A stretch of 64,000 nucleotides of DNA, taken from contig REDL01000064.1 of the NCBI GenBank assembly GCA_007693505.1, forward strand, positions 124,001 through 188,000, given 5' to 3'. The notes under the pieces were generated by a model, which had not been told where the DNA came from, did no database searches, and worked only from the letters and a program-made list of their open reading frames with translations. Of this stretch, positions 1-64,000 are shown one piece after another. The DNA comes from Desulfovibrionales bacterium. Its GTDB lineage: Bacteria; Desulfobacterota; Desulfovibrionia; Desulfovibrionales; Desulfonatronaceae. The translations under genes were made by a program, and so were the position numbers. Each line of letters begins with the position of its first letter. Position 1 is the first letter of the stretch.

Positions 1-1131
1 TTCGCGATGGGCCAGGCGGGCGTCGCGTTCCGGCAGCTCTCCAGCAAGAGGTCGCAGGTCCTGGCCAAAGTCGTCCAGATGGGTACCCAGCAGGCAGAGA
101 CCTTCCAAAGGGACAGGAAGAGCGGGACCGTTGGGCAACGTTTCCCTGGCCAGTCGGACCAGGACGGCCTTGTGCGCAAAAGACGTTGCGCAGGCCACTG
201 CTCGGGAGCAGGATACGGCTTCCAGGCAGGGAACGCACGGCTCCACGGATTGCCAGATCAGGTGCCCCTCTCCGTAAGGTCCGGTCTCAAAGGCCCAGGC
301 CGACGAAAGAAAAAAGGCCATGACCGGAGTGCCCAGGTGGGCTGCCAGGTGCATGGTCCCGGTATCCGGGGTCAGCAACAGGTCCAGATCTTGGACCACC
401 TCGGCCAGTCCGTTCCAATCGGTGCGCCCGGTCAAATCGTTCAGCCTGCCCTGGATCGCCGCCGGAAGCAGGGGCCGCAAGGCCCTGGCCGCTCCACGCT
501 CCGCCATGGTGCCCAGGAGATGGATCCTGCCCGTGCTCCGGGCGGCCGTGGCCTGGATGATCCGGGCCAATATAGGAACAGGCAGGGTGCGCCGAGCATG
601 CCGGCCGGCCAGGACCACGCCCAGGCCGCCGCCCTTGGCGACTGCTGGAGGGTTGACCAGGCTTGGCGGCAAGGGCAGATCGAGAAAAAAACCCCAGTAG
701 TCCATCAGGTTCAGGGGATTGGTCAGGCGGTGCGTGCTGAGGCGAAAGACCATTTCCGGCCAGCGACCGCGAACCAGCTGTCCCTGATTCCACTGGTAGC
801 CCGCGACCTGCTCTGGTGCGAACAGTCCGGCCAGGGCGTGGTTGTATGCGGAGAGGTTCAGATTGTAGACCCGGGTGACGTCGGCGGCCTTCCACGCCGC
901 AACGAGAGTGGCGCAGGCCCGAACAATGGAATCGGGTTCGGCCCGGGAAGCATGGACCGGCAGGCCGTGGACGATCACCCCTGGATAAAGCAACATGGCC
1001 AGCTGGACCAGCCCGGTATCCACGACCAGATGGACCTCCCGATTCGGATCGGTCTGCAGGCCGCGCACCAGTCGCTTTGTCTGGATGAGGTCCCCGAACC
1101 GGGCCAGTTGGATGACCAGGTGCGCGCTCAT
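1..1131 (-). CDS. Glycosyltransferase family 9 (heptosyltransferase-like), 3' end outside window
   Basis: The frame is open from an ATG at 1131 to the left edge, so at least 377 codons are present and the stop lies outside. The N-terminus reads MSAHLVIQLARFGDLIQTKR, the typical start of ADP-heptose:LPS heptosyltransferases (GT9). Further on, LLLTPDTGTMHLAAHLGTPV matches the donor-binding part of the C-terminal Rossmann domain, with the conserved D-(T/S)-G-x-x-H pattern. Such enzymes move heptose onto the lipopolysaccharide core on the cytoplasmic side of the inner membrane. It starts 20 bp after the rpe stop, so both are probably co-transcribed, and hldD, which makes ADP-heptose, lies nearby on the same strand. 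The exact acceptor (HepI, HepII or another core position) cannot be told. Confidence 0.85.
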   Translation of the reverse strand, partial: MSAHLVIQLARFGDLIQTKRLVRGLQTDPNREVHLVVDTGLVQLAMLLYPGVIVHGLPVHASRAEPDSIVRACATLVAAWKAADVTRVYNLNLSAYNHALAGLFAPEQVAGYQWNQGQLVRGRWPEMVFRLSTHRLTNPLNLMDYWGFFLDLPLPPSLVNPPAVAKGGGLGVVLAGRHARRTLPVPILARIIQATAARSTGRIHLLGTMAERGAARALRPLLPAAIQGRLNDLTGRTDWNGLAEVVQDLDLLLTPDTGTMHLAAHLGTPVMAFFLSSAWAFETGPYGEGHLIWQSVEPCVPCLEAVSCSRAVACATSFAHKAVLVRLARETLPNGPALPVPLEGLCLLGTHLDDFGQDLRPLAGELPERDARLAHRE

Positions 1132-1151
1132 GGTTGTTGTGTGGAATCCCG

Positions 1152-1826
1152 CTATGACTCGTTGACGGCCCGCATGAAGGTTTTCAGGCGGTCCGCGTAG
1201 GGCGGATAGCCGAAAAAGGCCGATCCGGAGACAAAGACGTTTGCCCCGTGCTCGGCCAGTTTCCGGATATTATCCGGGGTGATGCCGCCGTCCACTTGAA
1301 TGAAGGTCTCGGCGCCGATTTCCTGGATCATGGCCCGCAGTCGACGGACTTTGTGCATGGTAAAGGGAATGAACGACTGCCCACCGAAGCCGGGATTCAC
1401 GGTCATCACCAGGACCATGTCCAGTTGGGGCAAAAGATACTCCACCATGCTCAGCGGGGTGTGCGGGTTCAGGGCCACTCCAGCCTTGGCGCCCAGGCGG
1501 CTGATTTCGGAAACCGTTCGTTCCAGGTGAACGCAGGCTTCGGCATGCACGCAGAGCATGTTCGCGCCGGCATCCACGAAATCAGCCAGATACCGATCCG
1601 GCTCCTGGATCATCAGATGGACATCGAAGAACAGTCCGCTTCGCTTGCGACAGGCCTTGATCACTGGTGGGCCGAAGGTGATATTGGGCACAAAAGCCCC
1701 ATCCATGACGTCCCAGTGCACCCATTCCAGGCCGGCCTGCTCCAGGGCGACCAGCTCTTCGCCGATGCGGCTGAAGTCCGAGGAAAGCAGGGAAGGGGTG
1801 AGGATGATGGGGGGTGTGGTCGGCAT
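1152..1826 (-). CDS. rpe: Ribulose-phosphate 3-epimerase
   Basis: The 224-residue product matches Rpe in length and motifs: ILTPSLLSSDF near the N-terminus, WVHWDVMDGAFVPNITFG with the metal-binding His/Asp pair, VHLMI, MTVNPGFGGQ with the phosphate-binding loop, and VDGGI with the catalytic Asp. It interconverts ribulose-5-phosphate and xylulose-5-phosphate in the cytosolic pentose phosphate pathway. The ATG at 1826 is chosen because an AAGGAG lies 7 bases upstream; the frame could also open at 1832 or 1889, but those starts are badly spaced or lack a ribosome site. It lies 20 bp upstream of the heptosyltransferase. Sedoheptulose-7-phosphate from this pathway feeds heptose synthesis, which may explain the pairing. 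Confidence 0.95.
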   Translation of the reverse strand: MPTTPPIILTPSLLSSDFSRIGEELVALEQAGLEWVHWDVMDGAFVPNITFGPPVIKACRKRSGLFFDVHLMIQEPDRYLADFVDAGANMLCVHAEACVHLERTVSEISRLGAKAGVALNPHTPLSMVEYLLPQLDMVLVMTVNPGFGGQSFIPFTMHKVRRLRAMIQEIGAETFIQVDGGITPDNIRKLAEHGANVFVSGSAFFGYPPYADRLKTFMRAVNES

Positions 1827-1884
1827 AAACATGCTCCTTGGCAGTTCGTTGTAAAACTCCCAATTACTGCGTGACTGCAAAAAG

Positions 1885-1965
1885 TTCAAACTCTCATGTA
1901 TGAGTAAAAACGCTTCGACATTGAGCTTTTTTGCTCATTGCACTTGGTTTTTTGAACGGACTGCC
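1885..1965. repeat. Family D dispersed repeat, copy 1
   Basis: An 81-bp intergenic block between rpe and glpX runs from TTCAAACTCTCATGTATGAG through ACGCTTCGAC and TTGCACTTGG to TTTTGAACGGACTG. The same order of motifs recurs at 8326, 36431 and, inverted, at 52528. The ends TTCAAA and TTTGAA are inverted repeats. Confidence 0.75.
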
Positions 1966-1990
1966 GGATAAGAACTTTTTCAACACGCAG

Positions 1991-2995
1991 TTAGTGCGGC
2001 TCGGTTTTGTGATATTCAATGGAACTGATGCGCATCAGTTTGGCGAAGGAGTGCTGGGCTTCGATGCGGCGAAAGGTTCCGGTTCGGCCGCGCATGACCA
2101 TGGAGTGGGTCACCGCGCCCTTGCCGGTGAACTCGACACCCTTCAGGAATGTTCCGCCGGATATGCCGGTGGCCGCGAAAAAGACGTCATCGCTCTGGAC
2201 CAGGTCGTCCACGGTCAGCACGCGGCGTAGGCTGTATCCGGCTTGTTCCACGGCCCGGCGTTCGTCCTCGGACTGCGGATCCAACATGCACTGCATCTCC
2301 CCGCCCATGATCTTGATGGCCACCGCGGCCAGCACGCCTTCCGGGGTGCCGCCGGTGCCGATCATCATGTCCACCTCGCCGCCCGGAGTCGTGGCCATTA
2401 AGGCCCCGGCAACATCACCGTCCGTATGCAGTTGGATACGGGCTCCGGCTTCGCGGATTTCCTTGATCAATGGCACATGGCGGGGTTTGTCCAGGACAAA
2501 GACCGAGAGGTCATCCACGGCCTTGCCCAGTGCCTTGGCCACCCGGCGCAAATTTTCGGCCACCGGAGCCTTGATGTCCACCTGGTACTTTGCTTCGTGG
2601 GGCACAGCCATTTTTTTCATGTAAAAGGCCGGGCCGGGATCATAAAGCGTTCCTCGGGGCGCCAAGGCGACCACGGCAATGGCGTTGGGTCGGCCAAAAG
2701 CCAACAGACGCGTCCCCTCCACCGGATCAACAGCCACGTCCACTTCCGGCCCCCGGCCCGTACCGAGTTTTTCTCCGTTGTAGAGCATTGGAGCTTCATC
2801 TTTCTCCCCCTCGCCGATGACCACCACGCCGTTGATATCGATGGCGCTGAAACTCAGGCGCATGGCCTCCACTGCGGCATGGTCGCCGCGTACCTTGTCG
2901 CCCTTGCCCAGCCAGCGGGAAGAGGCCAGGGCAGCGGCTTCGGTCACCCGGGCCAGATCCAAGGCCAGATTGCGTTGCGGGGTTTCCTGGGACAT
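1991..2995 (-). CDS. glpX: Class II fructose-1,6-bisphosphatase (GlpX)
   Basis: The 334-residue protein has the GlpX pattern: GDHAAVEAMR, GVVVIGEGEKDEAPML (metal-binding Glu/Asp), VDVAVDPVEGT (DPxEGT sugar-phosphatase motif) and MMIGTGGTPEGVLAA. It removes the 1-phosphate of fructose-1,6-bisphosphate for gluconeogenesis and the pentose phosphate cycle in the cytosol. A GGAGGT lies 7 bases before the ATG. The gene follows a gene of unknown function after 51 bp and precedes rpe on the same strand, so carbon metabolism genes are grouped here. No class I enzyme is seen in the window. Confidence 0.96.
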   Translation of the reverse strand: MSQETPQRNLALDLARVTEAAALASSRWLGKGDKVRGDHAAVEAMRLSFSAIDINGVVVIGEGEKDEAPMLYNGEKLGTGRGPEVDVAVDPVEGTRLLAFGRPNAIAVVALAPRGTLYDPGPAFYMKKMAVPHEAKYQVDIKAPVAENLRRVAKALGKAVDDLSVFVLDKPRHVPLIKEIREAGARIQLHTDGDVAGALMATTPGGEVDMMIGTGGTPEGVLAAVAIKIMGGEMQCMLDPQSEDERRAVEQAGYSLRRVLTVDDLVQSDDVFFAATGISGGTFLKGVEFTGKGAVTHSMVMRGRTGTFRRIEAQHSFAKLMRISSIEYHKTEPH

Positions 2996-3046
2996 GAACG
3001 GGACCTCCGTGCGAAATGATGTGCGAAAATATCCAAGACCTGCGTA

Positions 3047-3994
3047 CTATTCCAACAAACCCGCCGCCTGGGTCACGGTTTGGGCATCGCCCAGGTTGCG
3101 GCGCATGATCTGGGGGATCGGAGCGTAGCCGCCCGTAGCCCGGGCAGTCAGTTCGATCAGTTCCAACTCGTCCCGAATGGCTTCCGGAGCGAAGTGCTGT
3201 TCCGGGATGCCCAGCATGCGCCGGGTTTCGAAATTGTGCGCCTGCCGAACCCGCTCCATTTCCTCGGCTTGATCCAGGTGGCGCAGCAATGTTTCGCGCC
3301 GTTTGACCAGGGCCGTGGGAACATCCTCCCCGGAATGCTCCAGGAAGGCCAGGGTCCACCGGACCATGTCCAGGGCGCGGCGCGGCGCTTTTGGGGGGCG
3401 CCCACTCTGGCTCGCCTCGGCATCCGCTTCCTGTCCCGGATCGGCAAGACAAGCGCGCAGCAGGGTCACGATAAAGGCCTCCCGGCTTGAGGTCCAGGGG
3501 AGTCGGGCCTGTTTGCAGGCCAGGCTCAAGGCCGTGGCGAGTTCATGATTCGCGGAAACGGTCAGAAGATCGCGAACCGATTCGGGCAGCCGCTTGCCCA
3601 GGTGCAGGCGACCGACCAGCAGCCGGGCTTCGTCCCGGTCCAGGGTCAGCCATAGCTCGGTCCGGTCCGGAAGGCGCAGGCAAAGGCTGGCCTGGTCCAG
3701 AAGAGCGACCAGGGCGTTCGTGTCCGGCAAAAGCCCCTTGTCCTCGCGCCGCTCCCGTTCCAGGAGCCAGCCTTCCACGGCCAGGGTCAGGGGCTGGTCT
3801 GGAAACAGGACCAGGTCGCGCATGGACCAGGCCTCGGCGTCGCCGGGATCGGTCAAGCGGGGGGCGAGTTCTTCCGCCCCCGACTCGCCCAGAACCTGGG
3901 AAATGGTCCTCAGGGCGGCATGGTCCAGATCCATGCCCTTTTCCAGAAGGGAGCAGATCAGTGCCGCGAGTTCGGTGTCGAGTCGTTTGGACAT
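3047..3994 (-). CDS. Hypothetical protein, 315 residues, downstream of the acyl-CoA synthetase
   Basis: The function is not recognised. The start is the ATG at 3994, only 9 bp after the stop of the acyl-CoA synthetase gene, so the two are very likely co-transcribed and translation may be coupled. The protein is rich in Leu, Arg, Asp and Glu, looks soluble and mostly helical, and has no signal peptide, membrane segment, metal-binding cysteine cluster or nucleotide-binding loop that I can see. A hydrophilic stretch at about residues 185-205 (DPGQEADAEASQSGRPPK) may be a linker between two halves. Codon use is like that of the neighbours, which supports a real gene. Confidence 0.8.
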   Translation of the reverse strand: MSKRLDTELAALICSLLEKGMDLDHAALRTISQVLGESGAEELAPRLTDPGDAEAWSMRDLVLFPDQPLTLAVEGWLLERERREDKGLLPDTNALVALLDQASLCLRLPDRTELWLTLDRDEARLLVGRLHLGKRLPESVRDLLTVSANHELATALSLACKQARLPWTSSREAFIVTLLRACLADPGQEADAEASQSGRPPKAPRRALDMVRWTLAFLEHSGEDVPTALVKRRETLLRHLDQAEEMERVRQAHNFETRRMLGIPEQHFAPEAIRDELELIELTARATGGYAPIPQIMRRNLGDAQTVTQAAGLLE

Positions 3995-4003
3995 GGCGGT
4001 GTA

Positions 4004-5782
4004 TCAAAATGGCGGTGAGGCGCCGGTGTAGAGGTAACGTTTGATTTTATGGGTCGGGGTTTTCTCGAAGGCTTCGGTCTGCTCGATGATCTTGTTGATC
4101 CGGGCAAAGGAGGCCAGCCCGGCGTTGGCGCGGGTCCGGATGGTTTCCAGCAGATCGGCGACATACTGGCGGGTCTCGAATTCGTTCATCTTCCGCCAGG
4201 AGACCTCCTCGTCCAGGCGGTCGTAATCCAGGAAGACCCGGGCCGTGACCTTGCCGTCCAGTTCGAAGGCCAGGGATTCCATCACGTACTTTTGTTCGTT
4301 GAGGACGTTTTCGACCTCCTCCGGATAGATGTTCTCCCCGCTGGGGCCGAGAATCAGGTTCTTCAGGCGTCCTCGGATGAACAGGTAGCCGTCCTTGTCC
4401 AGCGTGCCCAGGTCTCCGGTGCGCAGCCAGCCGTCCTCGGTGAACACCTCCGCGGTCAGTTCAGGCTCCTGATAATAGCCCTGCATGACGTTGGGACCGC
4501 GGACCTGGATTTCGCCGACCACCCCGCCGTCGTTCTGGGTTCGGCCGGCACCGGGGTGCTGGTCGCCGTCCTGTTGCACGGCGATGCGGATCTCGACGCC
4601 GTTCAAGGCACGACCAGAGGAACGCCGCCGAACACCCGCGGCCCCGGTCCCGGCCACCAGGGGCGAGGCCTCGGTCAGGCCGTAGCCCATGGCATAGGGA
4701 AATCCGGCTTCGCGCAGGAAGGTCTCCGCCTCCACGGACAGGGGCGCCCCCCCGATACAGTAGCCGCGCAGACTGCCGCCGAAGGATTGGGACATCTTCT
4801 TGCCGGCGAGCTTGTGCAGCAGTTTTCGGCTCGCATCGAACCGATACAGGGTCCGCCCCACGGCGCTGCCGGTCAGTTTGGGCTGAATGCGGCGCTTGAA
4901 GATTTTCTCGATCACCAGCGGGACGCTGAGCATGAACGTCGGGTGGATTTTGGCCATGGCATCCATCAGCAGTTGCGGCGAGGGCACCCCGCCGAGGTAC
5001 CGGACCTGGGTTCCGTGCATCATGGGCAGTAGCAGTCCCAGGGTGAACTCCATGGTGTGGGCCAGGGGCAGGATGGAGAGCATCCGGTCCTGGGGCCCCA
5101 AATCCACCAGTTCCCGGGTCATCCAGGCGTCGGAAACCACGTTGCGGTGGGTGAGCATCACCCCCTTGGCCCGCCCGGTCGTTCCGGAGGTGTAGACGAT
5201 GGAGGCCAGGTCGTCCTCCTTGGGCGTTGCCGGGGCGCTTTGGCCGGTCACTTGTCGAGCCAGGGACTGCAGACGCTCCCGGTCCTTGAAACTGGAACGG
5301 ATCACCTCCTTGGCCCAACCGGCCCAGGATTCCGGAGGCAAGATCCGAAAATCGTCCAGAACAATCACGGTCAGGTGCTGCTGGTTCAGGTTGTCCAGCT
5401 TTGCCAGGCAGCGTTCCGAGGCCATCAATACCTTGGCCCCGCTGTGCCGGAGAATGTGCAGGGCCGAGGACGGGTGGAAGTCCGGGAGGATCGGGACCAG
5501 CACGGCTCCCAGGGAGCTGGCCGCGAAATAGACCATGGCCCATTCCGGTCGGTTTTCAGAGAAAATGGCCACCCTGTCCCCATGGCCTACGCCCAGGTGG
5601 GTCAGGGTTTCGGCATGCTCCCGGACTTTGTTCCGGAACTCGGCATAGGTGATGGGTTCTCCCTCCACCAGGCCGAGAAGCGGGCGGTCGCCGAACAGCG
5701 CGACTCCGCGGTCCAGGGTTCCGGGTACGGTGCGAGGAGGGGCTTGGGGGGTGAAGCCGTCGCTCGTGTGCGTCGTGGTCAT
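4004..5782 (-). CDS. AMP-dependent acyl-CoA synthetase (long-chain fatty acid CoA ligase type)
   Basis: The 592-residue protein has the adenylate-forming signature SIVYTSGTTGRAKGVMLTH (P-loop-like ATP site), MGYGLTEASPLV (A5 motif), LRTGDLGTLDKDGYLFIRGR (A7/A8) and a C-terminal Lys region, THKIKRYLY. It activates a carboxylic acid, probably a fatty acid, to acyl-AMP and then acyl-CoA. Its length fits long-chain ligases (FadD-like). The ATG at 5782 is chosen because GAGG precedes it at good spacing; a TTG 12 bp upstream is possible but less likely. It heads a probable operon with the unknown gene 9 bp downstream. The substrate is not determined by the sequence. Confidence 0.92.
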   Translation of the reverse strand: MTTTHTSDGFTPQAPPRTVPGTLDRGVALFGDRPLLGLVEGEPITYAEFRNKVREHAETLTHLGVGHGDRVAIFSENRPEWAMVYFAASSLGAVLVPILPDFHPSSALHILRHSGAKVLMASERCLAKLDNLNQQHLTVIVLDDFRILPPESWAGWAKEVIRSSFKDRERLQSLARQVTGQSAPATPKEDDLASIVYTSGTTGRAKGVMLTHRNVVSDAWMTRELVDLGPQDRMLSILPLAHTMEFTLGLLLPMMHGTQVRYLGGVPSPQLLMDAMAKIHPTFMLSVPLVIEKIFKRRIQPKLTGSAVGRTLYRFDASRKLLHKLAGKKMSQSFGGSLRGYCIGGAPLSVEAETFLREAGFPYAMGYGLTEASPLVAGTGAAGVRRRSSGRALNGVEIRIAVQQDGDQHPGAGRTQNDGGVVGEIQVRGPNVMQGYYQEPELTAEVFTEDGWLRTGDLGTLDKDGYLFIRGRLKNLILGPSGENIYPEEVENVLNEQKYVMESLAFELDGKVTARVFLDYDRLDEEVSWRKMNEFETRQYVADLLETIRTRANAGLASFARINKIIEQTEAFEKTPTHKIKRYLYTGASPPF

Positions 5783-5845
5783 GGCGGCCCTCAAGTATGT
5801 TGAGATGATGAATTGAAATGGAGCGGCGGAGTCGGACCAAGGTGC

Positions 5846-6820
5846 TCAAGCCAGGTAAGGATCCTCAGCCATCAGGTAGGTGCGCACGTAGTCGGCCACT
5901 CCGTCTTCCAGAGACCGGAAGGTCGTGGGGTACCCACACGATTGCAGTCGTTTCATCTCAGCCATGGTAACGTACTGGTACTTTTCCCGGATGGTTTCCG
6001 GCATGTCAATATACTCGATGTCCATTGGTCGTCCCATGGCCGTAAAGACGGCTGCAGCCAGGTCGTTCCAGGATCTGGCCTCACCCCGGCCCAGGTTGAA
6101 GATGCCGTTGACTTCTGGGTGTTCCAGCAGCCACCAGACGACGTCAAGGCAGTCCTTGATATAGATAAAGTCCCGTTGCTGCTCCCCGTCAAGGTATTCC
6201 GGACGATGGGATTTGAACAGGCGCAGCCGCCCGGATTCACCAATCTGGCGATACGCCTTGCAGACAACGCTCATCATTTCACCCTTGTGGTATTCATTAG
6301 GGCCAAAGACATTGAAGAACTTCAGTCCGACCATCCGGTTTATCGCCCCGCTGCGCAAGGCCCAGAGGTCGAAGAGCTGTTTGGAATACCCGTACATGTT
6401 CAATGGCTTGAGTTGGTTCATCAAGGCGGGGTCATCGTCAAACCCACGGGCACCGTCACCGTAGGTCGCGGCGCTACTGGCATAGATGAAGCGAATGTCA
6501 TGGCGCAGGCAGAACTGGGCCAGAATTTTGGTATAGCGGTAGTTGTTCTCCATGAGGTATTCGGCGTCTGCTTCCGTGGTGGAGGAACAGGCACCCATGT
6601 GCAGGATCGTTTTGATTTCCGAACCCAACTTGCCTTGCTCCAGAAGTTGAAGAAAAGTGGTCTTGTGCAGGTAGTCGGCGTAGTGCAGGTTGACCAGGTT
6701 TTTCCACTTTTCTCCACTTCCCAGGTCGTCCACGATCAACACGTCCGAGATGCCTTGTTGGTTCAGCTTCCAGGCCAGAGCGCTGCCAATGAATCCAGCG
6801 CCTCCCGTAACGACGTACAT
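5846..6820 (-). CDS. hldD: ADP-L-glycero-D-manno-heptose 6-epimerase
   Basis: The 324-residue protein is a short-chain dehydrogenase-fold epimerase: VTGGAGFIGSALAWKL is the NADP-binding glycine loop, YASSAATYG holds the catalytic Ser/Thr, and MYGYSKQ is the YxxxK catalytic pair. FKSHRPEYLDGEQQRDFIY is characteristic of HldD (RfaD). It inverts C6 of ADP-D-glycero-D-manno-heptose, giving the donor for the LPS inner core. An AAGGAGGAG sits just upstream of the ATG. The heptosyltransferase at the left edge lies on the same strand, about 4.7 kb away. Confidence 0.95.
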   Translation of the reverse strand: MYVVTGGAGFIGSALAWKLNQQGISDVLIVDDLGSGEKWKNLVNLHYADYLHKTTFLQLLEQGKLGSEIKTILHMGACSSTTEADAEYLMENNYRYTKILAQFCLRHDIRFIYASSAATYGDGARGFDDDPALMNQLKPLNMYGYSKQLFDLWALRSGAINRMVGLKFFNVFGPNEYHKGEMMSVVCKAYRQIGESGRLRLFKSHRPEYLDGEQQRDFIYIKDCLDVVWWLLEHPEVNGIFNLGRGEARSWNDLAAAVFTAMGRPMDIEYIDMPETIREKYQYVTMAEMKRLQSCGYPTTFRSLEDGVADYVRTYLMAEDPYLA

Positions 6821-6946
6821 TCTTCTCCTCCTTGGGAACGTGTCTTGATTTTTTGCAAAGAAAAACAGGGTTATTGACAGTTGTCAGGTGGGGGAAGACA
6901 TAACCCGCAAATGCCCGTTGCGTTGTTTGGGAACATGTTCCCTGGA

Positions 6947-7075
6947 GGTCACTGCAAAAAGTTCCTTTTCCGCGAAAACGTGTGATGTGACGTTGCTCAA
7001 CACCTTGGAAAGACTGGATTCCGGCTTTCGCGGGAATGACGAATTTCAAGGTTTTGCGACTTTCTGCAGTAACAT
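6947..7075 (-). repeat. Family A MITE-like element, copy 1 (inverted)
   Basis: A 129-bp element has ends GGTCACTGCA and TGCAGTAACAT, which are imperfect terminal inverted repeats. The core carries the hairpin-forming CCGGCTTTCGCGGGAATGAC stretch. The flanks hold TCCCTGG at 6939-6945 and 7077-7083, likely traces of a target duplication. It is the reverse complement of the copies at 8014 and 48255 with few changes. Confidence 0.85.
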
Positions 7076-7331
7076 CTCCCTGGGCTATTTCAGGGCTTCC
7101 GACTTCTTGATCGCATGCCTGTACCCTGGAGACTTGATTGCTGGCAAGTATTTTTGCAGGTTTTACCGTTTATGCAGGATGCAATGTCCATGTTCCATAT
7201 TTATGAGTGATTGATCGAATATGGCTGTGAACGGGGCTGCAGCATTGGAGCCGTTTTGGTGATGTGCACTCAATAACTGAATGAGCATGGTGAAGCATTA
7301 TGGATTTCGCTAGTAATGCGCGAGGTAGTGC

Positions 7332-7359
7332 TTGACTTGGTTGGTTTTTTTGTTATGAG
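7332..7359 (+). promoter_or_regulatory. Candidate sigma70 promoter for the MucR-like gene
   Basis: TTGACT (7332-7337) and TATGAG (7354-7359) are separated by 16 bp in an AT-rich stretch 47 bp before the start codon. The match is fair, not strong. Confidence 0.4.
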
Positions 7360-7405
7360 TTTCTCTTTGAGACCGCGATTCATATTTTTTTAAAGGAGAT
7401 GCACA

Positions 7406-7822
7406 ATGGATGAATACATCAAACAAGCATTAGAAATTGTAAAGGCCCAGGCCGGTGTTCGCCCCATGACCGAGGAAGAGATGATGTCCATGGTCACGAA
7501 GATTGCCACAAGTTTGCGGGGTGTCGCGGAAACTGGAACGATAGTTGAGCCTGGAACTGAAACTCCCCCTGAGTTGCATATCGATCCCAAAAAAGCGATC
7601 AAGGAAAAGTCCGTAACCTGTCTGGAATGTGGAAAAACCTTTAAGGTTTTGACCAAGAAACATCTGGCCACGCACGGATTGACCCCAGACGAGTATCGGG
7701 AAAAATACGGTTACAAAAAGGGGACTCCATTAATCGCCAAGTCACTTTCCAAAGCTCGGCGCAGAAAGATGCAGGAAATGCAGCTTTGGACAAAGAAAGG
7801 CATGAAGCCTGGACCAGTATAA
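7406..7822 (+). CDS. MucR/Ros-family zinc-finger transcriptional regulator
   Basis: The 138-residue protein has the Ros/MucR zinc finger at about residues 71-90: CLECGKTFKVLTKKHLATHG (C-x2-C-x9-H-x3-H), followed by GLTPDEYREKYG, the family's conserved continuation, and a basic C-terminal tail (KSLSKARRRKMQEMQ). The N-terminal half (EIVKAQAGVRPMTEEEM) matches the family's helical oligomerisation part. These proteins bind AT-rich DNA and silence or activate surface and virulence genes in alphaproteobacteria; in deltaproteobacteria the role is less clear. AAAGGAGA precedes the ATG by 6 bases. It is a single-gene unit, closed by a strong hairpin. Its targets cannot be read from this window, though LPS genes lie next to it. 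Confidence 0.9.
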   Translation: MDEYIKQALEIVKAQAGVRPMTEEEMMSMVTKIATSLRGVAETGTIVEPGTETPPELHIDPKKAIKEKSVTCLECGKTFKVLTKKHLATHGLTPDEYREKYGYKKGTPLIAKSLSKARRRKMQEMQLWTKKGMKPGPV

Positions 7823-7848
7823 TCTGAGTTTCGGCTTCACATACGTGA

Positions 7849-7888
7849 GCAAAAGAAAGCCCTCCAGCAATGGAGGGCTTTCTTTTGC
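7849..7888 (+). terminator. Rho-independent type hairpin after the MucR-like gene
   Basis: An exact 18-bp stem (GCAAAAGAAAGCCCTCCA) with a GCAA loop begins 26 bp after the stop codon. The 3' arm contains CTTTCTTTT. It would work in either direction. Confidence 0.85.
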
Positions 7889-8013
7889 GGCTTCTGGTGA
7901 CCCATCGCGGCAATGGATTGGTCCAGTCAGGGGGCGGTACAGTGGAGGGTGAATCTTGGTGTTGTTGTGTTTCGCTCCGCCCTGTCACCAGTACTGTTTT
8001 TCCTTCATTGCAG

Positions 8014-8143
8014 ATGTTACTGCAGAAAGTCGCAAAACCTTGAAATTCGTCATTCCGGCGAAAGCCGGAATCCAGTCTTTCCAAGGTGTTGAGCAAAATC
8101 ACATCACACGTTTTCGCAGGAAAAGGGATTTTTTGCAGTGACC
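8014..8143 (+). repeat. Family A MITE-like element, copy 2
   Basis: A 130-bp element starts ATGTTACTGCAGAAAG and ends TTTTTTGCAGTGACC. It is flanked by an exact 9-bp direct repeat, TCATTGCAG (8005-8013 and 8144-8152), as expected of a target duplication. It differs from copy 3 at 48255 at only a few bases. Confidence 0.9.
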
Positions 8144-8325
8144 TCATTGCAGTCTGGTTGAATGTACTCCGGCAGTCCTCCTTCGTTGCCCATCAGGGGG
8201 AGGGAAGCCGCACTGCTCTGGGGATGTGGACAGGATTTTTTCCTCTCAAATAAGCTATAATAATTTTAGATTGATAGGCTGGAGAGCGGTAACTGCTCAA
8301 TCACCCGGGGCAGGCAGACGCCGGA

Positions 8326-8404
8326 TTCAAACTCTCACGTATGAATAAATCCGCTTCGACCGTGATTTTTTTGCTCCTTGCACTTGGGATTTTTGAACGG
8401 ACTG
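8326..8404. repeat. Family D dispersed repeat, copy 2
   Basis: TTCAAACTCTCACGTATGAA, CCGCTTCGAC, CTTGCACTTGG and TTTTTGAACGGACTG follow in the same order and spacing as at 1885. GGAGTTTTTCAAC follows the right end, as a similar AACTTTTTCAAC does in copy 1. Confidence 0.75.
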
Positions 8405-8663
8405 GTGAGCAGGAGTTTTTCAACGCTCAGCTACACAAACCCGTAGCGATGCAGGATGCCCTGGAGTTTGAGAACAAATTCGCCCCTGGTACGGAGAGCG
8501 GCTGATGTTGCGATCAACACCGGAAAAAACTATGAAGGCGCTAAGAAGCGCCTCGGCAGAGCCCCATGGCCCATGTACCCTGACTGCCCAGGGCGCATGA
8601 CGCCAATTGCCCATTCCACAAGTGGTGAAAACCAAAAATGATGCGCCAGAAAAACGGGATTCC

Positions 8664-9155
8664 ATGAGCACGGCAAACATAACCAAGAATTTTTCCAATG
8701 CGGAACAAGCGGCCTTGCGACTTCTCCAGGCTGATATCCCTGATACGGAGCGGCCGTATCAGGAAATAGCCGAGCAGACAGGCCTTACGGAAACGGCTGT
8801 TCTGCGGTTGCTGCAAGATCTCAAAGAGCAGGGTGTGGTCCGGCGTTTCGGTGCGACCTTGCGCCACCAGCAGGCGGGATATGGCGCCAATGCCATGGTC
8901 GCCTGGTTCGTTGAACAGGATCGGGATCTGGACGAAGTTGGGAAAATAATGGCCCAGCGTCCGGAAATCACCCACTGCTATCAACGGGTGAACTGTTATG
9001 CCTGGCCCTACAACCTCTACACCATGGTCCACGCCCGGAGCCGCGAGGAATGTATGGACGTGGTGGAGCAACTGGCCCGGATCGCTCGAGTTCCCCAGTA
9101 CGATATCCTGTTCAGCCGCAAGGAGTTGAAGAAGACCTCCATGGCCTATTTCTAG
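8664..9155 (+). CDS. ahbB: Siroheme decarboxylase subunit, AhbB type
   Basis: The 163-residue protein is an AsnC/Lrp-fold protein without the usual regulator role. It has an N-terminal winged-helix part (EIAEQTGLTETAVLRLLQDL), then VVRRFGATLRHQQAGYGANA, CYQRVNCYAWPYNLYTMVHA and a C-terminus ELKKTSMAYF, all typical of AhbB/NirL-type subunits. With AhbA it removes two acetate carboxyls from siroheme, giving didecarboxysiroheme, an early step of the siroheme-dependent haem pathway of sulfate reducers and archaea. The ATG at 8664 is chosen; a TTG at 8607 would add 19 residues of unlike composition. hemL follows 48 bp downstream, so tetrapyrrole synthesis is the shared theme. No ahbA, ahbC or ahbD is in the window. 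Confidence 0.85.
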   Translation: MSTANITKNFSNAEQAALRLLQADIPDTERPYQEIAEQTGLTETAVLRLLQDLKEQGVVRRFGATLRHQQAGYGANAMVAWFVEQDRDLDEVGKIMAQRPEITHCYQRVNCYAWPYNLYTMVHARSREECMDVVEQLARIARVPQYDILFSRKELKKTSMAYF

Positions 9156-9203
9156 CCGCGGCTTTCCGAGCATACGAACCTGTAGCGTATTACGAGGAGT
9201 ACC

Positions 9204-10472
9204 ATGTCTGATTCGAAAGCATTGTTCGCGCAGGCCCAGGAAGTGATTCCGGGCGGAGTGAACAGTCCGGTGCGGGCCTGTCTCAGCGTCCAGAGCGATC
9301 CCCTATTTATCAGCAGGGCGCGGGGTTCGCGGATGTGGACCGTGGAAGGGCAGGAACTGATTGACTACGTCATGTCCTGGGGGCCGATGCTACTGGGGCA
9401 TTCCCACGCCGCGGTGGTCGAGGCCGTGCATGAGGCCGTGGACCAGGGCGCCAGTTTCGGGGCTCCCTGTCCGGCAGAGGTGGAACTGGCGGATTTGCTC
9501 GTCAAGGCCCTACCCGGTGTGGACATGGTCCGCATGGTCAATTCCGGAACCGAGGCGACCATGAGCGCCCTGCGACTGGCCCGCGGCTACACGGGACGCA
9601 ACAAGGTGGTCAAGTTCGTGGGCTGCTATCACGGCCACAGCGACGCCTTCCTGGCCAGCGCCGGTTCCGGGGTCGCCACCCTGTCCATCCCCGGCACTCC
9701 GGGAGTTCCCGAGGCCGTGGTCGCGGATACGTTGCTGGCCCCCTACAACGATCTGGACGCCGTGGAGGCGCTTTTTCGGGCCCATGGGGACGAAATCGCC
9801 GCAGTGATTGTCGAGCCGGTGGCCGGAAACATGGGCATGGTCCTGCCCCAGCCCGGCTTTCTGCCCACCCTGCGCGTTCTGACCGAGCGCTCTGGTGCGC
9901 TTTTGATTTTCGATGAGGTGATCACCGGCTTCCGTCTGGCGTACGGCGGGGCACAGAACATTTTCGGGGTTGTTCCGGACCTGACCTGTCTGGGCAAGAT
10001 CATCGGCGGCGGATTTCCGGTGGGCGCCTATGGCGGTCGCCGGGAGATCATGTCCCGCATTGCTCCCTGTGGCGACGTCTACCAGGCTGGAACCCTTTCC
10101 GGAAACCCGGTGGCCATGGCTGCCGGGGTGGCTACCCTCAAGGAACTGGCCAAGTCCGACTATATGGATCTGACCATTCGGACCAAGGAACTGGCTATGG
10201 AATTGAAAAGCATCCTGGAAGAACGCGGAGTTTCCGTCCAGCTCAACTGCATGGCTTCAATGTTCACTCTGTTTTTCGCCCCAGACCCGGTCACGGACTT
10301 CGCGTCCGCGGCCAAGGCCGATGCCGTGACCTACGCCTCTTTCTTCCGGCAGATGCGCGACGCCGGCATTGCCTTCGCGCCCTCGGGATATGAGTGTGCC
10401 TTCACCTCGTTCGCACACACCTCAGAGGATTTTGAGCAGACCCTGGATGCCTGCCGGACCGTCCACTTCTAG
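9204..10472 (+). CDS. hemL: Glutamate-1-semialdehyde 2,1-aminomutase
   Basis: The 422-residue PLP enzyme has the standard HemL features: [11 protein letters not shown] near the start, [45 protein letters not shown] (PLP-contacting Asp) and [17 protein letters not shown] with the Schiff-base Lys. It makes 5-aminolevulinate from glutamate-1-semialdehyde in the cytosol, the entry to all tetrapyrroles. GAGGAG precedes the ATG. It sits between ahbB and the cobalamin genes cbiG and cbiH. A 15-bp stem-loop begins 24 bp after its stop. Confidence 0.97.
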
Positions 10473-10495
10473 GCGGTCGCTGAATGCAGTCGCCA

Positions 10496-10534
10496 CCCAA
10501 ACCGCCATGGAGCAACCAGCCATGGCGGTTTGGG
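10496..10534 (+). promoter_or_regulatory. 15-bp perfect stem-loop over the cbiG start region
   Basis: CCCAAACCGCCATGG (10496-10510) pairs exactly with CCATGGCGGTTTGGG (10520-10534) across a 9-base loop. Both candidate cbiG start codons (10507 and 10522) lie in the stem, and the only GGAG lies at 10509-10512. No T-run follows, so it is not a normal terminator. Confidence 0.7.
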
Positions 10535-11577
10535 CCCTGACGTCACGCGGCTGCGATCTGGGTCGGCGCCTGGCCGCCGAACTGGGCTCCTCTCTCTTTG
10601 TTCCCCAAAAATACGCCGCGCATCCCACTGAGCGTGCTTTTCAGCACTTTGCATCGGCTTTTTCCGAGCAGTTTTCATGTTTTCAGCACCATGTATGCAT
10701 TGCGGCCACTGGTATTGTGGTCCGTTGCCTTGGTCCACTATTGCAGGACAAAACCACGGATCCCGGAGTTGTGGTTCTGGATCAGGAGGGGCGCTTTGCC
10801 GTGAGCCTAGTGGGTGGCCATTTGGGCGGGGCCAATGATCTGGCCCGAAGATTGGCCCGGATTTGTGGTGGCCAAGCCGTGATTACCACGGCCACGGATA
10901 CAGCCGGACTGCCCGCACTGGATCTTTTGGCTCGGGATCTGGGTCTTGCGGCGGACCGTCCGGAGCGCTTCGCCACCCTTGCCGCGGCATTGCTGGATGG
11001 GGCAAGCGTCCAGGTATTCGACCCGGAAAGTCTTCTCTGGCCACGGCTCAGCGGACTGGGATTCGCGGGCCTGTTCAAAAAAATCGGGGTGCCGTCTTCC
11101 TGGCGGGAGAACCTGCCTGGTGTCTGGGTTTCCTGGCGAAGACCGCCCAGAGGTCATGCCCAGCTTGGTTTGCATCCACGTCGGCTCGTGGCCGGATTGG
11201 GCTGCCACCGGGGTGTGAGCGCTGCATCAATCACCGACTTCATTCATGAGGTGTTCGAAACTAACGGGCTGTCCCTGCCCAGTCTGGCCGCCCTGGGCAC
11301 GGTTCAGGTCAGGTCCGGGGAACCGGGACTCCATGCGGCTGCTACCGCGCTGGGTGTGGACACGGCCTTTTTTTCTCCTGAACAACTGCAAACCGTATGG
11401 ACGCCGAACCCATCCGAGGCTGCGGCCAGGCTGGTCGGCACCAAAAGCGTCTGCGAGGCAGCAGCGATGCTCCTGGCTGAAACGGACACGCTGGTGGTAA
11501 CCAAGACCAAGGGCGTTGCGTTGACATTGGCCGTGGCGCTGCGCAGCCACCCAGGCAATTTGCACGATTGGCCATGA
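10522..11577 (+). CDS. cbiG: Cobalt-precorrin-5A hydrolase
   Basis: The 351-residue protein starts MAVWALTSRGCDLGRRLA, the normal CbiG opening. CIAATGIVVRCLGPLL and SLVGGHLGGANDLARRLA belong to the N-terminal domain; LVAGLGCHRGVSAASI begins the C-terminal domain. It opens the delta-lactone of cobalt-precorrin-5A, releasing acetaldehyde, in the anaerobic cobalamin pathway. The ATG at 10522 is preceded by GGAG at 9 bases; an ATG at 10507 would add five residues. Both are buried in the stem-loop described separately. cbiH follows after about 200 bp. The frame is open further upstream inside hemL, but that part is not expected to be translated. Confidence 0.92.
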   Translation: MAVWALTSRGCDLGRRLAAELGSSLFVPQKYAAHPTERAFQHFASAFSEQFSCFQHHVCIAATGIVVRCLGPLLQDKTTDPGVVVLDQEGRFAVSLVGGHLGGANDLARRLARICGGQAVITTATDTAGLPALDLLARDLGLAADRPERFATLAAALLDGASVQVFDPESLLWPRLSGLGFAGLFKKIGVPSSWRENLPGVWVSWRRPPRGHAQLGLHPRRLVAGLGCHRGVSAASITDFIHEVFETNGLSLPSLAALGTVQVRSGEPGLHAAATALGVDTAFFSPEQLQTVWTPNPSEAAARLVGTKSVCEAAAMLLAETDTLVVTKTKGVALTLAVALRSHPGNLHDWP

Positions 11578-11782
11578 CCGTCTGGTTGATGTTTTTGGGG
11601 ATGCCCGGAATGGCCGTGACGGACACCATTGTCGTAAACGCCCACCTGCGTGATCTCCGATTACCGTCGGTGCGGGATCTGTGTGTCCGCCCATTGCGCT
11701 GGGGCGGCACATCACAGAAGCGGAATGTCCATGATTGAACTACCTGTGCCATATTGAACCCGAAAAAGAATTGAGCAAGATC

Positions 11783-12562
11783 ATGACGCCTTCTCATGCC
11801 GATGCCCCGGCTTTTTCCCAGGGTCGTCTTTTCATTGTCGGCCTGGGACCTGGAAGTCCGGAACTGCTGACGCCCCAAGCCCGAGGCGTGCTGGAGCGGT
11901 CCCGGGCTATCCTGGGATATCATGTCTACATCGATCTGATTCCTGCGGAGCTTTTGGCTGGAAAGCAGGTCCTGGCATCAGGCATGCGCCGGGAAGTGGA
12001 GCGCTGTACCCAGGCCGTGAAGTTGGCATTGCAGGGGGTGGACACGGCCCTGGTCAGCAGCGGTGATGCCGGCATTTACGGAATGGCCGGACCCTGTCTG
12101 GAGGTTCTGGAGCAACTTGGCATGCTGGACAAAGTGGATGTCACGGTTGTCCCCGGCATCCCGGCCTTGGCCGCGGCTGCGGCCTTGCTGGGTGCGCCCC
12201 TGATGCATGATTTTGCCGTAATCAGTCTGAGCGACCTGCTGACCCCCTGGGAGCGAATTCTGGATCGTCTAACGCACGCTGCCAGGGCTGATTTCGTGAT
12301 GGCCCTCTACAACCCTCGGTCCCGGGGGCGAGACTGGCAATTGACCAAGGCATTGGAGGTCATTGCCGTGCACGTGGCTCCGGAAACTCCGGTGGGCCTC
12401 GTGCGCAACGCCTTTCGTCCGGACCAGGAGGTCTCGGTTTGGACCGTGGCGTCGCTTCCCGTGGGTCGGGTGGACATGTTGAGTATTGTGTTCATCGGCA
12501 ACAGCCAGACTCGCGCCCTTGGGACGAAGCTGCTTACTCCCAGGGGGTATCCGTTTGGATGA
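11783..12562 (+). CDS. cbiH: Cobalt-precorrin-3 (C17)-methyltransferase
   Basis: The 259-residue protein is an SAM-dependent precorrin methylase: LFIVGLGPGSPELLTPQA (N-terminal glycine-rich motif), ILGYHVYIDLI, ALVSSGDAGIYGMAGP (SAM-binding) and VVPGIPALAAAAALLGAPLMHDFAVISLSD, the CbiH/CobJ signature. It methylates C17 and contracts the ring. The neighbour cbiG makes the anaerobic assignment (cbiH rather than cobJ) more likely. The ATG at 11783 is used; a TTG 48 bp upstream is in frame. The spacer from cbiG (205 bp) shows no cobalamin riboswitch that I can recognise. A bidirectional terminator follows 26 bp after the stop. Confidence 0.93.
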   Translation: MTPSHADAPAFSQGRLFIVGLGPGSPELLTPQARGVLERSRAILGYHVYIDLIPAELLAGKQVLASGMRREVERCTQAVKLALQGVDTALVSSGDAGIYGMAGPCLEVLEQLGMLDKVDVTVVPGIPALAAAAALLGAPLMHDFAVISLSDLLTPWERILDRLTHAARADFVMALYNPRSRGRDWQLTKALEVIAVHVAPETPVGLVRNAFRPDQEVSVWTVASLPVGRVDMLSIVFIGNSQTRALGTKLLTPRGYPFG

Positions 12563-12587
12563 GCGTTGCAGGATGTTGGCTGAAAAC

Positions 12588-12630
12588 AAAAAAACGCCCA
12601 GACCGGGGAGACGGTCGAGGCGTTTTTTTT
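12588..12630. terminator. Bidirectional terminator between cbiH and the RRM gene
   Basis: AAAACGCC-CA-GACCG pairs with CGGTC-GA-GGCGTTTT around GGGAGA, with an A-run before and a run of eight T after. It can end both the plus-strand cbiH and the minus-strand RRM transcripts. Confidence 0.85.
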
Positions 12631-12660
12631 GGGGTGGGATGGAAAATTGAGTCGAGCTTG

Positions 12661-12984
12661 TTACCAGTCGCGCTGCCTGCCGCCGCCGCCACCGGAGCGT
12701 CGGCCCTTACCGCCGCCGTCAAAGCGAGGACGATCTTCCCGAGGGCGAGCCACGTTCACCGTCAGCGGGCGTCCTTGAAATTCAGTTCCGTGAAACAGAT
12801 CAATGGCTTTCTGGGCGTCGTCGTCGGAATTCATCTCAACAAAGCCGAAGCCTTTTGAACGCCCAGTGTCGCGGTCTTTGATGACGGCGACGGATTGTAC
12901 CGAGCCTGCATCCGAGAACAGGGCGTGCAGATCGTCTTCGGTGGTCGAATAGGAAAGGTTGCCGACGTACAGTTTGTTGTCCAT
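12661..12984 (-). CDS. RNA-binding protein with one RRM domain (glycine-rich tail)
   Basis: The 107-residue protein has one RNA-recognition motif: RNP2 KLYVGNLSY at residues 3-11 and RNP1 KGFGFVEM near residue 44, followed by a Gly/Arg tail (GGGKGRRSGGGGGRQRDW). Such small proteins bind single-stranded RNA and are often cold-induced. The ATG at 12984 is chosen because it gives the family's usual MDNKLYVGNL start and has GGAG about 10 bases upstream. The upstream spacer holds a perfect 10-bp hairpin (13155-13181) that would lie in a long 5' leader, but a cold-response element cannot be shown from sequence. Confidence 0.92.
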   Translation of the reverse strand: MDNKLYVGNLSYSTTEDDLHALFSDAGSVQSVAVIKDRDTGRSKGFGFVEMNSDDDAQKAIDLFHGTEFQGRPLTVNVARPREDRPRFDGGGKGRRSGGGGGRQRDW

Positions 12985-13463
12985 GCGAGAATCTCCAGTT
13001 AACGTTAGACCGCGCGCTAGCAAGACCGGTCGCCCGGCTGTGGGCTGCTTTTTTTTGTTGTCCTCTCCGCCAAAAGCCTCAAACCTCAGATGTTCGCCCT
13101 ATGGGCCCATTACGCTCGCCCCCCCCAAAGCAAAGCAGGGGACGATGGTGACGGGAAGATCGGGCGTGGCTCCCGATCTTCATACTTCTGAGTCCCGGCT
13201 ACTTGAAAACAGGCAAAGGCACAAGGGGTAATGTTGCCCGGTGGGGCATAAATATCGTTTTTGAGTAGGGATTGTTCAGAACCGGTTTACAAACCGCAAC
13301 GCCTTCTTTCCGGCGTCCGTGCGCTGGAAGGCGCCATGGACAACCATGCTCGAAAGTGTCAACCATTTTTTTTCGAGAAAATGAACCATCACTTTTGAAT
13401 AGAACGCGAACCGTTGCGGTAGGCAAAACAACGAGGCAGGCACGCAGAGGCAACCATGCAAAC
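12985..13463. other. Spacer between the RRM gene and the tRNA terminator
   Basis: No gene is supported. It holds GAAGATCGGG and its exact complement CCCGATCTTC at 13155-13164 and 13172-13181 (7-base loop, no T-run). The rest is low-complexity and mixed, with a C-run at about 13121-13128. Confidence 0.6.
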
Positions 13464-13496
13464 ACAAAAAAGGCCGGGAAATGTCTCCCGGCCTTT
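13464..13496 (-). terminator. Terminator of the tRNA-Val/tRNA-Asp unit
   Basis: On the minus strand AAAGGCCGGGA pairs with TCCCGGCCTTT across a 6-base loop, and T residues follow. It lies 30 bp after tRNA-Asp. Confidence 0.85.
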
Positions 13497-13525
13497 CGAG
13501 CAAGCCCTCAAGGGGCCTTGAAATC

Positions 13526-13602
13526 TGGCGGGGCCGACGGGACTTGAACCCGCGCCCTCCGACGTGACAGGCCGGCGTTATAACCAGCTTAACTACGGCC
13601 CC
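13526..13602 (-). tRNA. tRNA-Asp (anticodon GTC)
   Basis: A 77-nt cloverleaf on the minus strand has acceptor GGGGCCG/CGGCCCC, anticodon loop CTGTCAC, T-loop GGTTCAAGTCC and an encoded CCA. Confidence 0.97.
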
Positions 13603-13612
13603 GCATATGGTA

Positions 13613-13688
13613 TGGTGGGCGGAACAGGGATCGAACCTGTGACCCTCGGCTTGTAAGGCCGATGCTCTCCCAGCTGAGCTATCCGCCC
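13613..13688 (-). tRNA. tRNA-Val (anticodon TAC)
   Basis: A 76-nt cloverleaf on the minus strand has acceptor GGGCGGA/TCCGCCC, D-arm TAGCTCAGCTGGGAGAGC, anticodon loop CTTACAA and an encoded CCA. It is transcribed just before tRNA-Asp (10 bp apart). Confidence 0.97.
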
Positions 13689-13709
13689 ATCCCGCCCTGA
13701 AGGAAAAAA

Positions 13710-13738
13710 TGTTTATGGGAGAAGAGAGGAAATGTCAA
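13710..13738 (-). promoter_or_regulatory. Promoter of the tRNA-Val/tRNA-Asp unit
   Basis: On the minus strand TTGACA and TAAACA are exactly 17 bp apart, and the -10 box lies 21 bp before the tRNA-Val 5' end. Confidence 0.7.
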
Positions 13739-13759
13739 CAGATTTTTGCAAAGAGTGTA

Positions 13760-14234
13760 CAGCTTTTTTGTTTTCACCAATTTTTTCGTGCAAAGACGTC
13801 TGGCTTGCCCTGTTTGGAACAGCTCGAAGTTCCTCCACCGGCCTCGTAACATCACGCCGTTGCGCCATAAAAAAATGGAAGTTGTGCCTCTTGGTTCCTG
13901 GCAACGGCTTGATGAACGATTCCTGGTCCAGTCAACCAGGCGAAGCCGGTTGATCCGTCCCAAACAGGGCAAGCCAGCCTCAAAAATTTCATATAGTTAC
14001 GTCAGAACAAAGTAACTGCTCAATAACTACGGGCAAGTGAACCACACCAAGACACCTGGACCCCGGCCCCTGATCGAGTCCTGGGTCGGCTCTGCGCCGG
14101 GGTGACGACTGCGGTAAATCGCCAATGCGGCACTCCATCCCGTCATACCGGCGAAGGCCGGTATCCAGGCAGCACAGTATCCCGATGCCAGGCTGCCCTG
14201 GCTTATTGAGCAATTACAGAACAAAAATGTCCTG
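13760..14234. repeat. Family B structured element, copy 1, interrupted by a family C element
   Basis: The left part (13760-14011) matches the copies at 32239 and 46590. It holds TTTTCACCAATTTTTTCGTG, GCAAAGACGTCTGGCTTGCCC, the CCGTTGC...GCAACGG hairpin, GGGCAAGCCAGCCTC and ATAGTTACGTCAGAACAAA. The right terminus then breaks off and resumes at 14218 as AGAACAAAAATGTCCTG. Between lies the family C element 14012-14217. Confidence 0.85.
14012..14217. repeat. Family C MITE-like element nested in family B
   Basis: The 206-bp element starts GTAACTGCTCAATAA and ends TTATTGAGCAATTAC, a 15-bp terminal inverted repeat with one mismatch. An exact 8-bp direct repeat, AGAACAAA, flanks it (14004-14011 and 14218-14225). 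It has no coding capacity and holds an internal CATACCGGCGAAGGCCGGTAT hairpin-like core similar to family A. Confidence 0.9.
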
Positions 14235-14310
14235 ACAAAGAGTGGGAAACGGATTCCCGTTTCAGGTCCAACGAGGTGGTGTGGTGCGTGGATTCAGTTG
14301 CCTGGCGCGG

Positions 14311-14448
14311 TCAACAAGCAGACGATTTGTTCGGCAATGTAAAGGAAAAGGTTGAACCCTGGTCCGGAATGCTCTCCACCCGGATCTTTCCACCGTGCTT
14401 TTCCACGAATTCCTTGCACAGAATCAGTCCAAGTCCACTGCCGTGCTC
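14311..14448 (-). pseudogene. Cut-off 3' end of the histidine kinase reading frame
   Basis: The frame of the kinase upstream continues exactly in phase after the TGA at 14449-14451 for 45 codons to a second TGA at 14311-14313. It encodes [20 protein letters not shown] (the G2 box and final helix of the ATPase domain) and ends [12 protein letters not shown], a normal kinase C-terminus. Without readthrough this stretch is not translated. Confidence 0.85.
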
Positions 14449-17400
14449 TCAGGCTGTTCCTGGGCGGTTGGTCTTCTGGAACGGTGAGAAAATGCTGTTC
14501 ATGAGATTCGGCTTCATGCCGATGCCGGTATCCTGGACAGAGATTTCCACTGCGGGGTTTGCCTCGGAAGCACTGACCACCACTTCGCCCTGTTCCGTGA
14601 ACTTCAGCGCGTTGGAAACCAGGTTGCGCATGATGGTGTCCAGCATGCTTTGATCAGCGCAAACCTGGATATGGGGCTCCACGTTATTGCGCAGGGTGAT
14701 ATTTTTCTGGTCGGCCGTGGCCTGGAACAAAGCCAATGTCTGTTCGACGACGTCGTATACCGCACAGGGAGACGGCTCATATTTCGTCAATCCCCGCTGC
14801 ATTTGCGCCCAACTCAGAAGATTTTCCAGCAAAGCATAGATGTTCTGTATTGTTGTATCCAGGATGCCGATGCATTCCCGCAGTTTTTTTGGAGAGTATG
14901 CGTCCAGGTTTTTATGGACCATCTGGGCCAATGTAAGCAAGCCGGACATCGGGGATTTGAGGTCGTGGGCAACAATGGAGAAGAACGTGTTTTTTTCCGC
15001 CAGGGCGTCATCGCGTTCCCGCAGGGTGTGTCGGATCTCGCGCTCCAGGAGCTTTCGCCAGGTGACGTCTTCCAGGATGAGGATTCCGCCATCAAGTTCA
15101 CCGTCTTCATGGATCGGCACCCCCCTGACCACGGCCCACCCCGGCCGGCCATGCTGGAAGTCCTGGAAAAAGACATCATGCGCGGTGAAGGCGCTTCCTT
15201 GCAGAACGCTGTGCAGTCGTGCGCTTAGGCGGGCACTGCGCAATCCCGGCAGTTCATGGACCGGTCGGCCCAGCAGGGAATCCCTGGTCAGGCCGTTCTC
15301 GACAAAATGTTTTCCATGCCATTCGTTGATGAACGTTACCAGCCCCTGGGGGTCGAAGCGAATGATGGAAATGGGGCATTTTTCCGCAACAGCCTGGAAT
15401 TCCTTCCGGCTCTTTGTCAGGGCGCGTTCCGCTTTCAGGCGCTGGGTGATATCCACCATGGTGACGACGGAGCGTCCGTCCTTCATGAATTGGGCCCGAA
15501 ACTCTATATTTTTCGTCGATCCGTCCCTGCAAGTGATCGGATAGTCCCGAATGATGGTGCCGCTCTGGCCGAGGCTGGCTTGCCAGTTCGCCAGTACCTG
15601 CAACCTGTATTCCTCGTCAGGGTAAACGCGAGGGAACCAGTCCTCAAGGCAGCGAATCTCGTCGGGAGGATATCCGGTCAATTCGTGGAACTTCTGGTTG
15701 CTCCGGACCAGGTTGCCCTGCTTGTCCCAGATGACGACCCCCAGGGGGATGCTTTCAAAAAGGCTCTCCAGCAGTTCGTACTGTGTGGAGATGGTTTCTT
15801 CGGCCTCGGTGCGGGTAATCGCCGTACCCAGGGCCGTGGCGACGATTCGCAGGATGTTCTCCTCGGAGGCAGTCCATTCCCTTTGTGTCTGAACGGCATC
15901 AAGGCCGAGAAAACCCCAAAGCCGCCCATCAATCCGGATCGGGACCACAAGGAGACTCAGGATATCCTGTGATGCAAACAGGTTTTGCTCGACTTCTGGA
16001 AAGGTTTCTATCAATCCCTTGATACATCTGCCCGCGGTCATCTCCCTGAGCCACCGGGGCAGGGTCGAAGCAAGGGAGAGGTTTTGCAGTGCCGGGTTGT
16101 TGATTTGCGGGGAAATGCCGGAAGCAACCCATTCGAAGATCCGGGTGGTCAACAGTTCGCCGGTCTGCTCCATGTGATGGTTTTTGAAGATGTAGACCCG
16201 GTCCGCGGCCAGGATTAGGCCCATTCTGGCTAGGATATCGGTGATAACCTGATGATTGGTTGAATCCCGGAGCAGGCCCATGGTTGCCTCGGTGGCCAGT
16301 TCCAGAAGCTGTTCCCGTTGCCGCAAGGCTGTTTCCGTTGTTTTCAGTTCAGTGATGTCCGTCAACATGACCAGGATGCCCTCGGGGATATCATGGGAAT
16401 CGCGCATCACCGTGGTGGTGGTCTGGGTCCAGACGACTCGGCCGTTCTTGTCCACCAGACGGGCAGGAAATCGAGACAAGTCTCCGGCAAGTGTATCCGC
16501 GAGTTGCTGATGAATATGGTCAATATCCGCCGGATGGACGAACTGTATGGCTGAAGCGCCCAAAAACTCATCCTCATCGTATCCGAGCAAGCTCGTGGTT
16601 TTCGGATTGATGTAGGTGATCCGCAGGCTTGTGTCGAGAATAACAATGGCTTCCCCGGCTGTTTCCAGCATCTGCCGGTACATGCGTTCCTGGTGGCCAA
16701 GGCGTTCATGCATTTTCATGAAATCGGTCAGATCGTGGACCGTGACCACCACCCCGAGAAGGTGTTCGTTGTCGGTGCAGGGAGTGTAGATGACATGCAC
16801 GAAACGTCGTATGCCGTTTTTGTAGGTCCGCCATTCCTGGATTGAACACTCCTTGCGTTGGTACAGGGCCTCCTCGACCCTGGCCTTGAACGTTGTCTCA
16901 AAAGCTTCTTGCCCATGATAGGCAATCAAGTAATCGGTCCACTTGTTTCCCACGACATCTTGGGCCGCCATGCCGGACAGTCGTTCATATTCTTTGTTGA
17001 CGGCAATGATTTTTCCTTCGGCATCGATAAATCCCTGGGCATCGTGGGCATGGTTGACCATCTGTTCGTAGACGCGCAGCCCCTGTTCTGCCTTGGCACG
17101 TTGCTCCGCCTCCTGCCTGACGGTATCCAGGGCCATGGCCAGGTCCTGATGCCTGGCCAGGACATAGTTTTCAAGTTTTTCCTGATGCAGGGCCATGGCC
17201 TGGTTCAATGCGGCGCACTCCGAGATGTCCTGGACGATCAGCTGGGTAAAAGGTCGCTGGTCATGAGCGGTTCGAGAGGTTTCCGGCTTGAGCGTCAGTT
17301 TGCGGTGTTGACCGGTCTTGCTCTCGATATCCACAAGAAGGGGCTGGCAGTGTTGTCCACTCTGGGTGACAGCGGCCAGAAATTCAGCGGCGGCCGGCTG

Positions 17401-17853
17401 CTGTAGCGGGACGACGTGCTTTAGAAAAAAACTGGTTGATGGTTTTACGGAGAATGGCGCATGGCCGAGCATGATGTAGAGCGAGGAGGACCAGGAAGAG
17501 CTTTGGTTCGCATTTTCAAGGGCCCAAGTTCCCAATTCATGGGCGAAACAGAGCCGCTTGCAGAGCGGTGTCGAGCTTCTCGCGTCAGGTGGTCCGCAGT
17601 CTGGATCCGGACAGGATGTGGCGTGCCCGAGGTGCAGGAAAAAGCCCAGAGCAGGTGTTTCCAGGACATTGGCCAGAGACTGGATCAAGGCGAATGATGG
17701 AGAAGCTTCCCCTCGCTCCACCCGGCCAATGTGCTTGACGCTTACACCCAACTGCTCAGCCAAATCGGCCTGCGTCAGGTTTTTTATGGTTCGAAGAAAG
17801 CGCAAACGGCTTCCGAATGTTTGCATGAGGTTCGGGGCAGGAGCAGAGGGCAT
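14449..17853 (-). CDS. XRE-PAS-GAF hybrid sensor histidine kinase, ended early by an in-frame TGA
   Basis: The 1134 residues contain, in order: an XRE-type helix-turn-helix (about 10-66; LTQADLAEQLGVSVKHIGRVERG), a PAS-like segment (about 105-220), a coiled coil (about 225-275), PAS domains at about 275-390 and 400-515, a GAF domain (about 525-700), PAS at about 700-825 and 830-950, HisKA with the phospho-His in FFSIVAHDLKSPM, and HATPase (N-box MRNLVSNALKFTEQG, G1 QDTGIGM). The TGA falls in the ATP lid just before the G2 box, which is intact in phase downstream. The family has a Gly there, and GGA to TGA is a one-base change. An XRE domain fused to a sensor kinase is unusual and suggests that the protein both binds DNA and signals. 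Either a recent nonsense mutation, a sequencing error or readthrough explains the stop. Confidence 0.88.
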   Translation of the reverse strand: MPSAPAPNLMQTFGSRLRFLRTIKNLTQADLAEQLGVSVKHIGRVERGEASPSFALIQSLANVLETPALGFFLHLGHATSCPDPDCGPPDARSSTPLCKRLCFAHELGTWALENANQSSSWSSSLYIMLGHAPFSVKPSTSFFLKHVVPLQQPAAAEFLAAVTQSGQHCQPLLVDIESKTGQHRKLTLKPETSRTAHDQRPFTQLIVQDISECAALNQAMALHQEKLENYVLARHQDLAMALDTVRQEAEQRAKAEQGLRVYEQMVNHAHDAQGFIDAEGKIIAVNKEYERLSGMAAQDVVGNKWTDYLIAYHGQEAFETTFKARVEEALYQRKECSIQEWRTYKNGIRRFVHVIYTPCTDNEHLLGVVVTVHDLTDFMKMHERLGHQERMYRQMLETAGEAIVILDTSLRITYINPKTTSLLGYDEDEFLGASAIQFVHPADIDHIHQQLADTLAGDLSRFPARLVDKNGRVVWTQTTTTVMRDSHDIPEGILVMLTDITELKTTETALRQREQLLELATEATMGLLRDSTNHQVITDILARMGLILAADRVYIFKNHHMEQTGELLTTRIFEWVASGISPQINNPALQNLSLASTLPRWLREMTAGRCIKGLIETFPEVEQNLFASQDILSLLVVPIRIDGRLWGFLGLDAVQTQREWTASEENILRIVATALGTAITRTEAEETISTQYELLESLFESIPLGVVIWDKQGNLVRSNQKFHELTGYPPDEIRCLEDWFPRVYPDEEYRLQVLANWQASLGQSGTIIRDYPITCRDGSTKNIEFRAQFMKDGRSVVTMVDITQRLKAERALTKSRKEFQAVAEKCPISIIRFDPQGLVTFINEWHGKHFVENGLTRDSLLGRPVHELPGLRSARLSARLHSVLQGSAFTAHDVFFQDFQHGRPGWAVVRGVPIHEDGELDGGILILEDVTWRKLLEREIRHTLRERDDALAEKNTFFSIVAHDLKSPMSGLLTLAQMVHKNLDAYSPKKLRECIGILDTTIQNIYALLENLLSWAQMQRGLTKYEPSPCAVYDVVEQTLALFQATADQKNITLRNNVEPHIQVCADQSMLDTIMRNLVSNALKFTEQGEVVVSASEANPAVEISVQDTGIGMKPNLMNSIFSPFQKTNRPGTA

Positions 17854-18625
17854 GGGAATTGTCCAAGACGCGATTTGCAGGAGTCAATTTTAACTTGATT
17901 CTCTAACAATTCCATAATGTTTTAGAAACAACCTAGGATGTCCTTTTCGGTGAAATGTTTCAGGGTGGACACGTATGTTTGGAGAGGCAACGCTGGAATG
18001 AAGCGTTCACGCCCGTGTTAATGCATTGCTCATGCCAAGAATTTTGCCAAAGTTGTATTTGCGGCGGAAAGGCTGTGAGTTCGTGCATGCCGTGTCATGG
18101 TAACCGACTGGGGAGCATTCGGCGTTTGCTCCGCTGTCCGGTTTTCTGCCAGGGACGGAAACATTTCGACGTATCGGTAACAGAACGTCGAGGTATGGCT
18201 CGACAAAATATTTCTTGTTGGATCAGATGTGCGGCAATGGCAGGATAACCGAGTCCCGGCCTGACCAGGCAAGGAGAGTTGGACGTTCGGCGCAAGCCGG
18301 GACACGTCATTGCCTGGCATGGAAATGACTTTCGTCCTTCCAGGAAAAGAAGAGCAGGACGCGTATCTTTCGGGATACGGCTGTTACTGAAGTACTGTTT
18401 GTGAATTTGGTTGTGCAGTTATCCTGCCTGTCCATGCAGGCAGGATAACTGCACAACCATTGAAACATGCCTCTTGTCCGGTCTTGCGGAACAAAAAGCA
18501 CGGGCGGGGCAAAAATGGTACATCAAAATCCGCCGGCTCCCTTCAGACAGAGGCATCGTTGAAGAAGCCTTTTGAGGGCAGGTCCGGTCTTGCGCGAGAC
18601 TTTTCTCGAATGATGTCCTCTGATG
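17854..18625. other. 772-bp region without a convincing gene
   Basis: The part next to the kinase start (17885-17945) is AT-rich and is a likely promoter area. Open frames of 60-97 codons exist on both strands but lack ribosome sites and recognisable motifs. A 23-bp perfect palindrome sits at 18408-18459. Confidence 0.6.
18408..18459. repeat. Perfect 23-bp inverted repeat with 6-base loop
   Basis: TGGTTGTGCAGTTATCCTGC at the start of the left arm (18408-18430) pairs without a mismatch with the right arm (18437-18459) around TCCATG. There is no T-run on either side, so it is not an ordinary terminator. Confidence 0.85.
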
Positions 18626-19583
<958 letters not shown>

Positions 19584-19646
19584 ATGTTCCTCCATTGGGA
19601 GAGGTTTTCACAAGGCAATGCTGTTCTCGGCTCTCACACGTTCACT

Positions 19647-19680
19647 GATCGGTATCGAAATCGTGATCGGTATCGAAATC
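19647..19680. repeat. Two tandem GATCGGTATCGAAATC units
   Basis: A 16-bp unit GATCGGTATCGAAATC occurs twice with GT between, in the metY-cysK spacer. Related GATCGAAATCGAT-type runs occur at 32052-32125. Confidence 0.7.
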
Positions 19681-19779
19681 CATGTCGATGGACGTGGCGT
19701 CTTACGTAGTCATTTGTAAAAAAGTGTCCGATTCCGATTTTCGATGAAGCAAAGGGCGTTGAGTTGCCTTTGGATGCCG

Positions 19780-21557
<1,778 letters not shown>

Positions 21558-21569
21558 GGGACCAGCACA

Positions 21570-21601
21570 ATGTCTATCTTTTCGGTAGACATACTTGACA
21601 A
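21570..21601 (-). promoter_or_regulatory. Rrf2 operator overlapping the regulator's promoter
   Basis: ATGTCTA (21570-21576) and TAGACAT (21586-21592) form a 7-bp exact inverted repeat with 9 bp between. On the minus strand TTGTCA (21596-21601) and GATAGA (21573-21578) are 17 bp apart and are candidate -35 and -10 boxes, so the palindrome covers the -10 region and spacer. This layout fits autorepression. Confidence 0.65.
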
Positions 21602-21667
21602 AAAAAAGCAGGTCAAGTCCTTCCCGTGCGGCACAAATGGCATCAATCCGGGGAGAGTGGGCGCAGG

Positions 21668-23245
21668 CTATTCGCCATACCCTCCGCCTCCGGGAGTCTC
21701 TACGCGCACGGCGTCACCGGCGGCCATCTGGGTGGTGAATTTGCCCGGTTTGGATTCCGACATACCGTTGCGGATCAGGATGTTCCGGCCGGGCGCGCCG
21801 GGTTTGCCGCCCTGAATCCCATAGGGGCCGCGAACGCGGCGTTCGGCCAGGACCGTGACCTCGGCCGGGGCTTCCAGGACGATCTCCCGGACCAGGCCGT
21901 CCCCACCGGACATTTTTCCGGCTCCTCCAGAACCGCGACGGATGGAATACTCCGTGACCAAAAACGGGTAGGTGTATTCCAGGGCCTCAACCGGGGTGTT
22001 CAGGGTGTTGGTCATGTGGGCGTGCACCGCGGAGGCGCCCGGAACGTGCCGGGACGCGCCCATGCCGCCGGCCAGGGTCTCGTAGTAGGCAAAGGGCCGC
22101 CGGCGGCGGGGGTCGAACCCGCCGATGGAGACGTTGTTCATGGTTCCCTGGCTGGCCGCGGGGATGACATCCGGCAAGGCCTGGGCCAGGGCGCCGAGGA
22201 TCACGTCCACGATCCGCTGGGAGGTTTCCACATTGCCCCCGGCCACGGCCGCGGGAAACAGGGCGTCCACCACGGAGCCGGGCCGGGTAGTCACCGTGAG
22301 CGGCCGAAGGCAACCGGCATTGGCCGGGATGGATTCCCGAACCAGGCAGCGGAAGACGTACAGACATGCGGAGAGGGTGATGGCCCGGACCGCGTTGACC
22401 GGCCCGGGGACCTGGTCGTCGGAGGCGCTGAAGTCCAGAAGAACCTGGTGCCCGTTCGCGGTCATTTCCAGGCGGATGGCGATGTCCTCCCGGCCCAGGC
22501 CGTCACCGTCCAGACGATCCTCGAAGCGGTATGTTCCGGCCGGAATCCGGGCCACGGCCGTGCGGGTCATGGTTTCGGCGTAATCATTAAGCGCCCGGGC
22601 ATGGAAGCGCACGGTTTCCGGGGCATACCTGGCCAGCAATTCCCGGGTGCGGCGCACCCCGGTCATGTTGGCCATGACCTGGGCCGAAAAGTCCCCTTCC
22701 CGCTCCTGGGGCGTGCGGACGTTGTTCAGGAAAAAGCGCAGGAGCTTCGCATCGATCTGTCCGTTCTCAACCAGTTTCAATGGCGGGATGATCACCCCTT
22801 CCTGGAAAATGGAGGTGGACAGAGGCATGGAACCGGCCGTCATGCCGCCGACATCGGCATGGTGTGCGCGGTTGGCCACATAGAATTCCGGCGCATGCCC
22901 TCCCTTGGCAAAAACCGGGGCGACCAGGGTGATGTCCGGCAGGTGGGTGCCCCCCTTGAAGGGGTCGTTGAGCACGATCATGTCCCCAGGGCCCATGGGT
23001 TCGGCCATGGCCGCCTGCACGGACAAGGGCATGGAGCCCAGATGCACCGGGATGTGCGCGGCCTGGGCCACCATCTCGCCTTCGGCGTCGAACAGGGCAC
23101 AGGAAAAATCCCGGCGTTCCTTGATGTTCGGGGAGTAGGCGGTGCGCATCAGGGCCATGCCCATTTCCTCGGCAATGGAGGAAAAACGGTTCTTGAACAC
23201 TTCCAGAAGAATCGGATTCAGGGTCATGGGCTGTCTCGCATGCAC
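21668..23245 (-). CDS. hyuB: Hydantoinase B/oxoprolinase family subunit
   Basis: The 525-residue protein matches Hyu[21 protein letters not shown] at the start, [37 protein letters not shown] with metal-site residues, and a glycine-rich C-terminal region ([15 protein letters not shown] and GGGGYGE). With HyuA it forms ATP-dependent amide hydrolases for N-methylhydantoin, 5-oxoproline or acetone-carboxylase-like substrates. hyuA ends 43 bp upstream, so they form one operon. The substrate cannot be set by sequence reading alone. Confidence 0.93.
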
Positions 23246-23288
23246 ATCCGGTGCAGGATTGGTGGTTCAGGAAGACGGCCCTGCCGTC

Positions 23289-25376
23289 TCAGGTTTCGAT
23301 TTCCAGTATCAGGGCCCCCTGGTCGTCCACATGCGCCGCGGCAAAGGGCGGGATCAACAGTGTCGAGGTGTATTCTGCGACCAATGCCGGTCCGGGGAGG
23401 TGGTTGCCGGCCAGCAAGACATCACGGGACCAGATCTTTGTTTCATGTTGCTGCCCTTCGAAGATGGCCGGGCGGGTGTCCAGCAGGGCCTCGGGGGGCG
23501 GCGGGGCCGATCCGCGGGCAATGGGGGCGAAAACCGGTTTTTGCGGAACGCCACGGGCACGCAGGCGCAGGGTGACGATTTCCACGGGCCTGGCCGGGTT
23601 GCGGTAGCCGTAGGCCTTTTCGTGCAAGGCATGAAAGGCGGCCACCGGATTGGCTCCGGGATCGAAAGGGGTGATGATCTCGAAGGACTGGCCGTGGTAG
23701 CGCATGTCCAGGAAGCGTTCCAGGCGGACATGGTCCTCGGAAACACCCTCCGCGGTCATTTCTTCCCCGGCCCGCTGCTCCAAGGGGACGAACAGATGCA
23801 GGAGATCAGCCGCGAGCTTTTCCGGCAGCCCCCCCGGTTGGCCGGACGGGATCTCGCGCATCACGGTCTGGGAATAGTCCTTGATCACGTCGGCCATGAT
23901 CATGCCCACGGCCGAGAGAATGCCTGGATTCCTGGGTATCAATACCCGGGGTATGTTCAGCAGCCTGGCCAGATACGCGGCATGCAGCCCGCCGGCCCCG
24001 CCGAAGGAGAACAGGGTGAACTCCCGGGGATCGAATCCGCGTTCCACGGAAATGACCCGGATGGCCCGCTCCATGTTGGTGTTGGCCACGGCCAGGATGC
24101 CCTCGGCCAGCTCCCGGGGAGCGAGTCCCATCTGCGCGGCCATGGCCTTGAACGGCTGCTGGATGCGGGCCACGTCCAGGATCATATTGCCGCCCAGAAA
24201 ATGATCCGGGAGCAGTCGCCCCAGGAAAAGATTCGCGTCCGTGACCGTGATCCGCTCGCCGCGGCCATAGCAGATCGGCCCCGGATCGGCCCCGGCGGAT
24301 TCCGGCCCCACGGTCAGGGCGCCCCCGGCGTCCTGGCCGGCAATGGACCCGCCGCCCGCGCCCACGGTGTGGATGTCCAGCATCGGGGTGCGCACCGGGT
24401 AGCCGGAGATGGCCGCGTCCGTGGTCAGGCAGAGGTCCCTGTCCAGCAGGGCCACGTCCGTGGACGTACCGCCCATGTCAAAGGTGATCAGTCGGTCGAA
24501 ACCGGACAGCCGGCCCATGGTTAACGCCCCGACCACTCCCCCGGCCGGGCCGGAAAGGATGGTCCGCACGGACTCGCGCATGGCCGTGGCCGCGGAAATG
24601 GAACCGCCGTTGGACTGCATGATGCGCAATGTGCTTTCGGGATGACCGGCGTTTCCCTCCCGGGCCTGGAGATGGTCCTGCAGAAAAGAGAGGTAGCGGG
24701 ACATTATCGGGGAGACATAGGCGTTGATCACCGTGGTGGATATCCGCTCGAACTCCCGGAATTCGGCCAGGATTTCATGGGACAGGGAGGCCGGCGGACC
24801 AGCATGGCCGGTCTGGTCGGCAATATCGCTCAGGATTTTGGCCATACGCCGTTCATGGGCGGGGTTGGCGAATCCGAACAGAAAGCCAATGGCCACGGAT
24901 TCAACACCGGCGGAAATAATATTGCGCACCACTTCGGCAGCCCGGTCCTCGTCCAGAGGGGTACGCTCTTCGCCGGTTTGCAGCACCCGTCCGGGAACAC
25001 CGAAGCAGAGTTCCTCAGGCACCAGGGGCAAGTCCTTGACATAGGCCAGGTCATACAGGCGGGAACGGTTCTGGCGGCCGATAGTCATTACATCCTCGAA
25101 TCCGGTATTGGTGATCAGAGCCGTGCGTGCACCCTTGCGCTCCAGGATGGCGTTGGTGCCCACGGTGGAGCCATGGACCACCTGGAGCGGACCGCATTGA
25201 GTCACGGCCCGCAATCCCTCTAAAACAGCCCGAGCCGGGTTGTCCGGAGTGGAGAGCAGCTTGAATACCTGCCAGCCCTGGTCCTTCTGGTAGATCAGGT
25301 CGGTAAAGGTTCCGCCGGTGTCCACCCCGATGATGCGGAAACAGCAGGGTTCAGGAGCGTGGGTCGTGTGGGGCAT
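23289..25376 (-). CDS. hyuA: Hydantoinase A/oxoprolinase family subunit
   Basis: The protein (695 residues from the ATG at 25376) has the ASKHA-type ATP site IIGVDTGGTFTDLIYQ, HGSTVGTNAILERKGARTAL, and TFDMGGTSTDVALLD in the second half. HyuA supplies the ATP-binding part of the HyuAB amidase. The start is uncertain: the frame is open to 25529, with further ATG codons at 25427 and 25529, but the family's conserved region begins shortly after 25376 and none of the starts has a clear ribosome site. The two genes could serve 5-oxoproline or hydantoin use. Their place next to the sulfur amino acid genes may be chance. Confidence 0.93.
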   Translation of the reverse strand: MPHTTHAPEPCCFRIIGVDTGGTFTDLIYQKDQGWQVFKLLSTPDNPARAVLEGLRAVTQCGPLQVVHGSTVGTNAILERKGARTALITNTGFEDVMTIGRQNRSRLYDLAYVKDLPLVPEELCFGVPGRVLQTGEERTPLDEDRAAEVVRNIISAGVESVAIGFLFGFANPAHERRMAKILSDIADQTGHAGPPASLSHEILAEFREFERISTTVINAYVSPIMSRYLSFLQDHLQAREGNAGHPESTLRIMQSNGGSISAATAMRESVRTILSGPAGGVVGALTMGRLSGFDRLITFDMGGTSTDVALLDRDLCLTTDAAISGYPVRTPMLDIHTVGAGGGSIAGQDAGGALTVGPESAGADPGPICYGRGERITVTDANLFLGRLLPDHFLGGNMILDVARIQQPFKAMAAQMGLAPRELAEGILAVANTNMERAIRVISVERGFDPREFTLFSFGGAGGLHAAYLARLLNIPRVLIPRNPGILSAVGMIMADVIKDYSQTVMREIPSGQPGGLPEKLAADLLHLFVPLEQRAGEEMTAEGVSEDHVRLERFLDMRYHGQSFEIITPFDPGANPVAAFHALHEKAYGYRNPARPVEIVTLRLRARGVPQKPVFAPIARGSAPPPPEALLDTRPAIFEGQQHETKIWSRDVLLAGNHLPGPALVAEYTSTLLIPPFAAAHVDDQGALILEIET

Positions 25377-25753
25377 TGGGGTAATGTGCAAACACGCAAA
25401 TCGTGCTGGTTTCACAGGTTTTTCCATTCTGCATGGAGGTTTTTTCAATGGAATCCCTGGAGTTTCGCAAATTTTTCTTTTTTTTTCAAAGGTGACGTGG
25501 TAGCCTTGAAAGGCAGTGTCATGTATCATGTTTGAATTATTTGTATTTTTTTGTCCCCTTGTGTCATTGTCGGCTGTTGCGAAACCGCTCTAAAAGAGGC
25601 TTTCTCACGGCCATTGCCTGTTCACCTGGAAACGGATAGATTCTCCCGTTTGGCACGCCACGAGGAGAAACGCTCCTTGTGGCTTTTTTTACCCGGGACA
25701 TGGGGTGCCTCCCCCTGCAGAACGATTGCGAGGCAATCTGAAAAAGGATCAGT
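25377..25753. other. Divergent spacer between hyuA and the zinc-ribbon gene
   Basis: This 377-bp region is AT-rich near 25440-25560 (several T-runs) and is a likely site for divergent promoters. I see no gene and none of the four repeat families in it. Confidence 0.6.
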
Positions 25754-26242
25754 ATGAACACGGAACCCATCCAGGCCGGCAGTTCGATTGAATCGGCCTG
25801 TCGCAAATGCAAGACCGTTACGGATCATCATGTGGTGGTCATGCTCGACGGACAGATCGGCAAGGTGCAATGCAAGGTCTGCGGCGGGCAACATGCCCAT
25901 CGTCCACCCAAGGAGGCCGCTACGCCCAAGGCTCCTGCTCAGCCCCGTACAGCTGGAGAGAAAACCAAAAAGACCGCTGCGTCGAAAAAAACAGTTGTTC
26001 CCAAAAAACCGTCTCCGGAAGTTCTGGCCCTTTGGGAGAGCAAGATATCCGCAGTGTCTCCGGCGGATATCCGAACCTATGCCATGACTGACGCTTTTCA
26101 GGAAGGGGAGGTTATCAGTCACGCCACGTTTGGCCAGGGGTACGTGCAGCGGCTCATCAAGCCGAACATGATCGAGGTGCTTTTCGAGGATGGCGTCAAA
26201 CTCTTGCGCTGTTGTGCCGAGCCTGCCGGGGCGCCGGTATAG
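25754..26242 (+). CDS. Zinc-ribbon protein with basic linker and a UvrD-tail-like domain
   Basis: The function is not established. The 162-residue protein has an N-terminal zinc ribbon (SACRKCKTVTDHHVV and VQCKVCGGQHAHR: two CxxC pairs at about residues 16-19 and 41-44), a Lys/Pro/Ala-rich linker (about 50-90) and a compact C-terminal part, GEVISHATFGQGYVQRLI followed by MIEVLFEDGVKLLRC. That pattern resembles the small beta-barrel (Tudor-like) tail of PcrA/UvrD helicases, which contacts RNA polymerase. A nucleic-acid or polymerase-associated role is inferred. A weak AAGGA precedes the ATG. Confidence 0.8.
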   Translation: MNTEPIQAGSSIESACRKCKTVTDHHVVVMLDGQIGKVQCKVCGGQHAHRPPKEAATPKAPAQPRTAGEKTKKTAASKKTVVPKKPSPEVLALWESKISAVSPADIRTYAMTDAFQEGEVISHATFGQGYVQRLIKPNMIEVLFEDGVKLLRCCAEPAGAPV

Positions 26243-26321
26243 TGTTCCGGCTCCGTTGAATTCCTGACGGGTCAGGTAACGAACGTCCGCACCGGGGCGT
26301 TTTAAAACAAACGCCGCATCC

Positions 26322-27581
26322 ATGCCGTCCCCCAGCGATGCCCCTGTATCGCTCACCGCAACCGCCCGCACTGCCCAGGCTCCGCCTGCCGGTCAACCCA
26401 CCCCTGCATCCACATTCGATCCCAGGTCCTCCCACAGGATTCTGATCGTCCTGTGGCTGGTGCTGTTCGCCACGTGGAGCCAGTTCATGCTCGTGGCTCC
26501 ACTGTTGTCGCAAATCAGCCTCCGTCTGGACGTTCCGGAAGTCCACTTGGGATGGCTGATTTCCGGGTACGCGATTGCCATGGGCGTCTGTACCCTGGCC
26601 TGGGGACCGATCTCGGATCGGTTGGGGCGTCGGCGACTGTTGATGCTGGCCAGCGGCCTGATGGCCCTGGCGCTCTTCGCACATTGGTGGGCCCAATCCT
26701 ACTCAGCCATGCTCCTGATGCGGGTTCTTGCCGGTGCCATTGGCGGAGCCCTGACCACCGGGACTCTGGCCGCCGTGGGAGACTATATTCCGCCTTCACA
26801 TCGCGGCTGGGCCACGGGCTGGATCATCAGCGGCTTTGCCGCCGGGCAGATAGTCGGCGTTCCCGCCGGGGTTTTCCTGTCCGGGAGCATGGACGACCGG
26901 TTGCCCTTTGTGTTGCTGGGTCTGCTGATGGCCGGGGCGACCTGGTTGGTCTGGCGCTGGATGCCGTCCCTGCCGGCACGGCCGTCGGTCACGTGGCCGG
27001 AGATGCTCGCGGATGGACGTCGGCACCTGACCAGCCCGAAACTGTTGGCTGGCTGCGGGGTGGGGGTTTGTCTTTTCGGGGGAATGGGGCTGTTCATCCC
27101 GTTTTTTCCGCTATGGATGGAACGGTCGTTGTTATTGACCAGCCAGCAGGTGGCCTGGGTCTTTTCCGTGGGCGGTGTGGCCGTGGTCATCAGCAGCGTG
27201 CTCTTGGGGCGGCTTTCGGATCGCATCGGCCGCCACGGCCTGATAGTCGCCGGCTCACTGGGGGTAGGGCTGTTCATGCTCGTCACCCCGCTTTTGGTTT
27301 TCTGGCCCGCCGGCGCCTACCTGCTCTTCGCGTTGCTCATGGGGTGCGCCGCGGCCCGGGGCAGCGCCTTTCGTGCCCTGCAGACCGAGCTGGTGCCTTC
27401 CGGAGAACTGGGCCGCTATCTGAGTCTTTCCGCGACCTTTGAGAATATCGGCTATGCGTTCGGCAGCGCCTTGGCCGGCTGGCTCTACGTTGTCTTCGGA
27501 TTTGGGGCTGTTGCGGCGGTTTCCGCCATGACCGGGGTTGTCGTCCTCGTTCTGGTCCGCGGTTTCCTGCAACACAATTAA
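26322..27581 (+). CDS. Major facilitator superfamily transporter
   Basis: The 419-residue protein has about 12 hydrophobic segments and the MFS motif A, GPISDRLGRRRLLMLA, in the first loop, with a second copy, GRLSDRIGRHGLIVAG, in the second half. The first 35 residues are polar and Pro/Ala/Thr-rich, so the ATG may lie further in, although the first membrane helix starts only at about residue 43. It would work in the inner membrane as a proton-driven exporter or importer. The substrate is unknown. It sits 79 bp after the zinc-ribbon gene. Confidence 0.9.
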   Translation: MPSPSDAPVSLTATARTAQAPPAGQPTPASTFDPRSSHRILIVLWLVLFATWSQFMLVAPLLSQISLRLDVPEVHLGWLISGYAIAMGVCTLAWGPISDRLGRRRLLMLASGLMALALFAHWWAQSYSAMLLMRVLAGAIGGALTTGTLAAVGDYIPPSHRGWATGWIISGFAAGQIVGVPAGVFLSGSMDDRLPFVLLGLLMAGATWLVWRWMPSLPARPSVTWPEMLADGRRHLTSPKLLAGCGVGVCLFGGMGLFIPFFPLWMERSLLLTSQQVAWVFSVGGVAVVISSVLLGRLSDRIGRHGLIVAGSLGVGLFMLVTPLLVFWPAGAYLLFALLMGCAAARGSAFRALQTELVPSGELGRYLSLSATFENIGYAFGSALAGWLYVVFGFGAVAAVSAMTGVVVLVLVRGFLQHN

Positions 27582-27596
27582 CTGCGCGAGGCTGGA

Positions 27597-28343
27597 TCAG
27601 GTGATCCAGATCAGTCCGACTTGGCGGCCGGTGTGTTTCGCGCGACGGTAGGAGAAGAAGAATTCGGGCAGGGAGGCGGTGCAGAGGTCCAGGGAGAAGA
27701 TGTGTTCCGAGCGTAGGCCGGAAGCCTGGAGCTGGGCCTGCGTCAGCCGCCAGAGATCCATGGACCTGGAAACGGGATCAAAGAACGTGCTGAATTCGGC
27801 CCCCCATTCCCGTTCGAAATGGATGAACTGCGCCGCGCCCGGGCCCAGGCTGGGGCCACGTACGGCCAGGAGTTCCTCGGGCCGGAGGTCGTAGGCCGCG
27901 CAGAAGGCGGCAACGCCTTTCTGGAGGAAGTTTTTCCGATTCCCGCGCCAGCCGCAGTGCAGGGCGGCCACATGCCGGCCGTTGCGATGGGCCAGGAGAA
28001 CGGGCTGGCAGTCTGCGGTCTTTATCACCAGGGCCAGGCCGGAGCGGGTCGTGGTCGAGCCGTCGGCCTCCAGGGCCGGGCGCAGGGAAACGTCGCCCAT
28101 GTCGTTCGGGCCTGGGTCAATGACCATCTCCACCCCATGGACCTGTCTGGTTTCGAACCAGTGCGTAAAGCCGAGCCGCCGCTGCAGGATCTGGCGGTTG
28201 GCCAGCACCCGGGCGTCCTCGTCGCCCACTTCCCAGGACAGGTTGGCTTGTTCGTGGGGCGGTTGGCCTACGCCGCCCAGGCGGGTGGTGAAGGCCGCCT
28301 GAACGCTGGGCAGGCCTGGAAAGGCAAAGGGGATGACGGTCAT
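27597..28343 (-). CDS. pgeF: Purine nucleoside phosphorylase/laccase-domain protein (YfiH/PgeF)
   Basis: The 248-residue protein has the YfiH family residues: ETRQVHGVEM (His), ADGSTTTRSGLALVIKTADCQPVLL (Cys) and AALHCGWRG (His), which together bind zinc. Members hydrolyse or phosphorolyse adenosine and remove wrongly made peptidoglycan precursors. The ATG at 28343 overlaps the fthC stop as ATGA, so translation is coupled. Being in an operon with ahcY, which releases adenosine, supports a role in adenosine handling. A longer frame upstream is ignored because it overlaps fthC. Confidence 0.93.
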   Translation of the reverse strand: MTVIPFAFPGLPSVQAAFTTRLGGVGQPPHEQANLSWEVGDEDARVLANRQILQRRLGFTHWFETRQVHGVEMVIDPGPNDMGDVSLRPALEADGSTTTRSGLALVIKTADCQPVLLAHRNGRHVAALHCGWRGNRKNFLQKGVAAFCAAYDLRPEELLAVRGPSLGPGAAQFIHFEREWGAEFSTFFDPVSRSMDLWRLTQAQLQASGLRSEHIFSLDLCTASLPEFFFSYRRAKHTGRQVGLIWIT

Positions 28344-28909
28344 TTGGGGAAGTGCAGGGTTTCCCGCTCCGTGCAAATGATGCGCACCGGAACGTCATGG
28401 GCTTCCCAAGGCAGGTGATCCAGCAGGTTCTCGTGCGGAATCAGGCCCACGGTCAACACGGCCGGGTCCAGTCGGGAGAGCAGGCGGTCGTAGTATCCGC
28501 CGCCAAAGCCCAACCGATAACCCTGGCGGTCAAAGGCCAGGGCCGGGACCAGGACGGCTTCGGCTTCCCGGGGAGTGCGGTGTCCGCAGGTGCGTCGATC
28601 CGGCTCCAGGATATCATAGCGTCCAGGGCGCAACTGCTCTTTGGAATGAAACTCCAAGATGTCCATTTCTCCGCAGTGCTCCGGGCAGCAGCACGGGGCC
28701 AGGGTGCGCGCACCCCGGCCCCAGAGTTCCTGAATCAGGGGCCATGTGTCCACTTCGCCCGGCAGCGGGAGGTACACCAGCACGGTTTGCAGCCCGCCCC
28801 AGCCGGGCAATGCGCGAACCCGTCGGTGAATGAGTTGGTGGACCGCAGGCTCCGCGACCGACGCCGCACGCCGGGACCGCAATCTGCGGCGCAGGGCGGC
28901 CTTGTCCAT
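28340..28909 (-). CDS. fthC: 5-formyltetrahydrofolate cyclo-ligase
   Basis: The 189-residue protein has the family's N-terminal basic stretch (KAALRRRLRSRRAA), ALAFDRQGYRLGFGGGYYDRLL (the Gly-rich signature near the C-terminus) and PVRIICTERETLHFPK at the end. It turns 5-formyl-THF to 5,10-methenyl-THF with ATP. Its ATG shares a base with the ahcY stop (TAATG) and its stop overlaps pgeF (ATGA). The three genes thus form a tightly coupled one-carbon/adenosine operon. Confidence 0.94.
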   Translation of the reverse strand: MDKAALRRRLRSRRAASVAEPAVHQLIHRRVRALPGWGGLQTVLVYLPLPGEVDTWPLIQELWGRGARTLAPCCCPEHCGEMDILEFHSKEQLRPGRYDILEPDRRTCGHRTPREAEAVLVPALAFDRQGYRLGFGGGYYDRLLSRLDPAVLTVGLIPHENLLDHLPWEAHDVPVRIICTERETLHFPK

Positions 28910-30216
28910 TAGTAGCGATAGTATTCCGGCTTGTAGGGACCATCCAGGTCAACGCCCAGGTACTCGGCCTGGACCGGAGTCAGAGTGGTCAGGCCTACGC
29001 CCAGCTTGCCCAGGTGCAGGCGGGCCACCTTTTCGTCCAACAGCTTGGGCAGGACGTAGACCTTTTTTTCGTATGCCTCCGGGTTGGTCCACAGTTCGAT
29101 CTGGGCAATGACCTGATTGGTGAAGGAAGCGGACATCACAAAGGAGGGATGACCTGTGGCGCAGCCCAGGTTGACCAGCCGGCCTTCGGCCAGGAGGATG
29201 ATCCGTTTGCCGTCCGGGAAGATGATATGGTCCACCTGGGGCTTGATGGTGATCCATTCCAGCTCGCGGATTCCGGCCACGTCGATTTCCAGGTCGAAAT
29301 GGCCGATATTGCAGACAATGGCCTGGTCCTTCATCACGTCCATATGTGCCCGGGTGATGACGTCCCGGCAGCCTGTAGCCGTGACAAAAATGTCCCCCAG
29401 CGGCGCGGCCTCTTCCATGGTCAGCACCTGATAGCCTTCCATGGCCGCCTGGAGAGCGATGATCGGATCGATCTCCGTGATCAGCACCCGAGCGCCCAAA
29501 CCGCGCATGGCCTGGGCGCATCCCTTGCCCACGTCGCCGTATCCGGCGACGACCACAACTTTGCCGGCCACCATCACGTCCGTGGCCCGTTTGATCCCGT
29601 CGGCCAGGGACTCCCGGCAGCCATACAGATTGTCGAACTTGCTCTTGGTCACGGAATCGTTCACGTTGAAAGCCGGGCACTTCAGTGTTCCGGCTTTCTC
29701 CATCTGATAGAGCCGGTGCACGCCGGTGGTGGTCTCCTCGGACAGTCCGCGGACGCCGGCCATGATTTCCGGGTGCTGTTCATGCAGAACCTGGGTCAGA
29801 TCACCACCGTCGTCCAGGAGCATGTTCGGGGTCCAACCGTTCGGTCCCTGGATGGTCTGGTCCACGCACCACCAATATTCCTCCTCGGTCTCGCCCTTCC
29901 AGGCAAAGACCGGGATGCCCGCAGCGGCGATGGCCGCGGCGGCGTGGTCCTGGGTTGAGAAGATGTTGCAGGAGCTCCACCGGACCTCCGCACCCAGGTG
30001 GATCAGGGTTTCAATGAGTACCGCGGTCTGGATGGTCATGTGCAAACAACCGGCAATGCGCGCTCCCCGCAACGGCTTGGACGGGCCAAACTCTTCCCGC
30101 AGGGCCATCAAGCCGGGCATTTCGGTCTCCGCGATCTCGATCTCCTGACGTCCCCACTGGGCCAGGGACATGTCCCGGACCTTGAAGTCCGTGGTGGTTT
30201 CGGGAATTCTAGTCAT
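28909..30216 (-). CDS. ahcY: S-adenosylhomocysteine hydrolase
   Basis: The 435-residue NAD-dependent enzyme has [36 protein letters not shown] (substrate and catalytic Lys/Asp), [18 protein letters not shown] (NAD loop) and a C-terminal KPEYYRY. It splits SAH into adenosine and homocysteine in the cytosol, recycling homocysteine after methylation. AAGGAGA lies 7 bases before the ATG. It heads the ahcY-fthC-pgeF operon. I looked for an SAH riboswitch in the leader and did not see its conserved core. Confidence 0.97.
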
Positions 30217-30346
30217 GGTACGTTCTCCTTAGTACATGCTGGTATACAGTTTGTTGAGGAAGAATAACAACAGGCTTGCAAATGCAACAATTCGGTCGTG
30301 GTTTACGAAATGCGGGAAAATCGTTCTTTTTTTGATCAGGGGCAAG

Positions 30347-30382
30347 CAAAAAAGGGGTCAACCCGTGTTTGGATTGACCCCT
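30347..30382 (-). terminator. Terminator after tRNA-His
   Basis: On the minus strand AGGGGTCAA and TTGACCCCT form a 9-bp stem, directly followed by a T-run. Confidence 0.85.
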
Positions 30383-30393
30383 GAGGCGTTACA

Positions 30394-30470
30394 TGGGGTG
30401 GATGACGCGACTTGAACGCGCGGCCGCCTGGGCCACAACCAGGTGCTCTACCTACTGAGCTACACCCACC
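30394..30470 (-). tRNA. tRNA-His (anticodon GTG)
   Basis: A 77-nt cloverleaf on the minus strand has the His-specific extra G at the 5' end opposite C73, anticodon loop TTGTGGC, D-arm TAGCTCAGTAGGTAGAGC and an encoded CCA. Confidence 0.96.
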
Positions 30471-30481
30471 GTGAAAACATA

Positions 30482-30511
30482 AATATAGGCAAATCCTCGC
30501 CACCTCGTCAA
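30482..30511 (-). promoter_or_regulatory. Promoter of tRNA-His
   Basis: On the minus strand TTGACG and TATATT are 18 bp apart, ending 11 bp before the tRNA. Confidence 0.6.
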
Positions 30512-30724
30512 GAGCTTGAGAGGGGAAAGATCATAGATTAGAGTCATTCGTTTTCGACTCGCACTGGGCTATCGGCCCGTTGCAAAACGCCCAATTGCCA
30601 CGAAGCACGATAACGGAGCAATTTTACACTAATCGGCGAACTCCGGCTTTTTTAAACACCGGGTTGCCGCAGATGATCATGGTCGCCACGGGCACTGCCC
30701 AGGCGGCGTGATCTGGAGGGGATT

Positions 30725-31978
30725 TTGGATAAACTGGTTATTGAGGGCAATGTCCCTCTGCGTGGACGGTTACGGGTCAGCGGGTCGAAAAACGCGGCTT
30801 TGCCCATCCTGCTGGCCTGTATTCTGGCCGAGGGGCCGATCCGGCTGCGCAATGTTCCCAGGCTCAAGGACATTGCCACGACGCTTCAGCTGCTGCGCAT
30901 GCTGGGTTGCGGGGCCGAGCAGAACGGTGAAATCGTCGTCACCTGCGTGGGACAAAACCTGATTCCCGAGGCCCCTTATGATCTGGTGCGGACCATGCGC
31001 GCTTCGGTGCTCTGCCTGGGCCCATTGCTTGCCCGACTGGGCAAGGCCGTGGTGGCCCTGCCCGGCGGCTGCGCCATTGGTTCCCGCCCGGTGGATCTGC
31101 ATCTGCGCGGGTTGGAGCGGATGGGCGCCACCTTCGAGTTGGAGGCCGGGAATATCATTGGCCGCTGCAAACGACTCAAGGGCGCGCATATCCACTTCGA
31201 CTTTCCCACCGTGGGCGGGACGGAAAATTTGCTCATGGCCGCCAGTCTGGCCGAAGGCGAGACCATCCTGGAGAATGCGGCCCGGGAGCCAGAGGTGACC
31301 AATCTGGCTGATTTTCTGAATGCCTGCGGAGCGAAGATCCAGGGCCAGGGCACCAGCATCATCCGCGTCCAGGGCGTGGATCGACTGAACGGAGCGGAGT
31401 TCGGTGTCATGCCGGACCGCATCGAGGCCGGAACCTATTTGGCAGCCGCCGTGATCACGGACGGGGAACTGTATCTGGAAAACTGCTCCATGGCCGACCT
31501 GGACGCGGTGGTTTATAAACTCAGGGAAATGGGCGTCTGGCTGCAGGAGGGCAAGAGCGGAGTCCTGGTCAAGCGGGGGACCAAACTGGTGGGCGTGGAT
31601 GTGATGACCCAGCCGTTTCCCGGTTTTCCCACGGACATGCAGGCCCAGATCATGGCCCTGATGGGCTTGGCCGACGGCTCCGGCACGATCAAGGAAACCA
31701 TTTTCGAGAACCGGTTCATGCATGTTCAGGAGCTTGTTCGAATGGGGGCGCGGATCAAGGTTTCCGGACAGAATGCCGTGGTGCGGGGCGTGGATCAGTA
31801 TATTGGAGCGCCGGTCATGGCCTCGGATTTGCGGGCCAGCGCGTCCCTGGTCTTGGCCGGACTGGCGGCCAAAGGCACGACAGAGGTTCTCCGGATTTAT
31901 CATCTCGATCGTGGCTACGAAGAGTTGGAGGCCAAGCTGTCCCAGGTGGGAGCCCGAATCCGCCGCGTGGCCCAGTGA
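30725..31978 (+). CDS. murA: UDP-N-acetylglucosamine 1-carboxyvinyltransferase
   Basis: The 417-residue protein has [15 protein letters not shown] at the start, the catalytic Cys in [16 protein letters not shown] (Cys type, thus likely fosfomycin-sensitive), [20 protein letters not shown], and [14 protein letters not shown]. It adds enolpyruvate to UDP-GlcNAc, the first committed step of peptidoglycan synthesis. Translation begins at a TTG, with GGAGGGG a few bases upstream, giving the family's usual MDKLVIEG start. It stands alone on the plus strand and is followed by repeat-rich DNA. Confidence 0.96.
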
Positions 31979-32238
31979 GCCCAAAGTTTCTGTTGCTCCC
32001 CTGAGACACCTCTGGCCAGGGCAGATTTGTACGTGAGCCCAGATGCTCTGGATCGCTATCAAAATCAAAATCGTGATCGAAATCGATTTCCGGCAACTTT
32101 CCGCTTTCGATAGCGATTTCGATGGTTGTAGACCCACTCTGAGGGACACCCTTTGAGGGACACCCCTTAACACTCTGCAACCTCCTATTCTGAGATTATG
32201 TTGCCTTCGCGAAGAGCAAATGAGTCCTGCCCCCGGAC

Positions 32239-32488
32239 CAGGGCCATTTTGTTCTCACCAATTTTTTCCTGCAAAGATGGCTGGTTTACCCTTTTGGGAA
32301 CGGCTCGAAACTCCTTCACCGGCCTCGTAACATCAAGCCGTTGCGCTATAAAAACAGTAATTCGTGCTCCTGGCGCTGGGCAACGGCTTGATGAACGATT
32401 TCTGGTTTAGTCAAACAGTCGAGCCGTTCCCAAAAGGGCAAACCAGCCTCAAAATTTCAAATAGTTACGTGAGAACAATATTGCCCTG
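32239..32488. repeat. Family B structured element, copy 2
   Basis: A 250-bp element has 20-bp ends CAGGGCCATTTTGTTCTCAC and GTGAGAACAATATTGCCCTG, complementary at 18 of 20 positions. Inside are TGGCTGGTTTACCC / GGGCAAACCAGCC arms and the AAGCCGTTGC / GCAACGGCTT hairpin, so the whole can fold into a long nested cruciform. Confidence 0.9.
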
Positions 32489-32507
32489 CACCTCGGACGG
32501 TAACGCC

Positions 32508-32536
32508 TTGACGTTCTGTCCCTCGGGAGCTAGGAC
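32508..32536 (+). promoter_or_regulatory. Candidate promoter of tRNA-Arg
   Basis: TTGACG (32508-32513) and TAGGAC (32531-32536) are 17 bp apart, with the tRNA starting 11 bp later. The -10 match is weak. Confidence 0.4.
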
Positions 32537-32546
32537 TTAGATTTGC

Positions 32547-32623
<77 letters not shown>

Positions 32624-32633
32624 TATTTCCCTG

Positions 32634-32661
32634 AAAGCCACCGCATGTCGGTGGCTTTTTT
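32634..32661 (+). terminator. Terminator after tRNA-Arg
   Basis: AAAGCCACCG pairs with CGGTGGCTTT around CATGT, followed by a T-run, 11 bp after the tRNA. Confidence 0.85.
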
Positions 32662-32807
32662 CGATGAACCACTCCGAGCTGATCTCCTGCTTGACCGGGT
32701 ACTCTGTTTCCACGTACCGCTGAACATCAACCCAAGGCTCGTCGCGACGGGCTCTCTACGCCACGTGGCGTTCCAACTCATTCTTACTTGTCGCTTCAGG
32801 AGGCCGT

Positions 32808-33341
32808 ATGGCCGCTTTGCCCGTTATCGCCGAAGTCCCGAATGGTTATCGCATCATCCCGCTGAAACAGCTTCGCAGGACCCCAGGTGTCTTCTTTGAC
32901 AACCTGCCAATGGAGTTCCTGCCTCGGATCGACGCCATCGACCGGGTACTGCACGCCCAAAGCGCGGTCTCGCCCGGCCCGGTGGGCAATGTGGCCCGGC
33001 CCTGGTACATGCATACTGCCCAGGATGACAATTTGATCGTGCTCCACGGCACCCGCCATGTGGATATTTATCTTCAGGGTCACGGGATGCACAGCTTTAC
33101 GGTGACGCCGAACCAGGTGTTACAAGACGGTGCCATGCTCTATGACGGACCGGCCATGCTGGTCTGGTCGCGCTTCGTGTTCCACCGGATCACCAGCGGG
33201 CCGGAAGGATCGGCCTCGTTGAATTTTGCGGTCCATTACCAGGGATTGGACATGCGCACCAACTTCAACATCTACGACCTGAACACGAAAACCGGCGAGT
33301 ACCGCGTGATTCGCGAGGGCTTTCGGGATCAAGGCCACTGA
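32808..33341 (+). CDS. Cupin-fold protein of unknown function
   Basis: The 177-residue protein is probably a beta-barrel (cupin/RmlC-like): ARPWYMHTAQDDNLIVLHGT followed by TRHVDIYL and then ASLNFAVHYQG, a pattern of two short strand-rich halves with His residues at likely metal positions. No signal peptide is seen. GGAGG lies before the ATG. The patatin gene starts 19 bp downstream, so the two are co-transcribed. The role is not known; a sensor or isomerase of small sugars or lipids would be guesswork. Confidence 0.75.
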   Translation: MAALPVIAEVPNGYRIIPLKQLRRTPGVFFDNLPMEFLPRIDAIDRVLHAQSAVSPGPVGNVARPWYMHTAQDDNLIVLHGTRHVDIYLQGHGMHSFTVTPNQVLQDGAMLYDGPAMLVWSRFVFHRITSGPEGSASLNFAVHYQGLDMRTNFNIYDLNTKTGEYRVIREGFRDQGH

Positions 33342-33360
33342 ACCGGGGAGGCGAAACACT

Positions 33361-34221
33361 ATGACCAGCAAGGGAGCTGTCACACGTCCAACAACACTTG
33401 AAGAATTGCGCTCCCGCAAGCTTGGGATTGTTCTGGGCGGCGGTGCGGCCCGGGGGTTCGCCCACATCGGCTTCATGCACGAGCTGGACCGGGCTGGATT
33501 ACGGACAAGCTGTCTTTCCGGTTCGAGCATTGGCGCGTTCATCGGTGCGGCGTATGCCGGGGGGGACTGGCCACGCTTCATGGACCAAGTCTTGAAACTG
33601 CAGCGGTTGGACCTGTTGAGCATGGTTGATCCGGTTTTTCCCCGTTGCGGGCTGATCGACGGGGACAGGGCCCTGGAGTTCCTGGCAGGGTTTCTGCGTG
33701 TCCACAATCTGGAGGAATGCCGTCCGCCGCTGTCCGTGAACGCGACGGACGCGGTGACCGGGGAAGAGGTGGTCTTCACCTCCGGGCCGATCATGCCCGC
33801 CGTACGGGCCAGCATTGCCTTGCCGGGCGTGTTCACCCCCGGCAGGCTTGGCGATCGGCTGCTGGTGGACGGTGGGCTGATCAATCCACTACCCGTCAAT
33901 CTCTGCCGTAACATGGGGGCGGAGGTCGTGGTTGCCGTGGACCTGAATGCGCAGGTTCTGGAATCCGTGGAGTGCTCGAGGAGCGCCGCGACCATCAAGC
34001 GGGCGCTGAATGTGTTTGCCGTGTTGATCAACAGCATCTATATCATGCAACGGACCGTAAACCTGATGCGTCTGGAGCGAGAACCACCTGATTTTCTGAT
34101 TCAGCCGGAGCTGCGGAATTTTCGCTTGATTGATTTTTTCAAGGGCCCGGCCTGTTCCGAGGCGGGCGCTCAGGCTGCCAGAGATTTTCTTCACGGCTTG
34201 CAAAATGGCGCATCAGGCTGA
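33361..34221 (+). CDS. Patatin-like phospholipase (RssA type)
   Basis: The 286-residue protein has the oxyanion loop GIVLGGGAARGFAHIGFMHE, the nucleophile elbow SGSSIGAFIGAAYAG (GxSxG; the catalytic Ser is the second Ser of GSSIG) and the catalytic Asp in VDGGLINPLP. Bacterial members act as esterases/phospholipases, some on the inner face of the membrane. GGGAGG precedes the ATG. mutL follows after 60 bp. Confidence 0.93.
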   Translation: MTSKGAVTRPTTLEELRSRKLGIVLGGGAARGFAHIGFMHELDRAGLRTSCLSGSSIGAFIGAAYAGGDWPRFMDQVLKLQRLDLLSMVDPVFPRCGLIDGDRALEFLAGFLRVHNLEECRPPLSVNATDAVTGEEVVFTSGPIMPAVRASIALPGVFTPGRLGDRLLVDGGLINPLPVNLCRNMGAEVVVAVDLNAQVLESVECSRSAATIKRALNVFAVLINSIYIMQRTVNLMRLEREPPDFLIQPELRNFRLIDFFKGPACSEAGAQAARDFLHGLQNGASG

Positions 34222-34281
34222 CTGTCCACAGTCTCGGATGTATCGGGTAGAGTACCGATAAAAGCTGCTGCGTGCCGCGTG

Positions 34282-36387
34282 ATGAACGACCACTCCATGA
34301 CTGGGAAGAATCCTTTCATTCAAATTCTGCCGCCGGAACTGCAAAACCAGATTGCCGCCGGCGAGGTGGTGGAGCGTCCGGCCAGCGTACTCAAGGAACT
34401 GTTGGAAAACAGTCTTGATGCAGGTGCGCAGCGGATTCAGGCAGTGGTGGATCGTGGCGGCCAAGGGTTGATCCAGGTCCAGGATGACGGGGTAGGCATA
34501 GTTCCGGAGCAACTGGAGCTGGCCGTGACCCGGCATGCCACCAGCAAGATTCTCAGCAGCGAAGATCTGTTCTCCCTGCACAGCTTCGGATTTCGGGGCG
34601 AGGCCCTGCCCAGCATCGCCTCGGTCTCACGCCTGCGTCTGACCTCCCTGGCCCGAGGGGCGGAGACGGCCACCTTCATCGACATCGATGCAGGACACGT
34701 TGTTGACACTGGTCCGGCCGCCCTTCCCGCGGGCACCCGGGTGGAGGTCCGGGATCTGTTCGTCAACGTCCCGGCCAGGTTAAAATTCTTGAAAACCACC
34801 ACCACCGAGGGCAAGCGCTGTCAGGACGTCTTTTGCAGGCTGGCCTTGGCCCACCCTGGCGTTCATTTCGAATACACGGTGGGTGACAGGACGGCCCTGA
34901 ATCTTCCCCCCGCCATGGATCTGCGGCTACGTCTGGCCGCAATCTGGCCGCCCACGGTCACGGACGGGCTGCTGGAGGTGGATCTGGAGCGCGGCGGACA
35001 GCGTCTCCGCGGGATGATCGGCTCGCCAAATACGGCCCAAGGACAGGCGGACCGGATGTTGCTGTATGTCAACCTGCGCCCGGTGCAGGACAAACTTTTC
35101 CTGCGCGCAGTCCGGGACGCCTACCAGGGACGGCTACTGTCCCGGGAGTATCCCCAAACGGTCCTTTTTCTGGATCTTCCTCCGGATGAGGTGGACGTCA
35201 ACGTCCATCCGGCCAAGTCTGAAGTCCGGTTCCGTGACCAGCGGGGCGTCTTTTCTCTGGTTCGCGCCGCCGTGGCCCAAGCCTTGGAACGCATCGAGTC
35301 CAAGACCTTTTCTCTAAGCCCTGCCGCTACCGAATCGCCTGACGAAGGGGCTCAGGGGCACCTTGCGGGCCGCCCTGTAGATCACCCTGCGGGGCACCCA
35401 GCGGATCTGGCCATGGATCACCGACCAGGTAGCTATCCCGGCAGGCAGTTCGGCCGTCTTGAAGATGGTCCGGCGCGAACCCAAATTGATCAGGTTTCCT
35501 CTGCAGGGCTGCCAGGACAGAAGGATGTCGCCTATCCGGAGAACCTGAAAGCGGAAAACCAGCCCAAGTTCTCCACCCTTCGCGAGTATCAACAACTTTT
35601 TCCTGCGGAGCCCCGGTCCCATTCCGACTCGTTCGGTGTGTTGAAAGCGCCCCGTGACAACGCCAGGGGCGCCCCCGGAACTCATCCGGAAACGGGCGAG
35701 CGGGCCCCCCGGGCCGCTTCCGTCAGCCGTCTCCCGATGTCTGATGGATCCTCGGGCCCCGATTCGACGGGTGCTCGGTATCTGGGGCAGGTGCTGAACA
35801 CCTATCTGGTCCTGGCCACTGTTGATGGCCTGCTTCTGGTGGACCAGCACGCAGCGCACGAGCGGGTTTTGTTCCAGCGCTTGCGCCGCTCCGCCCGCCA
35901 CGTCCCCCGCGATTTGCTGATTCCCCTTGAACTGCCGCTGCATCCGGCTCAGCAGGAGGCACTGGAACAGCTCTGGGCGATCTTGCCGGAAATCGGATTC
36001 CGCCTGGAAAATCCCCGGCCTGGTTTGCTGCTCGTCCATGGTCTGCCGGAACACATGGCCACCGGAGCGGCCAGGGAACTCCTTGTGGAGCTGCTCAATG
36101 AACAACATGCTGGTCAGGAATGGAGTCATCTCTCGGCCCTGGAGACGAAATCGGACCAAATATCGGACGCAGCTCAATCCCTTTCCCGCAGGCTGGACCC
36201 GATCTGGTCGCTGATGGCCTGCAAAAGTGCCGTGAAAGCTGGTCAGGAGCTGGATCGCTCCGAAGCGCTGCATCTGCTGGACACCTGGGGGAACTGCCCT
36301 GACCGCTCCTTCTGTCCCCATGGACGGCCTATTACCGTTCGCCTGGGGGGCAATGAGTTGGAGAAGCTGTTCAAGCGCAAAGGGTGA
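34282..36387 (+). CDS. mutL: DNA mismatch repair protein MutL
   Basis: The 701-residue protein (ATG at 34282; a GTG 3 bp upstream is possible) has the GHKL ATPase part: IAAGEVVERPASVLKELLEN, DDGVGI, RHATSKI and FGFRGEALPSIASVS. DVNVHPAKSEVRF ends the N-terminal half. A Pro/Gly-rich linker covers about residues 350-490. The C-terminal half holds DQHAAHERVLFQRL, ACKSAVKAGQ and FCPHGRP, which belong to the endonuclease-type MutL dimerisation domain. The last Glu of the usual DQHA-x2-E-x4-E motif is Gln here. It works with MutS, cutting or licensing strand removal. Confidence 0.95.
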   Translation: MNDHSMTGKNPFIQILPPELQNQIAAGEVVERPASVLKELLENSLDAGAQRIQAVVDRGGQGLIQVQDDGVGIVPEQLELAVTRHATSKILSSEDLFSLHSFGFRGEALPSIASVSRLRLTSLARGAETATFIDIDAGHVVDTGPAALPAGTRVEVRDLFVNVPARLKFLKTTTTEGKRCQDVFCRLALAHPGVHFEYTVGDRTALNLPPAMDLRLRLAAIWPPTVTDGLLEVDLERGGQRLRGMIGSPNTAQGQADRMLLYVNLRPVQDKLFLRAVRDAYQGRLLSREYPQTVLFLDLPPDEVDVNVHPAKSEVRFRDQRGVFSLVRAAVAQALERIESKTFSLSPAATESPDEGAQGHLAGRPVDHPAGHPADLAMDHRPGSYPGRQFGRLEDGPARTQIDQVSSAGLPGQKDVAYPENLKAENQPKFSTLREYQQLFPAEPRSHSDSFGVLKAPRDNARGAPGTHPETGERAPRAASVSRLPMSDGSSGPDSTGARYLGQVLNTYLVLATVDGLLLVDQHAAHERVLFQRLRRSARHVPRDLLIPLELPLHPAQQEALEQLWAILPEIGFRLENPRPGLLLVHGLPEHMATGAARELLVELLNEQHAGQEWSHLSALETKSDQISDAAQSLSRRLDPIWSLMACKSAVKAGQELDRSEALHLLDTWGNCPDRSFCPHGRPITVRLGGNELEKLFKRKG

Positions 36388-36430
36388 CAGCTTGGTGAAA
36401 TTGTCCCTATTGCCGCGCCGCTGAAAATAG

Positions 36431-36510
36431 TTCAGTCTCTCATGTATCAATAGATACGCTTCGATCTTGCGCTTGTATTGCTCCCTGCACTTGGTTTTTT
36501 TGAACAGGCT
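36431..36510. repeat. Family D dispersed repeat, copy 3
   Basis: TTCAGTCTCTCATGTATCAA, ACGCTTCGATC, CCTGCACTTGG and TTTTTTTGAACAGGCTG keep the order and spacing of family D. It lies in the 159-bp spacer between mutL and rtcB. Confidence 0.7.
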
Positions 36511-36546
36511 GTTGACAATTTACGATTCCAATACACAGGTAATGCC

Positions 36547-37974
36547 ATGGACCTCAAGTCATTGACCCGGATAACGCCTTGGGTGTGGCAGCTGCCGCAG
36601 ACCGGACCGATGCGCGTTCCGGCGAACATCATCGGGGACCGCGCCCTGGTCGGGGACATGGATGAGGCCGTGGTTCGGCAGTTGGCCAATGTGGCCGCTC
36701 TGCCGGGCATCCTGGAGGCGGCCCTGGCCATGCCCGATGCGCACAGCGGATTCGGCTTTCCCATCGGCGGCGTGGCGGCCTTTGATCCGGACCAGGGCGG
36801 CGTGATCTGCATGGGCGGAGTGGGCTACGACATTGCCTGCGGGGTCCGGGTGTTGCACACGGGCATGCACCGCGACGAGGTCCAACCACATCTTGAGGCC
36901 TTGCTGCACGCGCTGCACCTTCTGGTCCCCGCCGGCGTGGGCAAGGGAGGCAACATATCCCTCACGGACCGCGAGCTGAACCGGGTGATGACGCAGGGAG
37001 CCCGCTGGGCCGTGAGCCGGGGATACGGGGAGCAGGGGGAACTGGAGCGGCTGGAAGATGGCGGGGCCATGCCCGGCGCGGACCCGGATCAGGTTTCCGC
37101 CGCAGCCCGCAAGCGCGAAACGCGACAGCTCGGCACCCTGGGCAGCGGCAATCATTACCTGGAAATCCAGGTCGTGGAGGAGGTGTTGGAGCCGAAGGCG
37201 GCCCGGGTTCTGGGCGTGACCGTCGGTGATGTGCTGCTTTCCGCTCACTGCGGCTCCCGGGGGTTGGGACACCAGATCGGTACGGACTTCATCCGGGTTC
37301 TGGGCCAGGCGGCCCGGAAATACGGCATCCCCGTGCCGGAAAAAGAACTGGTCTCCGCCCCGATCCGTTCCCCGGAAGGCGAGAGCTATTTTGCGGCCAT
37401 GGCCTGCGGCGCCAACTATGCCATGGCCAATCGCCAAGTGATCGTCCACCGGGTCAGGGATGCATTTGCCCGGATTCTGCCCCAGGCGGTCTTGCACACG
37501 CTGTTCGAGATCAACCACAACACCTGTCGCAAGGAGCGCCACCAGGTTCAGGCCGATCTCAAAACGCTCTACGTTCATCGCAAGGGGGCTACCCGAGCCT
37601 TTGGTCCCGGCAACCCCCACGTGCCGCGGCCATTTCAGACCATCGGCCAGCCTGTGCTGGTGGGCGGGAGCATGGGCACGGCGTCGTATATTCTCGCCGG
37701 TCGGGAGACCAGCCGGGTCACGTTTGCCTCTACCTGCCATGGTGCAGGCAGGGCCTTGAGCCGGTCCCAGGCCCTGAAACTGGCCAAAGGCCGGGACATT
37801 TTGGATGCCCTGAATGCCCAGGGCATCCTGGTCCACACCAGCCATCTCAAGGGCCTGGCCGAGGAAGCCCCCGCGGCCTACAAGGACATCCACCAGGTAG
37901 TCGAAGCCACGGCCCAGGCCGGCTTGACCACCAAAGTCGCCCGCCTCGCTCCCATGGCCTGCCTCAAGGGCTGA
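36547..37974 (+). CDS. rtcB: RtcB family RNA ligase
   Basis: The 475-residue protein matches RtcB: PDAHSGFGFPIGGVAAFD, GGVGYDIACGVRVL (metal-binding Asp and Cys), LGSGNHYLEIQ, SAHCGSRGLGHQ (His), EINHNTCRKE (metal His), GSMGTASYILAG, and CHGAGRALSRSQA (His for guanylylation). It joins 2',3'-cyclic phosphate or 3'-phosphate RNA ends to 5'-OH ends in tRNA or stress RNA repair, using GTP and Mn. The ATG at 36547 gives the usual N-terminus. No archease gene is next to it. Confidence 0.95.
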   Translation: MDLKSLTRITPWVWQLPQTGPMRVPANIIGDRALVGDMDEAVVRQLANVAALPGILEAALAMPDAHSGFGFPIGGVAAFDPDQGGVICMGGVGYDIACGVRVLHTGMHRDEVQPHLEALLHALHLLVPAGVGKGGNISLTDRELNRVMTQGARWAVSRGYGEQGELERLEDGGAMPGADPDQVSAAARKRETRQLGTLGSGNHYLEIQVVEEVLEPKAARVLGVTVGDVLLSAHCGSRGLGHQIGTDFIRVLGQAARKYGIPVPEKELVSAPIRSPEGESYFAAMACGANYAMANRQVIVHRVRDAFARILPQAVLHTLFEINHNTCRKERHQVQADLKTLYVHRKGATRAFGPGNPHVPRPFQTIGQPVLVGGSMGTASYILAGRETSRVTFASTCHGAGRALSRSQALKLAKGRDILDALNAQGILVHTSHLKGLAEEAPAAYKDIHQVVEATAQAGLTTKVARLAPMACLKG

Positions 37975-38013
37975 AGATCTTCCCCACGCGAAAAAGCTTA
38001 TCGCGTTGGTTGA

Positions 38014-38043
38014 TTGACAGCAGGCGGAAGAATGGCGTAATGA
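38014..38043 (+). promoter_or_regulatory. Promoter of tRNA-Pro
   Basis: TTGACA (38014-38019) and TAATGA (38038-38043) are 18 bp apart, 13 bp before the tRNA. Confidence 0.5.
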
Positions 38044-38056
38044 TACTCGTCTTTGA

Positions 38057-38133
38057 CGGGATGTAGCGCAGACTGGGAGCGCACCTGAATGGGGTTCAGG
38101 GGGTCGGAGGTTCAAATCCTCTCATCCCGACCA
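38057..38133 (+). tRNA. tRNA-Pro (anticodon GGG)
   Basis: A 77-nt cloverleaf has acceptor CGGGATG/CATCCCG, D-arm TAGCGCAGACTGGGAGCGC, anticodon loop ATGGGGT and an encoded CCA. Confidence 0.96.
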
Positions 38134-38140
38134 GAATTTC

Positions 38141-38175
38141 AAGGGGTTAAGCTGAGAAGGCTTAACCCCTTTTTG
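38141..38175 (+). terminator. Terminator after tRNA-Pro
   Basis: AAGGGGTTAAGC pairs exactly with GCTTAACCCCTT around TGAGAAG, with a T-run after the stem. Confidence 0.9.
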
Positions 38176-38814
38176 CGTTGTGCAGGGAGAGTATGACTCT
38201 GATTCAGCTGTTGCGGAAAAAATGCCCTGCGAACCTTTAAGCCTTCTCTGTAAAAAGATATATTCCTGAAATTATGAAAACCTTTGGAGTAGGACACAAG
38301 AGATAGGCATGTGTGAGAATGGTCATTTACTGTTGCTGGGGTGCCGGAGACTGTCTGCACAAGAATCCAGGGTGAAGCTGCCGGATATGATGCAATTCAT
38401 TTGAATTCCAGAGCAGTTCTGACCTGGTATCGCGGACACACTCAAGAACCCCGGAATCAAGTTTGCATAATATTTCAGGGTGCTGACGTTTATTCACCAA
38501 AACTTCAGATCAAAAAGGATGCACCTCAACCAGTTTTCTAAAGGCGAAAAGTGCATCCTGCCAAAAATTCGAGTCTTGTTTACTTTTAGACCTTTCGCTG
38601 CAGTGTTATTATATTTACAGCTTATCTTGCTGGAAATACATATATTTCTGCGCCTCTGATGAAGAAGATGCTCTTGAGTTGCGGGCATCACCCTCGTTAG
38701 GCAATGCCCGGCCTTTTTGTGCTGTTCCAAAGCAGTGAACACTGTGTCGCAACGGTCCGTTGAATTGCCACTCCGGCATCCATAAGTGTGCGGGATGCGC
38801 GGCGTTTGGGGGAA
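38176..38814. other. 639-bp AT-richer stretch without a supported gene
   Basis: This region is clearly lower in GC than its neighbours. It holds AGGATGCAC (about 38517) and its complement GTGCATCCT (about 38545), a long-loop inverted repeat. Short frames exist on both strands but have no motif or ribosome site. It could be a decayed insertion. Confidence 0.5.
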
Positions 38815-40200
38815 TCACTCCGGTCGGATCGTCAGTTCAGCTCGTGTCATTTCCACGGAAGGGACTTCTATTCCCTCGATGCCAAATCCCTCGGCCATCT
38901 CCTGGCTCATGGACCGATACATCAGGCGAACCAGGACTTGAATTTCACCATCCACCACTGACTTCGGAATCCGGAACAGCTGTTCGTCATACCCTTTTGC
39001 CGGTATGCGATGATCGGAAGCGACTTCTTCGGCAAGCCAGCTTTTCTGGGTCAGATTGCCTTGGGCGTCTCTGAAAACCTTGCGATAGAGCCTGGCTTCC
39101 GGATCGATCCGATTGCCCTCGACAACGTGCCCGGAGCGGAAGACTTTTTCGCCCGAGGCATTGGTCCCGGTGACTTCAAGCCACATCTTGCGGATATAGG
39201 TCACGCCCGTGGGAATCTTGTGGCCCGCGCCCACGTTCTTGACCCGCGCGAGGATCTCGATACCGTCATCACCATGCAGGGCTTCGGTTTCCAGTTCAGC
39301 AGCCGCCTCGAGCATTTGCCGAGCAAGAGCCGCTTCCTTTTCGTTGCCCATTTTCTCATGGAAGAAGGAGCTGCCCCCTGGAAAAAAGTGGGTGGCCACA
39401 TGGTCCCTGTCCTCACCCATGAAGCTGGATCTTCCGGGATTCTTTTGCACGCCAGGTCCAGGCGTCATATGGCAGTCCTGGCAGCGAATCCCATCCGCGG
39501 CGTACGGGCCGGCTTTCCAGTCGTCATAGGTGTCGATCACCACAGCGCCGGACGTCGGGTGCACCACGTTGTGGCACGCCCCGCAGAAAGCGGAGTCGGT
39601 ATGGATTTGCGAGAATTCGATTTCATGGTCTGGCGACCAACCGTCTCCCCGAGGCCCGCGCTTTAACCCCCCGGGCTCGGAAATGGTCTGGACATTCACG
39701 GGTTGGACCACTTTCCTGACCGTATGGCAGTAGTCGCAGGAAACGCCTTTTCGGGAAGTCGCGTCCATCCGGCTGCCATCCGGCGGCGGGAGTTGCCCGG
39801 TCCTCACTCCGGCAGGAGCATGGCATTCCCCGCAGAAGATATCCGTGAAACCATCGGTTTCCCGACTGGCTTGCAAATAATCCGGCTGATAGAAGATGTC
39901 CTCCCAGGCGTACCGGTGCTTGCTTTGCGACCAGGCATCAAAAATCTCCTGATGACAGAATTCACAGTTGTCCGGATCCTCAAAAGCCCCAGCCTCGAAT
40001 CTGTTCATCTCCGAAAAATCTCCGCCTGGTGCCGCATCGGTCTCCTGGGCGGAGGCCTGTTTCGGGGATACGGATTTGTGCATGGCAGTGCCCGCGGCCA
40101 TCACCAACCCTACGCACAGCATCAAGATCAGAAATACTCCGAATTTCCATGGCATTCTTTTCCGGTTATCAGGGGAAAACGGGTCAAGCGTATGTTTCAT
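38815..40200 (-). CDS. Pentahaem cytochrome c with N-terminal membrane/secretion segment
   Basis: The 461-residue protein has one hydrophobic segment at about residues 17-38 (FGVFLILMLCVGLVMAAGTA) after a basic start, so it is exported and perhaps membrane-anchored. Five CxxCH haem sites follow: CEFCH, CGECH, CDYCH, CGACH and CQDCH, with the C-terminal third (about 300-461) haem-free and rich in beta strands (VKNVGAGHKIPTGVTYIRKM). This looks like the cytochrome c554/multihaem 'HAO-like' group. It would carry electrons in the periplasm. The ATG at 40200 has GAGGAGA 8 bases upstream. No membrane partner lies next to it. Confidence 0.93.
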   Translation of the reverse strand: MKHTLDPFSPDNRKRMPWKFGVFLILMLCVGLVMAAGTAMHKSVSPKQASAQETDAAPGGDFSEMNRFEAGAFEDPDNCEFCHQEIFDAWSQSKHRYAWEDIFYQPDYLQASRETDGFTDIFCGECHAPAGVRTGQLPPPDGSRMDATSRKGVSCDYCHTVRKVVQPVNVQTISEPGGLKRGPRGDGWSPDHEIEFSQIHTDSAFCGACHNVVHPTSGAVVIDTYDDWKAGPYAADGIRCQDCHMTPGPGVQKNPGRSSFMGEDRDHVATHFFPGGSSFFHEKMGNEKEAALARQMLEAAAELETEALHGDDGIEILARVKNVGAGHKIPTGVTYIRKMWLEVTGTNASGEKVFRSGHVVEGNRIDPEARLYRKVFRDAQGNLTQKSWLAEEVASDHRIPAKGYDEQLFRIPKSVVDGEIQVLVRLMYRSMSQEMAEGFGIEGIEVPSVEMTRAELTIRPE

Positions 40201-40326
40201 GAAAGGTTCTCCTCGAAAGCGCCGGCCAAAGCCGGCAGGTTGCATTGAATGGAAGTCTCGCACGATAAAGTTTAGCCTGTCATAAGGGCCCTGAGTCATG
40301 CCTCGACAAACTCCAAGGTCATGGGG

Positions 40327-40393
40327 AGGTAACTGTTCAGTACCTCAGGGCAATTGAACCCGCCGGAACACCTGGACCCCCTCTGCGCCGGGT
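40327..40393. repeat. Partial family C element
   Basis: GGTAACTGTTCAGTACCTCAG and ACACCTGGACCCC then CTCTGCGCCGGG follow the left half of the complete element at 14012. The right half is missing. Confidence 0.65.
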
Positions 40394-40599
40394 TCGCTTC
40401 CCAGACTTATTGCCTTGACGGCCAGAAGGAACATGCCGTCATGGCCCTGGAGAAGGTGGTCGGCCACATAGGAGGGAAATCTTTTCCAGGTTGGAAAAGT
40501 CCAGATTTCGCACTTATCCCTCGTGGACGCCCCCCCCAGCAGGTCATGAACCATCTGCGGATGGGAGAAAAGCAGTTTGCACCCGCTGTCATGTGTCAT
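40345..40599 (-). pseudogene. Truncated Rpn/YhgA-like transposase-nuclease
   Basis: The 84-residue frame starts MTHDSGCKLLFSHPQMVHDL, the typical opening of Rpn family (PD-(D/E)XK, formerly YhgA-like transposase) proteins, and goes on with FPSYVADHLLQGHD, which also fits. Full proteins have about 300 residues, so the catalytic part is lost. The frame runs into the partial family C repeat. An AGGTAG lies upstream. It starts 9 bp after the small zinc-finger gene on the same strand. Confidence 0.6.
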
Positions 40600-40608
40600 G
40601 GTCTTTTT

Positions 40609-40794
40609 CTACCTGCATCGAAAACGTGACGCAAGAACCATGTTGCCTGTCAGGGCGTCTACCTTCTTATCCCGCTCCCAGTCCCGCTTGCGAGCCTTCC
40701 GGCACTCATGCCGGGAACAGTATTGCTGGTCAGGATGCCGGGGCGAAGGCGTGAACAGTCGTCGGCATTCCTTGCACGAACGCTTCTGTTTCAT
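40609..40794 (-). CDS. Small zinc-finger-like protein linked to the transposase remnant
   Basis: The 61-residue protein is MKQKRSCKECRRLFTPSPRH... with Cys at CKEC and CSRHEC, a short zinc-ribbon pattern with a very basic second half (CRKARKRDWERDKK). Proteins of this type are often coded with transposase-like genes in deltaproteobacteria, which is my recollection of the family and not a search result. It ends 9 bp before the Rpn remnant. The Cys pattern and basic tail suggest DNA or RNA binding. The last 15 residues may come from rearranged DNA. Confidence 0.55.
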   Translation of the reverse strand: MKQKRSCKECRRLFTPSPRHPDQQYCSRHECRKARKRDWERDKKVDALTGNMVLASRFRCR

Positions 40795-41057
40795 GGCCGT
40801 CTCTTTGGATAAGACGATGCTGGTGGCTATATGTGATATGGCTTGTCAGGGTGAAGGTAGGAAAAAGAAAACTGAGGAGAGAGAGGAAAAAGTCTGGAAT
40901 TCGAGATCGGAAAAGAGAAGGGTCTGTTTCTTGAGCAATGGGTAAAGGCGGGTCAAGTTATCTGGGCATAGGGTGGGTCAAGTCTCTGGGCGTTGAGGTC
41001 CGGAAGGCTGTGATCACAGCCTTCCGGACTGTTTTTGTGAAGCAGTTGCGGAAAAAA

Positions 41058-41477
41058 TTAGTATTTGAGTATGTTCAGCCCGATCGTATCGCTGAACTCC
41101 CGGTCAATTTCACCGTTGACGATATCTATCCAAATTTCCGCTGTGGCGCTCACCAGGGCCTTGTTCAGATGCCCGCCATAGGCCTTGTGTTCAATGTCCG
41201 AAAGAGTGGCGTGCAAGTGCAGGTAAACCTCGCCGCCCATTCGGGACACATTGCCCGTCAGGCAGGTTATCTCGTAATCGCCTTCCAACGTTGCGGCGTG
41301 GTACTCCTTGGTCGCGGTTTTGAACAGGCCGACAGTAACGTTGTTGACGGCGCCGATGCCGGAAACCACGCCCAGCCGGATGTCCTCCTTTTTGCAAATA
41401 TCAACCAAGGATGCGACGAGTTCATCGCCGGGATCAAGCCTGACCAACAACTTTGTGTCAAACCGTTTGTACTCCAT
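41058..41477 (-). CDS. PPC (DUF296) domain protein
   Basis: The 139-residue protein is a single PPC domain: RLDPGDELVASLVDICKKED, IRLGVVSGIGAVNNVTVGLF, YEITCLTGNVSRMGGEVYLHLHATLSD and AYGGHLNKALVSATAEIWID. Bacterial PPC proteins form trimers with a His cluster on one face; plant ones are fused to AT-hooks. The role in bacteria is not firmly known; regulatory or DNA-binding roles were proposed. GGAGGATC precedes the ATG. It stands alone between repeats. Confidence 0.9.
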   Translation of the reverse strand: MEYKRFDTKLLVRLDPGDELVASLVDICKKEDIRLGVVSGIGAVNNVTVGLFKTATKEYHAATLEGDYEITCLTGNVSRMGGEVYLHLHATLSDIEHKAYGGHLNKALVSATAEIWIDIVNGEIDREFSDTIGLNILKY

Positions 41478-41905
41478 TGTGATCCTCCTGCTTTAGAGTT
41501 ATTTTATGTAACTGCTCAAAAACTTCGGGCAACTGTGCCTCAAATCGTTCCCACGCTCCGCGTAGGAACGCACTTCCGGACGCTCCGCGTCCAGTGAGGC
41601 CGCTGGAGCGGCCGGCGGAATGCTCCCACGCGGAGCGTGGAAGCAAGAAGAATGCTTGTTGGCTCCAGTTCCACTTCAATCCTCACCCATCGCCCGGATT
41701 TTTTGAGAAGTTACTATTTTATTGGCTCGCCGTGGGAGTGATGCACGGGATTTTATATCCTGATTCCGACTTCAGGTTGGATCCCAATGGGAACAAATTT
41801 GTCCTGGATACAATTCATGTTGTCCATGTCCACGTCCCAAAGCCATGGATAGCGCTTCGTTGCGTTTCGCATGAACCGCGTCTCCCTGGTGCCTGCCGAA
41901 CTCCG
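41478..41905. other. 428-bp gap between the PPC gene and the activase-related gene
   Basis: It holds a family C left-end fragment (GTAACTGCTCAAA at about 41510), and the nested inverted repeat 41548-41642. The remaining 260 bp show no convincing gene. Confidence 0.6.
41548..41642. repeat. Nested inverted repeat of the TTCCCACGCTCCGCGT type
   Basis: TTCCCACGCTCCGCGT (41548-41563) pairs with ACGCGGAGCGTGGAA (41628-41642). Inside are GACGCTCCGCGTC and GGCCGCTGGAGCGGCC hairpins. The motif resembles a palindromic repeat found in many bacterial genomes. Confidence 0.75.
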
Positions 41906-43267
41906 TTACCCTTGCCCCCGCGCAGTCTGATGCTGCGCGGACTGGTACATGAAGGTGCGGATGGCCACTTCGCGGTTGGGTTGGATGGCGCCGTCGTAGG
42001 AGGCGTCCAGGTAGGGGACGTTCATTTTCAGGAGCAGGGGTTTGAGGATGGCCGAGGTGATGGTGCTGGGCATGCAGGTGAAGGGGAAGACATTGACCAC
42101 GCCGTCGAAGTTGTCGTGCACGTATTCCAGCGCCCCGCCGATACTCAGGGCCGCCTCGGTGCCGATGTCGAAAGTGAACAGGCTGTCGTTGTCCAGCTTG
42201 TCTTCCACCGTGGAAATGGCATGGTCGCCCTGGATGTCCAGGTGTTCCTGGGCCTTCTTGTAGACCTGATTCTGCCGCCAGCCCTGCCAGGCCATCTCGA
42301 TGCGGCTGTCCGCCCATTTCCTGGTGGCACTGGCGAGTGCGCCCACATCCATCCGCTTCCAGGCCTTCCGCCAGTCCTTGCGGATGTTCCGATGCTGCTC
42401 AAAGGTGACGAAGTTCACCCATTCACCCAGGGAAGCGTCCACCACTTCCGCGCCGAAACGTTCCAGTTCACCGACGATGTTCTGGTTGGAGTCCGGATGG
42501 GTGCGCAGGTAGATCTCGCCGACAATGCCGATCTTTGGCTTGCGCGGTTTGGCTGGGTCGATGAGTTCCTTGGCTCCGGCGGCGATGCGACCGAGCAGCT
42601 CGTAGAGGGCATTGAAGTCCCGAGCCTCGCCGCGGCGTTCGATCAGTTCGATCATCTCCTGCAGGGCTTTGGCCATGTAGACGTCGGTAGCGCCCGGTTC
42701 GCGCTCGTAGGGTCGCACCCTCCAGGTAATCCGGTCCAGGACGTCGGCCAGAATAGTGACCACGTAGGCCAGACGTCGGAAGAGCTTGGCCTTTTCTCCG
42801 GGCAGCACCCCGGTGGAGGCGTAGCCGTCCGCCGTGGACATGTACAGGATGGGAATGTCCTTGAACTCCGGGAAGCGGTCCAAAACGAGGCGGTGCATTT
42901 TGTTGTACATGCCGAAGCGGCAGGGACCGTCGGCCTCGGGCATGAAATAAACATACTGGGTAACGTCAAAGGCCTCGCCCAGGCGCTTCTTCTCTTCCTC
43001 CAGAAAGCCGAGGATGTCCCCCAGGGTGACCTGACAGGGAAAGCACTCCTTTCCGGAAGTGAACTCCTTGCCCAGGTGCAGATGGGTGTAGGTGGGCATG
43101 ACCAGGGCCGGAACCCCGAAGGCCCGGAAGCTGGCGGCCAACAGCCGGGAGCCAATGGGGGACATGTCCGGGACCAGCAGGGTTCTGCCGGTAACGTCGA
43201 ACCGGCCGACCTTCTCGGTCATCCGCTCGGCAAAGGAGGAAGTCGGTTTTTCAGGGGGCATTTCCAT
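41906..43267 (-). CDS. Acyl-CoA dehydratase activase-related protein (2-hydroxyglutaryl-CoA dehydratase D-type fold)
   Basis: The 453-residue protein has SGKECFPCQVTLGDIL (Cys pair for an iron-sulfur site), EADGPCRFGMYNKMHRLVLD, KPKIGIVGEIYLRTHPDSN, and NVFPFTCMPSTITSAIL with another Cys. These fit the acyl-CoA dehydratase-like/DUF2229-associated proteins encoded with large BadF-type activases. The gene starts 134 bp after the activase stop. In many clostridial genomes the two parts form one chain of about 1400 residues. The substrate is unknown. The ATG at 43267 has only a weak ribosome site; an ATG six bases further in is possible. Confidence 0.85.
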   Translation of the reverse strand: MEMPPEKPTSSFAERMTEKVGRFDVTGRTLLVPDMSPIGSRLLAASFRAFGVPALVMPTYTHLHLGKEFTSGKECFPCQVTLGDILGFLEEEKKRLGEAFDVTQYVYFMPEADGPCRFGMYNKMHRLVLDRFPEFKDIPILYMSTADGYASTGVLPGEKAKLFRRLAYVVTILADVLDRITWRVRPYEREPGATDVYMAKALQEMIELIERRGEARDFNALYELLGRIAAGAKELIDPAKPRKPKIGIVGEIYLRTHPDSNQNIVGELERFGAEVVDASLGEWVNFVTFEQHRNIRKDWRKAWKRMDVGALASATRKWADSRIEMAWQGWRQNQVYKKAQEHLDIQGDHAISTVEDKLDNDSLFTFDIGTEAALSIGGALEYVHDNFDGVVNVFPFTCMPSTITSAILKPLLLKMNVPYLDASYDGAIQPNREVAIRTFMYQSAQHQTARGQG

Positions 43268-43347
43268 GATGGTGTCCGTTGTCTTTTAACTATTTACTCG
43301 TTGGGATGGTTTCGAATTGATCGATATGGCGGGGACGGGGTGGTATC

Positions 43348-43375
43348 GTAGGGGCACGGCGCGCCGTGCCCCTAC
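43348..43375. repeat. Perfect 28-bp palindrome between the activase genes
   Basis: GTAGGGGCACGGCG is followed directly by CGCCGTGCCCCTAC with no loop or mismatch. It lies in the 134-bp spacer between the two genes. No T-run follows on the minus strand. Confidence 0.85.
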
Positions 43376-43401
43376 CGGGGAGGCATTAACCGTCATTCCG
43401 C

Positions 43402-46400
43402 TCACGCGGCGACCTCTTTCACTTCAGAGACTTTGCTCGCAGCCCTTACATTCTTGACCACGTTCTGAAACGCCTCGATGCGGGTGAGCATCCCGGCTAC
43501 GGCGCTGTGTTCGTCCAGTTCCAGGATCAGGAAGGGCTTGTCGCTGAGTACATGGCCGTAGAAGTGTTCAATGAACGAGTCCGGGCCGCAGGAGAAGTTG
43601 GTCAGGTGGACCCCGAACCAGTTGGGGGTGCGGGCGATTTTCTTGGTGGCCCGCAGGATACGGGCGCCCAGCCCCCAATACATCCGGGGAAAATCCTCCA
43701 GGGATTCGTCGTCCACGTCCAGGAAGTCCAGCGGCAGGGCCTTGATGCCCATCTTGGCCATCTGCCGGCCCATCTGCAGGTTCAGCCGCTCGTCGTACAG
43801 GTTGTAGGGTCGGCCGGTGACGATCCAGACGGCTTCGTCGTCGTTGACCTGGCTGAGGATCTCCCGGCCCCGGCGGCGCAGATCAGCCTTGAACTTGTGG
43901 TGTTCCTCCCAGGCCCGGTGCAGGGCTGCGGCGATTTTCGGTTTGGCCGTGCGCAGGTTTTTGGGCAGACTTTCATAGACTGCATCCACCAGCATTTCCG
44001 GGCCGTCCTTGAGAAACAGTGTGGGCCGAATGATCCGTTGGTCATCAATGCGCAGGGCGGCACGAACCAGATACTGGGAACTTTCCACCAGCGGGCAGAA
44101 TTGGCCTTTTTCCTGCGGGTCGGCAGTGGCCATATTGATGACGTTGGGCAGGAAGAGATAGTCCGTGTGCTGCAACAGGTGGTGCACATGCCCATGGAAG
44201 ACTTTGACCGGGAAGCACATTTCCGCGGTCATGCTTTCCACTCCGGCCATGGCCATGCCCTGGGTCGTGGGAGGGCTGAAGAACGGCCGCAAACCCATAC
44301 CCACCAGGAGGTGGGCCCAGAATACGCCCCAATCCAGGGAATGCAGGCTCAAGGGCACGCCGATCAGGGGACGGTCATCTCGTTGTGGCGTCTGCTCGCC
44401 AAGATGCGCTCCGGCATTCCGAACAGCATCCTGAAAAAGATTCCAACGGAGTCGAAAATAGTCTGTTTCTTTGTGGGCCGCGGCCTGGGCGGTCTCGTAT
44501 CGGCCGCAATCTCCGCCCCAGACGCTCTTGCGTCCTCCGAAGGTGTAGATCTTCAGCTTGCACTCGTTATGGCAGTTTCTGTCCGCCCGGCAAATGCTTT
44601 CCTTGAAGGCCACCTCAATAGCGGCCAGATGGTCCAGGTCGCGTTGTTTCTCCTCGACCCTGCCGGCTTCGGCCAGTTCGCGAACGGCCAGAGCCGCTCC
44701 GAAGGCCCCCATGACCTCCCGGTGTTTGGGCACCAGGATCGGTTTGCCCAGGACCTTCTCAAAAGCCGCGACAATGCCCTTGTTCAGGGACGGCCCGCCC
44801 AAAAACATGATTCGCTGACCAATGTGCCGGTTTTCCACAACCCGGTGCAAGTAATTGCGTACGATAGCGTAACACAGTCCGGCGATCAGGTCATCCCGGC
44901 CCGCGCCTTTCTGGGCATATGCCGTGAGGTCCGATTCCATGAACACGGTACAGCGTTCGGCCAGGTTCACCGGGGCTTTGGCCGTCAGGGCCACGTCTTG
45001 AAACTCCCCGTAGATGTTGATTTTCATCTTGTTTGCCAGCTCATGCAGGAAACTGCCCGTACCTGCCGCGCAGACCTTGTTCATCATGAAATCCGTAGGA
45101 TGGGTTCGGTCGATGGCGATGTACTTGGAGTCCTGGCCGCCGATTTCAAAAATCGTATCGATTTCCGGATCCACGGCCACCGCGCCCCGGGCATGGGCCG
45201 TGATCTCGTCGATGACTAGGTCCGCGCTGATGAAGTCCCCGACCACGTTGCGGCCCGAGCCGGTGGTGGCCACGGCCTTGAGCCGGATGCGCGGGCCGAC
45301 TTCGGCCTGCAGGTGACGCAACAGCCCCTGGGCCACCTCGATGGGTTTGCCCTGGGTGGGCACGTAGCGTTTGTGGATGATCCGGCCCTGGTCGTCGATC
45401 AGAGCGTACTTGGTGGAAGTGGAGCCGATGTCCACGCCGAGATAGGCGTCGATGACCCCGTCGCCCTCTGGCAGGGGCGGCAGGGCGTTGTCCGGGTCAA
45501 ACGTGGTATGTTCCAGGAGTAGCGGCTCGGCTCGGCCGATGGCATCCACTTTGGAAGCCGCAGGGGAATGCAGCCGTGTCAGGTCGATGCTGTTGCGGGC
45601 CTCGTTTCGCAGGGATTGCAGGGCAGTGCCCAAAGCTCCCAGGGAGGCGTGGTGCGTCGGGACGGCCAGGTTCGGGTAGTATTTGCGGAAGGCCGCCACC
45701 TGCAGTCTATTGGAGGCCATCCCGCCAATGAAGATCACTGGTTCCACCAGTTCCCGGTTGGCCACGATGGTGCTCATGTAGTTGGCAGCCGTGCCGTGGT
45801 GCAGGCCGGCGATGATGTTCGGCAGGGTTTCACCCTTGTTCTGGAGATGGATCATATCCGACTTGGTGAACACGGTGCAGCGGCAGGCCACGGGAGCGGG
45901 ATAGGTACTGGTCGTCCCCAGGTTGATAAAGTCTTCCAGGACGCCTTGCAGCTTCTCCTGGTTCATGTCGAAGCTGTCGCCGTACATGGCAAAGGTCAAT
46001 CGCTCGGCCTGCTGGTCAATGAACGAGCCGGTGCCCGAGGCACAGGGACCGTTGACATTGAAGGCCGCCAGCCGCCACTGCCCCTGTTCGTCATATTCCA
46101 GTTCGAAGAGGGCAGCGTCCTGGCCGCCGATACTGATAATGCTGCGTACACCGGGGGAGACCTTGGTTGCCCCCAGAACCTGGGCAATGGTCTCAACCTC
46201 GAAGGGTGCATCGAGCAGTTCGCTGAGAGCCTGACCCTGGTTCCCGGTAAAGGAAATGGAGTGGATGGACTCCCTGGGAAAGCGGGTGAAAAGCTCCTCT
46301 AAAACCGAGGCGGTTTCTTCCAGAATCAGGCCGAAATGGCGACGGTATGGGGCTTCGTGGACAAGGTTTTCGGACTCGTCGACGACAACGCAATTGACGC

Positions 46401-46437
46401 TGACGGACCCGACGTCAACGCCGATGTGATACGTCAT
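43402..46437 (-). CDS. Large acyl-CoA dehydratase activase (tandem BadF/BcrA ATPase domains)
   Basis: The 1011-residue protein has two ASKHA ATPase domains: the first begins YHIGVDVGSVSVNCVVVDES, the second YLGVDIGSTSTKYALIDDQ at about residue 330. Each has an FEVGG/ISIGGQDAALFELE or EIGGQDSKYIA signature and a GTGSFI/GTGSFLHE cysteine-associated loop. A Cys-rich stretch CRADRNCHNECK follows (about 640-655), then a DUF2229-type region (about 690-1000). Archerases of this kind use ATP to inject an electron into a 2-hydroxyacyl-CoA dehydratase or benzoyl-CoA reductase. The ATG at 46437 has AAGGAG about 10 bases upstream. The target enzyme is not visible here. Confidence 0.9.
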   Translation of the reverse strand: MTYHIGVDVGSVSVNCVVVDESENLVHEAPYRRHFGLILEETASVLEELFTRFPRESIHSISFTGNQGQALSELLDAPFEVETIAQVLGATKVSPGVRSIISIGGQDAALFELEYDEQGQWRLAAFNVNGPCASGTGSFIDQQAERLTFAMYGDSFDMNQEKLQGVLEDFINLGTTSTYPAPVACRCTVFTKSDMIHLQNKGETLPNIIAGLHHGTAANYMSTIVANRELVEPVIFIGGMASNRLQVAAFRKYYPNLAVPTHHASLGALGTALQSLRNEARNSIDLTRLHSPAASKVDAIGRAEPLLLEHTTFDPDNALPPLPEGDGVIDAYLGVDIGSTSTKYALIDDQGRIIHKRYVPTQGKPIEVAQGLLRHLQAEVGPRIRLKAVATTGSGRNVVGDFISADLVIDEITAHARGAVAVDPEIDTIFEIGGQDSKYIAIDRTHPTDFMMNKVCAAGTGSFLHELANKMKINIYGEFQDVALTAKAPVNLAERCTVFMESDLTAYAQKGAGRDDLIAGLCYAIVRNYLHRVVENRHIGQRIMFLGGPSLNKGIVAAFEKVLGKPILVPKHREVMGAFGAALAVRELAEAGRVEEKQRDLDHLAAIEVAFKESICRADRNCHNECKLKIYTFGGRKSVWGGDCGRYETAQAAAHKETDYFRLRWNLFQDAVRNAGAHLGEQTPQRDDRPLIGVPLSLHSLDWGVFWAHLLVGMGLRPFFSPPTTQGMAMAGVESMTAEMCFPVKVFHGHVHHLLQHTDYLFLPNVINMATADPQEKGQFCPLVESSQYLVRAALRIDDQRIIRPTLFLKDGPEMLVDAVYESLPKNLRTAKPKIAAALHRAWEEHHKFKADLRRRGREILSQVNDDEAVWIVTGRPYNLYDERLNLQMGRQMAKMGIKALPLDFLDVDDESLEDFPRMYWGLGARILRATKKIARTPNWFGVHLTNFSCGPDSFIEHFYGHVLSDKPFLILELDEHSAVAGMLTRIEAFQNVVKNVRAASKVSEVKEVAA

Positions 46438-47021
46438 GTACGGGATGCTCCTTGAAAAACCGAAATGATGGCGGGAAATACACTGTGCTGAGGTGACGCT
46501 TTGAGTAGACAAGGGAGGATGTTCACCCTTGGCGGGCTTGTTTTATACCCACCTCCCCGGTTCCAGGCAAGTGCGGACGTGCGAAGTCCCAGGGCATCTT
46601 TATTCTCACCGGTTTTTTCTTGCAAAGACGGCCGGCTTGCCCTGTTTGGAACGGCTCGAAACTCCTGCACCGGTTTCGTACCATCAAGCCGTTGCGCCAT
46701 AAAAACAGAAAGTTGTGCTTTGAGCGCCCGGCAACGGCTTGATGAACGATTCCTGGTTCTGTCAAACAGGCGAAGCCGGTCGATCCGTCCCAAACAGGGC
46801 AAGTCAGCCTCAAAATTTCATATAGTTACGTCAGAACAAAATTGTCCTGTGCGAAGTCGGAAATGTTCGGGGAAGAGGTCCTGGTTGTTCAAACGGAAAG
46901 CCGTATTTCTCTGGACACGCCAGGGTCGGCTCACGTAGAGCCGAAGCCGGACGACCCATTCGTAAGGTGAACCTGAAAGGCTCCTGCGAGATCGACGCGA
47001 CACGAGAAAGCGAGGGCGATC
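46438..47021. other. 584-bp gap with family B copy 3
   Basis: The gap holds the leader of the activase, family B copy 3 (46590-46849) and about 170 bp before the next gene. There is no other supported gene. Confidence 0.65.
46590..46849. repeat. Family B structured element, copy 3
   Basis: TTATTCTCACCGGTTTTTTC at the left and GTCAGAACAAAATTGTCCTG at the right match the ends of copies 1 and 2, and the CCGTTGC...GCAACGG hairpin and GGCTTGCCCTGTTTGG / CCAAACAGGGCAAG-type arms are kept. About 15 of 20 terminal bases are complementary. Confidence 0.85.
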
Positions 47022-47318
47022 ATGCAAAAGAACGCGGTTGACTACCTAGAATTTTTTGACTTTGAACTCCATGAGGGCAAGGCGCGTATCAAGCTCTCCG
47101 CAGAGGCTCCCCAGGAGGTCTTGGACCTGGTAAAGGCTGTTTGCGGGATTGATGAGGACCGCCTTGTTTGCCTCTTCGAGGCCCTGAACTGTATCGCTGA
47201 GGCGGATGATCCGCAATGTTGCCCCATTGATGAAAAAATCTGTCCTCCAGAGTTTTTTCAGAATGTTCTGGCTTACCTGGGTGCCGATGCCTCGGGCCAA
47301 GGTTCTGGGCAGGCATGA
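47022..47318 (+). CDS. Small hypothetical protein (98 residues)
   Basis: The function is not known. The protein is acidic and probably mainly helical, with a central Cys and a CCPIDEKICPPEFF stretch near residues 66-79. No signal peptide or membrane segment is seen. GAGGGCG lies about 4-6 bases before the ATG. Composition and codon use fit the neighbours. It lies alone between a family B element and the convergent yhhQ gene. Confidence 0.6.
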   Translation: MQKNAVDYLEFFDFELHEGKARIKLSAEAPQEVLDLVKAVCGIDEDRLVCLFEALNCIAEADDPQCCPIDEKICPPEFFQNVLAYLGADASGQGSGQA

Positions 47319-47370
47319 GCCACACTGGGCAACCGCGCCTGGCTTGAACCATCTCTACCTGCCTCCTGAA

Positions 47371-48066
47371 TCAACCGCTATCTGCGGATGCCGCCACGTC
47401 CCGCGGGCGAAACCTGGCTGCCAGATACATAAACGGAGTGTCCAGCACCGCGACCAACAGCTTGATCAGATAGGTGCTGATGACGATCTGGATCCAGACC
47501 TCCATCGGAAACATGCCCAGGAAGGCGATGGAGCAGAAAATGATGGTGTCCAGGAACTGGCTGGCCAACGTGCTGGCATTATTGCGCAGCCAGAGGTGTT
47601 TGCCGCCGGTGCGTGCTTTCCAAAAGTGAAAAGCCCAAATGTCGTGCCATTGGGAGACGAGATAGGCCACCATGCTGGCCAGGACAATACGGGGCAGGAC
47701 GCCGAAAATGGCTTCCAGATGTGGCTGGGCAAAATCCGAAGCAGCCGGGATGAAAACCAGGGCGATCTGCATATAGGTAACAGCCAGAATCAGGCTGAGA
47801 AAACCCAGAATGACGGCTTTTTTGGCTTCTTCCCGTCCATAATGTTCGTTGAGCAGGTCCGTAGAGAAAAAGACACTGGCATACAAGATATTGCCCAGTG
47901 TCGTGGTCAGGCCGAACAGTTCTATGGTTTTCAGTACCTGAATATTGCATAGAATCAGGTTGAAAACGATCATGGCGAACAACCCCTGCTTGCCAAAGTA
48001 GCGGAAGATGACCACGACCATGACCAGATCCAGAAAGGCAAAACCCAACCAGAGCGCTTCGTTCAT
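47371..48066 (-). CDS. yhhQ: Queuosine precursor transporter (YhhQ family)
   Basis: The 231-residue protein has about six membrane segments and the YhhQ signature region: STDLLNEHYGREEAKKAVIL, AYLVSQWHDIWAFHFWKART and LRNNASTLASQFLDTIIFC. It imports preQ0/preQ1 for queuosine synthesis through the inner membrane. I looked for a preQ1 riboswitch in the leader on the minus strand but saw none that fits. A family A element sits about 190 bp upstream. Confidence 0.93.
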   Translation of the reverse strand: MNEALWLGFAFLDLVMVVVIFRYFGKQGLFAMIVFNLILCNIQVLKTIELFGLTTTLGNILYASVFFSTDLLNEHYGREEAKKAVILGFLSLILAVTYMQIALVFIPAASDFAQPHLEAIFGVLPRIVLASMVAYLVSQWHDIWAFHFWKARTGGKHLWLRNNASTLASQFLDTIIFCSIAFLGMFPMEVWIQIVISTYLIKLLVAVLDTPFMYLAARFRPRDVAASADSG

Positions 48067-48254
48067 TGTTTTTATCCGTAAGAGAAGTTGGTGATTCGGC
48101 TTGTGTTGACGTCATGGCCGCTTCCGTGGTGCGATCAACAATGGCACCAGTTGTCCAGAAAGAGCATGATCCCGGCAGGTCACAACGAGCAAGAGGGTCT
48201 TGACCGTGTTGCATGAGGACTTTCTCGACACTCAGGGAGGGGCATACAAAAAAG
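48067..48254. other. Leader of yhhQ
   Basis: This stretch upstream of yhhQ contains no gene. The ribosome site before the yhhQ ATG is weak. Confidence 0.5.
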
Positions 48255-48384
48255 ATGTTACTGCAGAAAGTCGCAAAACCTTGAAATTCGTCATTCCGGC
48301 GAAAGCCGGAATCCAGTCTTTCCAAGGTGTTGAGCAAAATCACATCACACGTTTTCGCGGGAAAATGGATTTTTTGCAGTGACT
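48255..48384 (+). repeat. Family A MITE-like element, copy 3
   Basis: The 130-bp element starts ATGTTACTGCAGAAAG and ends TTTTTTGCAGTGACT. It is flanked by GCATACAAAAAA on both sides (48242-48253 and 48385-48396). It differs from copy 2 at about three bases over 130. Confidence 0.9.
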
Positions 48385-48390
48385 GCATAC

Positions 48391-48423
48391 AAAAAAAGCA
48401 CGGATGCGAGCATCCGTGCTTTT
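48391..48423 (-). terminator. Terminator of the SRP RNA gene
   Basis: On the minus strand AAAAGCACGGATG pairs exactly with CATCCGTGCTTTT around a 4-base loop, followed by a T-run. The right direct repeat of the family A copy overlaps this T-run. Confidence 0.85.
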
Positions 48424-48512
48424 AAGGAAGCCAGGCACCCACAAGCAACTGTTACCGCTGCTCCCTCTCGGGCCTGACGGGGTTGGCAGCGCTTATGCCA
48501 CCCGGCTTCCTT
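48424..48512 (-). ncRNA. ffs: Signal recognition particle RNA (small, 4.5S type)
   Basis: On the minus strand the core GTCAGGCCCGAGAGGGAGCA, followed by GCGGTAACA, matches the SRP RNA domain IV motif (GTCAGGTCCGGAAGGAAGCAGC...). The ends AAGGAAGCCGGG and CCTGGCTTCCTT close the outer stem, giving about 89 nt. A terminator follows immediately. It binds Ffh for cotranslational targeting of membrane and secreted proteins. Exact ends are inferred from the stem. Confidence 0.9.
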
Positions 48513-48797
48513 CTCCGATTCAATCCGCAAGCAAATCTGGATTCGCCGTGATTGCGCTTGAAGCAACGCGAACGTCCAATCGTTTTGTTTAGCAAATGGG
48601 TGCTGCCCTGTCCACAGTTTGATGCTCCAGCTGTATATCCTGCCAGATCAATTTGATAGCTCTGGCTGAGAAAACAAAGAATTGACCCTAAAAGAAACCC
48701 GGCTTAGGGTGCCGTTTTTACTTATTTCAGTACAGGTTTGAAAACGGTTTCCTTTAGCAGTTTCAGGTGGTAACGTTATTTTTTTGGAGGCTATGCC
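48513..48797. other. Spacer between ffs and putA
   Basis: Divergent promoters for ffs (minus) and putA (plus) are expected here. CCCTAA and TTAGGG form a small inverted repeat near 48684-48707. No gene was seen. Confidence 0.5.
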
Positions 48798-51700
48798 ATG
48801 CATGATGTGGACTTTGAGGCTCGGATTGTCACCCGTGGCCGTCAGTTTTTCGGTTCCATTCAAGGAGAAGCACCCAGCGTCTTCAACAAAGGCTTCTGGA
48901 CCGGCAAGGTCATGGATTGGGCCATGCGGAACGAGGATTTCAAGGTTCAGCTGTTCCGTTTCGTGGACGTCCTTCCTTATCTGAACACTTCCGAATCCTT
49001 GCAACGGCACATCGAAGAGTATTTTTCCGGGCAGGGGAGCGGGGACATCCCGGCGGTGCTGAAGTGGGGCGCGGAGAAGTCCGGTGGTGGGTTGTTCGGC
49101 TCCTTCGCGGCCAAGGCCATGGGTAAAATCATCCGCTCCAATATTGAGGGCATGGCCCGGCAGTTCATCATCGGCCAGAATACCAAAGAAGCGGTTGCCA
49201 GCCTGCAGAAGATTCGCAAAGACGGCTTCGCTTTCACCGTGGACTTGTTGGGCGAGGCGACGGTCAGCGAACAGGAGGCCCAGGCCTACATGGATGGGTA
49301 CATGGAATTGCTGGACGTCTTGGCCAAGGTCCAATCCTCCTGGAAACCGCTCACCTCCCCCGGCGGAGCCTCCCCGGACCTTGACTGGGGGCATACGCCC
49401 CGGCTGAACGTCTCCATCAAGCCCTCTGCCCTTTACTCCCAGGCCAAGGCCGTGGATGTGGAGGATACGGTGCAGGGCATTCTCTCCCGGTTGCGGCCCA
49501 TCTATGCCAAGGTCAAGGAACTGGGCGGCGCGCTGTGCATTGACATGGAATCTCTGAAGTTCAAGGAAGCCACTCTGGAGCTGTTCAAACGGCTTCGCGC
49601 CGAACCGGAATTCCGGGACTACCCGCACCTGAGCATCGTGCTCCAGTCCTACCTGCGCTGCACGGACGAAGATCTGAAAGATCTGATCGACTGGTCCAAG
49701 GCCCAGAATCTGCCCATCGGCATCCGCCTGGTCAAAGGCGCGTACTGGGACCAGGAAACCATCATCGCTGTTCAGAACGGCTGGCCCGTTCCGGTCTGGA
49801 CCAGAAAGCCGGAGTCTGACGCGGCTTTTGAGCGCCATGCCCGGATGATCCTGGAGCAGCACAAGCTGATCTATTTCCAGTGCGGCTCCCACAACATCCG
49901 CTCCATTGCCATGGTCATGGAAACGGCCAAGGACTTGGGGGTCGCTCCGGAGCGCTATGAGTTCCAGGTGCTCTACGGCATGGCCGAACCGGTGCGCAAA
50001 GGCCTGAAAAACGTGGCCGACCGGGTCCGCCTCTACTGCCCCTACGGTGAACTGCTGCCGGGCATGGCCTACCTGGTTCGCCGATTGCTGGAGAACACGG
50101 CCAACGAATCCTTCCTGAAGCAAAGCTTCGCGGATCAGGCGGACATGGACCGCCTCCTGGAAAACCCTCTCACAACCCTGGAGCGGGACAAGGCCGGGAG
50201 CGTTTCGCCGCAGACCGCCATGCCCGGTACATCCACGGGCAAGCCCTTGGGTGTTTCCGCCTTCAAGAATATGTCCTTGGTTGATTTTACCGTGCCCGAG
50301 GCCAGGGGTGCTTTCCCGGAGGCCATAGCCGCGGTGCGTGGGCAAAAGGGCAAGAACTGGCCGCTGTTTATCGGCGGCAAGGATGTGCCGACGCAGGACC
50401 TGATCGCCTCGTACAACCCGGCTGATCCGGATGAGATTCTGGGCCAAGTCTGCCAGGCCGGCCGGGAAGAGGTGGACCTTGCCTTGGATGCCGCCCGCAA
50501 GGCCTTGCCGGGCTGGCGGGATACATTCCCGGAGGAGCGGGCCAAGTTTCTTTTCAAGGCCGCGGACGTCTGCCGCCGGAGGGTTTTCGAACTGTCCGCA
50601 TGGCAGGTGCTGGAAGTGGGCAAACAGTGGGACCAAGCCTATAATGACGTGGCCGAAGCCGTTGACTTTTTGGAATATTATGCCAGGGAAATGATCCGCC
50701 TCGGGGTTCCGCGCAGAATGGGCAACGCTCCGGGCGAGGTCAACGAGCTGTTTTATCAGCCCAAGGGCATCGCCGCGGTCATCGCGCCCTGGAACTTTCC
50801 TTTCGCCATTTCCATGGGCATGGTTTCCGCGGCCATCGTCACCGGCAACCCGGTGATCTACAAACCCTCTTCTCTGTCCTCCCTGGTGGGCTATGGCCTG
50901 GTGGAGGTCTTCCGGGAGATCGGCCTGCCGGAGGGTGTCTTCAACTACTGCCCGGGCCGTAGCCGGGTGATGGGTGACTATCTGGTGGAGCATCCGGATG
51001 TCAGCGTGATCGCCTTCACTGGTTCCGTGGAGGTGGGGCTGCGGATCATTGAAAAGGCGGCCAAGGTCCACCCGGGCCAGGACCAGTGCAAGCGGGTCAT
51101 CGCTGAAATGGGTGGCAAGAACGCCATTATCATCGACGACGACGCGGACCTGGACGAGGCCGTGCCCCAGGTGCTTTACTCGGCCTTCGGCTTCCAGGGC
51201 CAGAAATGTTCGGCCTGTTCCCGGGTCATCGTCCTGGACGCCATCTATGAACGGTTCATGACCCGGCTACGCGAGGCGGCTTTGTCCGTGAAGATCGGCC
51301 CCAGCGAGCATCCCGCCAATTACATGGGGCCGGTGGTGGACCTGGGCCAGCAGAAAAATGTGCAAGCGGCCATCGAAACGGCCAGCCAGGAGGGCCGGAT
51401 CGTGGTCCAGCGCGAGGTGCCGGAAAAGGGCTGCTTCGTGCCCCTGACCATTGTCGAGGGCATCCGGCCCGAGCACCGCACGGCCCAGGAGGAAATCTTC
51501 GGCCCGGTGCTGGCCGTGATGCGGGCCAAGGACTTCACCGAGGCCCTGGACATGGCCAACAACTCCCGCTTCGCCCTGACCGGCGGCGTATTCTCCCGCA
51601 GCCCGAAACGGCTGGAGCAGGCCAAACGCGAATTCCGGGTGGGCAATCTGTACCTGAACCGGAACAACACCGGCGCTCTGGTCTATCGCCAACCCTTCGG

Positions 51701-51842
51701 CGGCTTCAAGATGTCCGGTGTGGGTTCCAAGGCTGGTGGGCCGGACTATCTGATCCAGTTTCTGGATCCGCGAGTGGTCACCGAAAACACCATGCGCCGC
51801 GGCTTTGCCCCCATTGCCGGCGATGACGAGTGGGTGGGGTAG
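48798..51842 (+). CDS. putA: Bifunctional proline dehydrogenase/P5C dehydrogenase
   Basis: The 1014-residue protein has a proline dehydrogenase barrel (about 70-450; LNVSIKPSALYSQAKAVD, RLVKGAYWDQETI, FQVLYGMAEPVRKGL) and an aldehyde dehydrogenase domain (about 490-1000; APWNFPFAISMGM, VIAFTGSVEVGLRI, IAEMGGKNAIIIDDDADLDE, GQKCSACSRVIVLD with the catalytic Cys). It oxidises proline to glutamate via P5C, giving electrons to FAD and NAD. There is no N-terminal DNA-binding domain, so it is not a self-regulator. TTGGAGG is 7 bases before the ATG. The ACT protein starts 4 bp after the stop. Confidence 0.96.
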   Translation: MHDVDFEARIVTRGRQFFGSIQGEAPSVFNKGFWTGKVMDWAMRNEDFKVQLFRFVDVLPYLNTSESLQRHIEEYFSGQGSGDIPAVLKWGAEKSGGGLFGSFAAKAMGKIIRSNIEGMARQFIIGQNTKEAVASLQKIRKDGFAFTVDLLGEATVSEQEAQAYMDGYMELLDVLAKVQSSWKPLTSPGGASPDLDWGHTPRLNVSIKPSALYSQAKAVDVEDTVQGILSRLRPIYAKVKELGGALCIDMESLKFKEATLELFKRLRAEPEFRDYPHLSIVLQSYLRCTDEDLKDLIDWSKAQNLPIGIRLVKGAYWDQETIIAVQNGWPVPVWTRKPESDAAFERHARMILEQHKLIYFQCGSHNIRSIAMVMETAKDLGVAPERYEFQVLYGMAEPVRKGLKNVADRVRLYCPYGELLPGMAYLVRRLLENTANESFLKQSFADQADMDRLLENPLTTLERDKAGSVSPQTAMPGTSTGKPLGVSAFKNMSLVDFTVPEARGAFPEAIAAVRGQKGKNWPLFIGGKDVPTQDLIASYNPADPDEILGQVCQAGREEVDLALDAARKALPGWRDTFPEERAKFLFKAADVCRRRVFELSAWQVLEVGKQWDQAYNDVAEAVDFLEYYAREMIRLGVPRRMGNAPGEVNELFYQPKGIAAVIAPWNFPFAISMGMVSAAIVTGNPVIYKPSSLSSLVGYGLVEVFREIGLPEGVFNYCPGRSRVMGDYLVEHPDVSVIAFTGSVEVGLRIIEKAAKVHPGQDQCKRVIAEMGGKNAIIIDDDADLDEAVPQVLYSAFGFQGQKCSACSRVIVLDAIYERFMTRLREAALSVKIGPSEHPANYMGPVVDLGQQKNVQAAIETASQEGRIVVQREVPEKGCFVPLTIVEGIRPEHRTAQEEIFGPVLAVMRAKDFTEALDMANNSRFALTGGVFSRSPKRLEQAKREFRVGNLYLNRNNTGALVYRQPFGGFKMSGVGSKAGGPDYLIQFLDPRVVTENTMRRGFAPIAGDDEWVG

Positions 51843-51846
51843 GCAA

Positions 51847-52416
51847 ATGTCAAATCATGCTGAAAAAATGATGATTGCCGTGTTTGGCCAGGACCGTCCG
51901 GGGATTGTGGCCCGGATTTCCGGTTTGCTGGCCGACATGGGCTGCAATCTTGAAGATGCCACGCAGACTATTTTGCATGGTCGATTTGCCGGAATGTTCG
52001 TGATCCAGCCGGTTCTGGAGAGCCTGGACCGTGAACGGATTCTGCTCGCCCTGGAAGAAGGTTTTCAGGGTGAGGAGCTGAATTTTTGGGTTTCGTCCTT
52101 GGAAGAAGCAAGTCCGACGAAACCGGCCCAGGAGGCGACGGATCCGTTTGTCATCACCACCATCGGCCCGGACCAACTCGGGTTGGTGGCCGGCGTGACC
52201 GGGGTTCTGGCGCAGTTCGGCGTGAATATCACGGCGTTGCGGGCCAATGTGCGAACCGAGGATGTTTCCCAGTGGGTGATGATCTACGAGGTGGACGTGC
52301 CAAAAGCCCTGGACCGAGCCCGGTTCCGGGAGGCGCTCTACGGCAAGGCCCAGGAACTCGATCAGCGCCTCAGCCTTCAGCACCGCGATATTTTTGAGAC
52401 GGTCCATCGAGTGTGA
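51847..52416 (+). CDS. Two-ACT-domain regulator (GcvR-like)
   Basis: The 189-residue protein has two ACT domains: MMIAVFGQDRPGIVARISGL (about 8-27) and FVITTIGPDQLGLVAGVTGV (about 98-118), each followed by strands. This is the glycine-cleavage repressor GcvR layout. ACT domains bind amino acids. The gene starts 4 bp after putA, so both are made together, suggesting that proline or glycine is sensed. The ATG at 51847 is chosen; a start at 51805 would overlap putA. UPF0210 follows, and ACT/UPF0210 gene pairs are common in bacteria. Confidence 0.88.
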   Translation: MSNHAEKMMIAVFGQDRPGIVARISGLLADMGCNLEDATQTILHGRFAGMFVIQPVLESLDRERILLALEEGFQGEELNFWVSSLEEASPTKPAQEATDPFVITTIGPDQLGLVAGVTGVLAQFGVNITALRANVRTEDVSQWVMIYEVDVPKALDRARFREALYGKAQELDQRLSLQHRDIFETVHRV

Positions 52417-52774
52417 TGCCCCAGCTCCCCGTCTCCGTGGATGTATGCGAAAACATGTCTCGTGAACTGTGGACGTGCACGCGGACGATCACGTGTAACT
52501 GAGTGGGGAAAAAGTCCTGATCCACAGTCCGTTCAAAAATCCCAAGTGCAGGGAGCAAAAAAAAGCAAGTTTGAAGCGTCGATATTCATACGTGAGACTT
52601 TGAATCCGGCACCCACCGAAGGTGTGGGATGCTTTGAGATTTGCAAAGTTTGACAGTCCATGTGGGTGCCGGACAGCGACGCAGCAATTGGGAGTTTTTC
52701 AACGGACTGGTAAGGGGACGGGACGGTCAGGCGGACACCACGTGGTTTGCCAATACTTTAGGAGATACCAAGAC
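52417..52774. other. Gap between the ACT gene and the UPF0210 gene
   Basis: The 358-bp gap holds family D copy 4 (52528-52605) and a further GGAGTTTTTCAACGGACTGG fragment at 52690. No gene was seen. A promoter for the UPF0210 gene could be here, but no clear boxes are visible. Confidence 0.5.
52528..52605. repeat. Family D dispersed repeat, copy 4 (inverted)
   Basis: GTCCGTTCAAAAATCCCAAG, TGCAGGGAGCAAAAA, GAAGCGTCGA and ATTCATACGTGAGA are the reverse complement of the order seen at 1885 and 8326. Confidence 0.75.
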
Positions 52775-54148
52775 ATGCTGACGGAAAAAGAAGTTTTGAC
52801 CACCTTGGAAATGCTGCGCAACGAACACCTGGACGTACGCACGGTGACCCTGGGGTTGAGCCTGTTCGACCTGGCCACCCACGATGCCGCCCGGTTTCAG
52901 GATCGCCTGCTGTCCCGGATCACCGGCATGGCCGCTTCGCTGGTGGATGTCTGCGACGAGGTGGGGGATATTTACGGGATTCCGGTGGTCAACAAGCGCA
53001 TTTCCGTCAGTCCCATGGCCGTGGTCGGTGCGCCGTTTTCCTCCCGGGAGCTGGTCCAGACGGCCATGACCCTGGACCAGGCGGCCCAGGAGGTGGGCGT
53101 GGACTTTATCGGCGGGTTCAGCGCACTGGTGGAGAAAGGGCTGGCCCGGGGCGATCTGAGCCTGATCGAGGCGGTTCCCGACGCCCTGACCGCCACGTCC
53201 AGGCTCTGCGCCTCCTTCAACGTGGCCACCACCGCTGCGGGGATCAACATGGACGCGGTGCTTCTTTTGGCCAAGACCATCAAGGCCGCGGCGGCCATGA
53301 CCGCGGACCGCGACGGCTTGGCCTGCGCCAAGCTGGGGGTCTTCGCGAACATCCCCCAGGACGTGCCCTTCATGGCCGGGGCCTATTTGGGCGTGGGCGA
53401 ACCCAATGCCGTGATCAACGTGGGCGTCAGCGGGCCGGGCGTGGTCAAGCGAGCCTTGGAGCGGGCCCTGGAGGCCGATGACCATCTGGCCTTGGACGAG
53501 ATTTCCGAAGTCATCAAGCGCACGGCCTTCAAGGTCACCCGGATCGGTGAGCTCATCGGCCGGGAGGTGGCCAAGCGCCTGAATGTTCCCTTTGGCGTGG
53601 TGGACCTCTCTCTCGCGCCCACACCCAACGTGGGCGATTCGGTTGGAGAGATTTTTCAGGTGCTGGGGCTGGCCCATATCGGCGCGCCCGGCTCCACTGC
53701 GGCTCTGGCCATGCTCAATGACGCGGTGAAAAAGGGCGGAGCCTTTGCCAGCTCCTCGGTGGGCGGATTCAGCGGGGCGTTCATCCCGGTCAGCGAAGAC
53801 CTGAACATAGCCGAGGCCGCGGCCCAGGGCCATCTGACCCTGCCCAAGCTGGAAGCCCTGACCAGCGTCTGTTCCGTGGGCCTGGACATGGTCGCCCTGC
53901 CCGGTGACACCTCAGCAGAGACCCTGGCCGCGATCATTGCCGACGAGATGGCCATTGGCATGATCAACCGCAAGACCACCGCGGCCCGGCTGATTCCGGT
54001 CCCCGGCAAGCAGGCCGGAGAAAAAGCCTTTTTCGGCGGCCTGCTGGGCGAGGCCGTGATCATCCCCGTTCCTGGGAACGGCGGCTCGGAGCGATTCATC
54101 AACCTGGGCGGTCGGGTTCCCGCGCCGCTGCAGAGCCTGGGGAATTGA
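52775..54148 (+). CDS. UPF0210 (DUF711, PFL-like) protein
   Basis: The 457-residue protein has MLTEKEVLTTLEMLRNEHLD at the start, RTVTLGLSLFDL, NKRISVSPMAVVGAP, FIGGFSALVEKG, GINMDAVLLLAKTIK and FGVVDLSLAPTPNVGDSVGEI, which fit the UPF0210 family. It has a PFL-like barrel fold but no glycyl radical motif, so the catalytic role is unknown. AGGAGA is about 10 bases before the ATG. Pairing with an ACT-domain protein is common and suggests amino acid dependent control. Confidence 0.9.
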   Translation: MLTEKEVLTTLEMLRNEHLDVRTVTLGLSLFDLATHDAARFQDRLLSRITGMAASLVDVCDEVGDIYGIPVVNKRISVSPMAVVGAPFSSRELVQTAMTLDQAAQEVGVDFIGGFSALVEKGLARGDLSLIEAVPDALTATSRLCASFNVATTAAGINMDAVLLLAKTIKAAAAMTADRDGLACAKLGVFANIPQDVPFMAGAYLGVGEPNAVINVGVSGPGVVKRALERALEADDHLALDEISEVIKRTAFKVTRIGELIGREVAKRLNVPFGVVDLSLAPTPNVGDSVGEIFQVLGLAHIGAPGSTAALAMLNDAVKKGGAFASSSVGGFSGAFIPVSEDLNIAEAAAQGHLTLPKLEALTSVCSVGLDMVALPGDTSAETLAAIIADEMAIGMINRKTTAARLIPVPGKQAGEKAFFGGLLGEAVIIPVPGNGGSERFINLGGRVPAPLQSLGN

Positions 54149-54441
54149 ACCTCAAAAAGCGTCACCAGCCGTTTTGCTATTGCCGGACGAGCCCTGGACA
54201 AAACCGGGGTGCAAACGGGCCCCAGAAGTAGCTGCTCTATTCGGTTGATAACGCGTAATTCCTCAGTTCGTCCAAAAATATGGACTGGATACCCGCCTTT
54301 GCGAGCATGACCGAACTGGGGGCGGTATTGAAAAACTTCTCATTCCCGCGAAGCCTGTCCTCGTGCCGGCGGGGAGTGGGAATCCGGCCGAGGAACAAGG
54401 CTCTCACCAAGCAGTGCTGAACAGTTGCGTCATTGATTTTT
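54149..54441. other. Gap downstream of UPF0210 with a degenerate repeat core
   Basis: The 293-bp gap holds a degenerate ACTGGATACCCGCCTTTGCG-AGCATGAC block, a relative of the central hairpin of families A and C. No gene was seen. Confidence 0.5.
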
Positions 54442-57153
54442 TCAGGAGGCGTTCTTTCCTCTACAAAACCCCAGCCATGTCGCGGCGATCTTTTCGCAAA
54501 ACACCGTTGAGTCAGCCAGGAGCAGAGGAAGGTGCCTTGTCAGATCCGCGAAGTATGCGTCTGTGAACTGGTCTTTATAGCGGCGGTAGGCTTCCAGGCT
54601 TCCCTGGCGAAATGATGTGAGCCAATCGAAGAGCATCTGAGAATCCGCTTCCAGGTGGAATTGGAATCCATAGGAGGCCTGGCCGATGCGGAAACACTGG
54701 TTGGAGCAGGCCTCCCCGCGGACAAGCAGGGTTGCTGTCGGCGGCAGGGTGAACGAGTCTTCGTGAAATTCCATGAGCGGAGGCAAGGGCAGGGCCATGC
54801 TGATAAGTGGGTCGTCGTTGGCCTCCGAGGTTGGTCGGTGCTGGATGAACCCGAACTCCAGCTTGTCCAGCGTATAGTTGGTTCCGCCATAAGCCCGGGC
54901 CAGGAGCTGGGCACCCAGACAGATGCCGGCCACGGGTTTGAGCTGGGCATCAAAGGAGCGCATCAACTCCATGAGCCGGGATGCATGCGGCACGGCTGTA
55001 TCATCAAAGGCATGTTGCGGTCCGCCCAAAACCACAAGCCCGGCAAAGTCCCCTGGAACGTTCGGCAGTTCCTGGCCTTCCAGGGGATGTAGAGTGGTCA
55101 GCTCCGCACCGTGGCGCTGGAGTGTTTTGGTGAAGTTGCCGCCGGGAGCTTGCGGGCTGTGCTGGATCACCAGGATGCGAACGTCCTGAACGTCCTCTGC
55201 CGGCCACGGGGCGATGGCGACCCGTGTCTCGTAATAGGGGCAGCCTTCCCCGACCTGGCTTTCCATGTCGCGGGTCAACCGGTTCAAACCATGTCCACCC
55301 TTGGCCCATCCGCCCCGTTCGGCCAGAAGAACATCCTCGCGCATCGTGGGATCGACACTGAGGCGGGCCTTGACCGCCCCGTATGGGCTGAAGACCCTGA
55401 CCAGCTGGTTTTCACTGAGCCCCAACGCTGCAGTTTGAAGGGCGGAGAGGACAACCCGCGGGAGCGGTTCATGGTCGGCCAGGGTCCGTTCCGAGCAGAT
55501 GGCGTCATGCGGGGCCACGGTCAGCAATGCATACGGGTACTCCGGGCTCTCCAGGGACGGATCGGGATTGTCCAACCGTTCCAGGAAGCGGAATTTCCCG
55601 GACGGAGTGGGAAAGCGGCGGTCCACGTAGGGAACCATAGGCGCGTCGATCCGGAAGGGGCGGCTTTGCATGGCGTGCATGTCCCCGCCGTGGTCTCGGC
55701 CCTGTTCTCTAAGAGGTGCACAAACGGTTTCCAGCCAATCCTCCAGCTCCCGTCGATAGGCGGATGCAAACGGAAACCGCCGGGCCAGTTCCTGAAACAT
55801 CCAAAATTCCGACCGGCACTCTCCCAGGGGTTCGATGGTCTTGTTCACCGCGCCGACATAATTATGGCCGTAGCTGGCCATGACATCCTGTTCTTCCAAG
55901 AACGTAGTCGCGGGGAGAAAGACATGGGCGTGGTCCGCGGTATCGTCCAGAAAATGACCACTGTAGACCACGAATTCCGTTCGGCGAAAGGCCTGGCTGA
56001 CCTTGTTGCTATTTGGGGCCATGCAAACGGGGTTGGAAGCGGTGACGAAGATCATCCGAATTTTCGGGTTCGTCGCGTTCAGGATTTCCTCCCCGATCCG
56101 GGGCATAAGCAGGGTCCGTTTGGGCGGGTGTAGTTCGTCTCCCCAGTAACGCTGGTCATAGGGGCCGTATTCCTCGAAGCCCTGACTGACTCCGCCTCCT
56201 GGAACACCCAGGTTGCCGCTGATTGCTCCCAGGGCATCGATGGCCTGGATGGACTGATGGGCCAGGGCGTGGCGGTGCAGACCCCAGCCGAGAAGTATGG
56301 CGCTGGGCTTGGCCGTGATCAGGGTGACGGCCAGCAGTCGAGCCTGGGCCTGGGAAACACCCGCTCGCCGGCAGAGATCGTCCAAGCTGAATCGTCCCAC
56401 CAAATCCAGAAAGGCTTGCACCCCCTCGGCGTGTCGCTCCAGGAATGGTTTGTCCTCGGCTCCGGCAGCCAGGATCAGCTTGGCCGCGGCCAGGGCCAGA
56501 AACACATCGCAGCCAGGGCGAACGGCTATGTGGTGATCCGCCAGGGCCGCGGAACGGGTCCGGGCCGGGTCGATCAGCAGGATCGGTCTGCCCTGCCGTC
56601 GCAATTCCCGGATGATCGGGACCAGGCTGACATTGGTGGAAACCGGATTACGGCCCCAGAGAATCATGGATCGGCTGTTGGCATGGTCCAGAGGATCATG
56701 GGAGACCCGATCGCCGACGCTGAGATTCTGGGCTGCCTGCCCGGTGCCGCCGCAAAGGGAACCGCGCAGGGTGGTCACGCCGCCCAGCAGGTTGAAGAAA
56801 TAGCGGTTGAGCAGCTTCAAGGCCGTGCGCTCCCCGTATCCCTGGTAGTAAAGAATGGCCTCGGGACCGGATTCGAGGATTACCGCCTTGATTCGTTCCG
56901 CCACCAGGTCCAGGGCCGCATCCCAGGACACGATCTCCCAGCGCCCGTCGCGCCGGATCATCGGGGCCGTGACCCGTTCCGGGCTGTAAATCCTCCGGAT
57001 ATACCGAGCCGTTTTGGAACAGGCCGTTCCCCTGGTCAGCGGGTGATCGGGATTCCCGCTCAACCGGACCAAACGCCCGTTCTCCACCGTGGCCAAAAGC
57101 CCGCAGGTGCTGGGGCAGTCCCGGGTGCAGGTTGTTGGGATGATTTTTTTCAT
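54442..57153 (-). CDS. Molybdopterin oxidoreductase fused to a class I glutamine amidotransferase domain
   Basis: The 903-residue protein starts with a [4Fe-4S] site (Cys9, Cys13, Cys17 and Cys45). DMSO-reductase-family domains follow (about 55-540), with a Cys at the likely molybdenum position (Cys134 in LRGSLCGGTG), GRNPVSTNVS and TASNPVCMAPN, and a molybdopterin dinucleotide-binding domain at about 540-650. Residues 658-903 form a second enzyme: a GMP-synthase-like class I glutamine amidotransferase, with VVLGGPQHAF, nucleophile Cys745 in AGICLGAQLLA, and His833/Glu835 in YGFQFHLEAD. No Tat or Sec signal is seen, so it is cytosolic. The reading frame is unbroken across the join. Substrates are unknown. 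A radical SAM gene starts 130 bp upstream. Confidence 0.9.
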   Translation of the reverse strand: MKKIIPTTCTRDCPSTCGLLATVENGRLVRLSGNPDHPLTRGTACSKTARYIRRIYSPERVTAPMIRRDGRWEIVSWDAALDLVAERIKAVILESGPEAILYYQGYGERTALKLLNRYFFNLLGGVTTLRGSLCGGTGQAAQNLSVGDRVSHDPLDHANSRSMILWGRNPVSTNVSLVPIIRELRRQGRPILLIDPARTRSAALADHHIAVRPGCDVFLALAAAKLILAAGAEDKPFLERHAEGVQAFLDLVGRFSLDDLCRRAGVSQAQARLLAVTLITAKPSAILLGWGLHRHALAHQSIQAIDALGAISGNLGVPGGGVSQGFEEYGPYDQRYWGDELHPPKRTLLMPRIGEEILNATNPKIRMIFVTASNPVCMAPNSNKVSQAFRRTEFVVYSGHFLDDTADHAHVFLPATTFLEEQDVMASYGHNYVGAVNKTIEPLGECRSEFWMFQELARRFPFASAYRRELEDWLETVCAPLREQGRDHGGDMHAMQSRPFRIDAPMVPYVDRRFPTPSGKFRFLERLDNPDPSLESPEYPYALLTVAPHDAICSERTLADHEPLPRVVLSALQTAALGLSENQLVRVFSPYGAVKARLSVDPTMREDVLLAERGGWAKGGHGLNRLTRDMESQVGEGCPYYETRVAIAPWPAEDVQDVRILVIQHSPQAPGGNFTKTLQRHGAELTTLHPLEGQELPNVPGDFAGLVVLGGPQHAFDDTAVPHASRLMELMRSFDAQLKPVAGICLGAQLLARAYGGTNYTLDKLEFGFIQHRPTSEANDDPLISMALPLPPLMEFHEDSFTLPPTATLLVRGEACSNQCFRIGQASYGFQFHLEADSQMLFDWLTSFRQGSLEAYRRYKDQFTDAYFADLTRHLPLLLADSTVFCEKIAATWLGFCRGKNAS

Positions 57154-57283
57154 GGTCTTCGTTTTGTAGGTTTACTTCAGTGAATACCGCATTCCTGGCA
57201 ACTCGCCGCAGTATGCGGCGAGGCCATACTCACGATTGGTTCAATTGAGAGTCGAAGGGATGCTGATCCTGCAAATGATGGCT

Positions 57284-58279
57284 TCAGCGGCAAGAGTCCC
57301 TGTTCGTACAAGGACCGACTATGCGTGGCAATATCGCCGGTTGTGCGGCTGGGGCGTGCCTGCTTTGCAGTGCCAGGCAGCCTCCCTGACAGCGGAGCAT
57401 GAAGTCCTTGCAGGCCAAGCACTCCGAGGTGACGCTTTCATGGCGCACCGGGCGGACAAGCTTTGCGAAATGGCCCAGTACTGAGTTTCTGTCCGCAAAG
57501 ACCGTGATGTCATCGATTTTCATGTCGTACATGGGCAGGCAGTATGATGCGGAAAGGTCTGGGTGGACATCGACAGACGGTTGGCAGATTCCACTGAACT
57601 TCGAGGAGACCCGTTCAAGATAGCGGCGGTCTTTCTCGTTGAGGTCGCAAAGCCGGACGCTACAGTCCAGCCCGGTCCGAACATCGCGTGATTCACAGGC
57701 TTTCACGAAGCCGACGATATGCGAGATGACGGACTTAGCGTCCCTGAGCTGATAGTGATTGTTGCTTGCGCTACCGCTGGGCCGCGAAATATCGTATCGG
57801 ACGAAACGAACGCCGTAATCGTCAATGGCTTCAAGAAGATAGTCGTAGTCGAGATTCGTTGGGGAGAAGTTTTTGGAAAACGTCACCCTGCCCCCCAGAG
57901 CCGTCAGGTCGCGCAGGTTCGCCTTGATCCGCGAAAGCTGAAGGTCGGAATAATTCCGGGGATGATTGTAGTTGACGACGATGTTGGAGGCATGTTCAGC
58001 GAGAGTCTTCGCGATATGTTCCGCGAATAGGCAATTGGTGAAGACGACAATGTTCAATCCCCGGAGCTTGGTTTCCTTGATCATGGTTTCCAGTTCCGGA
58101 TGGAGAGTTGGTTCCCCGCCGATGAACGCGATGGTCTGGATGCCGGCCTTTTTCGACCACCCCAGGAGCCTGTCGAAGTCGTCGGCGGAGATGTCGTGAG
58201 GATGGCGGCTCCGCGTTTCCCGCGCAAAGCAATAGTCGCAGGAAATGTTGCACCGATATGTTGTGAATACCTTGATCAT
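57284..58279 (-). CDS. Radical SAM protein with SPASM-like C-terminus
   Basis: The 331-residue protein (from the ATG at 58279) has the radical SAM cluster motif C10-x3-C14-x2-C17 in TTYRCNISCDYCFARE, the SAM-binding IAFIGGEPTLHPE, and a Cys-rich C-terminus (CQPSVDVHPDLSASYCLP and CLACKDFMLRCQGGC) that fits one or two auxiliary [4Fe-4S] clusters of SPASM/twitch type. SPASM enzymes modify peptides, proteins or sugars, or mature other enzymes. It starts 67 bp after the ATPase gene of the importer and is followed by the molybdoenzyme fusion. The frame could begin upstream at 58336, but the conserved start is at 58279. Confidence 0.9.
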   Translation of the reverse strand: MIKVFTTYRCNISCDYCFARETRSRHPHDISADDFDRLLGWSKKAGIQTIAFIGGEPTLHPELETMIKETKLRGLNIVVFTNCLFAEHIAKTLAEHASNIVVNYNHPRNYSDLQLSRIKANLRDLTALGGRVTFSKNFSPTNLDYDYLLEAIDDYGVRFVRYDISRPSGSASNNHYQLRDAKSVISHIVGFVKACESRDVRTGLDCSVRLCDLNEKDRRYLERVSSKFSGICQPSVDVHPDLSASYCLPMYDMKIDDITVFADRNSVLGHFAKLVRPVRHESVTSECLACKDFMLRCQGGCLALQSRHAPAAQPAILPRIVGPCTNRDSCR

Positions 58280-58346
58280 TTGGAAAAGCTCTTTGGTTCT
58301 TTTTCCCGTATCCGGCCCGCGATATCGCGTTGTCAACGTTCCTCCG

Positions 58347-59465
58347 CTACCCTTTCAGACTTCGGCCAGTGATTCCATCAAAAAAGAGCATTTTTTCCGG
58401 ATGATCGACCTTGACGGCCAGCGTGGTCCCAATTTCGGCTCCTTGAAAGTCCGCGGCGGCGACAAGAATTCGGGCTTCTCCGAAATCATTGCGGACGGTC
58501 AGAACGGATCGCGGTCCCAGGGGTTCGATGTCGACCAATTCTCCCTGTGACGTAGCCGAGGAGGGCGTCGTGACGGAGAGGTTCTCTGGGCGCAGGCCGA
58601 CGTCGAATCCATTCGAGGCCGCGGCAAGGGCGGTGGACAAGTTTGGAGGCAAAGGCAGGCGGAATCCGAAGAACTCCAGCTTGGCGGGTTCGCCCGGCGA
58701 AATACGACCCTGGAGGATATTGATCAGAGGCGAGCCAATGAATTCGGCCGTCAGACGATGTGCTGGACGGTCATAGAGAGTCTGAGGTGAATCGACCTGA
58801 ACGACTTCTCCGGACTGAAGCATGATCACCGTATCCGCCACGGCCAGAGCCTCATGGTAGTCCGGAGTGGCCAACAGGAAGGTTTTCCCGGACTCTTTCT
58901 GGAGCCTGCGTAGCTCGGAACGCAGTTCGATCCGGAGTTTGGCGTCAAGGCTGGACAGGGGCTCATCCAGCAGAAAAATGGCTGGATTCCTGATCAGAGC
59001 CCGGCCAAGGGCGATACGCTGTTTCTCTCCGCCGCTCATGGTTCCCGGAAGACGGTCGAGAATGCGACCGATATGGAGTGTTTCCGCGATCCCTAGGACT
59101 CGCTCCCGGATTTCGGTTTCAGGAACACCCTGGATCAACAAGGGGTTGGCGATGTTCAGATATCCGCTCTTGTTCGGGTAAAGGGCCAGGTTGTCGAACA
59201 TCATGGCCACATCGCGGTCTTTCGGCTCCAAGCCGCCGACATCGCGTCCATTGATCAAAACGGAACCGGATGTCGGTTCATCCAGGCCGGAGATAATCCG
59301 CAACGTCGTCGTCTTTCCCGCTCCGGCCGCGCCAAGGAGCACCGTCAGCGAGTTCCGGGGAACGGTAAACGCGACGTCCTGCAAGGCTGTCGCCTTGCCG
59401 AAGCTTTTCCGGATGTTGCGGATTTCCAGACACGGCTCGGAAGCGGTTTCAGTTTGCCGGTTCAC
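58347..59465 (-). CDS. ABC importer ATPase 2 (CUT1/GlpS type), degenerate Q- and H-loops
   Basis: The 372-residue protein has Walker A LLGAAGAGKTTTLRI, signature MSGGEKQRIALGRAL and Walker B IFLLDEPLSSLD, and an OB-type C-terminal region (about 240-372) as in MalK-like ATPases. Two conserved loops are altered: the Q-loop reads MMFDNLALYP (Asp for Gln) and the H-loop reads ATPDYHEAL (Pro for His). It starts at a GTG at 59465 with GGTGG 7 bases upstream, overlapping the other ATPase gene by 17 bp. The other ATPase carries the reciprocal defect, so the pair should form one active and one degenerate ATP site. Confidence 0.92.
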   Translation of the reverse strand: MNRQTETASEPCLEIRNIRKSFGKATALQDVAFTVPRNSLTVLLGAAGAGKTTTLRIISGLDEPTSGSVLINGRDVGGLEPKDRDVAMMFDNLALYPNKSGYLNIANPLLIQGVPETEIRERVLGIAETLHIGRILDRLPGTMSGGEKQRIALGRALIRNPAIFLLDEPLSSLDAKLRIELRSELRRLQKESGKTFLLATPDYHEALAVADTVIMLQSGEVVQVDSPQTLYDRPAHRLTAEFIGSPLINILQGRISPGEPAKLEFFGFRLPLPPNLSTALAAASNGFDVGLRPENLSVTTPSSATSQGELVDIEPLGPRSVLTVRNDFGEARILVAAADFQGAEIGTTLAVKVDHPEKMLFFDGITGRSLKG

Positions 59466-60582
59466 AATGATCCACCTTTGTTTCGTGAAGATCGATTCGA
59501 AGGTTCGAATCCGCGTCGAAAATGTGAAGAGTATTGAGGTCAAAGGCAATGTCCACGGCTTCTTCCGTCCTCGGCGGCAATACGGCGGCAGAGTCAAGGA
59601 TATGGACGGCCTGCCCACCTATCTCGACGGTGATCACTCTTTCCGACCCCATTGTTTCCACCCGGGAAACAAGACCAGAAGCGTCTCCAGAACCGGGAGA
59701 AACAAGGCGCAGGCTTTCCGGGCCCACTCCCAGGATCACCCTGCCGGAGGGTATGGACACGAGGTTCAAGGTTGATGACAGGTTGAGGGAAAAAACACCA
59801 TGCTCAAAATACAGTTGGTCCGCATGGTGCTTGAAGCGGCCCTGAAAGAGGTTCATGGGTGGTGAGCCGAGAAAGCCGGCGACAAAAACATGCCCCGGGC
59901 GTCGGCAGATTTCCGTGGTGAGTTCCACTTGAACGATTTTTCCGGCATTCATAACAGCGATCTTGTTCGCCAGGGACAGGGCCTCGATCTGGTCGTGGGT
60001 GACGTAGATGATAGTCAGGCCGATCTCCTGCTGCAAACGGCGCAGTTCCCTGCGCATGGCCAGCCGGGATTCCGCTTCGAGGTTGGAAAGCGGCTCGTCG
60101 AGTAGCAGAATGTCCGGTTTCGTGACCAGGGTCCGCCCGATGGCCACGCGTTGCAGTTCCGAGCCGCCCAACTCTCTGGCCGGTATTTTCAGCCGTTCCG
60201 TGATTCCTAGGAGTTCTGCGACTTCAAAGACCGCCTTGCTGATTTCCCGACGCGGCTTTTTTCTTATTTCCAGGCCGAAGGCGAGATTTTTGTAGACTGT
60301 CATGGAAGTGAAGACCGCGTAATCCTGGAAAACCAGCCCGATGTTTCGTTTCCCGGCCGGAATTTTCACGACGGATTGTCCATCGACATGAATGTCTCCG
60401 GATGTCGGCTGTTCAAGGCCGACGATCATGTTCAGAGTCGTGGATTTCCCGCACCCGGACGAGCCGAGCAAGGCGATAGTTTCCCCAGCGGAGATGGTCA
60501 GGTCAATATCATCCACCGCGACAACCGCCCCGTTGTCATATTCTTTTCGCAGGGCGACGAGTTCCAGTTTCGGCTTGCTCAT
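59449..60582 (-). CDS. ABC importer ATPase 1 (CUT1/GlpT type), degenerate signature motif
   Basis: The 377-residue protein has Walker A LLGSSGCGKSTTLNM, Q-loop GLVFQDYAVF, Walker B ILLLDEPLSNLE and H-loop YVTHDQIEAL intact, but the signature reads ARELGGSELQRVAIG instead of LSGGQ. The ATG at 60582 overlaps the permease stop (ATGA). The following ATPase gene overlaps its end. With ATPase 2 it powers the importer at the inner membrane. The C-terminal part (about 240-377) is MalK-like. Confidence 0.93.
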   Translation of the reverse strand: MSKPKLELVALRKEYDNGAVVAVDDIDLTISAGETIALLGSSGCGKSTTLNMIVGLEQPTSGDIHVDGQSVVKIPAGKRNIGLVFQDYAVFTSMTVYKNLAFGLEIRKKPRREISKAVFEVAELLGITERLKIPARELGGSELQRVAIGRTLVTKPDILLLDEPLSNLEAESRLAMRRELRRLQQEIGLTIIYVTHDQIEALSLANKIAVMNAGKIVQVELTTEICRRPGHVFVAGFLGSPPMNLFQGRFKHHADQLYFEHGVFSLNLSSTLNLVSIPSGRVILGVGPESLRLVSPGSGDASGLVSRVETMGSERVITVEIGGQAVHILDSAAVLPPRTEEAVDIAFDLNTLHIFDADSNLRIDLHETKVDHCEPAN

Positions 60583-61442
60583 TGCTTGATCGCTCCGAAG
60601 GTCATGCCGCGTGCCAAGTGAGACTGGATAAAGTAGCCGACGACAATCAGGGGCAGCATGGCCAGGACGGCCAAAGCCGCCTGGACGCCGTAGAGTGTGC
60701 CGGCGGTGGCCGTGACGTACTTGGCTAGCTGCACGGGAATGGTGTTGATGTTGCTGTAGGACAGTACAAGGGCGAAGAGAAATTCGGACCAGTTCAGAAT
60801 GAAGATGAACATTGTCGTCGCAAACAGGCCGCCTTTTATCAAAGGTATGGTCACGGTGAGGTGTGCTGCCAGTCGCGACTTGCCGTCGATCATGGCCGCC
60901 TCCTCGATCTCTCTGGGAAGATCGTCCACGAAGCTTTTCAGCATCCACGTTGAAAACGGCAAGGTGATGGCCACATAGATGGCAATCAGCCCGGTGTACG
61001 TGTCCGTAAGGCCGATATTGGAAAAAATGATCACGAAGGGCACGGCGATGGCGGCTGGTATAAACATTCTTCCGGAAAGGATAACCAGAGGAGTCCACTT
61101 GCTGTTTTTTGCGTAGCGGGAGATGCCGATGGCCGAAAACAAGCCGATGGAGACCGAAAGAAGGGTCGCCGTCACCGAGGCGATGATCGAGCCGATGACG
61201 GCGCTTGTCGCCGCCTGACTGACCCCTCCGACCCCGTAAGCGCGAATCGCGTCCGGATCGAACAGGGTCTTGAAGTTGATCAGTGTGGGCTCCGAAGGGA
61301 TCCAGATCGCTGGGGAGGCGTTCCAGTCCGTCGGTGGCTTGATGGCCGTCATGACGATCCAGAAAATCGGAAAAAGGGTCAGGATCAGGGCGACCAGCAG
61401 AATAATCGCCTGAAGCCGGGTAAGTTTCTTGGGTTCCGTCAT
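60579..61442 (-). CDS. ABC importer permease 2 (MalG type)
   Basis: The 287-residue inner-membrane protein has about six membrane segments and the EAA loop EIEEAAMIDGKSRLAAHLTV, followed by IPLIKGGLF, which contacts the ATPase. It is the MalG/CUT1-type second permease. The ATG overlaps the stop of the first permease (ATGA), and its stop overlaps the ATPase 1 start (ATGA). Confidence 0.93.
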   Translation of the reverse strand: MTEPKKLTRLQAIILLVALILTLFPIFWIVMTAIKPPTDWNASPAIWIPSEPTLINFKTLFDPDAIRAYGVGGVSQAATSAVIGSIIASVTATLLSVSIGLFSAIGISRYAKNSKWTPLVILSGRMFIPAAIAVPFVIIFSNIGLTDTYTGLIAIYVAITLPFSTWMLKSFVDDLPREIEEAAMIDGKSRLAAHLTVTIPLIKGGLFATTMFIFILNWSEFLFALVLSYSNINTIPVQLAKYVTATAGTLYGVQAALAVLAMLPLIVVGYFIQSHLARGMTFGAIKQ

Positions 61443-62404
61443 CGATTGCCCTCCAGAAGTCGATCCCGCACCGGCAAGAGCATGAGGTGGATCAGCGTCA
61501 ATGAGCCGATCAGGACGAGAAAGGCAGCCGCCGCAGCGTATGCCAGCTGGAAATCGTTGAAAGCGAGTTTGTAGATGTAGAGGCTGATGGTTTCTGTTGA
61601 AGAACCCGGTCCGCCCCTGGTTAGCATGAACACTTCGTCGAAAAGCTTGATCACTTCCATGGCCCGGATGATGAAAGCCACGATGATCACGGGCTTGAGC
61701 ATGGGCATGACCACTCTCCAGAAGACCTGGCCAGGGCTTGCTCCGAGAATGATCGCCGCTCGAACCGGATTTTCGGGGATGGATTTCAGTCCAGAGAGCA
61801 AGATCAGGAAAAACAGCGGGGTCCAGTGCCAGACCTCGGTGATAATCACCGCGGCCACGGCATGGTTCGGGCTGCGAAACCACTGGACCGCTGCTTCGGC
61901 GCCGAAGATGATCTCCAGGATTTGGTTGATTGGGCCGTTGGATTGAAAAAGCATCCAGAATATGTAGCCGACCACCACGGGGAGGACCATCATTGGGGTC
62001 AAAAAGGCCGAGAACAGGAGCGATTTTCCCCGAAACTCGCGAAGAAACAGAACGGCGAGACCAAGTCCCAGGGAAAATTCCAACACCAGGCAGATGCCGG
62101 AAATCAACAATGTCCGGACAACAGCATGGACAAAGCGGTTGTCCCAGAACAACAGCTCGCTGTAATTCTCAAAGCCGATCAGATTGGCCTCCAGCAAGGT
62201 CCCGCGTGTCGGGGTCCAATTGGTGAAGCTCATGTACAGCGCGACCAGCAAGGGGATGACGAGGACGAATAGCGAGACCAGCAGTCCAGGCACGGTCATG
62301 TACCGGGAAATGCCCCGCCCGCTTTTTTTCCCGCGCGCCTCGGGCGTGGGGACAGCGTTTTGCTGGTCGATTGTGGTGGTCTTTGAACTCGCTTCAGTCT
62401 TCAT
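61439..62404 (-). CDS. ABC importer permease 1 (MalF type)
   Basis: The 321-residue inner-membrane protein has a polar N-terminus (about 1-35), about six membrane segments, and the EAA loop ENPVRAAIILGASPGQVFWRVV. It is the CUT1 first permease. The ATG at 62404 has AGGA 9 bases upstream; a GTG 6 bp upstream is too close to the site. It overlaps permease 2 by 4 bp. A strong hairpin lies in the spacer before it. Confidence 0.93.
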   Translation of the reverse strand: MKTEASSKTTTIDQQNAVPTPEARGKKSGRGISRYMTVPGLLVSLFVLVIPLLVALYMSFTNWTPTRGTLLEANLIGFENYSELLFWDNRFVHAVVRTLLISGICLVLEFSLGLGLAVLFLREFRGKSLLFSAFLTPMMVLPVVVGYIFWMLFQSNGPINQILEIIFGAEAAVQWFRSPNHAVAAVIITEVWHWTPLFFLILLSGLKSIPENPVRAAIILGASPGQVFWRVVMPMLKPVIIVAFIIRAMEVIKLFDEVFMLTRGGPGSSTETISLYIYKLAFNDFQLAYAAAAAFLVLIGSLTLIHLMLLPVRDRLLEGNR

Positions 62405-62484
62405 TCTCACGCTTCCTCTGTTCTATTCGGCACGGGAGCGAACCATTTTCGGAAATATCGGGTTTTCCAGGATCGGGTTTTCCG

Positions 62485-62524
62485 GGCATGCCGGTCGCGC
62501 TTTTCACAGGGCGACCAGCATGCC
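62485..62524 (-). promoter_or_regulatory. Intercistronic hairpin between binding protein and permease genes
   Basis: GGCATGCCGGTCGC (62485-62498) and GCGACCAGCATGCC (62511-62524) pair at 13 of 14 positions across a 12-base loop, 18 bp after the binding-protein stop. No long T-run follows. This kind of stem often protects the 3' end of binding-protein mRNA and lowers downstream expression. Confidence 0.65.
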
Positions 62525-62542
62525 TTGAGGGTATCTACCGAT

Positions 62543-64000
62543 TTACCACTTGTCCGCGCCGCTGGCCTTGCGAATGGGTTCAGCCAGGTTTTTGGCCAGA
62601 GCCAGCCAGGACTTGAGCACTTTTTCCCTCCCGGTCCGCCGTGTGATCCGTTCAAAGGCTCTGGCCGCGTCGTCCAGGGCTTGCTTGGGGCTCTTTGAAC
62701 CGGTCATGCAGGCATTGACCTCTCTGTCCAGAGCGTCCTGGTACTCAAATCCGCCTGGAAGGCAGAAGTCCGGAACGGTGTTGACCATGTTGTCGTAAAG
62801 GATCTGGAGGTACTCGAGGGAGTAGGTGTCGATGAGCCGCTGGGTAGGAGCGAGCATGTGATTTCTCCGGTAAGGGTCCGAGTATCCGCCAAGGTAGGGG
62901 ATGGCGTCTGCGGAGATAGTCGGGGAAGTCATCCACTGGGCGTAGGCATAGGCCAACTCGGGGTTGGCCGAATACCTGGAGACCGCATATCCATATCCCC
63001 AGCAGAACAGACCCGCGTACAGCAGCGTTCCGTCGGCCAGAGTGTCCGCAGGCATGACCGTGGCCCTGATGTTTCCAGTTGTGGCCGGACCAGTGGACGG
63101 GGCCTTGGAGTATTTGTACCCGGACGGCCAAACAATGTTCATGAATCCTTCACCCCGGCCAAAGGCGTTGTAGTTCGAGGACCAGGTGAAGCTGAAGGCG
63201 TCGGGGTGCAGGAACTCATTCATGGCCAGCATGTCTTCCAGAGCAGCGACGCCTTCATCGGAATTGAAGGTCGGATTCAGCTCGTTGTCGAAATAGAGCC
63301 GACCCTTGGAAATGAGCCGCTGCATGAACATCCATTTGACGTAGTACGGGGATCTGTACTCCAGGCTGCCGTAGAAGCCTTCCGATGGGTTGTGCATGAA
63401 TTTTGCCAGGTTATAGTACTCCTTCCAGGTGTGCGGCACGTCCAGCTTGTATCCGTGGGCGTCCTCGAAGGCCTTGGCCTTGTTGGGATCGTCGAGATGA
63501 TCGGAGCGGCAGAGCAGTGTGATCTGATCTCCGTCGTTCAGCAGTCCGGCGACACGACCGTTGTAGAGCTGGGCATGGTGGCTGGCGGGAAAGACGACCC
63601 CCCACTCCGGATGGAACAGTTCCGGGTCATATTGTTCGGTCCATTCGGTCAGATCGTAGATTACGCCAGCGTCGATCCAATCGGGGTAGGACATGGCGGT
63701 GGGCATCATCACATCGTAGGTTCCGGTCCTTGCGACCGCTTCCTGCATGCCCTTGGTATGCACAACTTCATCCGGTTCCTCGATAAACTGTAACGTAATG
63801 CCCAGTTCGTCTCTCCACTTGTCCACATAGGGAGTCATGTTGCCGATGGAGCCCGTGGGGATGAGCAGGGTCAAGGTTTTCTTTTCGGCCTTGGCCGCGG
63901 CGGCCTTGGCCAGTTCCCAGGCCCGCTCCTCGGCGGCGTGGATTGCGGCGAACGCCTTGGTAGCGCCCAGGGGGGACAAACTGACGGCATTGGCCACGAA
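62543..64000 (-). CDS. ABC importer periplasmic substrate-binding protein, 5' end outside window
   Basis: The frame is open at the right edge, so the N-terminus is missing; 485 codons are seen. The first residues (VANAVSLSPLGATKAFA) look like the end of a signal peptide. LTLLIPTGSIGNMTPYVDKW, TGTYDVMMPTAMSYPDWIDAG and GVIYDLTEW fit CUT1-type extracellular solute-binding proteins (family 1). It would bring a polyol, sugar or glycerol-type substrate to the permeases. It heads the importer genes on this strand; the start and any regulator lie outside. The substrate is not read from the sequence. Confidence 0.9.
   Translation of the reverse strand, partial: FVANAVSLSPLGATKAFAAIHAAEERAWELAKAAAAKAEKKTLTLLIPTGSIGNMTPYVDKWRDELGITLQFIEEPDEVVHTKGMQEAVARTGTYDVMMPTAMSYPDWIDAGVIYDLTEWTEQYDPELFHPEWGVVFPASHHAQLYNGRVAGLLNDGDQITLLCRSDHLDDPNKAKAFEDAHGYKLDVPHTWKEYYNLAKFMHNPSEGFYGSLEYRSPYYVKWMFMQRLISKGRLYFDNELNPTFNSDEGVAALEDMLAMNEFLHPDAFSFTWSSNYNAFGRGEGFMNIVWPSGYKYSKAPSTGPATTGNIRATVMPADTLADGTLLYAGLFCWGYGYAVSRYSANPELAYAYAQWMTSPTISADAIPYLGGYSDPYRRNHMLAPTQRLIDTYSLEYLQILYDNMVNTVPDFCLPGGFEYQDALDREVNACMTGSKSPKQALDDAARAFERITRRTGREKVLKSWLALAKNLAEPIRKASGADKW

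Follow-up and report, generated by a model that had tools for sequence, protein, structure and literature searches.

We report a conserved single-chain fusion of a molybdenum- or tungsten-bisMGD oxidoreductase with a class I glutamine amidotransferase (GATase), encoded in a 64,000-nt stretch (hereafter the window) of a 3.94-Mb genome of the Desulfovibrionales. Genome comparisons establish that the fusion exists, that its cofactor residues and its triad are conserved, that it belongs to a conserved operon and that the operon's ligase has lost its ammonium site. By analogy with described pathways we propose, with a probability of roughly 0.55, that the fusion is a bifunctional enzyme of an O2-independent pathway for gamma-glutamylated amines, in which the Mo domain would oxidise the tagged amine and the GATase domain would release glutamate.

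Fusion gene and domain organization

The gene occupies the coordinates given in the initial annotation, which did not state the strand. It starts with an ATG at 57153 on the minus strand and its frame is open for 903 codons down to 54442. The following features were assigned.

54442..57153, minus strand: fusion gene, Mo/W-bisMGD oxidoreductase and class I GATase (903 aa; Pfam, AF2 model)
56983..57147, minus strand: [4Fe-4S] domain, residues 3-57, with Cys9, Cys13, Cys17 and Cys45 (Molybdop_Fe4S4, PF04879, E 1.2e-13)
55780..56976, minus strand: molybdopterin oxidoreductase core, residues 60-458 (PF00384, E 7.6e-44), with the Cys134 codon at 56752-56754
55234..55485, minus strand: molybdopterin dinucleotide-binding domain (Molydop_binding), residues 557-640 (PF01568, E 2.9e-12)
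54463..55185, minus strand: GATase domain, residues 657-897 (PF00117 above cut-off, separate AF2 model)
54919-54921, 54655-54657 and 54649-54651, minus strand: codons of the GATase triad Cys745, His833 and Glu835, respectively

The oxidoreductase part spans residues 3-640 and the GATase part about 657-897, the PF00117 match itself covering residues 700-838 (E 4.6e-10); all four Pfam domains exceed their curated cut-offs, and the AF2 model of the full-length chain has a pLDDT of 85.6 and a pTM of 0.87. The Pfam search thus agrees with the earlier claim that one chain holds a complete Mo-bisMGD oxidoreductase and a complete class I GATase domain, and the cluster cysteines, Cys134 and the triad residues are all found at the positions given for them. 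That no characterised enzyme of this layout was known also holds for the literature searched, in which the fusion layout is described nowhere.

Distribution and origin of the fusion

Among 348 genomes of the order, 43 have matches to the C-terminal part (46-100% identity) that lie within long open frames; contig ends truncate four of the copies, and 39 complete proteins from 39 genomes were aligned. A 44th genome (G273) carries the N-terminal part adjoining a contig end. The initial annotation would have given up the fusion if homologues were always two separate proteins, and had asked for the same join in other genomes: the join is kept in 38 further full-length relatives (53-91% identity), nine of them from single-contig genomes (G006, G048, G099, G275, G279, G282, G284, G285 and G291). 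An artefact of sequencing or assembly, or a frameshift joining two genes, was rejected on this conservation of the junction in independent relatives and has a negligible chance of being correct. From these alignments the fusion is, with practical certainty, a genuine and conserved protein family of Desulfovibrionales.

Within the order genomes searched the fusion is confined to one clade. Across 395 sampled genomes of the phylum, mostly from beyond the order, no fusion turned up outside the order, where the matches were unfused oxidoreductases of about 650 residues and at most 47% identity. A pattern scan of genome contigs likewise gave no fusion outside the order, its one match there being an oxidoreductase in a MAG labelled Geobacter (L043:4547-5420); this copy is broken into several pieces in more than one frame and may be a pseudogene or come from a misplaced contig.

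A tree built on the oxidoreductase domain groups every fused protein in a single clade (support 100/99). Five unfused proteins from genus g13 belong to the same clade and are nested within the fused ones (branches 95/95 and 97/95), the outgroups being unfused. The simplest reading of this topology is one fusion event followed by a single loss of the GATase domain in g13. The g13 proteins, 63-66% identical to the fusion, consist of the oxidoreductase half alone, and the five genes stop cleanly after residue 648, which is the domain boundary. An apparent remnant of the GATase past the stop in one genome (G060) was rejected, the extended match (2-724) being the antisense of a neighbouring gene. 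Stand-alone GATases with 46-51% identity to the fused domain occur in three genomes of the order (G079, G185 and G343; loci L128, L129 and L130) with no oxidoreductase adjoining, and may be either the source of the fusion or escapees from it; the remaining stand-alone GATases in the order are at most 36% identical.

The oxidoreductase domain

Cys9, Cys13, Cys17, Cys45 and Cys134 are invariant in all 39 complete fusions. The Fe4S4, molybdopterin and dinucleotide-binding domains, each above its Pfam cut-off, place this part of the chain in the DMSO reductase (Mo/W-bisMGD) family, and Cys134, which aligns with SeCys140 of E. coli formate dehydrogenase H (FDH-H), is the candidate protein ligand of Mo or W. 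FDH-H is also the closest structure to the full fusion model (1fdi, E 1.5e-43). The fusion shares with FDH-H and other Cys/SeCys-ligated members of the family the fold, the cofactor motifs and the cysteine at the SeCys140 position, but it differs in the attached GATase domain, in the position of FDH-H His141, which in the fusion is Gly135, a residue invariant among the aligned fusion proteins, and in its score against the best N-terminal NCBIfam model, formate dehydrogenase alpha (TIGR01591), with 235 bits against a cut-off of 666. Formate dehydrogenase activity was considered and rejected, the replacement of His141 by an invariant glycine making such activity unlikely. No Tat leader was found ahead of Cys9, which suggests that the enzyme is cytoplasmic.

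The amidotransferase domain

The Cys-His-Glu triad is intact in 36/39 complete fusions, and the triad together with the PF00117 match above cut-off assigns the domain to the class I GATase fold. Modelled alone, it reaches a pLDDT of 92.7 and a pTM of 0.92. Its best structural matches are 3m3p (Z 30.0) and DnfC (8khs, Z 29.9), then SMU.1228c and TM1158; these stand-alone GATases score Z 28-30, against 23.9 for Arabidopsis gamma-glutamyl peptidase 1, about 20-22 for GMP synthases, 19.4 for PuuD and 19 for SpuA, a ranking of folds that is no guide to function. A sequence profile orders the relatives similarly. The label "GMP-synthase-like" used in the initial annotation is therefore imprecise, the domain being nearest to stand-alone GATases and GMP synthases scoring clearly lower; no Pfam domain corresponding to the ATP pyrophosphatase (synthetase) domain of GMP synthase was found in the 903-aa chain. 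The best C-terminal NCBIfam models are stand-alone "glutamine amidotransferase" families, and these nearest family models lump glutaminases with gamma-glutamyl hydrolases. The model of the PuuD (C26) group, PF07722, scores 20.7 bits against a cut-off of 20.5, lower than PF00117, and a viral structure library gave GATase-fold matches only.

Functional hints come from the described relatives. Two GATases of the stand-alone group, sharing about 33% identity with the fused domain, adjoin ipuC, a P450, a ferredoxin and a reductase on plasmid pTC1, and hydrolysis of the gamma-glutamyl intermediate in the isopropylamine route encoded there has been attributed to an amidotransferase (PMC6776027). DnfC cleaves glutamine and its gamma-hydroxamate (PMC11440038), and NpaA2 and AtdA2 are GAT-like gamma-glutamyl hydrolases (PMC11335346). 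Since the nearest functionally described relatives cut gamma-glutamyl amides, the fused domain likely hydrolyses such amides rather than delivering ammonia.

The operon and its ligase

The initial annotation overlooked an operon of which the window holds the downstream part; the genes for the ligase, the C45 hydrolase and the solute-binding protein start just past 64000. Clustering of neighbouring genes gives the order glutamine synthetase (GS)-like ligase, C45 hydrolase, solute-binding protein, two permeases, two ATPases, radical SAM protein and fusion. Upstream from the fusion, the genes are the following.

57284..58336, minus strand: radical SAM protein (PF04055; CX3CX2C motif within YRCNISCDYC), the gene immediately preceding the fusion
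58347..59618, minus strand: ABC importer ATPase 2, UgpC/MalK-like (46-58% identical orthologues in the operon)
59449..60576, minus strand: ABC importer ATPase 1, UgpC/MalK-like (48-65% identical orthologues)
60579..61439, minus strand: ABC importer permease 2, GlcU/UgpE-like (PF00528)
61439..62410, minus strand: ABC importer permease 1, UgpA/GlcT-like (PF00528)
62543..64000, minus strand, leaving the window: ABC solute-binding protein, SBP_bac_1 (PF01547), complete at L060:2544-4112
L060:4159-5289, same strand as the operon: C45 autoproteolytic hydrolase (C45_proenzyme, 216.5 bits, cut-off 85)
L060:5338-6720, same strand as the operon: GS-like ligase (Gln-synt_C)

In numbering equivalent to that of the window, the C45 hydrolase and the ligase span about 64158-66719. 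Two of the mechanically called reading frames are longer than the genes they contain: that of ATPase 1 runs to 61098, its family match beginning at ORF residue 177 and its coding start lying near 60576, and that of permease 2 extends to 61883, residue 157 of the ORF being the first in the family match. Adjoining the ligase and divergent from it are genes for a sensor kinase and a response regulator of the sigma-54 type; a sigma-54 promoter, sought upstream of the ligase in view of this regulator, gave no convincing site. The operon contains no aldehyde dehydrogenase or electron-transfer subunit and, by gene order and annotation, no PuuB-type FAD oxidase with PuuC.

Orthologues of the ligase, with 72-82% identity, are present in 26 other genomes (27 of the 348 order genomes in total). 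In an alignment with GlnA and PuuA of E. coli, the ligase retains the metal and phosphate residues E129, E131, E212, E220, H269, R339, R344, E357 and R359 (Salmonella GS numbering), and it has Y, L, I and F at the ammonium-site positions D50, S53, Y179 and E327. The same substitution is found in all correctly extracted orthologues, one wrong-frame extraction (L167) having been left out of the comparison. E. coli PuuA has likewise lost the four residues, with P, V, C and Y in their place, and the naphthylamine ligase NpaA1 is an organic-amide synthetase that has lost conserved GS catalytic residues and does not use ammonium (PMC11335346). The genome also encodes a separate true GlnA, above its NCBIfam cut-off. 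With a GS fold, its metal and phosphate residues kept and its ammonium site lost, the operon protein has the features of a gamma-glutamyl organic amide synthetase and is predicted to be a gamma-glutamyl-amine ligase.

Association of the operon with the fusion

All 27 ligase genomes carry the fusion, 26 by the C-terminal search and G273 up to its contig end. Counted by the C-terminal search, 26 genomes have both, 1 the ligase only, 17 the fusion only and 304 neither (one-sided Fisher p 9e-27, kinship being ignored). Orthologues of the radical SAM protein (43-58% identity in 25 other genomes) occur in 26/27 ligase genomes, with one extra, truncated copy in G285; in every wide locus with both genes, the radical SAM gene and the fusion are on the same strand and between slightly overlapping and 250 bp apart. 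The 17 genomes with a fusion and no ligase imply that the Mo domain has some role outside the pathway or that these copies are relics.

The GATase domain appears to follow the operon. Its triad is intact in 24/24 complete fusions from operon genomes and broken in 3/15 of those lacking it (one-sided p 0.05), and GATase terminal branches are 1.77 times as long as those of the oxidoreductase with the operon and 2.54 times without it (one-sided p 0.026, kinship ignored). The highest ratio, 5.4, belongs to G285, which keeps only a truncated radical SAM gene beside the fusion, and genus g13 has neither the operon nor the GATase domain. These comparisons suggest that the GATase domain depends on the operon and decays without it, the statistics being weak and the observations, made in related genomes, not independent.

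Individual loci illustrate the turnover. At L218 (G285:C1:2076000-2086000) the truncated radical SAM gene (6775-7212, query residues 187-332) is followed by the fusion (7258-9963), the rest of the operon is gone and the GATase is the fastest-changing relative to the oxidoreductase, which looks like a recent operon deletion. In a close relative, G002, whose fusion is 91% identical, the fusion adjoins a trmFO-like gene (L044), whereas in the window genome (L060) roughly 13 kb, made up of the operon and its regulators, separates the two genes; the operon was apparently gained or lost at one site within the genus. Two operon-less genomes of the same genus (G004 and G006; L045 and L046) have upstream of the fusion, and convergent with it, a different ABC importer composed of a binding protein, two permeases and one ATPase.

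Comparison with known systems

The described routes of gamma-glutamylated-amine oxidation use O2-dependent oxidases (P450 or Rieske dioxygenase) or a flavin oxidase. The Ipu pathway of Paenarthrobacter aurescens TC1 (pTC1) combines in one cluster a GS-like ligase (ipuC), an oxidase of the tagged amine and stand-alone GATases (PMC6776027), but its oxidase is an O2-requiring P450, its hydrolase and oxidase are separate proteins, and it has no radical SAM or C45 gene. The aniline and 1-naphthylamine routes (AtdA1A2, NpaA1A2) share the pairing of a GS-like ligase lacking the ammonium-site residues with a GAT-like gamma-glutamyl hydrolase (PMC11335346), and differ in using separate proteins and an O2-requiring Rieske dioxygenase. 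In the E. coli Puu pathway the ligase PuuA lost the same four positions and the hydrolase PuuD has the class I GATase fold, although PuuD is a more distant GATase and the FAD oxidase PuuB and aldehyde dehydrogenase PuuC are without counterpart in the operon. The Dirammox system DnfABC offers in DnfC a near structural match that partners a redox enzyme; its components are unfused, and it is aerobic, with a diiron oxygenase and an ordinary glutamine synthetase (PMC11440038).

Proposed pathway and alternative interpretations

In the pathway that we propose, the ABC importer would take up an amine or amine conjugate, from which the C45 amidohydrolase may liberate the amine, and the GS-like ligase would couple the amine to glutamate at the gamma-carboxyl group. 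The Mo-bisMGD domain would then oxidise the tagged amine, by dehydrogenation or by hydroxylation with water-derived oxygen, electrons leaving via the [4Fe-4S] cluster of the fusion. The GATase domain (Cys745-His833-Glu835) would hydrolyse the gamma-glutamyl amide and return glutamate, and the radical SAM protein may catalyse an additional step or act in maturation. Both the chemistry at Mo and the sequence of steps are inferred: oxidation of a glutamylated amine at this site is proposed by analogy with the P450 step of the Ipu route and the dioxygenase step of the Npa route, and with the water-dependent hydroxylation known in other members of the superfamily, as in ethylbenzene dehydrogenase. 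It counts against the proposal that we know of no characterised amine oxidase among the Cys-ligated members of the DMSO reductase family, that the operon has no aldehyde dehydrogenase or electron-transfer subunit and that 17 genomes carry the fusion but not the ligase. A more specific version, in which the Mo (or W) site oxidises the gamma-glutamyl-bound amine independently of O2 and the product is channelled to the GATase cysteine, making this the first anaerobic N-glutamylation route, is put forward tentatively and is on the unlikely side.

Several other interpretations were weighed against this pathway. The initial annotation had offered either a coupling of ammonia release to a redox step or a repurposed hydrolase of a gamma-glutamyl compound, and the genomic context favours the hydrolase, given the ligase without an ammonium site and the GATase relatives that cut gamma-glutamyl amides. 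A true amidotransferase would hydrolyse glutamine and send ammonia through the protein to the Mo site, for amination of an oxidised carbon or for oxidation of the ammonia itself, as an anaerobic counterpart of DnfABC. Class I GATases normally supply a fused or bound partner domain, the triad is intact, the pTM of 0.87 suggests a fixed domain arrangement, and DnfC (Z 29.9), which hydrolyses both glutamine and the gamma-hydroxamate, partners a redox enzyme in ammonia oxidation (PMC11440038). However, the operon offers a gamma-glutamyl-amine ligase devoid of the ammonium site and not a supply of glutamine, and decay of the GATase where the ligase is absent is not predicted for a plain glutaminase, so that we consider ammonia delivery quite improbable.

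The two halves may instead be functionally independent, the join fixing only their stoichiometry or co-expression and the Mo substrate being unrelated to gamma-glutamyl compounds. The Mo half standing alone in g13 (63-66% identity) and the 17 genomes with the fusion and no operon fit such independence, but a fusion of single origin, kept across the clade with one loss seen and retained in every ligase genome, speaks against it and leaves it unlikely. A role of the GATase domain as a scaffold or sensor without catalysis is very improbable: the triad is broken in 3/39 proteins, yet it is intact in all 24 complete proteins from operon genomes.

If the proposed oxidation of glutamylated amines is correct, this fused, Mo-dependent version would show how strict anaerobes (sulfate reducers) can use the same glutamate-tagging trick, would extend the range of reactions of the Mo-bisMGD family by a new one and would identify a likely amine source of these bacteria. 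The amine accepted by the ligase would name the substrate of the pathway.

Other features of the window

Genes for an ACT-domain protein and then a DUF711 protein (508-aa ORF) at 51805-54148 are on the strand opposite to the operon and unrelated to it; the pair lies downstream of a 1014-aa ORF resembling a proline dehydrogenase/aldehyde dehydrogenase fusion. The window also encodes an RNA gene.

48419-48514, minus strand: bacterial small SRP RNA (Rfam RF00169)
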